A DNA stretch of 64,000 nt from positions 62,001-126,000 of the forward strand of contig VCMS01000231.1 in the NCBI GenBank assembly GCA_022539475.1, read 5' to 3'. Positions 1 to 64,000 of the stretch are shown piece after piece. This DNA comes from Gracilaria domingensis (Eukaryota; Rhodophyta; Florideophyceae; Gracilariales; Gracilariaceae). The position numbers and the translations under genes are program-made. The notes under the pieces were generated by a model. The model was not told where the DNA came from and ran no database searches. It was given only the letters and a program-made list of their open reading frames with translations. Positions within the stretch are counted from its first letter, which is position 1. Every line of letters begins with the position of its first letter.

Positions 1-1813
1 TATCAGTGTCTTTCACCTCTCGTACAGGCTAATAATGTATGAAGCAACTAGTCTATAATCAATTCGTCTTTATCGAAACCATGTTCTCATTAAATTTCAA
101 TAGACCTGCGCACTTTGTAAAGAGCGTAAGAGTAAGAGCTGTTTTCCTACAGTCATTGTGAGCTAGCACAACAGATCCCACGTTCTAGACAATAAAATGT
201 ATACGCATCTCTACAACCATCCGAAGCCCCCTTTTCTCACTCCTTTGGTACGAATTCGAAAACGAACTGCTCTGCGAATCTGCAGTCGCTCGTTTCGCAT
301 AACCACGCAAGTACGGGAAAATCCCCGAGCTAACCTATCCGACTGCGTTGAGTTCTACAGCTGGATGCTTTCTACAACATGCAACGTACAGTCACGTTTC
401 AACAACTGACCTCAGTTAACGGTTACGACTCCATGCTGAACGAGCCTCACATTCGTGGTGCAAACTCTCTATCACTCCGCACTGCAGAATGAGGTCTCAA
501 TGAGCTCCTATGAAATACTACATGACACAGACCACACAGTCAACGAAATTATTCTGGTCAGCACCCACCTTTACTCACGCACTATTCGATACTCTCACCA
601 GAGACTTTCAAATTATATGTATAGGTAAGATCTCTACTTACTCCAGGAATCCTCTCAGCATGCACCTTTTCGGCACGTCTTCAAACTGGTGTTATTTGCT
701 TTCATTGTTAATCTGGTAGCCCATAGGCGCGCTTTACAGGGTATCATCAGACCCGATCTTGGCCAAGCCTTCTTTTCAAGCGCTTCTCTCGCCATGCTCG
801 CTAGGTTCACACATTCTCTTTATAGCATGTCTGGTAGACCATGTTACACATTATTCTCTCGAACCAGTCGCCTTTTTCCCCTACATGGCTCGTCAAGATA
901 CGGTACTCTGATGCTCTCAGGACCGATGATTCCTTCGCACGATGACCAGCACCTCTGCCATAATTGAGGAATAAATACTTGGGTACGCGGTCTCTGGCCT
1001 TTAGTCGCTTCTCAACTCTCCCATCCTTCGTCGCTATCACTCCTGTCCATCTCCCTCCCATCTTATTGATTCTGTCCAGAACAACGCCTCTAACCATAGC
1101 TTTTTGTTGGATTTCTATTGCGGGCTGTTTCACTATCCGTCGTGAAGCGCACACTCTATCTTCTACTTCATCTGACTTAACGCGCGCCGGACACACTTTT
1201 ACAACATTGTACTGCTCTCCGGACCGCAGTAGCGAACTCGATGGGAAAGGATCTGTCTGTAATCCCGTATGTGTCCTACCATCCTTTCATGAGAAAGGCT
1301 CTACCATTTTTCCATGATGTATGTGCTTTGTCCATCAGAATGTTTTTGAACAGAGTGGTCCCAGTATTCTTCGCCCACACGCTTTCTGAGTCGCTAGAAC
1401 CATCAGCCTTTCGTATATACAGAGGCATCCCCCCTTTTCTTCCAAAATTCGTTGCACTTCTTGTGTGTGCGGGTATCGTCAAGCACGAACCACGGGTCAA
1501 CCTCAATAGAAACTTGTGTGCAGTCGGAGAGCATCCTAGACCCCAGACTCGGCATCTATTGGAGAAATAATTTAGACACTAAGTGCGATAGTTATTAGTA
1601 GTAAATAGATAAAGAACAAACATTGAACTCTTTCTTTATGAATTTCCTTTGTGGAAACATATGAACATATATATAGCACTTGTGACATAGGTTTTTACGC
1701 AAAACAACAATCAATATCTTCAACAACAACAAAACATGGTGAAGACATCTCTGGATATCTACTCGTCAACTACAATATCATAAAATCATAAATTCATGGC
1801 TCGTTCAGTTCCC
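1..1813. other. No gene recognised; two weak minus-strand ORFs
   Basis: I recognise no gene in this stretch. On the minus strand, ORFs at 807-1196 (129 aa) and 1276-1506 (76 aa) could be remnants of one degraded coding sequence, since they follow each other in the same direction. Neither matches a family I know, and plus-strand ORFs overlap both. The last 250 bases (about 1570-1813) are AT-rich, with a run of TATATATA near 1670, and would serve as the 3' flank of the minus-strand oxygenase ORF that ends at 1814. Confidence 0.3.
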
Positions 1814-4288
1814 CTATCCATTCTCTGTCTCTTCCTCCATCCCCTGGGCTTCATAGTTCTCGTCTTCTTCGTCGTTCTCCCCTTCCTCGACCATCAACTC
1901 ATCCTCTTCGTCCTCGTCCTCTCCATCCTCCACCAATTCTATGTCCACCGCAGGACCACCTGTGTTGTCCTTTATTCCCATGAGATCGTCTTCTTCCACA
2001 AAAGTCTGTCGAAAATGGTGACTCAGATGAACTTCATCCGGCAAACTGTACTTCTCTGGTACCATATACATATGGTAGCGAAACAGTGGGTTTTCCGGAA
2101 ATCTTCCATCTTTGGTGCCCGCGCCGGCATGAAATACATCCCCTCTCCCAATAAACACAGACATAGATGGGACAAAGAACTTTCTCACCACCATTCCTCG
2201 TGCCAACCCTTCAAATGCTTTTGCTGTTACAGCAAAGTGACTGTGGGATCCTTCACATATCCAAAGTGGGAACGACACAGTTCCGGAGACCATCACAAAG
2301 TACCCCGGGTTCTTCCCCTCCAGCTTGTCTTCGTTTGTCAAGGTCTCGAAGTCGGTATGTAGTTGCTGTCGCTGGCAAGCCACTCCGGTACATAAGATCC
2401 TCCCTCCGGTCTTCGGTAAATACATTCTCTCATTCGGTTGCTTGTTGTCTTGTAGCCCCAACGCCGCACATATCTGACCAAGCCGAGCATCTAACAACGC
2501 CCTCTTCTTCACAAACAAATACGTCTCCGGCTTATTCTCCAGCTCGTCCACTATACCTCTTCTCGTCGTCATATACCTCCCATTGTCCGCGTTCATTATA
2601 GAAATCCATGTATTTCGATTCTCTGGTACCCTGAGGTCTGTGGTTTCTTCGAAACTTTTTTTGAAGAAGTCCAATAACTCGACGCTTACATCCCCATTGA
2701 TGAGCTTGCTGAGACTTTCAGCCATCTTCAAAACGTCGTTGTCACAAGCAAAGCCTTCCAAAATACAGAAACCTCTCTCCCGAAGCTCAGCCTTCTTGTT
2801 CACAAAATACATGTACGCGACGGAATCGTTCTTCACTGTCTCCGCCCATAGGGTCCCATCATCAACCTCCCCTTCTCCTACCGCCTCGTTGAGAAGCTTC
2901 TGACCCTGATACGCAGCATGCCAAAACACAGCATGATGTACTTCTTTAAAGTCCTTCGGCTCGAGCAAATGGCCTCGGTGCTCCTTCCGGAGATGTATCG
3001 CATCCATCCACGGATGTAATGACTTAATCCCGTCCCCTCCAGCAGGCCACTTGGTAGGAACCGCTTTCAACAATTTCAACCACGAATCCCCCCCGTCGTA
3101 AGGTCCTTCGTCTGCTTTCTTCAGCCTCGGGGGTAGAATTTCGGGGAGTGTGTCGTCAAAAGGATCCGTGTCTTCTCCTCGCGTCTCAACATTGGGCGCT
3201 GAATCAGAGTCCGTGTCGCTACTGAAGGAGATTTGATGAGCTTTGAGGAAGCTTCTGACCCCTTTCCCTCCGAGCTTACGCAGATGATTGATAACTAATG
3301 TTTCATCTTGGGGCACTTCGCTTACTTTCGCCTTCTTCTCAGCCCTGGGGTTGTTATCGCTCGTCATCTCCCTTCGTCGACGACTTCCTCCGGTGCTCCT
3401 TCTCAACTCCGCACCACTTGGCTCCTCTAAAACCACGTCGCTTACCACTTCCTGAACGTCTTCCCCGGCATTCTTCGCCTTAACAAGTTTAGAACGCGAC
3501 GCCCGAGTATCCGGTTTAGTGACTTGGGTCCTAGGCGTGGTCGCTTTTCCCCCTCCCGCCGTAGCATACGGCCCGACAGTCGAATTGAAATCCACCCCGG
3601 CAAACTTCTTCAGCTTTTCACGAGCATAAGCCACGCTTCTCGATATCGTTCCGCCCCAAAACTTCTTTGTCGCTGCAGTTTCCAGGCGTGCGGCCTGTGT
3701 GGCAAGATACTCACGAAGGCTGAGTTTCTCAAACCTAGTGACTTCAATTTGCATCTCGTACACTTCCTTCAGAGACAGTCTCTTTCTTTTCGATACTTCA
3801 ACGGCCAGCTCATTTAGGGATCGGCAGCATATAAAGAAATACTTTCGTATATCTTCAAAGCGGCCCTTCAGTTTGGACTCTCGTCTTCTCGCAAAATATG
3901 CTGCCAGGGCGTCCAGGGTGAAATCGGTTGTGTCCTCATCCATAGAAAAGAACTCATCACTGGAGATACATGTAATACCAATTTCATTATACTCCCGACA
4001 CACACTTTCCAAATGCTTCAGCAATCGAGGACTCTTGGCCGCCTTCAAACCCATCTCCGCAAACCTCGATAGACGTCTGATATGGTACTGACCTATGATT
4101 CCGCATACACTTAAGGCACCCGCTACAGCGGTCCTTGTCATGTTGTTCAACACTTTCTTCTCCTCTTCAACCATCGCGGTTATAAAGAATACAATGGAAT
4201 GAACCTTGTCAGCGAAGTTCATAAGTCGGGCCTGCTTCAGTCCATCGTTCAAAGCATTACCCAGGCTCAGAAGCTCCCTCGTTTTCAC
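1814..4288 (-). CDS. Unknown protein with C-terminal 2-oxoglutarate/Fe(II) oxygenase-like domain
   Basis: An 824-codon open frame. The first 240 residues are helical and charged with no family I recognise, residues about 245-350 are a low-complexity basic/acidic linker, and the C-terminal half looks like a double-stranded beta-helix oxygenase. Numbered from base 4288, the visible iron-binding triad is His644-x-Asp646 (in LHTDFET) with distal His720 (in FHAGAG), and Arg737 (in RYHMY) is placed to bind 2-oxoglutarate. The 17-residue gap from distal His to Arg is like that in AlkB; phytanoyl-CoA hydroxylases usually have about 11. The tail is very acidic. The frame has no ATG at its 5' end (first ATG at 4222) and is in phase with the ParB-like ORF upstream (4310-5686), separated by one TGA, so the two were probably one protein. 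The substrate is unknown: nucleic acid demethylation is an inference from the neighbours; protein or small-molecule hydroxylation is possible. Confidence 0.55.
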   Translation of the reverse strand: MKTRELLSLGNALNDGLKQARLMNFADKVHSIVFFITAMVEEEKKVLNNMTRTAVAGALSVCGIIGQYHIRRLSRFAEMGLKAAKSPRLLKHLESVCREYNEIGITCISSDEFFSMDEDTTDFTLDALAAYFARRRESKLKGRFEDIRKYFFICCRSLNELAVEVSKRKRLSLKEVYEMQIEVTRFEKLSLREYLATQAARLETAATKKFWGGTISRSVAYAREKLKKFAGVDFNSTVGPYATAGGGKATTPRTQVTKPDTRASRSKLVKAKNAGEDVQEVVSDVVLEEPSGAELRRSTGGSRRRREMTSDNNPRAEKKAKVSEVPQDETLVINHLRKLGGKGVRSFLKAHQISFSSDTDSDSAPNVETRGEDTDPFDDTLPEILPPRLKKADEGPYDGGDSWLKLLKAVPTKWPAGGDGIKSLHPWMDAIHLRKEHRGHLLEPKDFKEVHHAVFWHAAYQGQKLLNEAVGEGEVDDGTLWAETVKNDSVAYMYFVNKKAELRERGFCILEGFACDNDVLKMAESLSKLINGDVSVELLDFFKKSFEETTDLRVPENRNTWISIMNADNGRYMTTRRGIVDELENKPETYLFVKKRALLDARLGQICAALGLQDNKQPNERMYLPKTGGRILCTGVACQRQQLHTDFETLTNEDKLEGKNPGYFVMVSGTVSFPLWICEGSHSHFAVTAKAFEGLARGMVVRKFFVPSMSVFIGRGDVFHAGAGTKDGRFPENPLFRYHMYMVPEKYSLPDEVHLSHHFRQTFVEEDDLMGIKDNTGGPAVDIELVEDGEDEDEEDELMVEEGENDEEDENYEAQGMEEETENG

Positions 4289-4309
4289 CTTTTGTCCATC
4301 CTTTCTCCT

Positions 4310-5686
4310 TCATAAGGAAACGGTAAGTCCTTTACACAGTTTCTTTATCTTTGCATCCTCCGCACATAGTTCCTTGAGTGCCACAAGACGATGAGCCCCA
4401 TCTATGAGGATGCACGTAACTTTCACGCGATTGCCCTCCACCATCTCCTTCTCGGACTTACCCGTGATCAAAATAGCAACACTCATCGTTCTAAGGGCCT
4501 GAAGAAACCCTTTCCTTCGAATCTCCGCCTTCAGAGCTTCAACATGCTCCCGAACTGTCCCTCTCACAGTTGCGTCCGGGATTTCGATTAGGTCGATGTC
4601 GACCTTCACGGACTCGTACTCATAATGGTCCAGGGTGAACTTGAGCGACGCCAGACTCATATCCACGTCATCCGAAGGTAATTCATCACCTTCGTCCAAT
4701 AGTTCATTGACGTTTACAGCCAAGCTCTCCTTCACAAGGTCATCATCATCCACTTCATCCACATCCACAACTTCCATCTTAGCTCCACTGTGACTGCCAG
4801 CCATTGCAATCGCTTCAGCAGTGCTATTTCTGGACGATCCAGACTGCACATTCATCGCTGGTTGCTTTCGTAATGCAGAGACCGCACTCTCTAGAGTTGT
4901 GGTCAATTGTGCAGTTCTTACCCTTGTACCATCCTGGTCTTGCTTAGATGGAGGTTTAGGCACAGACCCAGGCGCTGGGGGCGGTACTTCCTTCCTCCCT
5001 TTGTTCTTCTGTTGTTTGCCTGGTGTTTTGGCCTGGGCTACCTGAGGTGGCAACCGTTTCCCACTCGGTGTACGCGGGGGTTTCGGTGTTTCCGCCATAC
5101 ACACTCGTTTCCCTCCTGTCGTGGACGCCGCATTGGTATGCCTTGAATTCTCACTGGGCACCTGCGGCGTGGTGTTCTGAACGGTCTCACCCGAAGCCAT
5201 GAAGTTCAAGTCCCAAGCATAGAAACCCATCTTGTTTAAGTCCGCAACGGTTTTCGGAATGGAGTCTTCATCCGTACACTTAAAGAGATACGAGTACGGT
5301 GTATGGAGCTCCTTAGATACATCAGCTCGCCATATACCGACTATATCCTCTCCCGGTTTCCCTTCCAGTCTGTGACCATGCATTTCTCTTCGATAGTCTT
5401 TGCCGTCGCCGGCAGACTCGATGGCCACCACATCAGCCGTGCCAATTGGGACCTTGTACCATCCATTCCCCGCGATAAGAAGCGTCACTTTGTCCCCCGG
5501 TGCTGGTTTTGCTTTCCCCGGGTTAGAGCTCATACTCGTCTCCGGATTCTGTGCGTCCTCACTACTCTTCTGCCCTCCTTCTTTTGTCTTCTTCGCACTT
5601 CGAAGATGCGGCGCCATGGGGTTGCGAACTTTTCGCGGCTTTCGGGAGCGCCTCATCTGCCGGTTCCCCAATCCTCTTGGCTCCAT
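4310..5686 (-). CDS. ParB/sulfiredoxin-fold domain protein
   Basis: 458 aa from the ATG at 5686. The N-terminus is basic (many Arg/Lys/Pro) and could be a nuclear targeting segment. Residues about 60-160 form a small domain I do not recognise, 160-330 is a Pro/Lys/Thr-rich linker, and the C-terminus carries a ParB-like fold. There, an Ile-Glu-Ile strand near residue 375 is followed by a helix and the diagnostic strand IDGAHRLVALKEL (Asp429, Gly430, His432, Arg433). In ParB-domain proteins this loop binds or cleaves nucleotide; phage and bacterial DNA methylases often carry such a domain. The domain ends abruptly at a TGA, and the next frame continues in phase with a sequence that fits the rest of a ParB domain (VKTRELLSLGNALN). 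The stop therefore looks recent, or is read through. It is divergent from the methyltransferase-SET gene. Confidence 0.6.
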   Translation of the reverse strand: MEPRGLGNRQMRRSRKPRKVRNPMAPHLRSAKKTKEGGQKSSEDAQNPETSMSSNPGKAKPAPGDKVTLLIAGNGWYKVPIGTADVVAIESAGDGKDYRREMHGHRLEGKPGEDIVGIWRADVSKELHTPYSYLFKCTDEDSIPKTVADLNKMGFYAWDLNFMASGETVQNTTPQVPSENSRHTNAASTTGGKRVCMAETPKPPRTPSGKRLPPQVAQAKTPGKQQKNKGRKEVPPPAPGSVPKPPSKQDQDGTRVRTAQLTTTLESAVSALRKQPAMNVQSGSSRNSTAEAIAMAGSHSGAKMEVVDVDEVDDDDLVKESLAVNVNELLDEGDELPSDDVDMSLASLKFTLDHYEYESVKVDIDLIEIPDATVRGTVREHVEALKAEIRRKGFLQALRTMSVAILITGKSEKEMVEGNRVKVTCILIDGAHRLVALKELCAEDAKIKKLCKGLTVSL

Positions 5687-5995
5687 TATATAGCGTGTTT
5701 GAATTTAGCTTCGTCAAACACCTATAAAGGTTGAATGCAGAACAAAGCGGTAATCATATAATGCTCTGATCACGTCAGCAAACGGCGCACCCGCTCGGTT
5801 TGAAGGCGGTACACGCTTCGCTGTCGGTTGAAGTGTCGCACCCGTTCGTATCGCAGATTTTTAGTGCAGCTCGCGAAAATGCTCGCGTGAACATTCGCGT
5901 CACTTTGAAAGAGTGGTGCAGGCGGTTAGAGAGGGTGCAGAAGGCTTAGATGCATACCAGACAGCATGATCAACCCTCACGGTTTCCGCCCTGGT
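5687..5995. promoter_or_regulatory. Shared 5' region of the divergent accessory genes, left part
   Basis: This region lies just upstream of the ParB-like ORF. It contains several CGCACCCG/GTGCAGGCGG-type GC-rich words and a TTTATAG box on the minus strand at about 5730. The corresponding right part of the intergenic space is 7231-7482. I see no recognisable operator. That it is a promoter is inferred only from the divergent gene starts. Confidence 0.3.
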
Positions 5996-6005
5996 ACCCT
6001 CCTGT

Positions 6006-6147
6006 GGTGGCCGGATGCGACCTCTTCAGACAGCGGTCTGGACCGCGATCAGCCGAGTTCATAGCCGAGATCATGGCCATGATCTCGGCTATGAACTCCG
6101 CTGACCGCGGTCCAGACCGCGGTCTGAACACGTCGCATCCGGCCACC
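6006..6147. repeat. 142-base near-perfect palindrome
   Basis: The arms GGTGGCCGGATGCGAC (6006-6021) and GTCGCATCCGGCCACC (6132-6147) pair around a centre at 6076/6077 in GATCATGGCCATGATC. The inner arm also pairs, with a few mismatches. There is essentially no spacer, so it could form a cruciform. Its right arm recurs as the right end of the element near 7180-7221. Confidence 0.85.
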
Positions 6148-7168
6148 CCGCCACCGTACGAGGGTGGGAAAGCAGGTTGTAGGGTACAACGTAGAGCTGA
6201 GTAGACCTACGCAGAGCACATTTGTCGTTTCACATCGCAGTTTATACGTATCTACACAGAGGCAAGAAACAATTTCGCGTGGATTTAATTTATTCGATGT
6301 TGAGTTTGAATGCCGAAGAGCAGAGCCATTCGAGAATGAGGATAGTGATGGAAGCACCAATCGCAATTGTACGGGTATTATGATCATGGCTGTTTGTCGT
6401 GGAAGCAGTCTCAGAAGGACCCTCATCACGTTCAGTGGCGGGCGGCGACTGTACAGATCGTGTCATTGACGTGTTCTGCTCTTGGTGTGGGTGCTAAGAA
6501 GCGTGTTGGAGCTGCATCATCAACACGTTGTGAGCCAGAAAGTGCAATCCACGCAATATGCGCTAGCTCGTATCAAACTGAGCGCCTCAGACAGACATCC
6601 AGGTCGGCGGTGGGTGTGTAGCGCAGTCATTAGGCATATCGAGATCAGCCGCTGCGGCCACGGCGGCTGCAGTCGTCAAGGCAGCGCTATTATGGGTGTT
6701 TGCGCCTTGCGACCGTCGTTTTCATTACGTCAAAGGCGCCGCGGACGCCTGTCGAAAAGGAATTTGAGCGCTGTAAAACGTCGTGCTCGTTAATACATTG
6801 GTATTACCAGTACGGGGAGTGGGAATACCTAAGCTGCATGTTGTTCCGGACGCTCTTGTTCTTGAGTGCGACGGATGCGGTGGTCAGATGTTGCGATGAC
6901 GATGGCGTCTGAACGCATTGCGCCTGCGCAATGCAACCGCTCTTTGGGTGCGCGTCGGCGTTGGAGCGCAAGTGGCGAGAGTAGAGGCGGAGAGCGTACA
7001 GGAGATTTGTTTGCAGCCTCATGATGGCGGCTATGATGATGATGCACATAATGATGTGGGAGCCGGTCGGTGGCAAAATACGGCGATTCTGAGTTGTATA
7101 GGAGCAAATCTTATCTGCCCCATGCGCGCGACAACCCCCTCTACACGTGGGCTGATACCTGCTTCTAA

Positions 7169-7206
7169 CGTGTTGAGACCGCGCTCTGGACCGCGGTCTG
7201 AACACG
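7169..7206. repeat. 38-base palindrome at the right end of the element
   Basis: CGTGTTGAGACCGCG pairs with CGCGGTCTGAACACG across CTCTGGAC. It duplicates part of the left palindrome and marks the right terminus of the short transposon. Confidence 0.75.
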
Positions 7207-7482
7207 TCGCATCCGGTCACCAGGGGGGTCACTACTAGGTGATTCTACACAAGTCTGCGTACTACACCCGCTCTCTCAACCCTGTTCACACCCTCTTCTG
7301 TACGACTAACACCCGCTCAAATACTAATTTAGAATAACGGTTCATCACCGCCGTTTACTACTCTTTCGAGAACTCCTTCAGCGAGTTTCATCGCCACCGT
7401 CTATTCCGCTTTCGTGAGTTCTTGCGAGAGTTACATGGCTCCCGTCTAAAACAGACCCTCCTGTGGTCTTAACAGCCGAGCG

Positions 7483-8172
7483 ATGTCGACTACCGCATCT
7501 TCCGTGGCATCTACGGAGTCTAGCTCCGGTGAGAAGGATATTATGACGACGCAGTTCCTTCGTTTGTTCAGCATACTTCTCGAGCTGAGAGACTCGTTTG
7601 CGGCGATTCGAGGCGGCATTGGTTTCCCTTGTCAGGTTGGATACACGGCTCTGGTTGAGTACGCCGTCGCAAACCGTGCCAGTCTGGCTTGTCCACGGGA
7701 ATTTCTCACGGATGTTACGAAGAGTACGTACGCAAACTATACGCCGCAGGAGCTGGTAAAGATAAGTACCGATGTTAGGTTCATAAGTCAGGTCTATAAG
7801 TATGTCCGTATCATTGACGTGGATGACTGAAGTCAGGATCATCGGGTGAGGGATCTTTTCGAATGGAGTTCGGATAAGAATGTAAATGGCGCGAATTCTT
7901 TTATGGAGCGTGTGTTCTGGAATGACTTATTCAAAGAGCATGGTCCCGAATCCAAGCAGACGAAGAAAACTACCTTCCGGATTGAGCCTGCTACTCGTTT
8001 TCAGCAGTTGCTCTATCTATCCCTAGTGAAGCGAATCACTATGGAGAGGCGACTCCCAGTCGCAAAGAAGGCAAGGAGTGCAACTCGTTCTCGGAGACAT
8101 GTGCCGTTTGTGGATGGTTTTGTCATGTCAAACCAAGCGCACATAGGCGGATGGGCTATGCTCTGCAAATGA
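7483..8172 (+). CDS. Unrecognised ORF upstream of the methyltransferase, split by one in-frame TGA
   Basis: The frame opens with an ATG at 7483 and runs 115 codons to a TGA at 7828-7830, then continues in the same phase to 8172 (about 229 codons in all, excluding the stop). The Ser/Thr-rich N-terminus is followed by a helical segment. The second half is basic (KKARSATRSRRHVPF). I recognise no domain. A further coding-looking stretch in another phase (8151-8300, about 50 codons) sits between it and the methyltransferase start. Either this is the decayed 5' part of a longer methyltransferase-SET protein, or it is a separate gene. An unrecognised intron could also explain the breaks. Confidence 0.35.
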
Positions 8173-8327
8173 TATGTCTAGGATGGGATTCGTTTGCTTC
8201 CAGTCTTGGATTTCGTGACGCAGAACAAATACTGTTACCGTTTCTTGCCATGGATAAAACGACGCTTTCTTTCAGCGCAATTGAGTCCCGTTCTTCCGGA
8301 TAAAGCCCAGCATCGGTGTTCAAAACA

Positions 8328-10613
8328 ATGGGGATCGAAGTGAAGCCAACCACAGAGGTCAACGCTACTGTGCCTTGGGTTCACATCTTTTCGGATGATA
8401 TCGATACCAAACTAAGAGATTTGTCAAAAGAGTTCCTGTCCGATTTGAACAAGGTTGTTTTAAACGGATTTCTGTACAACATTTCCGCTACTACCAAGTG
8501 GGAACTGCTGGAAGGCTTTCGAAGGAAACTTCGGACACCGTTTCCATCTCGTTTTGATGCTTTCTCCGATGCGTATTTGGCTACTCTTCGTACCGCTATT
8601 GTCCAGCTGAACCTGAGACCTTCCCAGCAGCCATCCCGGGCCACTCTGTCAGGACGTCAGGAAGGAAGCAACACGGTCACGGTGAAGATTGAGGATACGG
8701 TTATGGCACAGAGAACCATTTCCTCCAGGCCAATGGCTATGGCGGTGGGTAAAACATCCGGTAAAACATCCGGTGCAGACCCGGGTCCGGTGAATGTCAC
8801 TATCATAGACGACACGGATGATGATGACGGTGGAGCGCACCCCCTTTCTAATGTTCCTGATGGTGTTCTTCCACCTCACGACTTTGGCGATGTAAGGACG
8901 ACGAAGGCTCTCGGTATGGTCGAAAAGAACATGGAGCAACAGTTCTCTATGCATTGCGTTGGTTATGAAGAGTTAGTGCAGGCTCATGGTACACTGTTCC
9001 CTTCCGATAATTCCCTAGAGGGCAATGTTCAACTCGTACTCACGGACCCGCCTTATTGTATACGTGACAGTGAGCATGATGAGCTTTTCGACGAAGATAT
9101 GGTTAATACTGCAGAAATGATGGCCTCAATGCCTCGCCCTGGCGGTCATTTTCTAATGTTCTGTACCATCGAACAGTTCGCAGACTGGGAGGAGATTCTA
9201 CGTGAGCACAAATCGGAGAATGCATTGGGGAGGCAAAGTGCTTCGTTCTTAGTCGACCCCACACCGATGCAATTCATTCGCTCTCGTACGCACACTTTGA
9301 AGAACCCCGGAAGGAACACAACACGGTTGTTGTCTGCAACCGAGTATGCCGTGCACGGAGTCCGGAATGGAAACGCGTACGAGGAGCAGAAGGTGATGGT
9401 GAACTACAAAACTTTCAACTACGTTCCCACGCAGTACCCCGGGCATTACTCCATTATCGATCAGGTTCCGCATCTGGAGGCTGGTGGAGGACTCCGTTGG
9501 AGGGTAAAGAAGCGTTCCAAAATACCCTCGGTTCAGGTTCGCCCGGAACAGAAACTGAGGGCACAGCTAAACGAACTCATCGCCAGGTTCTCAAATCCCG
9601 GGGACGTTGTGGTTGATCCCTATAGTGAAACATTTTCCGGTGCCTTGGCGTGCATGGACATGGAAGAGCCCCGACGCTTCATTGGATGTGAGAGAGATGA
9701 GCAGTGCTTCGCTCATGCTGAACACAATGCTGTAGTGATGTATACGAGGAAGGTTTGGGGTAACGAGTTCAACGCAAGAATAACTGTCAGTAATGAGGTC
9801 GTTCAAGCCTCGTATTTAGTACAGACAAAGTTCCCGGAAGGGAAGCAAAGAACCTCGCGTATATGGACCGCACCGAAAGGATTCCCGCCATACCAATGTT
9901 TCCTGTTTCATATCAATTCCTACATCCCAACGTTTTGCAGAGAACCGAGTCTCATCGCGCAGCACAAGGAGAAACCGGTGCACGAGTGGCCTCTGAATCT
10001 CCAAGGCACATTGGAGACGATGGATAAACAGGGTTTGCTCGCCGCTGAAGCAGCAGGTTTATGGTTGTACAGGAAGAAATCAAATATCAAACACCCCATA
10101 AGTGGAGATGGAGTGTTCAGTAGTAGATCGTTCTCGGAAGGAGAGGTTGTTGGGTACTTCTATGGGACATTGGTATATCATGACATAAGCCGACGCAATG
10201 CAAAACAGATGAAATACGGAAGCGGAGTGCTCGGTGCCACTGTTTCTCGTTTCAGGAGGTATTGCATGGAAGTGAAGCTGAAAGGGCAGATTTACAGCAC
10301 GCTTCCTCACTATGATTTCGAAATCAATACTGTGATGGCCTGGATAGTACCCGCTCCTTTCTGTATAGTGGGCTACATCAATGATGCTTCGTACCGGGAT
10401 GGAGACGAAGAGAAGGATTTGGCCGAGATGGACCCTTACCAAGGCCGCTTACCAAACGTTATTATTCGACAGCCCTCCGAGCATCAAGCTACCACATTGG
10501 GTACACTCGCAAGCTATGGACTACTTTTGGTGACGGCTACAAGGGATATTCATGAACACGACGAACAGTACGTAGACTATGGACCCAGCTATCTATGGGA
10601 GAGGTATTTGTAA
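8328..10613 (+). CDS. DNA N6-adenine/N4-cytosine methyltransferase fused to a SET domain
   Basis: 761 aa from the ATG at 8328 (an in-frame GTG lies at 8316). Residues 1-110 are helical and unrecognised, and 110-190 are a low-complexity linker. The methyltransferase domain follows: catalytic motif IV Asp240-Pro-Pro-Tyr243 in VLTDPPYC, and further on VVVDPYSETFSGAL (Asp430) then RRFIGCERDEQC, which is the DPFxGxGTT...RFIGIE segment of beta-class amino-methyltransferases. The order IV before I fits that class, but the glycine motif is degenerate (SETFSG), so AdoMet binding may be weakened. The C-terminal third (about 585-761) reads as a SET domain: GDGVFSSRSFSEGEVVGYFYG near 593, INDASY near 684, PNVIIRQ, then a closing VDYG with Tyr751. 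One protein could thus modify DNA amino groups and methylate a protein, perhaps histone lysine. It is divergent from the ParB/oxygenase arm, which suggests a linked writer and eraser. The domain calls are read directly from motifs; activity and target are inferred. Confidence 0.75.
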   Translation: MGIEVKPTTEVNATVPWVHIFSDDIDTKLRDLSKEFLSDLNKVVLNGFLYNISATTKWELLEGFRRKLRTPFPSRFDAFSDAYLATLRTAIVQLNLRPSQQPSRATLSGRQEGSNTVTVKIEDTVMAQRTISSRPMAMAVGKTSGKTSGADPGPVNVTIIDDTDDDDGGAHPLSNVPDGVLPPHDFGDVRTTKALGMVEKNMEQQFSMHCVGYEELVQAHGTLFPSDNSLEGNVQLVLTDPPYCIRDSEHDELFDEDMVNTAEMMASMPRPGGHFLMFCTIEQFADWEEILREHKSENALGRQSASFLVDPTPMQFIRSRTHTLKNPGRNTTRLLSATEYAVHGVRNGNAYEEQKVMVNYKTFNYVPTQYPGHYSIIDQVPHLEAGGGLRWRVKKRSKIPSVQVRPEQKLRAQLNELIARFSNPGDVVVDPYSETFSGALACMDMEEPRRFIGCERDEQCFAHAEHNAVVMYTRKVWGNEFNARITVSNEVVQASYLVQTKFPEGKQRTSRIWTAPKGFPPYQCFLFHINSYIPTFCREPSLIAQHKEKPVHEWPLNLQGTLETMDKQGLLAAEAAGLWLYRKKSNIKHPISGDGVFSSRSFSEGEVVGYFYGTLVYHDISRRNAKQMKYGSGVLGATVSRFRRYCMEVKLKGQIYSTLPHYDFEINTVMAWIVPAPFCIVGYINDASYRDGDEEKDLAEMDPYQGRLPNVIIRQPSEHQATTLGTLASYGLLLVTATRDIHEHDEQYVDYGPSYLWERYL

Positions 10614-11162
10614 CTCTCCCATGCTTTATAGTTTGACGTAGTACAAACTGTTGTAGTGTATTTCAAAACTTCTGCGTCATTTATTGAATGCATTCATCAT
10701 TCCAGTAAACCTATTATTACAGGAATCGACAACGTGGCACAAGGACGCATTGTCGTGTTAAGCAAAGAGCTACTAAGAATACTCCACAGCGATGAGAACT
10801 ACCACCTCAAAAGTAACACCTCAGAACTAACACCTCACCCCCAGGAGGTTGGACCAAGGAACAGAGGACCTTCATCATGAGGGGACCCGACAGACGGACC
10901 TGGCACATAGAACATAACCAATGAAAAATACGGCCATGGGAAATGTGTAAAATTGGTATGAATGTCTGCCACAGGAATGGACCAGCTCACTCAGGGCTCA
11001 AGAACCACTGAAGGTCTCCATCACCTGCTGCAAAGGTTTCAAAAGCTTCCCCCCTTCCGCTTTTTCACGCCACAATACGAGCAGAACTCCAGAAGCTTCC
11101 GTTTCCCCACTCCATAATCCCATCATAATCAGTTCTTTTTCACACGAGTCTGAAGCGCAATC
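10614..11162. other. Intergenic; nothing recognised
   Basis: This is the 3' flank of the methyltransferase-SET gene. It contains a short direct repeat of AACACCTCA near 10815 and 10827, but no ORF, RNA gene or transposon end that I can support. Confidence 0.4.
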
Positions 11163-11459
11163 ATGGCTCCACACAAGTCCAGCAACGCGGACGACCGGGT
11201 GACGAAGGGATACCAATCAATCCCGCGATATGGTATTGGCGTCCCTAAGCGCAAGAAACCTCCGCCTGCCGCGACCCGAAGAAGTACTCGACGACGAGCT
11301 CCCCGCGTCGGGCTTACTGGAAAGAAGTCTGGTTTGAAGTCAGCAATCCGGGCTTCGAAGGCAAAACCGAAACCGAAGCTGGGTGTTAGTACGACCACAA
11401 CGGAAGTGACAGAGAACGAAGTAGTGTTACCCGTCTGTGTTCTGCAAAGTGGAATATAG
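11163..11459 (+). CDS. Small basic protein, unrecognised
   Basis: 98 aa from an ATG at 11163. It is rich in Lys, Arg, Pro and Ala, with patches such as KKPPPAATRRSTRRRAPR and KAKPKPK, resembling a histone-tail or nucleolar-type basic protein but without a fold I can name. It could be a nucleic-acid-binding protein, or a chance ORF. It sits downstream of and in line with the methyltransferase-SET gene. Confidence 0.35.
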   Translation: MAPHKSSNADDRVTKGYQSIPRYGIGVPKRKKPPPAATRRSTRRRAPRVGLTGKKSGLKSAIRASKAKPKPKLGVSTTTTEVTENEVVLPVCVLQSGI

Positions 11460-11899
11460 TCTGTTCGCTTTGGAAACTAAGCTAGTGTTGGGGCTATTTG
11501 GGGCGCGCGAGGGGGTGGCAGAGGCTGGCACTCAAAAAATTAAGAAATTTTGTAATATTAAATTCCATTTCGCGCAGTTTAGTTCTTGGGTCCCCTAGTT
11601 TTTGTAGAGGTTCTACTTCGCCGCACCACCCCATTCACTCTTTTCCGCGACCCTCTCTCAAAACTGCACTCGTGCTAGTTTGCGTTTCCATTTTCTCCCA
11701 TGTTGCAATGCCAATCGCAACTCATCCCACCTCAATCATCCCATCACTTCTTCCCAGTCCACACCACCCCCGCTATTTACCCATTTCTCGCCCATCACGC
11801 GTTCGCATCCTTTCTCTCCGTCTCCGCAAACGTCATTTTGTAGAAGTCAGGTGGACAACTCTCCCCCTTCTCGTATACCCGCCTCGCCCCAAAATGGCT

Positions 11900-12830
11900 T
11901 CAAATCCCTCCCATCCTTTTCTCCTTCTGTCCTCTCAGAATCCCCTTCGCAGTCCGCGCTACCTCCGCCGCACTCCTAAACCCAGTCACCACCGGAGCTC
12001 CGACTCCCTCCCGCGTCACCTCCTCCAACATCTTCTTCATCTCCTTACGCCTCTTCTTCAGACGGCTCTTCCCATCCCCAACCCCACCACCCTTTGTCTT
12101 CGGTGTCACAGGGGACCCCCTCTGCACCGCCACCCTTCTCACACTTCCCTTCTCCGTCTTTCCCTCCACACCTCCTTTCACCGTCTCCTCTTCCACCAAT
12201 CTTTGCCTCTTGCCAAGCTCCTTCACCTCCTTCTCCAGCACGTCCAACCTCTCGTTCAGAACTCTATTCTCCTCCCGCAACTCTCCAACCTCCCTTCCCG
12301 CACACTCCACTATCCCATACACATGATTTCTCATCTCCACTCCCAATACCGACAACGAATTCCGCAGGATCGAAATCGCCTCAACCGAAACACCACTACC
12401 ACCCCCCCCTCAGCACCACAACGCCCATTTCCGTTACAATCTCCACAATTCCATCGTCCAGTTGCTCATTCATTACCAACCCCAACATCCCCACCCTCGC
12501 CTTCATCTCCCCCACAAACCGCATCTCCCTGTCACCCTCTCCGCCCGCACTCCCTATCTGGTCTCCAACCTCTAACTGACTCAGATGCACCGCACCCCTT
12601 CTCTCCATTACGACCCCCTCCACCTCCAATTCTACACCCTTCTCCACCTCATTACCATCCCCTCTCCTCGCCTCACACTCCTTTCCTTCATCGGCCACTT
12701 CCTTCTTCTGCGACATCCGACCAGCCGCCGTAATCACGTCCTCTTGCCACTTTGATGACGGCGTCGGCGGTACCTTTTTCCCCTCCAACAGTGCCAACAG
12801 CTCCTCATCCTTCACGTATCTTTTCGACAT
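11900..12830 (-). CDS. Coiled-coil protein of unknown function, interrupted at a G8 run
   Basis: The natural start is the ATG at 12830 (MSKRYVKDEELLALLEG). The first frame runs to 12396, and a second frame from about 12400 to 11900 carries a clear leucine-heptad coiled coil (REVGELREENRVLNERLDVL) and a Lys-rich C-terminal part. The two frames differ by one base and meet at a run of eight G (minus strand; C8 on plus, 12412-12419), so the gene is frameshifted in this copy, has a sequencing slip in the homopolymer, or has a small intron. The charged, Glu/Val-rich composition suggests a structural or regulatory nuclear protein, but I cannot name a family. A TTTTGGCGGGAAA box lies about 140 bases upstream. 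The long Pro/Ser-rich plus-strand frame here is its antisense shadow. Confidence 0.5.
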
Positions 12831-12970
12831 CTTCAGAAGAAGAAGTAGTAGTTGGATCGAAGTTTCCGCTGCGATACAGTGCAATCGAGCTAAACTGTGC
12901 TGTCCACCCCCACTGTCCAACCACACGGGCTATATCCAGCACCATGATTGTCCCTGTTTCCCTCATCCCA

Positions 12971-12983
12971 TTTCCCGCCAAAA
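12971..12983 (-). promoter_or_regulatory. E2F-like site upstream of the coiled-coil gene
   Basis: TTTCCCGCCAAAA on plus, TTTTGGCGGGAAA on minus, matches the E2F/DP consensus TTTSGCGS and lies about 140 bases upstream of the minus-strand start at 12830. The same 12 bases occur upstream of the TXNDC9-like gene at 51423. Function is inferred from the consensus only. Confidence 0.45.
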
Positions 12984-13182
12984 CATCTACTGTACACCTC
13001 CGCACCTTCCACTATTTAAGCGCCACCTCTCTGTCTCCTCTTTCGCGCTCACATAATCCCCACCCACCTCGCCTCGACCGGCGATATTTTTCTCTTCCAC
13101 CATAACCTCACTCGATGGTTTTAGCAAAACAGGAAGATATTGCCAGTGGAGGCAAGCTAGGGACTAGTGATTGTACTTAGAG

Positions 13183-13430
13183 TAGCTCACCCTCTGTCTC
13201 GACTGGGGGCATCTTCTTCTTCCGTCACATCCTGTGTGGGTTGTGACAAAAAAAAGAATATGTCACCACTCGACACCGGATGAGTAACAATGATAGCATG
13301 TAGAGTATTTCATCCTCCCTCTCAGCGTCCACTGGGGATATATTGATGTTCTCTCACATCCTTTCCCGGTTGTGATACAAGAGAAATACATCTCCAATGG
13401 AGACGGAGAATATAGTCGTGATAACACGTA
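13183..13430. repeat. Diverged tandem duplication, about 120-125 bases per unit
   Basis: Two units share a series of words in the same order: GTAGAGTA or AGAGTAGC, then CATCCTCC/CACCCTCT, CTGGGG, CTTCCGTCACATCCT / CTCTCACATCCT, GGTTGTGA, then AATATGTC/AATACATC and CGACACCGGATGAG / TGGAGACGGAGAA. The unit boundary is about 13302-13306. It lies in the gap between the coiled-coil gene and the epimerase gene and has no coding potential. Confidence 0.5.
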
Positions 13431-13483
13431 AAGGTAACAATGTAGTAAACAATAATTTTATGCTACTATCTCTAACCAACCTT

Positions 13484-14179
13484 TCAAAAACCAGCTATGA
13501 CATGAGCTGGGTTACTCGAGCCAAAGATAGCAGATCCTGCAACTGAAATGTTTGCACCGCCCTTCACTACTCCTTTCACAGTACTCAGTCTAATACCGCC
13601 ATCCACCTGTATCCCTATTCTTGGGTACAACTCCCTTGCATGTCGCACCTTATCAAGAACACCCTCCATAAATGCCTGTCCTCCAAACCCTGGCTCCACC
13701 GTCATCAACAATAACATGTCCACAACTCCTTCCTTCATAAGTGCTTCTACGACCTTTATAGACGTATTCGGGCGCAACGCAACTCCATCCTGCATTCCCT
13801 TTCTTTTAATTCGGTTACATAATTCCTTCAACACCACGTTCTCCTCCTCAGTGGGTACCTCGCACTTTTCTAGTCCCTTAGCCACACTCTCGATATGAAA
13901 TGTGACTCAGTCTGCGCCTGCTTCTGCAAGGTCTTTTATCCAGCGCCCAGGATCTGATACCATCAGATGACAGTCCAAAAACAATTTCGTATGCCTCCGC
14001 AAATCTTTCACAACAGGCGGTCCAACAGTAAAGTTCGCCACAAAATGACCATCCATTACATCTATATGCAGCCACTCCGCTCCAGCCTCTTCCATTGCAC
14101 TCGCTTCATCTGAAAGGGAAGCAAAGTCTGAAGCCAAAATTGATGGCGCTATAATTAAACGAGAATCCATACTGAACAT
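13484..14179 (-). CDS. RPE: Ribulose-phosphate 3-epimerase with an in-frame TGA
   Basis: Interconverts ribulose 5-phosphate and xylulose 5-phosphate. From the ATG at 14179 (or 14170) the frame is 231 codons, the normal length, and the whole family pattern is present: [56 protein letters not shown] and a phosphate-binding [13 protein letters not shown]. All metal and catalytic positions (the Asp in HIDVMD, His in CHLMV, Asp in VDGG) are kept. One TGA (13907-13909) interrupts the frame in GAD-stop-VTFHIES, at a position where the family varies (Gln, Met, Leu, Ile). A CGA-to-TGA change would give it. There is no plastid-like extension, so if functional this is the cytosolic form. It may be a young pseudogene, a sequence error or a recoded stop. 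Confidence 0.85.
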
Positions 14180-14225
14180 CGATAACTTCAGTAACGCCAA
14201 ACCCGTCCTTCCCAGACACACCCCC

Positions 14226-14233
14226 CTTTTATA
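14226..14233 (-). promoter_or_regulatory. TATA box of the epimerase gene
   Basis: TATAAAAG on the minus strand, 46 bases upstream of the ATG at 14179. That leaves room for a short 5' leader of about 15-25 bases, in keeping with a compact genome. Confidence 0.5.
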
Positions 14234-14644
14234 CCTCAATAAAAAAGAAGATTATGGCAATCCGAGTGAAGCTATAGAACCCGTTCACGTCATTTATGAA
14301 GCCAAAATGGCTCCTTTCATCCTGTATTCAAGCTCCCCGTAACTCGTACTTTACAACTACTTTACAACTCAGGTTCGAAATCAGTTTCATTCATTGCACA
14401 CTTTCTACTGTTCCACCTACCTTTCATAAAACATCATCACACTTTGTGGCTTGTCGTCTCATACAAGCCCTATCATTGATTCAGTACAATCAGATATCAT
14501 ACATTTCGCTCACTTTCACAAAGTGAACCATGTTCCCGTTCTGTGCTTCCCAACCGTTTGTACTTAAGTATCACTCTTTATCCCAGCAGTTCTCCGCCCC
14601 ATCTTCCATTTTTATCGTCACACAAAAACAATCGAACACTTGCA

Positions 14645-15547
14645 ATGAACTCCCAGTCCGACATGCCTCCCACTCCGCCTCCCAGTCCCAGATACTCTGA
14701 CGTCCCTCAGGCCTCATCTCCCGCCCGAAGGACTGGGGCCGTTATTGTTGGAAGGGAGCGTATAGGTACCATGCTGGCGAACGAAGGAGATATGGTCATT
14801 TCCGCTCACGAATTCTGCAGCATGGCTGCTACCTCTCATCTTTCTGATGTACCGATACTAGTTTGTGGAAGAACGAACACCCTAGAGACCGTAATTCAGG
14901 CTTGCCCTTATTCGCTCAGAGAGAATCTCGTTTTCTTCCGGAATGTAGACATCATACCATTGGTTTCGAAGCTCGGTGTGGACAAATGTTCAAAAGTTGT
15001 CATATACGTTGGTGTCCCTTCAAGAAACGCAGCTCCGCAGGATGGTGTCACTCCTCAAAGTCCGGATGGTCTCACTGTCGCAACAGGAAAGTGGGCCTCC
15101 AACGTTGCAGAGAGGTTTAGGTCTATGGGTCTCACTTGCGGGGTTGTCGACGAAGACACAATTATCGTAAGCTATTATGAGAAGCTCGTGTGGCTATCAG
15201 CGTTCAACATCGTCGGGGTCTCAAGAGGTTTCATTCCTATGGACGTAGTCGCTACGGAGTGCAGTACGGTTGTGCTCACAATAATGAAAGAGCTGTTGAA
15301 GATAGTTTCGCTTAAGATAGGTACTACTTTCAACCTGGAAGAGACCGTTGGGCGACTTCTTGCATATGGGAAAACTCTCGTTGGCTTCCCTACTTCTTCC
15401 TCCAACTTTCAGTTTAGGAACGCGTACTTCTACGACTTTTCTCGCCAAGAAAGAAACATCGTAGGCGGTGACCCCGCTCCTTTTCATACAAACTACCTCA
15501 AGGTTGTTAAGGAAAAGTTATCCCCCTCCCCATTCCCCCAGCTTTGA
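14645..15547 (+). CDS. Ketopantoate reductase-like protein
   Basis: 300 aa from the ATG at 14645. The N-terminal 40 residues are Pro/Ser-rich. A Rossmann-like half follows, with VIVGRERIG, a degenerate GxGxxG in which the middle glycine is replaced, and no clear NADP-binding basic residue after it. The C-terminal half fits the ketopantoate reductase (ApbA) C-terminal domain well: YYEKLVWLSAFN, then VATECSTVVLTIMKELLKIV, and FPTSSSNFQF in place of the usual SSMxxDL. The family makes pantoate for CoA; with a weak cofactor loop this member may have another role. It is transcribed away from the epimerase gene. About 50 bases after its stop the sequence becomes retrotransposon. Confidence 0.6.
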   Translation: MNSQSDMPPTPPPSPRYSDVPQASSPARRTGAVIVGRERIGTMLANEGDMVISAHEFCSMAATSHLSDVPILVCGRTNTLETVIQACPYSLRENLVFFRNVDIIPLVSKLGVDKCSKVVIYVGVPSRNAAPQDGVTPQSPDGLTVATGKWASNVAERFRSMGLTCGVVDEDTIIVSYYEKLVWLSAFNIVGVSRGFIPMDVVATECSTVVLTIMKELLKIVSLKIGTTFNLEETVGRLLAYGKTLVGFPTSSSNFQFRNAYFYDFSRQERNIVGGDPAPFHTNYLKVVKEKLSPSPFPQL

Positions 15548-15600
15548 GGTTAGAATTAATGACTTTTCGGTGTCGTAAACCTTTTAGAGATAGTAGAAAG

Positions 15601-16550
15601 GGGATCGCCATTTTCGTTCGTTTCGCAGTCGGTCGAAGAAGTTTCCCTCTCCCGAAGGGCGATGTAGATATCGGAACTCCGCTCGCAGGATAGGCCTGTT
15701 GAACAGGAGAATGTCCGCCGGCATCGCCTCCGGGAAGTTTTCCGCCGCTTGGAAGTGCGCGAGGTTCGCGCCATACTTGGTCTCTCCGTAAGTTCGGAAC
15801 CGGGAAAGGTCGAACCCGTATGACTCGGCAATCCTCTTGGGGAACGAGGCTCGGTCCTTCCGAAAGTATGCCAATCGCGCAATAGCCGCGCGCGATTCAT
15901 CTAGCGTTTCGTATCCACGGCCGTGCCGTTTCCGTGACAACACGTGAGGTGCGACCGCCACGCGGTGTCTCCAATCCCAGGAATCCACAATATCTCGGTG
16001 TAGGCCGCCACGCAGCATACCATTCTCGGTGTATGAATCCATCAACGCACTGTTGCGAACCGCTGTCGGGTGAAACCAGGGTGCTCTGGAATAGGCCCAG
16101 CTTCCTCCGGTAGTCGGATCTTGAACAAAGAGCGATTCACGCGCTATCCAGCCAGCTGGAGTCACCAACAAGGACACCGCCTGAGCGGAATTCCACGCCG
16201 CGACGTCGACCGGGTTCGGTGTAGTCGTGTGATGTTGACTCTGAGGCAAAGGAGCGGAGGAAAAACCGCCGAGATATCCTGTCGCAGGATGCGGGACCCG
16301 AAATGTTCGGAGCCCCGGCTTGGGAATGCTGCTCGTCGCCCTGGTGAGGGTTCATCGAATCTTCGATCGCAGAGGAAACTTCAAGTACTGAATCGTCTGA
16401 GTGCAGAGAAGTTGAGTGCGCTTGCGCGTGTGTCTCGTTGTGACGAGGAACCGGAATCGGATATGTCCATGGTCGACCACGCTTATATACCGGCTCGCTG
16501 ATGAGTCTCCGCTTGCAAACCGGATGTTTCCTGTGCTAAGGAGAGGGATA
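15601..16550 (+). mobile_element. Truncated tandem copy of the gypsy element's 3' internal region
   Basis: These 950 bases match 26696-27647, the stretch just before the right LTR of the large element, with about seven differences, and run directly into the left LTR. It is thus the tail of another copy sharing that LTR, cut off where it meets the flank of the ketopantoate-reductase-like gene. It contains the corresponding end of the antisense coding region. A fossil fragment. Confidence 0.85.
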
Positions 16551-17523
16551 TGTAGAGCAAAACGTGCTCGCCCGGTATACGGGGAAGGATTTCATAAACC
16601 CCTGGTAAGCATGATTCCGGGTACTCGGAAGGTATGAGTATTGGCCCACGGAAGGGATACTTTTTGGCAGTATTGAGGTATGGCACCCTGAGAAGTCGGC
16701 CATGACGTGGCGCAGATGAGTATTTGTCGAGTTTACGCGTGTGTAGGAATGGGTGTGTTCACACATGTCTTGTTATGATTGTCGTATATTTTACTGGCCG
16801 CTGCCACGGGTTGTCACGTGCACCACGTGTATGGACCTGCTTAGGTGTGCATTAGATTATTTAATTTAGTTTAACTAATTTATCGGTTACGATATAAGAG
16901 GTGACCTCCCGGTCACCTCCTCCTTCAGTAAAGGGTAACCGAGTTCGGCTCTGAACCAAGTTCGCCTGCGCGAAGTGTACAACTCCCTTAGGAGGGTCAC
17001 CGCGTACGGTACGGATTGGATTCATCCCTCGGGATCACTCAGGCAATACTGACCATTGTGGGCTAGCCTTCGGGCTTATTTATTCCGCGTCTTCGGACTT
17101 TCTTTTTCTTTTCCTGTGCAGTTGTACTGCTTTCACCACAATTGGTAGCGTTTCCGTCTCTGTATAGAGTTGTGCCGCGTGGGCTTAATACAAAACCCCC
17201 CATCTCCCGTCGCCGGGTCTGTTGCCGCTTGTCGCACGCCCAGCCGAGGGTTCCTCCTTTGGTTTTCCCTTCCTTTTCCCCCTTTTGCCTAGGGCTTACA
17301 CCGCTCTACGGTACCTTTTTTCTCAACTATTCTGCCACTTCTCGCCTGATTCCTGGATCAGGCCCGTTCACCCCTCAACCTCCGTAGGTATATCCCGTAC
17401 CACGGGCGGTCTTATACCCGCACTATCCGTGTTCGGAGGGCTCACCACTGAGTTCACCGCGTCTAGAGGGCAAGGACTCGAAGGCCTTGAGAGACGATCT
17501 CATCGCTGGGGTTTTGCTCTACA
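16551..17523 (+). repeat. Left LTR of the gypsy element
   Basis: 973 bases, beginning TGTAG and ending CTACA. It is preceded by a TAAGGAGAGGGA purine tract and followed by AG and then the primer-binding site. Inside are GATATAAGAG (16891-16900), an AGGTGACC/GGTCACCT inverted repeat (16899-16918) and CCGAGTTCGG (16939-16948). Confidence 0.9.
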
Positions 17524-17525
17524 AG

Positions 17526-17543
17526 TGGTTTCCCGACTTAGAA
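17526..17543 (+). promoter_or_regulatory. Primer-binding site
   Basis: TGGTTTCCCGACTTAGAA lies two bases after the LTR. It begins with TGG as expected for pairing with a tRNA 3' CCA end. The two related elements here have TGGTCTCCCGACCTAGAA at the same place. I cannot name the tRNA. Confidence 0.75.
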
Positions 17544-17739
17544 CCGGTTGGATTCTTTCTTTCGTTCTCGTTCTTGTCGAGGAGTCTCACGATTAGTGAT
17601 CAATTGGTTTTTGGGAAGCTACTGGGGATCAGTGGACTCTTTAGATTGTTTTATTTGTTGTTATTTACTTACTCTTTGGAGTATCGAGACCTCTCGTTAT
17701 TAATTTGATCTTATCGCAGTTCGGTACACCGTGGCCCGG

Positions 17740-19814
17740 TATGGTGCCACCTGCGCCAAACTCTCGAAACGGTGTGGCCAGAGATGCTTGTGTGCCTCCG
17801 CCTAGGCCTCCGCGTTCTCACGCCTCCGTAACTGCAAGGTCGGCGGACAATGAAAGGTCCCAGAACCCAGGAGAGCCTCGTCAGTCACGTCGGGTCCGAT
17901 GGCCGCTTCTACGGCAGGAGCTCCGCCCGTTACTGGTACTCTGGCCACGGAGAGACCAGACGATGTGGTTGAAACCCCTGGATACTCGTACCTCAAGGCT
18001 CAACTGCGTGTCAGTTGAGCTCAACTGCGTGTCAGTCAGCTCGCGCAAAACTCGTTGTTCGAGGATCTGCAGTATCTCAGGCGGAAGCTTAACCAAGCTG
18101 AAATCGGAGATCGGACCAATGATATTCGTGTCTTACGTCAAGACGTGAATTCCATTTTGAAAAGTCTGGGTACACCAGCCGCTTTTGTTCACGCTTACCA
18201 TTCCTCTATTCAGGAGCGTCGAGCTGAAATCGATCGCCTAACCACTCGGTTGTCTACTCTCGAAGAGATCATCCGGATGGATAACGCATCTGATGCGAAG
18301 AATGCTAAGGAAGAAGCCTCTAAGCGCTCGCACGCAAGTCTCCGTATCACCGAAATCGACGATCCAAAAAGGAACTCCGTTACGACTCGGATTCGTCTAG
18401 TTCCAATTCTAGCTTTCGCTCTGCGAAATCTACTTCATCTAGTTCTTCGGACAGTGAGGAAGACCGAGAACGGTATGGGAGTCGATCCCACGGCACGAAG
18501 TCGAAGGCGACATATGCCACTCAAGGAGTGATTGGCTCTCGCGAGAAAGGTAGACGTCATCTTGGACTGAAGGAGTTGAAACCAACGAATCTCCTCTACA
18601 GGAAGCTGTTATCGTATCGTTACTACCGATTGGACGATTCATTCTCAAGTCGCACCTCGAGAAGCACCGTTAAGGTGAAGGACCACATCAGAAGACTGAA
18701 TATCGTCTTTACGAAGAAATTCGATGGCGAAGATCCAATTCTGGTACTGGACGTCCTGGCCCGCTTTGTGCAGGAAGCCGATATTCTCGGTATGAACGAG
18801 GCGCAAGCGTTTCTCGCTTTATCCTGTTTTCTGTCAGGGATGGCTGAAGATCAGTTTAACTCGGTCCGAGGGTCGTCCTGTGCATCTGAGGGAGGTGTCA
18901 GTTGTTGGCCGGAAGCGGTCCAATATCTCCTGAAGTCCTATGCAACAGGAAGCGCGATTCACAACGCGACGCTCGCTCTGCGAGATACTAAACAGAAGAC
19001 TGAAGAGACCGAAACGGTCTACTCAACTCGGTTGAACAAAGCGTTTCATCGCTGTGGAAATGTGTACTCCGCTCAAGAGAGATTCATGATGTTCGTGGAT
19101 GGGTTGGACCCTTCTATCAAGGCTTTGGTGGCGCGATATCGCGAAGAGAAACGTAGGATTACGTATCTGGAATTGGTCCAGTACGCCCAGGCTGAAGGCG
19201 AAGTTCTCCGTGCTCGGCGCCCACCGAAACCCCGTCGCTCAAGGGCGTTGCTCGTCAAAGAGTCATCTCCATCTCTTTCCTTGGGACGTGGAAACTCCGT
19301 GAACCCGGATGTGGATAACGTCTACTTCGTTGGAAGTGCTCCCGATTCGTACGGGTCTTCTGACATTCCGTCGTCGTCGACTCCGATCTCGGAAGGTGAC
19401 CCGGCACTCTGTATGGGAGGAACACGGGTACAGGCCACTTCACTCGCTTACGCGACCAACGGCAGCCATTTCTCACGCCCAGGATGGGTGAATGCGCAAC
19501 CGCAACGACGGCCAGATGGTAATCGATCTTTCGATAAGTCGGTGACAACCATCTGTCATATTTGTTACCGACCCGGTCATATTGCACCTGTGTGCATGTT
19601 GCCCGCTCGGGAGTTACCGAAAATTATCGGGTGGTATGAGTCCTTGTCACCAGCTGACCGTGCTCGCGTTCCGAGTAAAAATTATGAAGAGCAAACGGCC
19701 AAGTTTGGCAATCCTGTTACAGGACAGAACGTTCGAACTGAGCAACGTCGGAACCAGGCTGAACAGGTAGCTGTGACCAACCCCGAACCCGGGAATTCTG
19801 TTTCCCACTCTTAG
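17740..19814 (+). other. gag region of the gypsy element
   Basis: Capsid-like gag with a helical retrotransposon gag core (RFVQEADILGMNEAQAFLAL, FHRCGNVYSAQERFMMFVDG) and a CCHC zinc knuckle CHICYRPGHIAPVC near 19555-19596. Relatives are the minus-strand gag at 28.6-30.2 kb and the gag at 62.2-63.4 kb. Part of a fossil element. Confidence 0.8.
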
Positions 19815-19977
19815 CAGAGTTTGCCGTCGCCGGCCAACCCCGCCCAGAAAAACTAAACTTGGGAGTTCCCCCTGTGGGAGGGGCGTCTCTTGAGCCGAAG
19901 TCGGAGACGCCCGAGGCGCCGCCGCTGCGCTCCCAGGTCACTTTCCTTTCCTTAAAAGGAAGATCCTTACGAGGAAG

Positions 19978-22900
19978 ATGGCTCAATCTGACGTGGACTC
20001 AGAGCTTTTAACGGTTCTCCGTCGTCCGTGGGTACGGTCCCGAAATTTCCGTAACCCGGATAGAGTCCTTGTGATGGCCAAGAGGAATTATAAGGTTTAC
20101 GAAGACCTCGGCTTATCACACCAGATTATGGTTCGTCAACTGTCTGTGTTGGACACGGGCGCTGCGCCCAATCTCATTCACTCTTCGTTAGTGCCCCCGT
20201 CACTTCGGGAATTCGTTCGCTATGGTCCAGGCTTGGATATCGCTGACGCGAACAATAACCCCTTGCGCACGGTTCGTTACTTAACTCTCACAGTGAGACT
20301 TGGCACCTACGTGGTGAAACTTGACCTTTTTGTCTGCGATTCACTCGCTGCACCGGTTATACTCGGTTGTGATTTTTGCGACCGCTTTGTCGAAGCGATA
20401 CGCCCAACGGCGAAAACCGTAGAAATGGAAGACGGTACAACCATTTCGATCGTTCGGAAGCCGTTGAGGCGCGCAATCCGGAAGCGCGTTCTATTACTTG
20501 TGGCTCAGGAGATTCCAAACGTGGATCCGAAATCAACAAAGCTTCGCATAGCGAAATCCGTTTCAATCCCGCCGGAATCCCAGGTGTGGGTGCAGTGCGT
20601 CTCCAAACAACATGGAATTCGACTAGTTCAACCGTTTTCATCGTTTTACGATCAGCGACAGCTCTTTTTAGCTAATGGTGTTGTTTCTATCGAGCCCGAT
20701 CAACCTTTCCAGGTACTGGTTGCCAACTTTGGCAAAACCACTCAGTGGCTACTCAAACACCAGGTACTGGGTTCGGTTCTGCCGCATCGGAAGGCGCTCG
20801 TACAGACGAGAATCCCAACGTCCGAGGTTCTCGGTGTGCCCGAAGCTAAGGAGGGGGAGGTGCGTCCTGGAAACTACGTTTTGTCGGATTCCTCCAGAAA
20901 TGGAAACTCCGACGTACCGGAAGCAGTCGCTACTGAAGAGGTGAATCTACTTAGTTCGTGCCACGAACGACCGTTCATTCCGGTTAAATCAGCGCTACCT
21001 CCTGGCACAGAACAGACGAATTCTGTTCAGGAATTAGAGAAGTTGAATCTGGACCATGTCCCAGCGTCTCATCGCGAGAATTTGCGAGACATGCTCAGAG
21101 AATTTACTCCCATGTGAGACGGTTTCCTTGGAACAATTGGAATTACGGAGCACCGTATTGATCTGCTCCTAGATACTCGCCCAATCGCGCAACACCCGTA
21201 TCAGGCAGGCCCGAAAGCGCGGGAAGAAGAAAAGTCTCAAGTCGATAAGATGCTACGTGCCGACCTAATTGAGCCAGCTCAGTCGTCATGAGCATCGTCC
21301 GTTGTACTTGTTCCGAAGTCGGATGGATCATGGCGTTTTTGCATCGATTACAGGCGACTCAACGCCGTTACCGTCAAAGAGGTGTATGCGATTCCACGGA
21401 TGGATGAGTACATCCACTCGCTGGGAAGCGCCAGAGTATTTACCGCCCTTGACGCCAATTGGGGTTACTGGCAGGTTCCAATTCGAAAGGAAGATCGTGA
21501 CAAGACTGCGTTTGTATGTTACCAAGGACTGTACCGTTTCAAATGGATGCCCTTAGGGCTAACGAATGCTCCCGCTGCGTTTCAGCGCGCGATTAACATT
21601 CTGTTGGCCAGATTCAAGTGGAAGACTTGTCTTGTGTACTTGGACGACATTGTCGTATTTTCCAACAGTATGGATGAACATATGTCCCATGTGAGGGAAG
21701 TGATGCAGGTTCTGCGTAACGCAGGTCTTACCTTGAAGCTCAAGAAATGCGAATTCTTTACCGACTCGGTGAAATACCTGGGTCACATTATCCGCCCAAG
21801 GAAACTCTCGGTCGACGAGGTAAGGGTGAAGTCGCTGAAGGAAGCGAAACATCCGACAACTCAAACGGAACTCCGATCATTTCTCGGTTTGTGTAATGTC
21901 TACCGTCGGTTCGTCCCGAATTTCGCTGATACTGCAGCTCCTCTCAATTCTCTCCTCAGGAAAGGACAGCCAGTTAAACTGGAACCATTCGGCGATGCGG
22001 AAGCATCCGCCTTTTCGTCGTTTATCGACGCTGTTACGTCTCCGACGATTTTGGCGTTGCCCACTCCAGGGCTTCCATATGAAGTTGATACTGATTCCAG
22101 TGACCACCAAGTGGGATGTGTATTGTTTCAAGTCTCGAAGGAAGGCGAACGACGTCCAGTTGGATACTGGTCTCGTTCATTGAACGTGCATGAGCGTAAT
22201 TAATCAGTCTCTGAGAAAGAGTGTCTCGCCGTCGTTTTGGCACTGTCTACCTTAAGACCCTATCTCATGGGAACCCATTTTCGGGTACATACCTATCATT
22301 CGGCTCTCCTCTGGCTTATGGAGATCTCCGAGCGGTCGGGTCGCCTTATGCGTTGGCGTATCCGTCTATCGGAATTTGATTTTGATGTCCGGTACAAACG
22401 GGGCACCCTGAATATGCAGGCTGATGCGCTTTCCCGCTTAGGAACGTCTCGTGAAGCAGAACCTGTCGACGACGACGACATACCATGCTTCTTGGTGGAA
22501 GACTGGGAAGAAGACTCTGAAATTACGGATGACGTCTGTGACGATATTCTCGCCGCAGAAACGGCCGAGCCACCGCCTGGCTCATTTGAACCCATTACCG
22601 CTGAAGAGGTAATACGTGAACACCACGGGGATCCTTTCTGTACTCAGATAAGGGCCCGACTCAACGGGGGATTCAAGATACCCTTTTTAACCAACGATCA
22701 GGGATTCCTTGTTAGGATTGTTGGGCCACGTCCTCAAATTGTGGTTCCACACTTCTTGCAATGGAGGGTTCTCCATATCCCACTATGCAAAGATCGGGGG
22801 ACACCCTGGTGGCAGGAAGTTGTATCTAACTCTCCGAAGAGACTTTTATTGGCCAGCTATGGCATTCGACTGCTACGCAGTGCGCCGTTCAAGCACGGAA

Positions 22901-24415
22901 TGCGCCAAGAACGACGTCAAACTCCGACGAAATTCGAAGTCGATGACGCTGTTCCCAGCCCGGGCTCCTTTGGATTTCGTCGCTATCGACATTCTGGGCG
23001 AATTAATTCGAACCGCACGCGGTCACAGGTATCTCCTGATTATCACGAACAGGTTTTCGAAGTTAATGCGAACGGTTCGGTTGAAGCGGATCAATGCAGC
23101 AGCAGTTGCACAAGCATTTGTGACGCATTGGGTCTTCACTTACGGGCCACCCGTTAATCTGCTTTCCGACAATGGCTCGCAGTTTGCGTCAAAGTTCTTT
23201 ATGGACGTATGCCGTATCTTGGATGTCAAGAATTTGTTTACAACAACCTATCATCCCCAGTGTAATGAGCAGGTAGAACGATTTAATCGCACAATGCTTA
23301 ACGCATTACGATCCTATGTTGCGGATCACTCAAAGGATTGGGACTTGTACAACGATGCTATTACGTACGCGTATAACATGCAGGTGCATCGGGTAACGAA
23401 GCTTTCGCCGTTTGAACTCGTTCTTTCGAGGATACCGCCACCGGTAGCAATCGAATCACAACCGACGCTAGCGTCTTTCCCGTCACCACGGATGTACAAG
23501 GATACCTGGAAAAGTTGGCTAACCAAGATGGTACCGGTAACCCAGAATGCAATGGACAAAGCATAGCTTACGTACAAGCGCAATTTCGATCGCCGACTTC
23601 GCGGTACATCAGTGGAGGTAGAGCCCAACAGCTTTTTGTTCCTTCGGAAGGAGTATTACAATCCTGACAAGGAAAAGAGACATAAGCTCTCCCCCATCGC
23701 TGATGGACCATATCGCGTCATTTCCGTCAATCCGGATACCGTCGTACTCGACATTGACGGACGTCATGAACAAATCTCGCGTGATCTCGTTGTGCCCGCC
23801 CCGACACCACCCACCGCAACCGGGCCCACCTCAACCAATACCCAATCAGGGGATCCTCAACAGGAGGCAGAACCGTCAACAGCCGCTACACTACCGTCGC
23901 GCCCGGCGATTCTTCCGCACCCGGATCGAGGATTAATTGATCTACCTACAGTAGGTACTTCTGACCACAGAACTGAACTTCCTACTACTTGGACGAATTC
24001 CAACGACTCTGCACGAGTATTTAAAAGAGTAACCCTCCCACCCCATCTCCTGATGGAGCCCGTAGCGCCACCTAAGGAGGAGGAGGATACCGCAGCTGCT
24101 GCGAATGGCACTGACGCACCGGTGTCGCCCGGTTCCCCAACCACGGGAAATGTGATCCACACTGACAATCCAGTCGTTCCCGTGGGAGAATCTAGTGGCA
24201 CAGTTGCCTTGTCGCACCCCAACCGTGAGGAATCCGCCGTATCGGTCTCCGTTAACACGGAACTTGCCCGCGAGAGGCGCGACGCTGCCGCAGAAGCAGC
24301 TACCCACTCTGGGACCTCTAACCGCTTGAACTCGCGTATCCGCGCTGAGAAGCACAGCCGAACTGTGAAAACGGTTTTAGCTGATCCGGACCAGCCGCTG
24401 CACGCGGAAGAATAG
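19978..24415 (+). pseudogene. pol region: protease, RT/RNase H, integrase
   Basis: The parts, in order, are an aspartic protease (LDTGAAPN, later APVILGCDF) at about 20.0-21.1 kb; a reverse transcriptase with FCIDYRRLN and the YLDD box at about 21.2-22.2 kb; RNase H with a DALSRLG end at about 22.2-22.5 kb; and an integrase with DFVAIDILG, LLSDNGSQF and a DDE-type core at about 22.7-23.5 kb. A variable Ser/Thr/Pro-rich tail reaches 24.4 kb. The order fixes the family as Ty3/gypsy. Broken by a few disablements. Confidence 0.85.
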
Positions 24416-25754
24416 CATTGCAACCCTGAAAGAGGAAGCCTCTTGAACGAGTTGTGCTGAGTATTGCCACTCATTATGGATTCCCTTGTGGGACTTTTAA
24501 CGCTTTCTTGGAATCCGACACTCTACAGTGTGAACCACATCGCGTGTGGAGACTTGGAACCCCGCCACCACTGCAAGAAGTGCAATCTCCGTGACACGGG
24601 GCCTGACAGAACCAGGCGCGTGCCACGCGACGCACGTTACAACGTAGAAAGCCCTAATGAGCTGTCGGCGACCTTTCGCGAACGGATGGCCGAGCACGGC
24701 ACGCGCACGATTGTCGTGGTCACCAATCAGTAGCGTAGAGCCAATCAGAGCTCTTGGCACAAGCCTCGTGGACCGGTTGAACCGCCGCCCTGCCAAGGGA
24801 GTGCCGTACGCACCTCCGTCACCGAAATGGTTATCCCCGTGAAGGCCGGGAGATTCGTCAACCGAAAGTGCTACCGTTTGTCGGTCTCTCGACTCTCGTC
24901 AAATAATGTGATACCGTTGGACTCGTCTGATCGGGAGCTTGGCAACTACCCCTCTAGCTCGAGGATAGGACGCCTAGGACGCGAGTTACAGCACGGCCGC
25001 CGCAGCGAAATGCGTGGAAAACCGCGGAAGTTAGCCGGTCTCCAACACTTGGAAAGCTTCACCTGCCTGATTTTAGGCAGCCACAGAACCTCTCCAGGTG
25101 AAACTGCGTCAGCAGGAGTGGCCCCTACGTCATAGAGGCCCGCGAACGGGAAGTGTTCCCAAAAGAATTCGTTATCGAACGCATCGTGAGTCAAGTTGTG
25201 AACCCCTATGGGGAGACTGAATACCAAGTCCGTTGATACGGATACTCCCCTGAGGAGGATACTTTCGAGCCGATCGAGCATCTGCCTCGATCGAAGGTTC
25301 TCGCCTATTACCGTCGCAAGCGCTTACCGCCACCTCCAAACTTGGACGCAGCCCAGGTAGGGTGACAGTACTACTGTGCTGTGAGGTGAACGGACGGGCC
25401 CACTTGTGGGAGAATTATTGATGGTACTACCAAGAAGTTTGGGTTGTTCCTACCGAAAGAAGTATTGAAGGGATGAAAGAAGAAAGATGATTTCCGTCTA
25501 ACGGACGCCGATTTATCGGAAAGAAGCGAACTACCGTCTAACGGTCCGTGTGAATATGTCGTGAAGCTACACGCGTAATGGAGAATCGTATTGGAACGAT
25601 GGTGCGCCAACGGCGTTGAACCGTAATCCGGTTTTGAAGGAACTGATATCGAAGTCGATTTTATTCTAAGGAGAAGTTGCACCGCTAGCTATTGCGGAGT
25701 GCGTTGGTCGCAGAGCCTACCACAGCCCATCATGGAGGGAACCCACCGTTGGGA
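24416..25754. other. Non-coding 3' internal segment of the gypsy element
   Basis: This lies between the pol tail and the antisense ORFs and has no ORF I can support. It belongs to the element because it is enclosed by the two LTRs. Confidence 0.5.
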
Positions 25755-27452
25755 TCACTGCCATCCTGTCGAAGGATCGGCACCTCCAGGGTTGGACGGC
25801 CTCGCTTGGGGAGGCTGATTCGCGAAAGCCTGCGCGCCCAATGCCAACAGCTGGCCGAGGTCGTACATATCCGGTGGAACCGGCACCTCAAGTCCGAGGA
25901 GTTGGTTGCGCATCGCTATCACGTGAGGGTCAATATTCCCCTGCGAAGGGCCCACTCCCCAACCGATAGGAGCAACTGGCGCAGCCGCCCCTCCGACGAC
26001 CGGAACTCCTGCGGAAGCCGCCGACGGACCTCCCATTGCCGGGTCTTCCACAGTATCATTCATCGTTGGATCGTCCTCCTCTGCTACGGAGTAATAGTTG
26101 TCGGAAAACATGAACCCAATAGGGTGATCGCTCGGAACCACTCGAGGAAGTCCGCGTAGGACGAGAGCCCGCTCCTTCGGGACGGTAACTCCCTCCCAGG
26201 GATCGTAATACACGAAGTCATCGGCACCGAGATGTCTTCGCCATGGCGAACGGTCGTAGTGCGAACGAGTGCCCCTGGGGACGTTTTCCGCCGGAACGGT
26301 ACTCCAATCAATGGAATCGATGAGATCGATAAGGCTGATGACCTCACTGACGTTGTCGTCCGAACCGAGCGCGGTGTATAAGTCCAGTGATCTAATCACA
26401 TTCCGTAACCTCGGAGGGAAATACCAAACACGTTTCTGGTCGTATGCTTCCCATAGCATAAACGCGGCAACGCGAGCGGCACATTCGGCGATGAAGAGCA
26501 TCCAATACTCTGAGTGCGGACTCGCAATCATGCGTGACCCCACATAGGAGATGCACGGAGGCAATTCCGGGAAACACCCGCGTGGTACCTCATAGTGAGC
26601 CCACCACGATCAGAGTGGAGCGAATCGACCGGCTAGTGCGTCCGGACGCAAACGTTCAACCTCCATGTTCTGGTGTGGAATCAGATACCGGAACCGGGAT
26701 CGCCATTTGCGTTCGTTTCGCAGTCGGTCGAAGAAGTTTCCCTCTCCCGAAGGGCGATGTAGATATCGGAACTCCGCTCGCAGGATAGGCCTGTTGAACA
26801 GGAGAATGTCCGCCGGCATCGCCTCCGGGAAGCTTTCCGCCGCTTGGAAGTGCGCGAGGTTTGCGCCATACTTGATCTCTCCGTAAGTTCGGAACCGGGA
26901 AAGGTCGAACCCGTATGACTCGGCAATCCTCTTGGGGAACGAGGCTCGGTCCTTCCGAAAGTATGCCAATCGCGCAATAGCCGCGCGCGATTCATCTAGC
27001 GTTTCGTATCCACGGCCGTGCCGTTTCCGTGACAACACGTGAGGTGCGACCGCCACGCGGTGTCTCCAATCCCAGGAATCCACAATATCTCGGTGTAGGC
27101 CGCCACGCAGCATACCATTCTCGGTGTATGAATCCATCAACGCACTGTTGCGAACCGCTGTCGGGTGAAACCAGGGTGCTCTGGAATAGGCCCAGCTTCC
27201 TCCGGTAGTCGGATCTTGAACAAAGAGCGATTCACGCGCTATCCAGCCAGCTGGAGTCACCAACAAGGACACCGCCTGAGCGGAATTCCACGCCGCGACG
27301 TCGACCGGGTTCGGTGTAGTCGTGTGATGTTGACTCTGAGGCAAAGGAGCGGAGGAAAAACCGCCGAGATACCCTGTCGCAGGAGTTGCGGGACCCGAAA
27401 TGTTCGGAGCCCCGGCTTGGGAATGCTGCTCGTCGCCCTGGTGAGGGTTCAT
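25755..27452 (-). other. Antisense coding region in the 3' part of the gypsy element
   Basis: Two sizeable ORFs (about 280 and 270 codons) read against the element, beginning about 200 bases inside the right LTR boundary. The upstream one is rich in Arg, Trp and Tyr (SWDWRHRVAVAP, RRPSGEGNFFDRLRNERKW-type patches), and the downstream one ends in a Pro/Gly/Ala-rich tail. I recognise no domain. Antisense ORFs between pol and the 3' LTR are known in some plant gypsy lineages. The copy at 15.6-16.4 kb keeps the same region in truncated form. Confidence 0.6.
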
Positions 27453-27647
27453 CGAATCTTCGATCGCAGAGGAAACTTCAAGTACTGAATCGTCTGAGTG
27501 CAGAGAAGTTGAGTGCGCTTGCGCGTTTGTCTCGTTGTGACGAGGAACCGGAATCGGATATGTCCATGGTCGACCACGCTTATATACCGGCTCGCTGATG
27601 AGTCTCCGCTTGCAAACCGGATGTTTCCTGTGCTAAGGAGAGGGATA

Positions 27648-28619
27648 TGTAGAGCAGAACGTGCTCGCCCGGTATACGGGGAAGGATTTCATAAACCCCT
27701 GGTAAGCATGATTCCGGGTACTCGGAAGGTATGAGTATTGGCCCACGGAAGGGATACTTTTTGGCAGTATTGAGGTATGGCACCCTGAGAAGTCGGCCAT
27801 GACGTGGCGCAGATGAGTATTTGTCGAGTTTACGCGTGTGTAGGAATGGGTGTGTTCACACATGTCTTGTTATGATTGTCGTATATTTTACTGGCCGCTG
27901 CCACGGGTTGTCACGTGCACCACGTGTATGGACCTGCTTAGGTGTGCATTAGATTATTTAATTTAGTTTAACTAATTTATCGGTTACGATATAAGAGGTG
28001 ACCTCCCGGTCACCTCCTCCTTCAGTAAAGGGTAACCGAGTTCGGCTCTGAACCAAGTTCGCCTGCGCGAAGTGTACAACTCCCTTAGGAGGGTCACCGC
28101 GTACGGTACGGATTGGATTCATCCCTCGGGATCACTCAGGCAATACTGATCATTGTGGGCTAGCCTTCGGGCTTATTTATTCCGCGTCTTCGGACTTTCT
28201 TTTTCTTTTCCTGTGCAGTTGTACTGCTTTCACCACAATTGGTAGCGTTTCCGTCTCTGTATAGAGTTGTGCCGCGTGGGCTTAATACACAACCCCCGTC
28301 TCCCGTCGCCGGGTCTGTTGCCGCTTGTCGCACGCCCAGCCGAGGGTTCCTCCTTTGGTTTTCCCTTCCTTTTCCCCCTTTTGCCTAGGGCTTACACCGC
28401 TCTACGGTACCTTTCTTCTCAACTATTCTGCCACTTCTCGCCGGATTCCTGGATCAGGCCCGTTCACCCCTCAACCTCCGTAGGTATATCCCGTACCACG
28501 GGCGGTCTTACACCCGCACTATCCGTGTTCGGAGGGCTCACCACTGAGTTCACCGCGTCTAGAGGGCAAGGACTCGAAGGCCTTGAGAGACGATCTCATC
28601 GCTGGGGTTTTGCTCTACA
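27648..28619 (+). repeat. Right LTR of the gypsy element
   Basis: 972 bases, TGTAG...CTACA, about 99% identical by eye to 16551-17523. It is preceded by the same purine tract and followed immediately by opposite-strand gag sequence. Confidence 0.9.
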
Positions 28620-31378
28620 GATTCGAATGAGTCCGGATTGCTTCCCACAAAGTGCACATGATCTATATCCAGCTTCACGGAGTTTCTGTTCAGCATGGAT
28701 GAAGATGGAACTCACCCTTCGGCGAACAACGCCTTACACGGGCGCCTCGGTTCTTTTCGCGCACGAAGCGTTTCACCCTCTGCCTTGGCATACTGGACGG
28801 GCTCCAGGTAAGTGATTCGACGCTTTTCTTCACGGTGACGAGCCACCAAAGCCCGTATCGCGCGGTCAAGTCCATCCACGAACATCGTGCATCTCTCTTG
28901 CGCAGAGTACACATTTCCACAGCGATGAAACGCTTTATTCAAACGAGTTAAACATACCGTTTCGGTTTCACCAGGCTTCTGCTTGGTATCTCGGAGAGCG
29001 AGGATCGCGTTTTGGATCGCGTTGGCAGTTGCGTACGACCTGAGAAGGTACTGTATCGCTTCTGGCCAACAAGTAACTCCACCTTCGGAGGCTCTCGAGG
29101 AACCTCGAACAGAATTAAATTGATCCTCCGCCATACCTGATAAGAAGTACGGTAAAGCGAGATACGCTTGAGATTCACTCACCCCGAGTATATCGGCTTC
29201 CCGAACGAACCGGGCGAGAAAGTCTAACACCACGATTGGGTCTTCGCCATCGAATTTCGTTTGCATGACGATGTATAATCGCTTGATGTAGTCTTTCACC
29301 TTACCGGTGCTTCGCGAACCGCGCTCAGACGAGAATCGTCCAATCGGTAATACCGAGAGGAAAGCAGCTTCCTGTATAAAGGATTCGTTGGTTTCAACTC
29401 TTTCAAGCCAAGATGGCGCCTACCCTTCTCACGGGTGCGAATAGCTCCTTGAGTGGCTTGCGTCGCTCTCGACTTTGTAGCATGTGACCTCGTGCGGTGT
29501 CGACGACCATCGTCCTCGCTGTCAGACGAGTCGGACGACGACTTGACAGAGCCAATGCTTGAGTCGGTACTCGACGAATCCGAATTATAACGGACTTCCT
29601 TCTTGAATCTTCTGTGTCCCTTAACTGGCGAACGGTGTGTCGAATGCTTCGAGCCTTCATCTTCTTCATCTTTTGCGTTAACAGCGGTATCTATACGGAT
29701 GATTTTTTCAAGGGAGTTCAACCGGACACGGAAACGGTTCATTTCTTCACGACATTCCTCCATGAAGGAGCGATACGTTTCAACAAACGTTGCTGGGGAA
29801 CCCAGATTTTCCAGAATGGAATTCACGTCACGTCGCAGAAGACGTATGTCTTCTGAGACGTCCCTAAGCTGGGCCTCATCCACCTTCCTACGAAGGGACT
29901 GGACATCCTCGAAGAGGGAACTCTGAGCGAGTTGACTCACTCTGAGTGGCGCCTCCAAGAGGTTAAATTCGGGTGAGCCAGTGACAGTTGACTGAGCCGC
30001 AGACGGCGTTTCCACAACAGGTGGAGCTTCCGCTGTAGCAGCGATCGCCAATGGCGCAGACGCAACCAAGGATGCTCTCCGGGTCACCGAGGTCGGTTCA
30101 GCACGGTTCAAGTCTTCCGGGACGGACAGCTGGGATCGCGGCAGGGCAGGCGGTACTGCAGATGAACCTCCCACGGGGCGATTGGTGCCAGATCGTGATA
30201 CTTGATCACGTGTAGGCATCGGAAACGATATGAATCGATTTCAATACTCCAAAGAGCGGGGAAAATAAAACGAGACAACTGAACAACAGTGTTCCAAATA
30301 ACTAAACCTTCAAGACATCCAATCGGAAACACTGTCAAATCGGAATCAATTCAAGAACGAAATTTTTCTAAGTCAATTCCCTTCTAGGTCGGGAGACCAC
30401 TTGTAGTGCAAATCCCACTTGGGAGAAATGACACTCAAGGTGCTCGAATCCTTGCTACCTTGGGAGGTAGACCCAGCAGAAGAGCCCTGCGTATACAGAT
30501 AACGCGGGTGTAAAACCGCCCGTACTTCGGAAATAGCACCGAGGTGACGGCGGGAATCGCCAAGAAGGGATGTGTAAGCGAACGTCCGAGAGTCGGAGAT
30601 CTCTGATCTGAAGCAGAAGGGGAGAAAACGAGGTCGACGGGGTGCCTCGAAAAGGAGGAAAAAGATATGGAAAAGAATCGAAAAAAGGGGAAAAGAAAGA
30701 AAAGGAAGAAGAGCAAAACCGAAGACGGGGTCGTGCGACAAGCGGCAACAGACCCGGACCGAGGGTGACGATGTGTATTGAGCCAACGCGACAGACCTCT
30801 TTAAATAGTCGATACAATATCTAAACACCAGAGTACCAGACAACTGCAAATAAATGTGTCAACACAGTCTGAAGACAAATACAATAGTAAATCAGGGTAC
30901 CTGAGTGATTCTTTGGGAATTATATCAGCGAACCGCACGCGGTGACCCTCGTCATGGATTCGTGCACTACGCGCAGGAGCTCAAGGCAGAGCTACAAACA
31001 AGGTTAAGTTCACTTTGTGGTGGTGACGGCGAGGTCGCCATCACCTTAGTAGTTTTCTACAATTTAAACTTAATCATTAAACTAAGTAGTGCCAAATACG
31101 GCAAAGCAACACACGTGTTGCACTTGTGCAGACTAGCCTTGGCGGTCACTTAGTCTAAAAACCAATCCAGTTTTCTCTTTAACTGAGCCAATCCATACAC
31201 GAGTACACGCGATTCCTGCCACAACCAGTTGCGAACCCATCAACCCCATCGCGTGCCACCATGCCATAAAGCGTTAGAATGCCACCTAAATTCATATCTT
31301 TGCTGCAGATGCAACTCAGAAAGCCGAGGTGTTATAAGATGGAACAAGTTACAAACGAGAAATCGCGATTGCTTTACA
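28620..31378 (-). mobile_element. Partial opposite-strand gypsy-type relative (LTR, PBS, gag)
   Basis: Read on the minus strand it has a 5' LTR (31378-30402), AG, primer-binding site TGGTCTCCCGACCTAGAA (30399-30382), a leader, and a gag region (about 30.2-28.6 kb) whose capsid core parallels that of the large element (READILGVSESQAYLALPYF, FHRCGNVYSAQERCTMFVDG). It stops exactly where the right LTR of the large element ends. Its pol and second LTR are not found in this window on the other side of the large element. Truncated fossil. Confidence 0.8.
30402..31378 (-). repeat. 5' LTR of the minus-strand element
   Basis: 977 bases. On the minus strand it starts TGTAAAGCAATCG and ends CACTACA, matching the termini of the other LTRs here (TGTAGAGCAAAAC, TGTAGTGCAATGA). 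It shares the GTCTGTTGCCGCTTGTCGCACG block with the large element's LTR but is otherwise well diverged. Confidence 0.75.
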
Positions 31379-31399
31379 CAAATGACATGTCTCATGAAG

Positions 31400-32040
31400 C
31401 CCTTAAAGTATTTTTTGAAGGAGTCGTATACAATTTTCAGTTCTGTCTCTAGTCGTTGCTGTAGCGCTTTTGGCCGCACTTAATGAGTGATGTGCTTGAT
31501 AGCAAGTTATTAATGGTCTTCGCGCACCCATATGAGTCCGTTTTGGGGTTAACAGGACACGTAAGATGTATATAATCCTTTCATGCGAGATGTAGAGGTG
31601 ATATCGGCCATGTTCATGAAAAGTTCGCGTTTGACGATCTCGATGATTTTGGAGACTGTAGTGGTGTCTTTTTTCTTTTTTTGCTTCGGTTTCCAAGTAG
31701 TATCGAAGTTTCTCGTCAGTGAGTTTTGCAGAAATTATCACACTAAGAATGTATTACAGGTCGATGCAGGACTATATCCACTCTGCCTCGACGCAAAATG
31801 AGAGACTTACTAGTCTCACAGGCTCTGTGGTGGTTGAGTTTACGGAGGAGAGCTGTAGCGCCCGAGCCGTGACTTCGCTCACGTATTGATCATACATGCG
31901 AAGAAATTCCCGAATTGCTTCCGGGTTTGCGTGAATGAGTTTGGAATAGTCAACAGAAAATTCTATTGACGTAGGTTGGGAGACGAGAAAGTTGTCTTCA
32001 TCCTTGTTCAACGATTGAGTCGTCGTTGTCGACGTCATAT
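31400..32040 (-). mobile_element. Remnant of an older retroelement gag
   Basis: A minus-strand coding-like stretch beginning MTSTTTTQSLNKDED at 32038, with a helical motif (IREFLRMYDQYVSEV) and, further on, LTDEKLRYYLETEA. These resemble the N-terminal and middle segments of gag-like proteins of other algal or oomycete retroelements. It ends against the minus-strand LTR at 31378, which suggests that LTR element landed in it. Family uncertain; broken. Confidence 0.4.
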
Positions 32041-33750
32041 TGATCGAGCGGAGTTGCGATACAGCCGTCTGTATCAGTAGTGATCACTGTGCGCTAGTCG
32101 TCTGCAAGCGCGAGAATGGTGGTGAATGCGGAAGGTTCGATGCCTCCAATTTATTGAGGAGGCGAAGGACGGCTGATGCTAAGTACAGCCACGCCGGCCG
32201 GTCGGACCGGGGCTAGATAAATCCAACTAGATCTAGACTACTACGGATCACTGCTGTTATGAGCAGCCGCCACGGCGGTGGCTCATGACAGCGGTGAGGC
32301 AGTGCAAGTGGCACTGCTCTGCAAAAGTGGTTGCAGAGCAACATCTACAAAAACAGAGGAGATTGTCTTCAAAGTTTTAAAACACCATGCTCGTGCTTCT
32401 CTTATTTGACGCGTTTGGACAACGCTACCGGTTTTTTTTTATCGAACTGGTTCTAGGAGATGTATGGAAGCAAAATTCATGGCGAAGTGGCTTGAAAGTC
32501 CATCAGCGATAGAATGTTTGGTTTCGCAAGCGTGTTTTCTTTCTTAATAACTGTAGTGGTCACCACATGACTAACCTGTTTGACGGAAAAACTGATTCAG
32601 AAAAAAAGAACTCCATACCTAAAGTGACGCATCTCGTAAAGTTGTTTTTTTGTGATTTAAAAAATTGAGAGTGCGAGGAGTACGCGTTAGGGGAAGTATG
32701 AAATGTGTATGATCCCTCAAAGAGAATAGTGATTGTCGTGAAGGGAGAAAAATCTAAGAAAAAGAAATTTCCCTCAGTTGGCAGCAGATTCGGTAAGCGG
32801 GAACAAGACCGACTTGCGTACGCTGGGAAGGGTCTGATCTGTACTAAACTGCCACAAATTCTAAACGGCATAGGGAAAGAGCACCAGCTGTTTTCGAAGC
32901 GTCAGTGCATTAACGTGGAGCACAAAGGTCATTTCAATGGCGAAGTTGTGTGATTGGGAGGCTGTTCTTATCCACACTATTTGTCAACGAAATAGTGTGG
33001 ACAACGCTTCTTGCTTTTGAAACATAATTAGCGTTGTGTTGCGTTTTGTGTGGCTCACATTATATACGGGACTTACGCCTCATGAAGTCTTGCCTTAAAG
33101 AGAGTAGACTACTCTATTTACGTGGGTGTACCCGTTTGCTCATTTTCTTTAAAATTGAAACAATTCGTCGCAATTTTGTAGTTCCAAAAATGGCATGTAC
33201 AATGGGTTTTGTGTCCAATATTATATGAATAAAGTTTTTGGTATTTACCGGATGTCGGTCTACTGACTGCGAGGAGAACGGGATGAGCGTGAACGTGTTC
33301 GCTGTTCAGCATCTTGGAGGAGAAGCTGATGGTGTAGAAGTATGAAAAGGAGCTGACTGCGTAGCTCCAGGAGCATAGGATCAGCGTGATTTCGCAGCTG
33401 TTTCGCGACAGGAGCCAGTTGTGCAGTGCGCCACGAGTGACAATCGGCAGAATGACTCCTAAAGAGGAGGATGCACAGTGCAGGGCGTGGGCTTGTAGGA
33501 CAAGTACCTGCCGGTAAATTTAACAGGCATTTGCGCGCGAAATGACGGGTGATCGGCGTGCCGGCACGAGGACAAGGCGCACGGTGTACGCGTTGTCAGG
33601 CGCGGGCACGCGTGGCGCGGCGCGAACTGCGCGACGGTTTTCCGCGCCGCGAGCGCCGCGTGGTGCGATGGATGCGCCGCCGCGCCCGTCGACGACCGCA
33701 GCCGACGCGCGCGCCGATTGAGAGCGACGGCCGCAGGCGGCGCGTCCACC
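32041..33750. other. Intergenic with several hairpins; no gene recognised
   Basis: There are inverted repeats at 32268-32290 (GAGCAGCCGCC / GGCGGTGGCTC) and 32316-32340 (GCTCTGCAA / TTGCAGAGC), which may belong to the leader or LTR of the gag remnant. The rest, to 33.45 kb, is AT-rich with only short ORFs. Composition rises sharply to GC-rich near 33.53 kb. Confidence 0.35.
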
Positions 33751-33820
33751 ATGCCGCTGGTGCCGCACATGCTGCAAGCGCTTCTGCCCCGCCGCCACCG
33801 CACCGCGCCGCCCTCAGCCT

Positions 33821-33854
<34 letters not shown>

Positions 33855-34548
33855 GCGCGCCGACAGGCCGGCCGTGGCGGCGCCGACGCCGCCGCGCGCG
33901 CCGCCGCTGCCGCGCGCGCCGTCGCCGCCGCGCGCGCCGTCGCCGCCGCCGCCGCCGCCGTCGCGCGCCGCGCGCGCGGCAGAGCCGCCGGCGCCGGCGC
34001 GCACTGCGCCCATGCTGCGCACGGCGTCGCCGCGAATGGCGCGCGCGCCGCTGTCGTCGGTGTCGCGGCTGCACGCGCTGCTGGCGGCGCACCCCGACGC
34101 GCGCGTGGCGCTGCGCCGCATGGCGGTGGATGCGACCAGGGGCGGGTTTTGCTGGAGCGGCGCGGTGTCGTTCGATGGGCGTCTGGTGCGCGAGCGGTCC
34201 AGCACGCAGTGCGCGGCGTACGCGTACGCGCTGCCGCAGCGCGCGCCGGTGGGCGAGCGACTGCCGGGCGCGCTGCACGTGGACGATGCGCGGCTGGTGG
34301 CGATGGAGCACGCGTTGCGCAGCATGGTGAGCGAGCGCGCCATGTGGATGCTGCGCCTCTCGCCGGTGGACCGGTTTGGCAGCGAGACGGTCAGCGCGCC
34401 GTTCATGCACGCGCTGCTGGCGCTGCAGGCGCGGCAGAAGGCGGCGGCCGTGCGCGCCGACGCCGGCGTGTGGCTGCTGTACCCGCTGCTGTTCCCGTTG
34501 TACGGCCTGTGTCTGGTGGCCGTGTTTGTGCCTACGTCTCCCGCCTAA
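33751..34548 (+). CDS. Unknown Ala/Pro-rich protein with C-terminal membrane segment
   Basis: 265 aa from the ATG at 33751 (an ATG at 33718 adds 11 residues). A poly-Ala and Pro/Arg-rich low-complexity region encoded by GCC/CCG repeats covers about residues 20-90. A folded-looking domain follows (LHALLAAHPDARVALRRMAVDA, then DARLVAMEHALRSMV). The last 25 residues are hydrophobic (VWLLYPLLFPLYGLCLVAVFV), so it may be tail-anchored. I do not recognise it. Very GC-rich third positions support real coding in this frame over the overlapping frames. Confidence 0.5.
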
Positions 34549-34997
34549 CTTTGTTTTCTTGTGCCTCCCCCGTAACTCGCGCTGCTCGCCGCTCACTGCT
34601 CACTGACGTGTTCCGCCCGCGGGCGCACTCGAGAGCCGCCGCGGTGGCGCAATCTCGCGAACGGCGCATCGGATCCGGACGGCCGCGCGTCGACCGCGGA
34701 CGGCGTGTCCGGAATGTGCCGCGCGCCACGGCAAGCGCGGCCGCGCCGCCATTTTGTCTGTAAAGCGTACCATTCCCGCGCAGAAGCGGCGCCGTCCGGC
34801 GGCGCCGTCCGGCGGCGCGGCGCCTAGGGTTCGTCAGCGCCAACGCGCCGCCGGCGGCGGTCGCGGCGCGCCGTAGCGTATCCCCACCGCGGATATTTTG
34901 GCGAGCGCAAATCAGAACGGACGCGCGCCGCGTCGCGTGCCGCGCGCCGAGCGCATCGCGCTTGATCTCGCCGCCGCGCCCGACCCGAGCCGTACCC

Positions 34998-35029
<32 letters not shown>

Positions 35030-35088
35030 TCGTCGCGCGCGCTCCGCCCGCCGGTCTTGTCGACGCGGACGCTCTGGCCCGCGGCGAT
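34549..35088. promoter_or_regulatory. Upstream region of PurH
   Basis: GC-rich intergenic DNA. It holds GCCGCCATTTTGTC at 34744, direct copies of GGCGCCGTCCGGC (about 34789 and 34801), and GGATATTTTGGCGAGCGC at about 34890, the last resembling an E2F-type TTTTGGCG box about 200 bases before the PurH ATG. No other gene seen. Confidence 0.3.
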
Positions 35089-36864
35089 ATGACGCCTGCC
35101 TTTGTCACCGCGCTGTCGCTGCGTTCGGCTCCGCCGCTCCGCTCTGCCGCGCCCGCGCGTTGTCCGTGCGGTGCGCCGTCGCGCCGCCGCGTTGCGCGTC
35201 GCTCGTCCGTGCTCATGTGTGCGGAGCCGCCGCCGACCACCGCCCCGGTGTCGCCCACGCCGGCGCCCACGGAGAGGACGCCTGGCTTGGTGCCTGTCAA
35301 GCGCGCGCTGATCTCCGTGTCGAACAAGACGTCGTTGACGGCGCTGGCGCAGGTCTTGGTGGAGGCGGGCGTTCAGATTCTGTCCACGGGTGGCACCTTC
35401 CGTGCGCTGCAGGAGGCGGAGATTCCCGTCACGGGCGTGTCCGAATACACGGGCTTTCCGGAAGTCATGGGTGGACGCGTCAAGACGCTGCACCCCAAGA
35501 TTCACGGCGGCTTGCTCGCGGTTCGAGACGATGAGCAGCATCTTGCCGCAATGGAAGAGCACGAGATTGATCCCATTGATCTCGTCGTCGTCAATTTGTA
35601 TCCGTTTGAGCAGACTGTGGCACAGGGAAAGCCTTTCGGTGACTGTGTCGAAAACATTGATATCGGCGGCCCTTCCATGATTCGCGCTGCCGCCAAGAAC
35701 TTCAAGTACGTCACAGTCGTCACCGACGTTACTCAGTACACTGATATCATCGCCGAGCTTGAGGAGCACAGCGGAAAGACTTCTTATGAACTGCGCCGCC
35801 GACTAGCTGCGGCAGCTTTTGCAAAGATGGCCGCATATGACTCAGCTGTCGCCGCCAAGTTTGTGTCCGAGATTGGCATCAGCTTCCCCGAAAAGGTCTT
35901 GATCTCTGCGTCGCGCAAGCAGGTGCTGCGCTACGGCGAGAACCCTCACCAAAAGGCAGCGTTTTATGTCATGAACCCATCTTCTCCGGGAGTGGCCACA
36001 GCCGAGCAGGTGCAAGGAAAGGAGCTCAGCTACAACAATCTGTCGGATACCGATGCAGCGTTTGAGCTCGTGTCTGAGTTTGTCGGAGGCGACCCCGTGT
36101 GCGCCATTATCAAGCATGCCAATCCGTGCGGCGTGGCTTCTGGCGTCACTGCCCAGGATGCGTACTTGAGGGCCTTAGCGTGCGATCCGGTGTCTGCGTT
36201 TGGGGGCATTGTGGCGCTGAATGTCACTGTAGACTTGCGTGTTGCGGAGGAAATAGCAAAGATGTTCATCGAACTTGTAATTGCCCCCGATGCAACAGCA
36301 GAAGCACTCGCATTGCTTGCGTCGAAGAAAAATCTCAGAGTGTTACTAACTGGTTCGATGCCGGATCCGAAGAGCGAGGGTCTCACCGTCAAATCTGTGT
36401 CTGGCGGCGTCCTCTTGCAGACTCGAGACAATGGCTCGAAGATGGCGGACGACTTGACTGTTGCGTCCAAACGCGAACCCACGGAGGATGAGATGAAGAA
36501 CCTGCTATTCGCGTGGAAGGTTTGCAAACACGTTAAGTCTAATGCTATTGTTTACGTAAAGGATATGGCAACGGTTGGAACAGGGGCGGGGCAAATGAGC
36601 CGTGTGGACGCGTCCCGTATCGCAGCTTGGAAAGCTGAGGAAGCGTCATCGAATGCTCAAGAAGAGCAAAGTAGAACTGTCGGCAGTGTAGTCGCCTCCG
36701 ATGCTTTCTTCCCATTTGCGGATGGACTTGTTGCCGCAGCCGAAGCGGGGGCTACTGCCGTTATCCAACCTGGCGGCTCGAAGAGAGACCCAGAGGTGAT
36801 TGCTGCCGCGGATGAGAGAGGGATTGCCCTTGTCATGACCGGGATGCGTCATTTCAGGCATTAG
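35089..36864 (+). CDS. purH: Bifunctional AICAR transformylase/IMP cyclohydrolase
   Basis: 591 aa. Catalyses the last two steps of IMP synthesis: formylation of AICAR with 10-formyl-THF, then ring closure. An N-terminal extension of about 65 residues, rich in Ser, Arg, Ala and Pro with few acidic residues, looks like a plastid transit peptide. The IMP cyclohydrolase domain starts at [11 protein letters not shown] and includes [18 protein letters not shown] and NLYPF. The transformylase domain has [21 protein letters not shown], the catalytic KHANPCG and SAFGGIVA, and ends GMRHFRH, the normal C-terminus. All key motifs are present. The upstream gene is 540 bases away on the same strand. Confidence 0.95.
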
Positions 36865-37233
36865 TTCGCAACGATAAAGGGTTATTGTTTGGTGTAATCT
36901 CTTCTACTTGGAGAATCATCACTACATGAAAACCGCTTGCGAGAACTACGATTTTGTGGTCACTTCGTCGTCAAAGCTCCATGGTGATGAAGAAATGTTA
37001 ATCAATTGAGTATCATTTAGTGAGACAGACAAATCTACCTTATATGACGGTACCTAACTTTCAATGCGTTCATCGTAGAGGCGATTTGTTTTTGTCGTTA
37101 GGTGAGGAAAAAATAGGGTCATGCCTGTAACGACCATGGCACCTTACTACGACTTTAGATGTTGCGCGAGCCAAAAAAAAGTGTAAAGTCGCAAATTGGA
37201 GGGCGAATCGAATGAAGAAGAGCGGGGAAACTT
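36865..37233. other. Intergenic between convergent purH and SPT2-like genes
   Basis: Lower GC than the genes on both sides. It serves as the 3' flank for both genes. I see no gene or clear terminator structure. Confidence 0.4.
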
Positions 37234-38835
37234 TCAGTCGTCACCGTAACGTGCTTCATATTCTCGGCGTCGACGCTCTTTCTCCTTCTTTTCTTTTCGG
37301 AGCCGAGCGAATTCCCTCTTGTCCTCCAATTTTCCAATCCGCGCACTCTTAGCCTCTTCCCGGTCAATGGCGGAAATATCGAATAAATCCTCCTCATCAG
37401 AATCGTCGTCATCATTACCCGAGTCGCTCCACTCATCGCTGTTGTAGCCCTGACGAACCGAGCGGCGCTTCTTCCCGCTCCCGGTGGATTTTCGACTGCG
37501 TTGGCGATCATCGTCCGAATCCTCGATGTCATCACGGGCTCGACGACTCTTCTTCCAGCTTTCACGCCGGTCCTCAATGTCCGATTCATCGCTATAATCT
37601 TGAGCTCTGCGCTTTCTTTTCGAACTTGCGGACTTGTGGCCGCGATCCGAGTCAGAGTCGTCGCTGTACTCGCGCGCGCGGCGCATTCGCTTGGCGCTCC
37701 GGGACGCGCGGTCCGAGTCGGAATCCTCACTCGATCGTCGCGGCCTCTTCTTGCCACGACGCTCCTCCTCGCTCTCCGAGTCCTCTGAATCGTACACTCG
37801 GCGCTTCAAGGGCGTCCTCTTCTTGTTGAGCGAACGCCTACGGTCGACATCAGAGTCTGAACCGGAACTGGTCCTACTCTTAGAAGTCTTGGGGGTGGAC
37901 CGCTTCGTATTGGAGGTGTTGAGGCCCATGAGACGTTCCCTGAAAAGACGCGCGCGCTCTTGAACCTGGGCGGCGCTTTCCTTCTTCTTCGGCGGTGCGG
38001 AGGACGAAGAGCTTGGCTTGACGGCAGGCCTGGACGGCAGCCTGGACGCAGAGGCTGAAGACTGCGCTGCGCGGGCGATGGCGGAGTTCTTCTGGCGGAA
38101 GATAGGAACAGGGGTGTCAACAGCTACCCATTCCTTCTCGGAATGCTCCAGACGCCTCTTATTCTGGGTCTTCTCATCGTAAAGTCCTTTCCTCTCCAAC
38201 TCGCGCACCTCACGGATGTTCTCCTCCATCTGACGCTTGTTCTTCTCGCGCTGCGCCTCTCTCTCGGCCATGATTTGCTGGGCCTCCTTGGTGGCCTCCG
38301 CCGTCTCCTTGGATATCTTCTTGGCGCCATCGATGTCAATTCCGCGCCAGTAGTCGTCGCCAAACATGTCGGAATAGTCGTAGGTGTGGGGGACGCGGAT
38401 CTGCTTCTTCTTCTTCTCGCGCCGTACGACAAATTCCATGCCGGGTCCGAGCTTGGGCACTTTGGCGGGGCCCGTGCGCTTCGGCGGGGCGCGGTAGTTG
38501 GTGCGCATCTCGCTGACGTGGTGCTTGGGCACGGGTTTCTTTGGCGGCGGCGGCGGTTTGGGGGCGCTGGCGGAGCTGGCGGCGGCACTACTCGAAGCGA
38601 GCGGCTTCTTCTTGGCGCGCTTCTTGCGCTTGGCGGAGGTCCTCTTGTTGGCGCGGGCCATCAGCTGTTCGACCTCTGCGGTCAGGCGTTGCTTCTCGGC
38701 CTGGTCCTGCTCCTTCTTGAGGCGCTCGCGCTGCTCGGCGGCGCGGCGGGCTCGCTGCGCGACCTGCTTCTTGGCGGCGCCGGCGCGGCGCTCAAAGCCC
38801 TGGAGCAGCTGCGCGGTGAAGTCGTCACCAGCCAT
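37234..38835 (-). CDS. SPT2: SPT2-like chromatin protein (histone chaperone)
   Basis: 533 aa from the ATG at 38835. It is a highly charged protein: an N-terminal coiled coil (about 10-75), Pro/Lys linkers, then a long Ser/Asp/Arg-rich middle with many SDSD-type casein-kinase-like sites. The C-terminal block DEEDLFDISAIDREEAKSAR then IGKLEDKREF and a basic KKEKERRRREYEARYGDD matches the conserved SPT2 C-terminal segment that binds H3-H4. SPT2 proteins act at transcribed chromatin. A much longer open frame extends upstream, but it is GC-driven and overlaps the TerC gene. Divergent from TerC with 454 bases between starts. Confidence 0.75.
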   Translation of the reverse strand: MAGDDFTAQLLQGFERRAGAAKKQVAQRARRAAEQRERLKKEQDQAEKQRLTAEVEQLMARANKRTSAKRKKRAKKKPLASSSAAASSASAPKPPPPPKKPVPKHHVSEMRTNYRAPPKRTGPAKVPKLGPGMEFVVRREKKKKQIRVPHTYDYSDMFGDDYWRGIDIDGAKKISKETAEATKEAQQIMAEREAQREKNKRQMEENIREVRELERKGLYDEKTQNKRRLEHSEKEWVAVDTPVPIFRQKNSAIARAAQSSASASRLPSRPAVKPSSSSSAPPKKKESAAQVQERARLFRERLMGLNTSNTKRSTPKTSKSRTSSGSDSDVDRRRSLNKKRTPLKRRVYDSEDSESEEERRGKKRPRRSSEDSDSDRASRSAKRMRRAREYSDDSDSDRGHKSASSKRKRRAQDYSDESDIEDRRESWKKSRRARDDIEDSDDDRQRSRKSTGSGKKRRSVRQGYNSDEWSDSGNDDDDSDEEDLFDISAIDREEAKSARIGKLEDKREFARLRKEKKEKERRRREYEARYGDD

Positions 38836-39289
38836 TGGTGAGTGGTGAGAGTGGTGGGTAGTGGGCGTAGTGTTGACGATGCTGGTGTTGAAAGTGTCAA
38901 TTGTGTGGGTGGGGGTGGGCGGCGTTGTATACGGGCGAGGGAGTGGGCGCGCGGCTCGCAAGCGGTGACGTATCTTACGGATAGAGAGGATGCGCGCCAG
39001 TGCGGGGGGCGTGTGGGGGGCGTGCGCGGGTGGCGGCGGCTGCGGAAGCGCGGCGGACAGACCGCGAAGGTACGAATTTATTGCGCGCCTGCGGTGCGCG
39101 CCGCAGCGCGGAATGCAGCCGCACGCCTCCGAAAGCGCCGCCGCGCGCCGCGCAACGGCGCCCGATTGTACGCCGCGCGCCGCCGAATTCGCGCGGCGCG
39201 CGCGATATTTGGAAGCATGCGCCCGCCACATATGGCGCGCGCCCGCCCGCCCGGCGCGAGCTCGCGGAGAGGAGGACAGCGCGCGCACC
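38836..39289. promoter_or_regulatory. Bidirectional promoter region between SPT2-like and TerC genes
   Basis: 454 bases between divergent ATGs. It includes a GTGGGTAGTGGG / GTGGGTGGGGGTGGG G-rich stretch (38876-38930), CGCGATATTTGG at 39207 and CATATGGCGCGCGCC at 39227. Shared control is inferred from the spacing. Confidence 0.35.
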
Positions 39290-40537
39290 ATGGGCCGCGC
39301 CGCCTTCGTTGCCGCCGCGCCGCGCGCCGCCGCCGCCGGCGCCTCTCGCGCGCGCCGCCTGCATTGCGCGCGCGCGCGCGCGTCGTGGCGAAGCAGTGCG
39401 CTGCCGGCGCGCCCTGCCTTGGTGGCGCGCCCTGCGTTCGTGGCGCGCTCGCACGCGCCGCACGGCGCGCCATGCGCTCGCGCCGCCGCCGCGCGCGCGA
39501 CGCGCCGCCGCTCGCGCGCGCGCGCGCCGCCGCCCGCCGCGAAGCTGGACCCGTCGCCGCCGCCGCCCGAGCCTGCGCCGCCGCCGGCGGCGCCGTCGGC
39601 GCCGGCGCCGGCGCCGGCGCCGGCGGCAGAGGAGGGCGCGTCCACGCGGCCGACGCCCGCGGCGCGCGCGCCGGCGCCGCACCATGCGCACCACTTTGCG
39701 GGCGAGCCGCGGCGGTTGGCGCACGACGCGCGCGTCACAGCGTCGTTTGTCACGTTGGCGCTGGGCGTGTGCGCGCTGTTCTACCGCCAGAACGCCGACG
39801 CGGGGCTGGAGTTTCTCACCGCGTACATCATCGAGTACGCGCTGTCGGTGGACAACCTGCTTGTGTTCCTGCTCGTTTTTGACTACTTTGCCGTCCCACG
39901 CGCGTACCAGTCGCGCGTGCTCTCGTACGGGCTCACTGGCGCTGTCGTCATGCGCGGCATCTTCATCTACTTTGGCGAGGCGCTGACGCACCGATTCAAG
40001 CCGGTTTCTCTCGTTTTCGCCGCCATACTGGTCTTCTCCGCCCTTCAGCTGCTGCGCTCCGATGACGAGCAGGAGGAGGACCTGTCCAACAATGCAGTGG
40101 TCAAGTTTTCCAAGTCGGTGCTGCCCGTCTCCGACCAGTACAACGCCGACCGATTCTTTGCGTCGCTGCAGGGCAGCACAGTCGCCACCCCGCTGCTGCT
40201 CGTGCTGCTCGTCATCGAGATATCCGACCTCATATTCGCGCTCGATTCAGTCCCAGCCGTGCTGGGCGTTTCGGAGAGAACGCCCGTGATCTACGTGTCC
40301 AACGTCTGCGCAGTGCTCGGCCTTCGAAGCCTTTATTTCATACTCGCCGATTCTCTCGCTGATCTTCGATTCCTGCAGCCGGCCCTCGCCATTGTTTTGG
40401 CCTTTATAGGCGCAAAGATGGGCGCCTCGGTTTTTGGCTACCAGATTGCAGTCCCGCTAAGCTTGTCCGTCGTCGTTACAACTCTCACAACAGGAGTACT
40501 TGCCAGTTTACTCTTCCCGTCCGATCAGTCCGCCTAA
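39290..40537 (+). CDS. TERC: TerC family membrane protein, plastid-targeted
   Basis: 415 aa from the ATG at 39290. The first 130 residues are Ala/Arg/Pro-rich without acidic residues, as in a bipartite plastid transit peptide. The TerC domain follows with seven or so membrane helices and the conserved acidic motifs EYALSVDNLLVFLLVFDYF and EISDLIFALDSVPAV, then YVSNVCAVLGLRSLYF and FIGAKM. In plants the plastid TerC homologue is needed for thylakoid membrane insertion; bacterial members handle metal ions such as tellurite or manganese. The whole domain is present and looks intact. Confidence 0.92.
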   Translation: MGRAAFVAAAPRAAAAGASRARRLHCARARASWRSSALPARPALVARPAFVARSHAPHGAPCARAAAARATRRRSRARAPPPAAKLDPSPPPPEPAPPPAAPSAPAPAPAPAAEEGASTRPTPAARAPAPHHAHHFAGEPRRLAHDARVTASFVTLALGVCALFYRQNADAGLEFLTAYIIEYALSVDNLLVFLLVFDYFAVPRAYQSRVLSYGLTGAVVMRGIFIYFGEALTHRFKPVSLVFAAILVFSALQLLRSDDEQEEDLSNNAVVKFSKSVLPVSDQYNADRFFASLQGSTVATPLLLVLLVIEISDLIFALDSVPAVLGVSERTPVIYVSNVCAVLGLRSLYFILADSLADLRFLQPALAIVLAFIGAKMGASVFGYQIAVPLSLSVVVTTLTTGVLASLLFPSDQSA

Positions 40538-40771
40538 AATCTGTATGGCCCAGCAAACTGTGCAGCTGACACAAGCCAATGAATTTTTGTCCCACCGCAG
40601 CCCTTCACTCTTCACTCTTAGCTTATCACGTTTTGCTCTTGTGACTCCCTTCCGCTGTTTCCGCTTCCGCCTCTCCCTTCCACTCCTCTGCTCCACTTCA
40701 CCTGTTTCGCACCTTCTCTACGCCCTTTTTTTTTTTTGTTGTCGTCGCTGGCTAGAGCACTCAGGGCAAAC

Positions 40772-42404
40772 ATGGATTCGCGTATAGTCCTTTCCACATT
40801 TTCTCCTTCTGTTGCAACGTTCATGTCCTTGTTGGAGGACCCTTATCGCGATTCCACACCAGCAGACGTGTTCAAATCGCTCAAGTCAGCATTCATTCAG
40901 CCCGTGCACGCACAGGCGCCCACGCACCGACTGTTACGCGCATCGGATCTGCAACAGCTGCAACGAGCCATCATGGTTGCGCGCTCACAACGACGTCGTC
41001 TCAAGGCCGTCACAAATGCTTCCTCCACGCGCGCACAAGCGGCGCTCGCGTCTGGCGCGTATGTGCTGGATGTGTCTGCCCTTTCTCGACATTCACAGAG
41101 TAGAAACGTGCTCACGGCGCAATGCGGCACCCCGCTCTCACATGTGTTTGCGGCGTACGAAATGTCAACGCAGGCGCCTCTAGGACGTATGCGTAGCGTC
41201 GGCGGCGCGATTGCCAGCGGTTTACTGGGCGGGTGTGCGACGGATTCACTGCTGGCGGACTCGTGTGTGCAGATCAGCCTGATCGACTCGTTCGGGCGAC
41301 TGCGAGTGTACTCTGCGTCACAAGGAGGGCCTATGTTCAACGCGATTCGACTGTCGCTTGGGGCGTTTGGGGTGATCTACGACGTGTCGTTCAACGTTGA
41401 CAAGCTGCGCCGATACGTGAAGGTTCGAACTTCGTTCCACTTGCATCGCTCGCTGTTCTCACGAGGGGCGGCGGCTCTGCAGCGTCGACTTCGTGACGCC
41501 GTCGGCGTGGAGGTGGTGTGGACGCCGTTCAACTCGTACAACGCGCGGAAGCGGTGGCGAGCTGAAGACGATCTGGTGTGGCTTCGGGTTCTGAAGCATG
41601 CTCATGCGCCCAAATCGGAGCACTTGGATGTGTGTTACGCGGTGCCAACGGTGGCGCAATGGCTGTTCAGGCACGCCAAGCCGCTGGCGAAGGCCGGGTA
41701 CGGCGGGTTTCACGCGCGGCACACGCCGGCGTTTCAGCGCGCGGCGTTCGTGGACACGGCGTGGAAACTGGACGGGCATCGGCTGACAACGAGCTTGCAC
41801 CACGCGGTGCACCACATGCAGATGGACCACAGCGCGCTGAGCGAGGTGAGCGTGTGCATGGCGCTGCGGCGCGAGGCGGACTGGCAGGCGCTGTCGCGCG
41901 CGTGGTTTGACGCGGTGGCGATTGCGGAAGGCGCGGCGCGTGGCGGCGAATACCCGCTGAACGGCGCGCTCAAGGTGCGCTTCGTGCGGGGCAGCAAGAG
42001 CTTGCTGGCGGCGAACCGCGGCAGGTGCTGCGCGGTGCTGAGCGCGAGCTCGGCGCGCGGCACGCGCGGGTGGGCCGCGTTCGCGGCGCAGGTGGTGACG
42101 CAGTGGACGGCGGCGCACGGCGCGCGGTGGGTGTTCTCGAGGGAGTCGGCGGCGCTGGTGGGCAAGGACGCGGCGCGGCGCAGCTTTGGCGACGAGCTGC
42201 GGCTGTTCCGCGCGCTGTACGAAGGCAGCATGGTGGACGATTACGGCATGTTTGTGGACGACGTGCTGGCCGACGTGCTGCAGCTCGGGCGCTACGACGG
42301 CGACGCGGCGGCGCGCGCCGGCGGCGCGAGGGGCGCGCGCGCGGCGCTCCGGCGGTGGCGCACGCTGGACGAGATGCGCGCGCCGGCCACGTCGGCGGTG
42401 AGGC

Positions 42405-42436
<32 letters not shown>

Positions 42437-42601
42437 GAGGCGCGGCGGCGCAGCAGCCGGCGGTCCGAGCGCAAGGCAGCGGCGGCCAGGCGCGAGTGGC
42501 GCTACGTGGTGGCGTACGTCGCGCTGTACGCCGTGCTGTGGCTGGCGCTGTTCGGCCGCGACGGCGCCGCCGCGCTGGCGCAGCTGCTGCGCGGCTCGTA
42601 A
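40772..42601 (+). CDS. FAD-linked oxidoreductase, aldonolactone-oxidase-like
   Basis: 609 aa from the ATG at 40772. The PCMH-type FAD-binding domain is seen as LQQLQRAIMVARSQRRRLKAV, VLTAQCGTPLSHVF, GRMRSVGGAIASGLLGG and LSLGAFGVIYDVSFNV. The usual GSGHS flavin-linking motif reads VTNASST and the GTHGSG loop reads GLLGG, so FAD is probably not covalently bound. The middle part resembles L-gulonolactone/D-arabinonolactone oxidases, but the C-terminal HWxK motif is not seen. The tail has a (Gly)n stretch from GGC repeats, a basic Arg/Ser block and a terminal membrane helix (VVAYVALYAVLWLALF). It may work in ascorbate-type metabolism, or have lost that role. A T13 run just upstream could mark a 3' splice site of a 5'-UTR intron. 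Confidence 0.7.
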
Positions 42602-42933
42602 ACAAAAAAACCAAACGCGCAGCGGCGCGCGCATTCCCGCACCGCGCCGCCGCCGCCGCCGCCGCCGCCGCGCGCGCCGTCACGCGCCGCGTGACCGCGC
42701 CTCCGCGCCTCCGCGCCTTACAAGTGCGGTGCGCGCCGTGTACTGTGCCGCGCGCAGTGGAAGCTCGACGGCGGGCGTGCGCCGCGCTGACGTGGCTGCG
42801 GCCGGCGCGAGCGCGCGCCATGCGCCGGCAGCGTCCCCCGCGCGCGCGCGAGAGACTTGTCGAGCGGCGGCTAGCGCGCGCGGCGGCGGACGGCGGCTAA
42901 CGCACGCGGCGGCGAACGCGCCGCGCCACGCGC
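42602..42933. other. Intergenic between convergent genes; GCC repeats
   Basis: GCC/GCG microsatellite-like stretches (42645-42672) between the stops of the FAD oxidoreductase and NAXE genes. No gene supported. Confidence 0.4.
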
Positions 42934-43782
42934 TCACGCCACGCGGGTGACGCAGCTCTGCGCGTCGTACGCCACCACGCGGAAGCGCAGCTCGGCGCAC
43001 AGCGCCGGCGGGATGAAGCGGCCGCCGATGTAGTGCGCGCCGCCGCGCCGCTCCAGCAGGCGCGCGCACAGCTTGGGCGCGCTGAGCGACACCAGCGCGT
43101 GCGGCGTGGCCACGCACGGCGTGCCGACGTCGCCCTCGTCGACGTGCCAGCCGCTCGGCACGTCCACCGAGATGCGCTGCGCCGCGCGCGCGCCGTTGAT
43201 CTGCTCGATGGCCGCGCGGTACGGCTCGCGCACGCCGCGCGACGCGTCGAACGAGAAGCCGAACAGCGCGTCCACGATCACGTGCGCGTCGGCCACGCGC
43301 GCGTAGTCGCCCTCGTGCACCGCCACCGGCAGCGCGCGCAGCTGCGCCAGCAGCGAGAGGAACGGCTGGCGCGCGGCGCGCCGCGGCAGCCACACGGCCA
43401 CGTTGGCGAAGCCGAAGTGGAACAGGTGGCGCGCCGCCACCAGCCCGTCGCCGCCGTTGTTGCCCGGCCCGCACGCCACGCACACGGCGCGCTGCCGGTC
43501 GCGCACGCAGTCGGCGACGGCGTGCGCCACGGACAGCCCGGCCAGCTCCATCAGCTGCTCCAGCGTGTGGCCGTAGCGCGGCGACATGAGCCGGCGGTCG
43601 ATCTCGGCCGCCGTCTTCGCGTCGATGTAGTCGAACGTGTGCGCGCGCGCCGGCGGCGCGCGGGGGGGCGGCGCGCGGGGGGGCGGCGCGGACGACGCCA
43701 TGGCGCGACGCGCGCGGCGGGCTGCGAGCGCGGCGGCGAGCAACGGCGGCGAGAGGAACGCGGCGCTCGTCGCCGGTGGCAT
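42934..43782 (-). CDS. NAXE: NAD(P)H-hydrate epimerase
   Basis: 282 aa from the ATG at 43782; an internal ATG at 43701 would drop 27 residues of a possible organelle-targeting leader. It repairs damaged NAD(P)H by epimerising the R-hydrate so that the partner dehydratase can act. YjeF_N-family motifs are clear: [24 protein letters not shown], the phosphate-binding [29 protein letters not shown] with its catalytic Asp, [24 protein letters not shown]-type APKL and GGRFIPPAL. Length and end match eukaryotic NAXE. No fused kinase domain, as in animals. Confidence 0.92.
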
Positions 43783-44144
43783 GCTGCGGCGCGCCGCCGC
43801 CGCGGCAGCGCGCCCCGAGCGCGCGCGCGCGCCGCCGTTTTGGGCGCTCGCGCCACGCGCGCCTCGCCCGAATTCCAGATGACTTTTGGCAGCGCCGCCC
43901 AAACGCCGCCAACCGATTTTCGCCAGCTGCGCCACGTGGTCTACGTTTTGCTCGGCGCGCGCGCCGCCGTGCTGCCGCCGTCGACCCCCCCGCGCCCGCC
44001 GCCCCCACGCCCTTCTTTGGCTGGAGCGCGTCCTCGGCCGGGTGCACAGCCGCGCCACCGCCGCCTGCACTTTTTTTCGTCCGCTGCCGACGTGCTCTGC
44101 TTGCTTGCCGCCGCTTGAGCGCGCCGATCACCTGTGCTTTCATC
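43783..44144. promoter_or_regulatory. Shared upstream region of NAXE and RPS21
   Basis: 362 bases between divergent starts, GC-rich on the NAXE side and pyrimidine-rich toward RPS21 (CACTTTTTTTCG at 44067). It holds GACTTTTGGCAGCGCC and GCCGTTTTGGGCGC, which are weak E2F-like boxes. Confidence 0.3.
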
Positions 44145-44477
44145 ATGCAGAACGATAAGGGAGAAGTCGTTGACCTTTACATTCCGCGGAAATGGTGCGT
44201 TACCCCCCCCGCCTTTGCTCTCCGTCTGCCCGTCTTCACGCCTTCGCTGCTAACCTTCAATTTTGCTCTTCTCCACAGCTCCGCGTCAAACCGCCTCATC
44301 ACTGCCAAAGATCACGCCTCCGTGCAGATCAACATTGCGCGCGTCGATGAAAACGGCGTCATCACTGGCGAGCACGACACCATCGCCATCTGCGGTTATG
44401 TTCGACGCAAGGGCCTCAGCGACGACGCCTTCTACCGCATCGCCAAGGACAAGGGTTACTACCAATCCACCAAATGA
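44145..44477 (+). CDS. RPS21: 40S ribosomal protein eS21, one intron
   Basis: Exon 1 is 44145-44194 and exon 2 is 44279-44477, giving 82 aa. The N-terminus [20 protein letters not shown], the central [12 protein letters not shown] and [13 protein letters not shown] are those of cytosolic eS21, a small-subunit protein at the head/platform side. The 84-base intron (44195-44278) starts GTGCGT, ends CCACAG and has a branch-like CTAAC. It splits the Cys codon of PRKC in phase 2, and joining TG to C restores the conserved residue. Without splicing the frame would insert non-conserved residues. An AATAAA lies at 44486, just after the stop. Confidence 0.95.
44195..44278 (+). other. Spliceosomal intron in RPS21
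   Basis: 84 bases, GT-AG, pyrimidine-rich, with CTAACC (44250-44255) as a likely branch point about 25 bases before the acceptor. Confidence 0.9.
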
Positions 44478-44883
44478 GCTGCTTCAATAAACCGCGCAGT
44501 TCATCGTGAGTCCTTCCACGCTCGTTTACGCCAACACCGCGCCCACACATGTGTGCTGGCGCGCAACTAATTGTGAACAAAAGGTATTGTTTACCATCAA
44601 AAAGTAGCCAAACCTTAACATGCTACCAAGGGTGCATACGTTGGGTAATGTTAGTAGTTGTAGAGTCAGACATATAAATAGCAATCGTAGCAAAGCGAAC
44701 GGACGAAATCATCGCCCGCCCTTTCGTCGTGCGCGCAGCTCGTTCCCGAAAAACCTCAGTACAAGCTCGCACCCAAAACCTCTGCGAGACCCACCAACGA
44801 ACCCAACACGCCGACACCACACAGCCTAAATACACAACAGCCGCTCAAACATGCGCAACACACGCGCAGTGTACAAAACCAGT
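44478..44883. other. Intergenic between convergent RPS21 and PP2C genes
   Basis: Mixed composition. Apart from the AATAAA after RPS21, I see nothing to annotate. Confidence 0.4.
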
Positions 44884-45921
44884 TCACAGCGCGCGTTCCA
44901 GCTCGTCAAAGTGCACAACCATGACGGATACGTTATCGGTGCTGCCGCATTGCAGAGCTTCCTTCACCAGCACCTTGGCTACTTGTTCGGAGCACATCCC
45001 ATTCTCAAACGCCTCGTGCGCAGTGGCAATCGCACTCCTCTCATCCACAAAATCCCACAGGCCATCACAAGCGAGCACCATAAACTCATCCGCCGCATCC
45101 AGCTCGATCTCGCTCACGGACGGCGTGGAAACCACCACGCTCTTCATGCAATGGTCGCCAAACGCTCTCGAGACGTTGAGCACGCCATTTACTCTCGACC
45201 ACGCCACAAAGCCGCCGGCGTTCTCAATGCGCTTCCGCTCCCCCTTGTCCACCGGTCGATGGTCCTCCGAAAGACGCACCGGACGTCCGCCGCGGCAGAG
45301 CACGGCGCGCGAGTCGCCGCAATTGGCGGTGGTGAGAACTGTGCCCACCTCCGGCACGGTGCGCAAGAAGCATGTGACGGCGGTGGCCCCTACCCGACTG
45401 CAGTTACGAAGCTTCAACATGGAGTCCATCTGCGCGTACGCGCGAGTGAAAGCAGAAGCGGCGTCAAAGTTGTGAAGCGGGTACGACGGCTTGATGGGGT
45501 TATGGTTGAGGCTGAGCGCGTCGGAAATGGGACACGGGTGGTTGGCACTCTCCGAGTCGGAGTCGGACGGAGTGGACGGCAGCGCGATGGGGAGGCGCAC
45601 GTTGTCATCGACTGGGGACAAGTGGGTGCGCAGCACCAGCGCGGGCTGATGGCGCAATATCTCGTCGAGAAAGAATCGGTGGAGAAGCTGACGGAGCAGG
45701 GTGGCGGCCAATTTGCCGCCGTGGCCGTCGTAGACGGCGACGAAGAGCGCGGGGAATTGCTGGTACTGCTCGACGACCATCTCGTCCTCCATGGAGCGGC
45801 GGTGCAGAAAGTTGGGGTCATGGTACTGACCTACATCGACGGACAGGTGGGGCAGGTGTACCGACTGCGACGTCGGCGAGACGGAGGACATGGCGGCGCA
45901 GCGCGGCGACAGCAAGCGCAT
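44884..45921 (-). CDS. PP2C-type Ser/Thr protein phosphatase
   Basis: 345 aa from the ATG at 45921; a second ATG at 45891 is closer to the domain start. All PPM-family signatures are present: RRSMEDEMVV, VAVYDGHGGKLAA, TANCGDSRAVLCRGG, LSEDHRP, LNVSRAFGD, LACDGLWDFVDE and GSTDNVSVMVV. The Asp residues that bind the two metals (in MED, DGHG, DGLWD and TDN) are kept, so the enzyme should be active. A Ser/Asp-rich insert between the DGHG motif and the next helix (about residues 95-140) could be regulatory. No kinase or membrane partner domain. The substrate cannot be told. Confidence 0.93.
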   Translation of the reverse strand: MRLLSPRCAAMSSVSPTSQSVHLPHLSVDVGQYHDPNFLHRRSMEDEMVVEQYQQFPALFVAVYDGHGGKLAATLLRQLLHRFFLDEILRHQPALVLRTHLSPVDDNVRLPIALPSTPSDSDSESANHPCPISDALSLNHNPIKPSYPLHNFDAASAFTRAYAQMDSMLKLRNCSRVGATAVTCFLRTVPEVGTVLTTANCGDSRAVLCRGGRPVRLSEDHRPVDKGERKRIENAGGFVAWSRVNGVLNVSRAFGDHCMKSVVVSTPSVSEIELDAADEFMVLACDGLWDFVDERSAIATAHEAFENGMCSEQVAKVLVKEALQCGSTDNVSVMVVHFDELERAL

Positions 45922-48900
45922 GGAGGCGAGCGAAAGCAACGGCAGGCAACGTAAGCAGATGGCGAAGAGGCGTGGCGGCGCGGGCAGGGGCGCATATGAA
46001 GCGATGTGGCGCGCAGAGGAAGGGTCGGCACGGCGTGGGAGCGGCAGGCGCGACCGGGAGGGCAAGGTGGGCGGCGTGGGCGGGCGGCGTGGGCGGGCGG
46101 CGTGGGCGGCGACGTGAGAAAGAAGAAGTGCGCCTCGACAAGCCCTCAGCGCTATGCCTCGAGGCGACGCGGCGCGCAGGCGGTTTGTGAAGGGCGCGCG
46201 CGCGCGCTTCCACAGCGCGCCGCTTGCTGGCGTAATGCCGCGCAGCGCGCCCGACAGCCGTCACGCGCGCGCGCGCCGCGCGCGCGCGCTGACAGCCGCC
46301 GCCCGCGGGCCGCCCTTTTTTCGCAGATTGGCGGGTGCGGCGCGGACGCGCGCGCGCGGCCGGCGTGACGGCGGCGCGCGCGCGCGCAGCAGCTTCCACT
46401 GCGCGCTCGCGGCACGCTTGATTTCGAACGGCTGGCGCGGCTTGGCGTTGCCGATTCGCGGCGCAGGCGAATCTGACAGATTCATGGCTGGCGGCGGCCG
46501 CGCGCGAGCGGCTGGCTGCCGCGGCGGCGCCGGCGGCGCCGGCGTGCCACGAGCCGCTGGCGTGCTCCTTTGCGCGCTAACTCTACCCTTGTAACGCCCG
46601 GAGCGCGTGGTCGCCTTTGCTTGTAGCGCGTGCGTCGCCGCCGTCGGGCGCGCGCGCCGAGTGCGGCGCAGCTCCTGTGCAGCTGCCCGTCTGCGTTCTG
46701 TATTCGGCGGGCGTAAGCAGCAGCGCCATTCCCCGATTATTCATCTCACCACTCCCGAGTCAGGCGCCAACCCCCTACCCCCGTCATGACGTGCTTTCTC
46801 CACGCTTACGCCCGTGCTTGGCCAACGTTTCGTCCCGTCGCTCTCGTGTCTAACGTTACTCTAGTCTAACACTCCCCACCAGATATTTTTGTCGCTCTCG
46901 TGCTCGAGCCACCGCCGAACGGTCGGTGCCAAATCCACATGGTGACCGTTGTCTTGACCCCCCCCCCCCCCCCCCCCGCCCGCGACTGCGCCCAGCTCAA
47001 CGCTTCTGCATGTCGTTTCATCGTCATCAAGTTCGCAGTTGAGCTACTGCGTAGCCCAACTGCGTCAGCCTGTATGACTGCAACATCCACGTGCAGGCGC
47101 CACACGCTGGCGACCGGCCACTCTCCTTGCTTGTTAGCGCGTCCAAGCACCGCGTCGCGGTGCGGTCGCGCTTGCCACGGGGCACGTCCACTCCACAAAA
47201 AGGAAACAAACCGCTGCGGCGCGTTCTCACTTGTGTAGAGTGCTTGTTCTTCTCGAATTCGATACCCAACTTCATCACTACTGTCAGCGGCGTGACAAAC
47301 AAGTGCAGCTGGTAACAGCCTGCGTGTCGCTGCTCGCCTTGTTTGTCCCCTCATGTCAACCGTCATCACCAATACAGCCGTACCAAACTAGACGCCACTA
47401 CACTCATCCATCATGTCGTCCCAGCACCACCGTTAAGGAGTGAAAACGCGATCGCAACGTTACATCAACGCTTAACCACATTGTCGTCGCTCACCCCACC
47501 CGTCGCTTCTCAGCTGCTCCATTTCCTGCAGCGCATTGCTTCTATCTACCTTACGCACTGAGATCATTCTCTCAACCGCCCCCAGCGAATCGCGCAGCAA
47601 AGTGAGAACACAAGTTCCACCCCGCCACGAGTCCGCAATGTATCTCACGCATTCGTTTTTCGTTTCGATAATGTCGAGTTCATCACTGCGCTGTCCACTT
47701 GTCTCACTTGTCAACGAGTGCGAAGGTACTCATACCCTACTAGCTAGGGTAGTGTCCAAGCCTTCTCCGGCTCAGTTCCCTTCGACTAGAACGAGTCGTC
47801 CTCTTGTCGGTATTGGTTCCTTGAATCAAAGCTCTATCTCGTTAACACGGCGGGAGCGGCTCATTTTGTGCCACTAAAAAGGATTTGTTGTCGCTGTCAA
47901 AAAAGAGGAACAGTGGGACGCGCATGCTCTCGGATACGGACCGTAAAGCAAGCATACTGGAGCGCGACGTAGTGACTGTATTTTTCTTTTGTTCGTGCAC
48001 CTGCCATAACCGTACAACTTGTGCAGTCAAACCTATCCTATCCTTCTGCACTTCGCCCCGTCACCGAGCAATCGAGATCTGTTGGTTTATAGGTGTTGAA
48101 CGTAGCTTGAAACATTGCAGATGATTTGTTGCCGTCCATTTTATGATGGCAAGCAAGAATCACGCGTAGTGCGGGGAGGTGCCACTTGATCCTCATCAAC
48201 ACTTCCCTCTAGTCCGAAGGTTTCGCCTCCAAGTGCGTTTCGCTAACGAAGATACCGCCCTATGTGAACATAATATGAAAGTCACTTCGTGCATATTCCA
48301 TGTTTAGAATCTATATTGTGTTGCAAGAATAACGATTGCTGCCAACCTTTGAATTCACTGTGGATCTTTTGAGCGAACTGCAAAACGCTTTGTTATTCAG
48401 AGGCGAAGTCTCGCTTCGCCCGAACCCAACAATGTTTCAGTAACGGCGTCGGTCCGCACTTCCCTGGCTTGTCCCGGTTGATAACATATCACGCCTGCTG
48501 CCGGACAGGTAGTCCGTCTTTCGAAAGATGGCAGACATCTTTTTTCGAAGGCACACCTGCCCTTAGTGTCTCCAGCATGATGAAACACAAATCTACTCCA
48601 CATTATGCTGTGCTTTCTGCACCTTCTAGGGAAGCCCGCCGTCTGAATATTTCTCGTTGTTTAATGAGCTGCATACTGAATGTTCATTCGCCAAGCGCGC
48701 CATGGTCGGTCTTGACAAAAGCTACCATAGTCAACCGCACACTTTCTTTTTCAGAAGGTGCCGCTCTTTCCTCTTTTGACAGCGCAGAGGTCGCAGAGGT
48801 CTTTGATCTGTCGTTTACCAGGGTCAAAGACGGATGAGTTACTCCGGGTCAAAGTATTAGAATTTTCCACCTCCGAAGAATTCAGACTCGGAATGTCACG

Positions 48901-49410
48901 CGCGTCAGCAGAAGAAGCAAGGCAGTTGGAAGGTTGATTGTGGTAGAGGTGGATGCGGAAGGCATTGGTACTGTGCGAAGAGGAATGGAGTAGGAAAGCT
49001 GGTGGAGTTTGCTAACGTCACCGAAAAGGAAGCTCAAATAAGAGCCCCAGTTGCCACACCCTGTTGGAGAGTCATGCCGCCTTTTCCTCTTAATTCATAC
49101 CACAAAGCAATGAGGCAATGCGGAAACTGGAATAAGACAGAACGTCCTCATGCTAAGATATTGCAGTGATTAGAAGCATCAACGTTAGAGCAACCTTACC
49201 CTTTCCCCTTACGAATTGCCATGTGGTACATTTTTTCCTCCCAGGAGGAAGCAACGGCAGTTGCATGCACATGGATTACAACTGGTGATTGTCTGTTTGT
49301 AATGTATCTCCCTTTATGTCTTTTTCGTTTGCATTTCCAGTGAGCATTCACTCGTTGACAGACATGAGACCCCAAAGTCTGCAAATCGACATTGGGGTCT
49401 CAAAGAGGCC
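45922..49410. other. 3.5 kb without a recognised gene
   Basis: The first 800 bases are very GC-rich with CGCG alternations. The GC-rich block fades near 46.7-46.9 kb. A run of 20 C lies at 46958-46977. Beyond it are ordinary-composition DNA and only short ORFs, such as 48469-48837 (+, 122 codons, Ser-rich, no motif) and 47472-47714 (-). I cannot support any of them as genes. An RNA gene without strong motifs would escape this reading. Confidence 0.35.
46958..46977 (+). repeat. C20 homopolymer
   Basis: An uninterrupted run of 20 cytosines. It marks the right edge of the GC-rich block and is prone to length error in sequencing. Confidence 0.95.
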
Positions 49411-50895
49411 TTAAGAAGTATCATCCCCATAGCCTGCCTTCAGCCAGTAAAGCACGGTGTCTATTGCGTCGCTACACATTCTTTCGACTGACACATAGTC
49501 TTCGGTTTCCACAGCTTCCGATACATCTTGAAGTCGGTGGAGTTCAATACAAAAGTACGCAATCAAGGCCAGATTAGAAATCCGCTGCAATGTCTCCTTG
49601 TTCCCATACTTATCCCAGTATTGAAAGTATGTTCGTTCCGCAGTCTCTTGTTCTTCCTCAGGTCCGCCCTCTGACGTTCGCATCACAGCGAAATCGCAAA
49701 ACGGGTGTCCAATATACGCACTATTCCAGTCAAATATATGGTAGAAAGCGTTGTTCACAGCACTTCCCACATTTCCAGAATGGAAATCACCGTGTAGAAG
49801 AGTATCCGGAATTCCGTAAGATTCCAGTTCTTCAAAACACAACTCCAGCCGAGAGATATTAGAACGAAGTCTTGCCACAGAATTTCCGTCTTTGCATCGA
49901 TCAAGCAGGGAGTACCGCGAGATCTTTCGAATATTCGTGCGTATCCATTCCACTGTGTACACGGGCACTCCCGCGCTTTTGAGTTGATCCAGGTGAGACA
50001 TTGAACGTTTCTGAAAAGTTGACAGCGTTTTCATGAGCAAATCAACTCTAATGCTTGCATAATCATTAAACCTAACATTCCATTCCATGTACAAGTTGCG
50101 AGAAGCATTCACCGCCAAGAGGCGTGGTGAAAACTCGGGGAGAATAGCAGATATAGCGGAGATTGCAGGTGCCCTCAGCAGTTTGGGGTTCCCGGTTTTG
50201 ACGAACACGATGTTGTTCTGGAGTACGGTGTCAACTCTTCGAGCACCGAGATACCGAACTTTGAATTTCATTACGCACGAATGGAATGTGTTTCGAACTA
50301 CTGAGACTGGTCCCTCCACTTCTAAGCTCTGATCCAATAGAGCTGAACCAATCCAAGTAAGGGATTTCCTAAACCACCCTGGACAGCGCCATGGCATCCG
50401 GTTCCTCTCTAACTGACTTGTTGAATTGTTATCGAGTACGGAAGATAGGTTTTCCTTGATATCAAAAGAATGGTCAATCTTCGCCCATTCTTTCTCAAGA
50501 GCCTCTTTGCGAGAAATCCACTCAAAACCTTCTGCCACTGCCAGGGAATCATCTACAATCTCTGCAAGTAATACAACCTCCTCAAGACCATACTTGGAGT
50601 CGGGGCGTACCCAAAGAGGTCGAAGAACAAATACGTCTATGCCAATCTCAGATTTTATCTCTTCATGTAGTCTGCCGGTGTCCTTATCCCAATTGATGAC
50701 CCATTCAGACGTTTCTGTTTTCAGTGGCTTCAGCACTGGGAGGCTTATACTAGTACGAGACTTTGACCGTCGGGCGAGTAAAGAGCTTGCGTTATGGGAG
50801 GGAATGACGAAGTGATAAGTGTTAGGGTCTTCAAAATCTCCTTCCGATGAGCATGAACCAACGTCACCATCAAGTGTACCTATTGTAGAAGGCAT
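49411..50895 (-). CDS. APH/choline-kinase-fold phosphotransferase with N-terminal extension
   Basis: 494 aa from the ATG at 50895. Residues about 80-160 resemble a Nudix-like strand-helix arrangement (VFVLRPLWVRPDS, then VVLLAEIVDDSLAVAEGFEWISRKEALE) but lack the Nudix box, so no hydrolase activity is expected. The C-terminal 300 residues are an aminoglycoside phosphotransferase-type kinase: Brenner motif LLHGDFHSGNV (His368, Asp370, Asn375) and metal-binding IFDWNSAYIGHPFCDFA. Similar two-part proteins occur as uncharacterised APH-family enzymes in plants and algae. The small-molecule substrate is unknown. Divergent from the TXNDC9-like gene. Confidence 0.75.
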   Translation of the reverse strand: MPSTIGTLDGDVGSCSSEGDFEDPNTYHFVIPSHNASSLLARRSKSRTSISLPVLKPLKTETSEWVINWDKDTGRLHEEIKSEIGIDVFVLRPLWVRPDSKYGLEEVVLLAEIVDDSLAVAEGFEWISRKEALEKEWAKIDHSFDIKENLSSVLDNNSTSQLERNRMPWRCPGWFRKSLTWIGSALLDQSLEVEGPVSVVRNTFHSCVMKFKVRYLGARRVDTVLQNNIVFVKTGNPKLLRAPAISAISAILPEFSPRLLAVNASRNLYMEWNVRFNDYASIRVDLLMKTLSTFQKRSMSHLDQLKSAGVPVYTVEWIRTNIRKISRYSLLDRCKDGNSVARLRSNISRLELCFEELESYGIPDTLLHGDFHSGNVGSAVNNAFYHIFDWNSAYIGHPFCDFAVMRTSEGGPEEEQETAERTYFQYWDKYGNKETLQRISNLALIAYFCIELHRLQDVSEAVETEDYVSVERMCSDAIDTVLYWLKAGYGDDTS

Positions 50896-51793
50896 CTACA
50901 GCGTAGATTCTACACTATACCAAGGGCAGTATGTTCTCAAGGAAATTCACAGAGCGGTCACTAGATCAGCAAAGCGAGAGAGGTTTTCGTCCAGAGTCGT
51001 CACCTTCATGAAGCGAGCCCGCTGATGGCCTCACAATTCGCGACGCGGCGCGAAAGTGAACCCAAACATAGTCTTGTATCAACTCTGGATTGACTAAGAT
51101 GTAACAAGGGTGCAGAGAAGTAAAATTGCGAAATACACTACCCTTGTATGCTGCACCACCGCTGCGCGGTGGTACATATGTGTTCTAAATGATCATCAGA
51201 TGCAGCATTCCTGCATGATGATGATATAGAACAGATTCATGTCTACCTCTGCAGCAGCCGCATCAGCGCCCCTAAACTAGTGCATCCAAGATAGCAATGA
51301 TTGCTATCATCGTTCACGAAGTGCATACAAGGGAAGTCGGTGCAGCAGCATTGGCACTCAAAGTGCACATACCTTTGCATTACCCTGTACAAAGTGCACA
51401 CACTTTAGTGTGTACACCGTCGTTTTGGCGGGAATTTTTTTTGTACTTTTCAGCGTACCAAGACCGAGCTATAAGCTAACGAAGCGGAAAACAGAACATG
51501 GGCAAGGATCTGTAGAGCTGCCCGCGTTGTTATCGTTGTTATCGTTGTTATCCAAACAAGTCTGGTGCTTTCATTCGTTCTCGACAGGAACTTAAGTCGT
51601 TGTCATCATCACCCAAAGACGAATATCATAGACGAACCCTCAGGTGAATCAGGAACAACCTCTACTTCTTAAGGGTCAACGAGGGAAAAGCATTCTCGCT
51701 GTCATTCTAGACATCTTTGGGTTACGCTCGTAAACTTGGGGCTCCCTACGAATTCCAACACGTCCCAGCAACCAGAGCAAGACCGAATTGGCC
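50896..51793. promoter_or_regulatory. Divergent intergenic region with several inverted repeats
   Basis: It contains GGCGCGAAA (51045-51053), hairpin CACCACCGC-TGC-GCGGTGGT (about 51151-51172), GATAGCAATGATTGCTATC (about 51290-51308), several GTGCA/TGTACA words, an E2F-like TTTTGGCGGGAA (51423-51434) and TTGTTATCG repeated three times (51531-51551). No ORF of substance. It lies between the APH-family and TXNDC9-like genes. Confidence 0.4.
51423..51434 (+). promoter_or_regulatory. E2F-like site upstream of the TXNDC9-like gene
   Basis: TTTTGGCGGGAA followed by a T-run, about 360 bases before the ATG at 51794. It is identical to the core of the site at 12971-12983. Confidence 0.45.
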
Positions 51794-52360
51794 ATGGCCC
51801 ACGTGCAAAACTTGGTTGAAGCCGCAGTGAAGAATGTCGTTGAAGGTTTGGAAGAACGGCTGGACTCGGAGATAGATCGGTTGAATAATCTAGACGACGA
51901 TGACTTGGAAGTCATACGCCGGAAGCGCCTGGCGGAAATGAAGAAAGAGGCTGAAGAGAAGGCCGTATGGCGAAGAAACGGTCACGGTACCGTACATCGT
52001 ATCACCGAAAAGGAGTTCTTCTCGCGAGCAAAAGCGTCGAAACGCATGGTGTGCATAATGTTTAGACCAGGCTCGAACAAGTACGCGGAAGACTTGCTGG
52101 AACACACCGGCAGGATAGCTCAACGTCATCTTGAAACCCTATTCACGGCGATGGACGTTGAGAAGGCTCCCTTCTTGTGTGACAGGTTGAATATTCGTGT
52201 GCTACCGTCTATTATACTGGTTAAGGATTCCGAGATTGACCAGGTTCTCGTGGGTCTCGATCAAATGAGCACCACTGGCAAGTTTACCACTGCTGGCATC
52301 GAAAAGCGGTTGCATTCATTCAGTATGCTAACCAGTACAGAAATCGCTGATGATGAGTAG
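51794..52360 (+). CDS. Thioredoxin-fold protein of the TXNDC9/phosducin-like group
   Basis: 188 aa from the ATG at 51794. An N-terminal helical part with LDDDDLEVIRRKRLAEMKK is followed by WRRNGHGTVHRI, the hallmark of TXNDC9 (ATP-binding cassette/CCT-associated, also called APACD), then a thioredoxin fold (MVCIMFRPG, DVEKAPFLCDRLNIRVLPSIILVKD). The CxxC active site is absent, as in the family. These proteins modulate the CCT chaperonin in actin and tubulin folding. Length is slightly short of the animal proteins (about 226). Confidence 0.88.
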   Translation: MAHVQNLVEAAVKNVVEGLEERLDSEIDRLNNLDDDDLEVIRRKRLAEMKKEAEEKAVWRRNGHGTVHRITEKEFFSRAKASKRMVCIMFRPGSNKYAEDLLEHTGRIAQRHLETLFTAMDVEKAPFLCDRLNIRVLPSIILVKDSEIDQVLVGLDQMSTTGKFTTAGIEKRLHSFSMLTSTEIADDE

Positions 52361-52818
52361 ATGAGACCTGTTAGAACGTTGACGAATGTGTTAAGTATGC
52401 ACTCTCGGGGTGCGATTGCCGAGCTACAGAGCATGGATATGGGAGCAAGGGGAGATAAGGAACCGTATCCACCTTTAAGTGTTGTCTTGCATTTACTGGA
52501 TATACTTCTCCGCGCGTCGCAGCGACACAGGAAGCCAGAATAGCCAGTAGAAGTTATCGCAGCATCTGAAACGCTTCCATTGCCAATGAATAGTTTCGTC
52601 TATTGCGTGAAGGGCTGGGCATATCGCGTTTAGCCGAGACCTGGCATATGCGGAGGGAGACGTCTCATCCACTATGCACGATCTTAGTTTTTCCAACACA
52701 GAACAACCACCCTCGCTTTGTTATTAACACTTGCATGTTGCATGATGACGGTAAACGCGAATAGAGCCATTGCAATAATTGACTAGCACATGCATCAATA
52801 TTGAACTTGTCGATGAGG
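52361..52818. other. Intergenic between convergent genes
   Basis: No ORF or structure supported; serves as 3' flank of the TXNDC9-like and chorismate synthase genes. Confidence 0.4.
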
Positions 52819-54096
52819 TCAACCAATGTTCAAGGGCAGTGAGCCAGAGACAGGTTTGGGTCCGAGTGGATTAGGTGCATCTTCCTCACGAACCGGTGTC
52901 ACGCTGTTCTGTGCAATTTGTTGCATTAAATGGTCCGCCAGAACCAGAGCCACCATCGATTCAACCATCGGCACTGCCCTTGGCAGCACACATGGATCAT
53001 GTCTGCCCTTTCCCCGAAGTTCAGTTTCTTCTCCACCTCTTGTAACTGTCTTCTGAATTCTCCCTATCGTGCTCGTAGGCTTGAAGGCTACTCGGATAAT
53101 GATAGGTTCACCATTGCTTATTCCACCTTGCACACCTCCGCTACGATTTGTTGCTGTTCTCGTTCTTCCGTCCTCGTCAATATAAAATTCGTCGTTATGT
53201 TCGATGCCTGTGAGCATTGTTCCCTCGAAACCACTCCCAATTTCAAAGCCTTTTGAAGCCGGCAAGCTCATACAAGCCTTTGCCAGGTCTGCTTCAAGCT
53301 TATCGAAAACGGGAGAACCCAGGCCAGCTGGAACGTTCCTTGCAACGACCTCAACGACCCCTCCGACGCTGTTTCCCGATTTGCGGATCTTATCAACGTA
53401 GGCAATCATCTTCTCTGCCGCATCTGGATGAGGGCATCGAATAATATTTGAATCCACCTGTTCCAGGGTGACGGTGTTCGGATCAACGGGTGGGGCTTCT
53501 ATGTCTCGTACACGCTTGACATAACCGACGATGTCGACACCAGCGTACATCTTCAAAATCTTGCGCGCAATGGCGCCAGCTGCCACCCTACCAATTGTCT
53601 CTCTGGCAGAAGAGCGACCACCGCCAGCAACAGCCCGAATACCGTATTTTGCGTCGTAAGCTGCATCAGCATGTGATGGACGGTACGCAACAGCCATAGT
53701 GTCATAATCCTGGCTACGTTGATCCTTGTTGCGAACAAGCATAGCAATAGGAGTTCCGATCGTAGTTCCATCAACCACACCGGACAGGATTTCAACTGCA
53801 TCAGGTTCGTTTCTTGGGGTGACAATACGGCTCTGTCCAGGCCGGCGACGATCCAGATCGCGCTGAACCTCATCGCGATGCAGCGGCAGTCGCGGTGGGC
53901 AGCCATCGACGGTGACACCAACTCCTCCTCCGTGACTTTCCCCCCAAGTGCTTATTCTGAAGACGCGTCCAAAAGAATTCCCTAAACCCATCGCAACTCG
54001 TCGAGGGCGTCTCGGGTGAGTAGCCGCATTCTGAACTTGAGCAGAACCCCCGAAGAATGCACTTCGTGCGAGAGAGAATTGAACAAATGCGGCCAT
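52819..54096 (-). CDS. AROC: Chorismate synthase, plastid-targeted
   Basis: 425 aa from the ATG at 54096. It converts 5-enolpyruvylshikimate 3-phosphate to chorismate with reduced FMN, the last shikimate step. The first 35 residues (Arg/Ser/Ala-rich, no acidic residue) look like a transit peptide, and the mature start [21 protein letters not shown] is the first family signature. The second, [25 protein letters not shown], and the third, [17 protein letters not shown], are complete, as are [13 protein letters not shown] and FMN-contact residues. No flavin reductase domain is fused (monofunctional type). Intact. Confidence 0.97.
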
Positions 54097-56208
54097 TTGA
54101 AATGGTTGAGAAAGGTCGAGTATTGAAGCTCGCTATCTTTGGCAGTTAAGTGCAGCTTATCGTACGGTGTTGATGCTTCTCAGCGATGGCTGCCGATTCC
54201 AAGGATTGCTTGCTCAAGCGCTTCAAATTTGCTCGCACTTTCCGCTTTATAACCTTCATGAACCTGAAAGTGGTGATATTTTGTCGAGGTGTGAACAAGA
54301 TGACTAATATAACAGCTATAAATATTGCGTACAAATGCATATACGAAGGGTATGTAATACATACTGTATCATGTATTACTCTGGGACCCAGAGTCTAGCT
54401 AGGTAGCGCATCTGGCAGTGTCGTTTGTTTCAAAACACCAGGGATATTTTTATGTAGATGGTTTAACATGAGTTTCTCAAAATCTCTCTCAAGGTTATAC
54501 CCGTATAAGGAAAACTTTGTTATTATCCAGAAAGGACAGTCCATCTTTTTTTCGGAGGGGGACCTTGGTTATAGTAACGATGAACTGGAATTAGGCAAGT
54601 TGCTGAGCTTTGAACATTGCGATTATCAGCGACGAGCCCAGCGCTGAATATGAAGGATTATAGAGTGTCGACTAGTTATTATATCTAGTCTAAATCACTT
54701 GAATCACCCCGCCCCGCCTTCATACCGCGCCTTCTCGTTGTGCAACCCAAAGTTTTTCTACGTCCGAGAGTCAGGACACTCTCATTGCACTCCTTAAGAA
54801 AGCCAACCCTTCTGAAGCAGTACAAGCTGTGCTCTTCTCACAAATGAGAACGATATTCGTCTCGTTTTCTTTAGGGAAAGTAAACTTATTTCATTAATAT
54901 TCAAAGTGTCTATCTGAGCATCGTTCTCTCAATATGAAGGTCAACACAGTGCGGAATTCTTAGGCATTTGGAAGAGAGACAGGTTCGTTTGAATCTTAAC
55001 TTTAGCCTTTGAATACAAAACTACTGAACGAAATAATAAAGAAGAGCACTAAACAACTTTTGCGTGAAAAGGTTTCGGCCTGTCCGTGAACCAATCACAT
55101 GGTTTCGCTTGCTCCGAAGATTGGAAGTTAGGCCCCCATCGCGTGATGGCTGATTGCTTGTACTTCTGATATGTAGCGTAGTTAGCCTAGCTAAGTTAAG
55201 CATGCGTTCCGTGCGATATTAAATACGAAACTACTGGTTTAGTACACTATTCGAAATAGAGCTAAGCTAAAACGGTGAGCCCTCCCACTACTTCGAAATA
55301 AATAGACCATACTAAAGAAGAAGAGGAAAGCATTATTGGTTCCAGAGAGCATGTGTAGATCGTTTTGGTCTATAGTATAGTTAGACCAGAGATCTGTCAA
55401 CCTAAGCCATACACGGCCCGACATATTGGTTGAACATTGCTCTTCATGCCGTTGGAAGAACGAAAACCGGGCGTGGAAAGTTGACAAAGCTGATGCCGAA
55501 TGATTGCGTCACAATGCCAAATGACTGACCGCCTCTGTGCCAGAGATGATACATCAGGAGACAAGGCCTTCATCAATTCCATTTTGTTCGGCAACATGAA
55601 GCCAGATGTTAGGAACATCAGTTCCACTGTAACCAATTGTGTTCAGACAAGATGGAACATAGCTACGTGTACTGACTCAGTACTACGAAGCGGCCAGATA
55701 TGTAGCATCTGCGCCCTGTTACAAAGGTGGCAAACGTATTTGTCTGCGAAAGTATCGAGTCCCGGCTTAGATATCCCTCTCATACCTTCGCAGCACTCAG
55801 ATTCTCCTCCACGGGCCATATCATATGATGATCATGATTATCCACTCGGGAAAGAACTAAATACCCAAGATTGATACAGTATATACGACGGTACAACCTT
55901 CTTTGGAGACTCTCAACAACTCCATTGCAGAGTCCATTGTTTGTGTTTTGATAAAAACGCCAAGGAAATCTGTCCATCAACCAAATTACCATTGGTTCTG
56001 ATGTCAATTTCTGCCGATTATCTGCAGATCAGAAGTTCTGACTCAGAACCATACGTCTGACGTGCGTGGAAGTTCTACAGCGCTTCCTGCCTTTTCGGTT
56101 AGAAGCTCATCTGCTTTGTTTAAAGAGAAGCAAGGGCGCATCCGGCCGATAGATGTGTGATGCAACCGCGAGTGTTATTCTGTGAGTGTTTGCAGACTTG
56201 ACCACTTG
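54097..56208. other. 2.1 kb without a recognised gene
   Basis: AT-rich intergenic DNA. The longest ORF is 55500-55874 (+, 124 codons), with no motif. Short words such as ATACATACTGTATCATGTAT (about 54356) form weak inverted repeats. I see no RNA gene or transposon end. Confidence 0.35.
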
Positions 56209-57018
56209 ATGCGCTGTTTGCCGCTCTTCAGCACTCCGATATCTCCCCCAAGAGGTGAAAACAGAACTCCATCCTTTTTCTACCCATTCAAATCCCCGGC
56301 AAGAAAATCTTTCCAGCCAACTAGAAGGCACAACTCGATCGTTTCTGGACAGCATCTGTACATGGCTCATCATTTCGATAATCCAAAGCATGATCCATGG
56401 GAATCGATGTGGCAAGAAGGGGTTTCTCGTGGTGAATACTTTGACAAATGGAAAGCTCTACCAGAGCTAGTGAAACAAATCGAGAACGGAACCATATCGA
56501 GAGGACAAACGGCATTTGTTCCAGGATGCGGTCGGGGGTATGATGTCGAAGCGCTGTCGCGATGCGGTTTGTTCAGTAAGGTAATTGGAATGGATATATC
56601 TACGACTGGTGCCCATGAAGCTCTGGAATACCTGAAATCAGTCGATCCTAAACTACCGCAGATCTATGATATAGTACAGGGGGATTTCTTTGACGCTCAG
56701 TTGATCTACGACCCATTCTGTCTGGTTTATGACTACACATTTTTCTGCGCCATCCCTCTGGAAAGGCGAAAAGAATGGGCTCAAAGAATGAAATCGCTTG
56801 TTCGGAAAGGGGGCTCTTTGATAACTGTAATGTACCCCGTTGGAAAGGATCTCGCAGAAGGCGGACCGCCATTCGGAACAGATCCTAAGGCTTATGAAGA
56901 ATTGCTGGAAGGAGAGGGCGGGTTCGAGAGGCGAGATGGGCCTCGACTTGTCGACGATAACGCTTCCCATGAAGGACGTGAAGGTCGTACTTGGTGGTGT
57001 CGTTGGGAACGTGTTTGA
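56209..57018 (+). CDS. Thiol/halide methyltransferase of the TPMT/HOL family
   Basis: 269 aa from the ATG at 56209; an ATG at 56362 gives a 218-aa core. The first 50 residues (Ser/Pro/Arg/Phe-rich) may target an organelle. The core starts NPKHDPWESMWQEG and has the family's AdoMet site FVPGCGRGYDVEALSRCG, then GMDISTTGAHEA, QGDFF, LVYDYTFFCAIPLERRKEWA and GGSLITVMYPVG. Close relatives are plant HARMLESS TO OZONE LAYER proteins, which methylate halides, bisulfide and thiocyanate, and bacterial TPMTs. In algae this could release methyl halides. Complete and intact. Confidence 0.88.
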   Translation: MRCLPLFSTPISPPRGENRTPSFFYPFKSPARKSFQPTRRHNSIVSGQHLYMAHHFDNPKHDPWESMWQEGVSRGEYFDKWKALPELVKQIENGTISRGQTAFVPGCGRGYDVEALSRCGLFSKVIGMDISTTGAHEALEYLKSVDPKLPQIYDIVQGDFFDAQLIYDPFCLVYDYTFFCAIPLERRKEWAQRMKSLVRKGGSLITVMYPVGKDLAEGGPPFGTDPKAYEELLEGEGGFERRDGPRLVDDNASHEGREGRTWWCRWERV

Positions 57019-58189
57019 AGTCAGCTGTCGCGGCGACATCGCAGGTATTGCTCTTGATGGATACTGGTGAAGAACGGATGCAAGGGGTACAGGGAGCAGA
57101 CACAGGATTGCAGTTACTTGCTTCTACTACTAGAAAATTGTAGAATAGAGGCATCGTGTAGGGAGAAGGCAAGGAACACTGGATTAAAACTAGAAGGCTT
57201 TCTCTTTTCTCCTAAGATACAGGGGTAGATGATGTTGCCCGCGGTTTCTTCGTGAAGTTCTCACTGGTCAGCAAAGACCGGTGGCTCCAACGAGTGAGGC
57301 AGTTATCAAAATTAATGAAGCTGGTAAAGACTATAAATACCCTTCTACGAGAAGTACAAGAGAAGGTTTCCACTTCTGTTTTGGCCATCTAGAGCGAGAC
57401 AATTGAGCAAGAACACCATGATTCTGAGCGATATCGAAACAGAAATCTCGTCCCGTATGAAGTTCGGCGGCTTTGCGCATGCTTGGCAAGCCAGGAACAA
57501 AACGATTGTGGTAGGGCCACGACGACAATGGTCATGAGAACACTCCTTCCAGAAAGGCCGCAATAGACGTTGTCTTGATCGTGCAAGAACGGCGGAATTA
57601 TTCGTTGATCATTTGCGGACTTGAGATTGGAGAAGCATGGATGCATTGCAAGGAGCGGTAGTGGAACAGGCGTTACTGTACTGACTTTGAGATATGCTTA
57701 GCAGTGATGCTTCGGAACGTTTTTCTATGCTACATGACTATGACCTTCGCACCCTTCAAACAACGCGGTTGTGCTCGTAGACTTTCACGAAATGAGTGCA
57801 ACCGAATGCGAGTGAAACTGAATTGTATTGAAGACAGAACCGAAAACATACTCGCAGAATTTACTTCGTCACAATGCTTGCCGTTTCCAAAAGAATACAA
57901 CTAAATCAACTCGGTAAGGGTAGCAAGGTCACGATTAGCTTTCGTGCATCAACACGAAGGCAACTAAATATGCCCCCAGCTCAGGAAATACAGGTAATCC
58001 TGAAAAACAAACTCTACTTGCCTCGAGGGAAGTACCCCGAGGCGCAATAGTCTAATTCCTACATGCTGCAGAGCGTTTCTGTTGACAGCACTCCTTCATA
58101 AAAAAAAACCAATGCTTCACTACTTACCAACGAGAAGACTGAAACGAAGAACAGATAAGAACCCGGCTGACAAGGCTAATACACTCTCC
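57019..58189. other. Intergenic between convergent genes
   Basis: Only short ORFs of no recognisable product. CTTGCCTCGAGG and TACCCCGAGG (about 58018-58041) form a small inverted repeat. Nothing else supported. Confidence 0.35.
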
Positions 58190-59251
58190 TCACGAAGAGG
58201 AGAATCGCTTCCTTACAGCCTCAGTCCATTCGCTTTTGTGTTCATATGCTTCAAGTTCCAAAGTCCCTGCAAAGTTTTTAGTCAATGCCTCCCCTGGAAT
58301 GAAAGATTGTATCGCTCCAACATCGTCACCAAAAATCTTGAGAGATTTCTTTGCGTTTTCGCTCATGAACGGTTTCATAAATTTAAAAAGGCCCCGCACA
58401 TACCACGGCTCATGTACAATCAACATAGCGTTCGCACGTAAAGGATACGCATGTTGGAGTAAGTCAAGGGAAAGCAAGTACTCTTGTGCAGTGAAGTATC
58501 CAAATGTGCTCATTTTCAATCCACTCAAATCGGCAAGAATCACAACTCCGAATATCTGCGCCCTGACATCAAACATGAGGGTCTCCAACATCCCAAACAA
58601 CGACCCAAGAAGTTCTTCGGATCGAGATCTTTCTAAGGCCTCAATAAATGGCATCAGGTGATCCATGTCCATGCATAGAATTAGTCGCCCGTCATCATCC
58701 GTCTTTGGAAGAATTTGATAAGAGCCAGAGGAAAATAGATGCCCCACCAAATCCACGTTAACATCCCTCAACCATGCATGCTTAGCATGAGCTTCGCAAA
58801 AACCGATGAATTCACTCGCTGCTTTCTCGATGCGAAATTTTGAGCTCCGCAGGAAAACAAGGAGGGTACTGTCATCGTACCTCGAGAGAGTGATTGGTTC
58901 ATGGTTCACGGTCGCACGTACCTGTTGCTCACGATATTCTCTCACACGGTCTCGCATTTCAGCCATTGCCTTCTGCCGCCTCTCATATGTTTCGCCAATT
59001 AGCTGAAACGCCGCACGCCTGTATTCTCGAGGAGGCGCGAGAGGGTCAGTATCGTCAAGTGTGTCAAACTCGTATTCAGTTATAGTTGTCGACGTTGGTG
59101 AAGGGCTTCGGCTGCGTTGAGCAGCAACTGTAGAAAGTGTATCCGTTCTTTCCAAAATCTCTTCTGCATCTTGACATGCAGCAATTCCCTTAGATTCCGT
59201 ATCATGATAGGAAAGAACTTTTGAATCTCGCCTTCCGTTTGAAATATCCAT
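58190..59251 (-). CDS. CRAL-TRIO (SEC14-like) lipid-transfer protein
   Basis: 353 aa from the ATG at 59251. The N-terminal 120 residues are acidic/Ser-rich with a charged helix (QKAMAEMRDRVREYREQQV). The CRAL-TRIO N-terminal helical unit follows (LVFLRSSKFRIEKAASEFIGF), then the lipid-binding domain (about 180-335): GRLILCMDMDHLMP, FGVVILADLSGLKM, LDLLQHAYPLRANAMLIVHEPWYVRGLFKFMKPF and IQSFIPGEAL. This is the normal order and length for the domain. The group moves phosphoinositides, phosphatidylcholine or tocopherol-like lipids; ligand unknown. No GOLD domain. Confidence 0.88.
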   Translation of the reverse strand: MDISNGRRDSKVLSYHDTESKGIAACQDAEEILERTDTLSTVAAQRSRSPSPTSTTITEYEFDTLDDTDPLAPPREYRRAAFQLIGETYERRQKAMAEMRDRVREYREQQVRATVNHEPITLSRYDDSTLLVFLRSSKFRIEKAASEFIGFCEAHAKHAWLRDVNVDLVGHLFSSGSYQILPKTDDDGRLILCMDMDHLMPFIEALERSRSEELLGSLFGMLETLMFDVRAQIFGVVILADLSGLKMSTFGYFTAQEYLLSLDLLQHAYPLRANAMLIVHEPWYVRGLFKFMKPFMSENAKKSLKIFGDDVGAIQSFIPGEALTKNFAGTLELEAYEHKSEWTEAVRKRFSSS

Positions 59252-59812
59252 TGCCGTCCAATCAAAGCTCGCAAGAAGAGACGCACAACTCGTTCAATTG
59301 TCAAGAGACTCAAGAACGTGAATACCCATCGGAAGAGATCGCCAAGTGAGAACTTCTGGTTAGGCTTGCGTCGTCAAGGATGGATTATGTTCTATTCAAC
59401 TCTAGCCGACTCTCTTGGCAATATCAACGGAATACTTCTTCGTTTCGGGCATTGGATTACAAACCTTGTGCAACGAAAAACCGTTCTGAAGGACGGGCCG
59501 CAATATATTCTGTATTATTCACGCACTCTAATGGAATAAGTGCGCTTCCATCTACGCGCATGTAGTGATGGTGTAGAACAGCGTAATCTCGTTCTATTAC
59601 CGATTCACGAAACATGGTCCATGAACGAAAGGATGTAGCCCAAAAATGCGGATCAATTGACGTGTGACTCGCAGTCGAGATACAAAGCAGTTACGAGATG
59701 CGAACTTCGCACTCGACGAGGATGGATGGAGAGCACATGAGAAGGCCAACGATATGATTGGTGGTCAGAAACAATATTCGTTAATCAACCGGGACGAAAC
59801 GCTGAAGTCTAG
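59252..59812. other. Intergenic before the copia-type element
   Basis: The 5' flank of the CRAL-TRIO gene. No gene supported; short ORFs only. Confidence 0.35.
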
Positions 59813-61190
59813 TGTCTATTCGACATTTGGCCATATGAGGTCATTTGGCCTCATATGAGGCCACTTTTCTTATTGCCATATCTTTTGAACTCTAACCTTT
59901 GAGGTATTCAAATAAGTTCATTAGAATCACAAGAAACAGAGCTAACTTGGTATCAAGCTTCAAACGCTGCTTAGGTAGAAGAAGAAAGGAGATATGTGCA
60001 ATTTACCTCTTTGTCATGGTCGCTTTTAAGCCCTATTAAATATGTCTTTACATTTGTTTTGTAAACATTAATACCGGCAAGGCAAAGTTTACATTGTTTT
60101 GAAGAAGAGGATTGTCCTCACGCACGTGTACACGACTGTGCACACACGAATAAAGCCAGCGACCGCCGCCGCTCCAGAAGACGACGACGGCGGTCATCGT
60201 TCGCGATTACAGGTTATGAGCCCGAACCAACACTGCGACAATACTCATCCTCATTTCCCACCTACAGCTCGACAAAAGCGCGCCCACTACCGCAACACCA
60301 AAGAAATCTGGACAGAGCTTTGGCACAACGCCAAACTTGCTCTTGCAGAAAGCCATACAGTCAAGTAGTCCAAAACTTTACCCACAATGCCACCCTCCAC
60401 CTCTCAAGACACATCTACCAGTGTCCATCCACCATGGCGCTTAACGGAAGAACTTGTCGAGCTCAGCACATCTAATCACCACCAATGGATACAAAACGTC
60501 AAAAACACGGAAATCGAACATGACTATGAACAACTTCTCGAACCGACATTTGCACCTCAAAGTAGCAAAGAAAAAGAAGTTGATTCCAGTTTTCACAGAA
60601 TAATCACAAAAAGCATCACGTCCGAGGTAGTCAATCTCATCGCAGACCCCACTATTTTTACTAAACCCCCAGGACATATCATTGAAGATATCACCCGAAT
60701 CCTAATGAAAAAGAATCAAACCGATGCATTTTCGCTCATGAATGAAGCTCTTCACATATCGCGTTCTGGATCTATCGCAGATTACATTAAAGAGCATCTT
60801 GCCATTCGTAAGAAGCAAATCATGGCTGACACACCCGGTGTTCAATCCGAACAGTTCACGGTCAACTTTATTCTTCAAGAACTTTCAGCAGATCAGCGCT
60901 TCGGCTTCCAAGCCACCACAATGTTACTGAATGCCAGGCCCGCCACAATCAATGAATTTCAGCTAAAACTCGAAGAATATGAGCGCCTACTTCAAGGACA
61001 GACCAGCACGGCTTCTTCATCATCATCCTATCGCACTAGTAGCAACCGCGCTAGAGGTCCCGGCCGAGGACGAGTCCGTGGTCGAGGCTACTCACGTCGC
61101 AACTCGAATTCGGAAGTCACAGAAATTCTCTCCAAGATATCCACAAAGATCGAGCAAATCCAGGAAGAATCTCGCACTCGCAAGCCACGT
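59813..61190 (+). mobile_element. Copia-type LTR retrotransposon, 5' part only
   Basis: A probable LTR, 59813-60211 (TGTCTATT...ATTACA, 399 bases), is followed directly by GGTTATGAGCCCGAACC, which is complementary to the anticodon arm of initiator tRNA-Met (GGGCUCAUAACC), the half-tRNA primer used by Drosophila copia. A gag ORF (60387 onward) then has a UBN2-type core (HHQWIQNVKN, IEDITRILMKKNQTDAFSLMNEALHI, FILQELSADQRFGF) and an Arg/Gly-rich tail. At 61190 it is cut by the LTR of the next element, before its expected zinc knuckle. Truncated fossil. Confidence 0.65.
60212..60228 (+). promoter_or_regulatory. Half-tRNA primer-binding site of the copia-type element
   Basis: GGTTATGAGCCCGAACC pairs with an initiator tRNA-Met anticodon stem-loop and follows directly after the proposed LTR end. 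Confidence 0.55.
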
Positions 61191-62038
61191 TGTAGTGCAA
61201 TGACCCCGGGAACTCCGGCCTCGCTCGTGCTGCTAATCGCAGATGTGCCGGTATGTCGGAATGGTGTCTCAGATGGTGAGGATAGGATAGCCCTTGGTGG
61301 GAGAATGTTTATTTGTTGGCCTGGTTGTGGGCACATCAGGTGTCCACGTGGTGGATATTGCCGCTTTTGCGGATTGCCCCTTTGAGCCGACGGGGCACGG
61401 TACACGTGTGTGGCTGTGGCCGGATGTGTGCCGGGATATTTGTTTGATTAGATACTGTAGTGATCCCTACTTAAGGGCCGGCCGACTGGCCATCCTTCTG
61501 GGAAGTAAAGTCAACCGAGTGTTCGGCTCTAAGTCTATCGCCCGCACGCGACCGCGACTCTTCGGAGAGCGTCCGTGTCGAATACGGCAGTGCTTATCCG
61601 CCTCGCGTCTCTGAGGAGCCACCGTTTACATACGGACATTGTCGTTTATTTTGGTGTCTTGTTTTGTTCTTGTTTTTCCCGTTCTTACGGCTGTTCTCCG
61701 CCCGGTTATCAGGTTATTATTTCTTTTGCTTCGTTTCTTCTTTTCTTTTCCCTTCTATTACAGGGCCTGTGTCCGTATACACGGCTCTTTTCCTTCGTTT
61801 GCCCCTACATTTGCCCGCACCGCTGTCTCGGATCTTCCACATCTGTGGCTGGTCTTTCCCCCCCGACCTCCGTCTGTAAGTCAGGAACGGGTCGCCCGGA
61901 GTTACGCCCGGCACGTGTCGACCCCATCGGAGGGCTCTTCCGCTGCGCCACCCCTCACAGGGAGCAAGGCTGAACTCCTTGAGTGCTTCTGCGTATGCGG
62001 CTGGTTTTTGTCCGTTCGCGTCACGGTTTTGCACTACA
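61191..62038 (+). repeat. 5' LTR of the third gypsy-type element
   Basis: 848 bases, TGTAGTGCAA...CACTACA. It shares terminal sequence and internal CCGAGTGTTCGG and hairpin features with the other LTRs. The primer-binding site TGGTCTCCCGACCTAGAA begins at 62042. Confidence 0.8.
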
Positions 62039-62165
62039 AAGTGGTCTCCCGACCTAGAAAGATCGGCGGGTCCGCTTCAGCGGTTTCTTTTTTTTGTCAC
62101 TTTTGCCTGGTTTGGTTTTCAGGAAGTCTCGAAGTCGAGTTCGTCGTTTCCGAAGTGTCGGTCTG

Positions 62166-63380
62166 ATGTCTATATTGGCGCCGAATGAAGTTCGGAATCT
62201 TTCTCTGCCGAGGTCTGCTGATGGCACTGTCACTGTGCCTCCGCGACCGCGGTTCGAGGAGGATGCTTCCAATCACGTTGGACTTGGCCTTGACTTCAGA
62301 AAGACCCGACCTTTCCGTTCGGTACCCCCAGATTCTGGGCTAGCTTCGGCCGCACTCGTGGCGAAAGCTTGCCCTTCTGGAGGGTCCCTTGCCCGTTACT
62401 CCGAGTTCGAGGCTCATATCTGCTGTTTGCAGCTCATGCAGTCCTCAATTCGTGAGGCTTTGAACGCCCTTATTGAAAAGGTTGATGAAACCCTCAAGAG
62501 GGATGTTCGCGGTGATGTTCGCAATTTGCGTTGTGAAGTGGACTCCATTCTGGAATATGTTCGTTCTGGCGATAATCCTCTGAGAAGGTACAAATCGAGG
62601 TTGATTGATATTGACTATCGTTTGCGTACGTTGGAGAATGCCATCTTGATAGACAATCGTTCTTCCGACTACTCGGATTCTGAGCCCAGCGGTGGGAAAC
62701 ATCGACGCCCGTCAGGTTCGAAGGGTTGCACGCGGCGAACGAAGTTCGATTCAGATGTCTCTGAGACCTCAGAGTTTGATACCGCCTCATCGGATTGGAC
62801 ATATTCGTCTGACTCCTCAATTGGAGCTTGGAGTCGTGAGCTCAGCCGCATGCGCGGGAATCTCTCATCTAACGAGTTGCTCTGTGAAGCGTTAGTTCCG
62901 AAGAAATCGGTCAACTTTTCGAAGGCTTTTTCTACATCGCCAGTTGATGCTGACTGTGTACCGTATCATACGGTGGAGCCCATTCGGGATATGACTCTGC
63001 CCAGGAATTCTGCTGAGTGGGATTCCGCACTGCCGCTCAATACGGATTATCTGCGTCAGAGTTCTGCAGTCATCTGTCACCATTGTTATGGCAGAGGACA
63101 CGCAACATCTCTTTGTATGCACCCTCTTCGGGATTTGGACACGATCATCGTGCGTTTCGAATCGTTGGCTCCGGAAGAACAGGAGAGTGTGCCATTGAAT
63201 TCTTACCTTCTTGCGAAGGACGATTTCGAAGTATCCTCTCCTCTCGAGGCGTCGAGTCCTGCCGTCTCTCGGTCGCTTCCTGTCCGTCAGGTCATCAACA
63301 ACATCACCACTGCTGTGGAACAACCCGTTCTGCGGGAGAAAACTCGTCCGTTTCAAACGGCATTGACTCAGAAAAACTGA
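62166..63380 (+). other. gag of the third gypsy-type element
   Basis: About 404 codons from the ATG at 62166. It has a coiled-coil region (REALNALIEKVDETLKRDVRGDV), a Ser/Asp-rich segment, then the CCHC knuckle and a short tail. The large central capsid helical segment present in the other gag proteins here is short or missing by comparison. Confidence 0.75.
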
Positions 63381-64000
63381 GCTTGGGAGCCTCCCATTCG
63401 GGAGAGGTGCCCTTTGAACAGGGGTCATTGACACCTGGGACTTCCCAGTCCCGCTCCCCTATAACCATCCTTTCGAGGAAGGTTTCTTTATCCTTATCGG
63501 ATTCAAACCCAGATGTGGGACAACTTACGAGGCCGTGGATACGGAAAGTTAATCCGAAACATCCGGAACGTGTACTCATGCTGTCGAAGCGGAGCTACAA
63601 GGTCTACGCCAATCTCGGATTTTCCCATCATCTGATGGCTCGTCATGTGACCGTTCTTGATACGGGAGCAGCTCCGAGCTGTATTCTGGATTCACTTCTC
63701 CCTCAGGAGTGTTTGCAGTACATCCGATATGGTCCCCTGAAGGATATTTGTGATGCGAATGAATCCCCAATTGAGACTGTGAGCACTGTGCCAATTCTTG
63801 TTAGACTTGGATTATCCGTGGTTACGGTCAACTTTGTTGTGTGCAAGAAGCTTGCTGTTCCGATTGTTCTCGGCTGCGACTTTTGTGATCGCTTTGTTCA
63901 TGCGATTAGACCGAGGTTTTCTCGGGTGGATTTGGCTGACGGAATCTTTGTTCCATTTGCTGGTAGGCCATGGGAACGGGCGAGAAAGAATCCGGCACCA

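Follow-up and report, generated by a model that had tools for sequence, protein, structure and literature searches.

A divergent gene pair with a DNA methyltransferase-SET fusion in the red alga Gracilaria domingensis

Two long open frames that point away from each other in a contig of Gracilaria domingensis (VCMS01000231.1, GenBank assembly GCA_022539475.1) raise the question of whether an algal genome holds a compact system that both writes and erases a DNA mark, couples it to a histone mark and is carried by a mobile element. The window is the whole stretch of DNA analysed, 64,000 nucleotides long (contig positions 62,001 to 126,000, forward strand), and all coordinates refer to it.

Layout of the divergent pair and its window

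The divergent pair with its methylase-SET fusion is genuine and lies at 1814-10613, with two arms placed around a shared region of ~1.8 kb. A sequence-only reading had described divergent arms sharing one intergenic region and had named the motifs DPPYC, GDGVF...YFYG...VDYG, IDGAHRLVALKEL, and HTD...H...R; the frames are present where that reading placed them, and every one of these motifs occurs in the sequence. The frames and domains are the following:

4309-1814, minus strand: open frame of 831 codons, from the open reading frame list
5704-4310, minus strand: open frame of 464 codons, first ATG at 5686, in the same frame as the 831-codon frame
4312-4310, minus strand: in-frame TGA parting the 464- and 831-codon frames
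~4367-4612, minus strand: ParB-like box, weakly assigned by PHROG (IDGAHRLVAL from 4405 downwards)
~1985-2527, minus strand: possible PhyH-like 2OG/Fe(II) oxygenase in the C-terminal part of the 831-codon frame (HTD ... GSH ... GDVFHAG ... FRYH)
7483-8172, plus strand: upstream frames of the right arm, with ATG at 7483, in-frame TGA at 7828-7830 and stop at 8170-8172
8304-10613, plus strand: open frame of 769 codons, the methylase-SET fusion, ATG at 8328
9027-9719, plus strand: beta-class N6/N4 DNA methyltransferase domain, DPPY at 9045 and altered motif I (DPYSETFS) at 9615
10104-10583, plus strand: divergent SET domain, from the Pfam profile and motifs

The left-arm frames had been read as in phase, and they do lie in one reading frame, but the TGA parts them. 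This TGA, the broken upstream frames of the right arm, and a repeat-rich insert in the shared region go unmentioned in the sequence-only reading. The upstream frames of the right arm, which gave no convincing family (best E 0.034 in Pfam and 0.24 in PHROG), may represent a separate gene, a first exon, or a decayed N-terminus of this arm. With alterations in key residues and in the reading frames, any activity of the two arms is putative.

The window is eukaryotic in look and includes a ribosomal S21 gene (RPS21) with a GT-AG intron and, from ~15.6 kb on, Gypsy-type retrotransposon frames, all named by direct reading. A direct repeat of 1.9 kb (15601-17523 and 26696-28619, 99.2% identical), with retrotransposon-like frames between and around its copies, may reflect a recent insertion or long terminal repeats. 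The G+C content of 2-kb bins is 0.45-0.56 from 1 to 34 kb and 0.43-0.51 from 48 kb on, and it rises within 34000-48000 to as much as 0.78 at 42-44 kb; this sharp, isochore-like shift marks a G+C-rich block that holds housekeeping genes such as AICARFT/IMPCHase. A gene for ribulose-phosphate 3-epimerase (13484-14251, minus strand) is complete by profile (E 1.1e-62 when read through), but its frame is broken at a variable position by a single TGA (13909-13907), which may indicate a pseudogene, recoding, or a sequence error. Beside the right arm, a very basic frame of 98 amino acids (11163-11459, plus strand; KPPPAATRRSTRRRAPRVG...) has no family match and could encode a chromatin-like protein or be part of an element. 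Both arms also contain hydrophobic-acidic stretches, VTIIDDTDDDD at ~8795-8830 (plus strand) and MEVVDVDEVDDDD at ~4739-4780 (minus strand), which we take to resemble SUMO-interacting motifs.

The methylase-SET fusion of the right arm

The methylase domain is identified by profile, by domain order, and by fold. Residues 242-472 of the 769-codon frame match N6_N4_Mtase (PF01555) in Pfam with an E-value of 9.8e-9 over 219 of the 221 profile positions, at a score of 35.9 bits that is above the cut-off of 26.7, and the methylase part matches a phage methylase family in PHROG with an E-value of 2.6e-18. DPPY (residue 248) precedes motif I (residue 438), and this permuted order assigns the domain to the beta class. 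In a model of the methylase-SET protein, built with an alignment of 19 viral relatives (19 of the 25 listed viral or phage frames, with L001, L002, L003, L005, L029, and L038 omitted as phage records or duplicates), the methylase core folds, with mean pLDDT of up to 89 in ten-residue blocks. Among the best 50 of its 355 fold matches, M1.HpyAVI ranks first (E 2e-10), followed by CcrM, M.BceJIV, and MboIIA, with the bdelloid N4-cytosine methylase (8s9n, 8s9o) further down. The two profile matches and the beta-class fold of the model thus bear out the DPPY-type DNA methyltransferase of the sequence-only reading.

Motif I of such enzymes is the FxGxG loop that binds SAM. It reads YSETF in the right arm, where the pattern is broken by a Glu in place of the first Gly; this position is Gly in 59 of 61 aligned viral or phage loci, a set that includes a few near-duplicates, and the second Gly is replaced by Phe, a residue also found there in three of the 61. 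The lost Gly would fit a methylase part that has become a catalytically dead reader of DNA, with only the SET part acting, yet the DPPY motif is intact, the second change has its counterparts among the relatives, and the methylase fold is kept in the model, so that a dead reader appears doubtful, while being compatible with carriage of the pair by a mobile element. DPPY favours adenine N6, as is stated for bacterial enzymes in the part of the bdelloid rotifer report available to us (PMC8885841), although sequence alone does not fix the target.

The methylase is fused to a SET domain within the single 769-codon frame, as had been proposed. In the search with the whole frame, residues 601-760 span the entire SET profile (PF00856) at 17.4 bits (E 0.006), and the SET piece alone reaches 20.7 bits (E 5.9e-4), just below the cut-off of 22.4. 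SET domains are marked by a GxG at the start and a catalytic Tyr in an xxYG motif near the end, and both hallmarks are present as GDGVF at 10104 and VDYG at 10572; the central NHS motif is degenerate and by direct reading is YINDAS. Against PDB sequences no match of the SET piece was significant; a regulator unrelated to SET came first (E 0.13), ahead of KMT2A (E 0.6), SETD8 (E 0.8), and PBCV-1 vSET (E 1.6). In the model of the methylase-SET protein the SET half has pLDDT below 50 for most residues, and no SET protein appears among the best 50 of the 355 fold matches.

The left arm and the shared intergenic region

The left arm had been credited with a ParB-like fold and a 2OG oxygenase acting as an eraser. 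A ParB-like family is the top PHROG match both of the 464-aa frame (E 0.012) and of the read-through piece (E 0.0072), and the IDGAHRLVAL box agrees with it, but Pfam assigns ParB to neither query, and the ParB piece scores best there against a viral G protein to which it is unrelated (E 0.042). The PHROG match to ParB barely exceeds this one, which makes the evidence thin, and the part of the claim that stands is a weakly indicated ParB-like box.

The oxygenase candidate, which we take to be PhyH-like, is plausible at the level of motifs. An HxD...H metal triad and a 2OG-binding Arg are present and in order. The loose pattern HxD..H..R arises in 8847 of 20,000 shuffles (44%), HxD..GDxxH..R in 93 and HxD..GSH..GDxxH..R in one, the latter two patterns having been picked after viewing the sequence. 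The oxygenase piece had no match in Pfam or PHROG, its sole match in the PDB was an unrelated fimbrial chain (E 0.12), and a single-sequence model was uninformative (pLDDT 32). With no profile or confident fold found in these searches and with a loose motif so common by chance, the eraser of the sequence-only reading goes no further than its motifs. Codon-usage scoring gave no separation of frames, including for readthrough of the left TGA.

The region between the arms contains short repeats and a larger repeat structure:

5788 and 5839 (plus strand) and 5929 (minus strand), spanning 5788-5937: three copies of CACCC[GT][CT]TC, possible binding sites
7265 and 7310, spanning 7265-7318, plus strand: two further copies, CACCCGCTC
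5983-6170: inverted repeat with two 94-nt arms and a gapless junction, 85% complementary
7168-7221: half-repeat (GACCGCGGTCTGAACACGTCGCATCCGG) in which the repeat end recurs

The repeats at 5983-6170 and 7168-7221 probably delimit a nested insertion, and a repeat-rich insert occupies ~5983-7240 of the shared region. The pattern CACCCG[CT]TC has four copies flanking this insert and none elsewhere in the 64 kb, and the wider CACCC[GT][CT]TC has five flanking copies and one elsewhere, each pattern having first been chosen by eye. A 9-mer is present three times in the shared region, a count reached in two of 2000 shuffles; in 13 of the 113 other stretches of equal size a 9-mer likewise occurs at least three times, and 11 of these 13 lie at 33.7-46.8 kb, where G+C is mostly high. 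The CACCC[GT][CT]TC repeats are therefore best described as a lead, that is, candidate binding sites suggested by their sequence. Rfam gave no matches in 1-16000.

Relatives, decay, and the mobile element question

Relatives of the methylase occur in viruses and plasmids, and all matches listed from phages stop short of the SET domain. Exact-peptide scans of IMG/VR, which detect close relatives only, recovered none for the methylase-SET frame, the 2OG frame, the ParB piece, or the SET half; a loosened 2OG pattern found none in IMG/VR or GTDB, and exact methylase-SET peptides found none in GTDB. A loosened methylase scan of IMG/VR found at least 58 methylase loci, in none of which was the SET half reached, and the SET piece, compared by tblastn with all 61 loci, had no match at E up to 1. 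Similarly, the methylase-SET frame matched 56 phage records, all 30 of those listed by the methylase part only, and the methylase piece alone matched 106 plasmid records (15 listed), while tblastn of the left-arm frames against phages gave none at E up to 1. In the fetched loci, two of 1714 frames were ParB frames, both the same protein. Control searches found PhyH in one of 14 control genomes and in neither of two records, and ParB_N in 10 of 14 and not in the one record, and gave nothing usable. The IMG/VR contigs L005 and L006 encode an identical protein in which a ParB-like N-terminus, named by reading, precedes a beta-class methylase. The right arm resembles such ParB-methylase fusions and the M1.HpyAVI/CcrM-like phage and viral methylases in domain order, DPPY, and fold, but differs from them in its SET domain and in the loss of the motif I Gly that nearly all of them keep.

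Giant viruses carry methylases and SET proteins, and PBCV-1 vSET turns up, below significance, when the SET piece is compared with PDB sequences, so that the pair could be conceived as a piece of an endogenous giant virus or satellite. Against this, the IMG/VR scans, mostly by exact peptides and hence sensitive to close relatives only, found no relative of the left arm or the SET half, and the Pfam searches of the flanking stretches found no viral gene, which leaves a viral origin very improbable.

The interruptions of the frames bear on whether the pair is intact. In the main rival to the transposon explanation given below, the pair is what is left, in decay and without function, of such an element or gene pair, and the frames are relics. 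This agrees with the TGA in the left arm, the right-arm interruptions (the TGA at 7828 and a change of frame near 8170), the Gly to Glu change in motif I, and the repeat-bounded insert within the shared region. Frames of 831 and 769 codons remain open, however, which makes a long decay unlikely, and the interruptions could be introns, since RPS21 in the same window, a gene named by reading, has a GT-AG intron. GT-AG combinations able to remove the stops number 18 for the frame change near 8170 and 335 for the left TGA and form a long list for 7828, none of them decisive. Decay of the pair is rather unlikely overall. The presence of TGA in the epimerase gene and in both arms led to a code in which TGA specifies Trp being considered. 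This code was not adopted: the frames of chorismate synthase, NAXE, and TPMT (the latter two named by reading) end at TGA, and these ends look natural by eye. They contain one, four, and seven TGG codons, respectively, and as the frames were cut at stops, the comparison covers their ends and their TGG codons. Recoding of TGA in single genes is possible.

That the pair is perhaps carried by a mobile element had also been suggested. No transposase was found with Pfam in the six frames of 1-1814 and 10614-14902 or in 5705-8331 (plus strand) and 5705-7483 (minus strand); one of these searches recovered the epimerase gene as a positive control and the other ran without one, and the only matches at E up to 0.1 in these stretches were the epimerase frame and, at the same place, the weak second family OMPdecase. 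No terminal inverted repeats occur between the flanks of the pair, which is single-copy within the window. Because the window begins 1.8 kb to the left of the pair, an element could extend beyond it.

The suggestion fits published accessory proteins of algal transposons. In the Ectocarpus transposon Sola1-1_Ec32, according to the available part of its description, ParB and an N4/N6 methylase are joined in one protein opposite a transposase (PMC12477816). The Gracilaria pair shares with this and similar algal transposon proteins a prokaryote-type ParB-like domain near an N4/N6 amino-methylase, but here they are encoded on separate, divergent arms, SET is joined to the methylase, and a transposase was not found in the flanks searched. 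In Phytophthora, HarbingerS and MuDR transposons carry SET genes, and many fungal DNA transposons carry TET/JBP dioxygenases; such SET or dioxygenase cargo has been read as anti-silencing in the portion of the report available to us (PMC12730594). The likeness to the Phytophthora elements is the SET domain gene, with no fusion to a DNA methylase described in that portion (PMC12730594); the fungal elements carry a dioxygenase, whereas the left-arm piece here has no Pfam family match.

In addition, a horizontally acquired methylase is known from bdelloid rotifers, where N4CMT combines N6_N4_Mtase with a chromodomain and has shown 4mC activity, and where separate SETDB1 proteins are suggested as readers of its mark, as given in the available part of that report (PMC8885841). 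Both proteins join a permuted amino-methylase of phage or bacterial type to a eukaryotic chromatin domain, but N4CMT has SPPY and a chromodomain (a reader), while the Gracilaria protein, known from sequence alone, has DPPY and SET (a writer). A literature search found no methylase-SET fusion, which does not prove its absence from print, and a search on N6_N4_Mtase with a SET domain led to the bdelloid paper only, seen in part (PMC8885841). The rotifer precedent (PMC8885841, available part), together with the lack of a transposase and of element ends in the stretches searched, would suit chromatin genes of the host of an ordinary kind, now immobile, that stem from a domesticated mobile element or from horizontal acquisition. 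Given the interrupted frames and the published cases of these domains in transposons, origin from an element is no less likely, and we regard the host-gene explanation as improbable.

The explanation that we tentatively prefer, at somewhat less than even confidence, is that a large DNA transposon of eukaryotes, still present or recently reduced to a remnant, has the pair as accessory genes that act on its own chromatin. It is attractive because published transposon cargo fits (ParB-methylase proteins, SET genes, and dioxygenases), and the retrotransposon-like frames in the same window and the 9-mer found three times between the arms were counted in its favour. Against it count the lack of a transposase and of terminal inverted repeats in the stretches searched, the single copy in the window, the replaced motif I Gly, the in-frame stops of both arms, the thin ParB match, and the oxygenase that no profile recognises. 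Under this transposon explanation, the ParB-like protein would bind repeated sites in the shared intergenic region, CACCC[GT][CT]TC being the candidate, and the methylase-SET fusion would be recruited to the same DNA. The methylase part might then methylate adenine N6, as its DPPY type suggests, or at least bind DNA; the SET part might methylate lysine on a nearby histone, and the possible 2OG domain beside ParB might act on a repressive mark by oxidation. Together these activities would let the element escape silencing or tune its own expression. A far more elaborate version, in which the element has a two-layer epigenetic kit with one protein writing DNA methyl (6mA/4mC) and histone lysine marks and a ParB-targeted oxygenase removing marks, all aimed at iterons in the shared promoter, seems improbable as a whole. 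A closed writer/eraser system may be hypothesised, and the self-contained coupling of DNA and histone marks that the sequence-only reading had proposed stays conjectural, given the lost motif I Gly, the interruption of both arms, and the lack of a left-arm relative or a methylase-SET fusion in the viral and prokaryotic collections searched.

Should the fusion prove active, a bacterial-type DNA mark and a mark on histones would be tied together by a single polypeptide, a more direct link than the separate proteins proposed for bdelloid rotifers. An active fusion would further widen the reported class of accessory methylases in algal transposons, and self-directed control of chromatin by a transposon would become testable.
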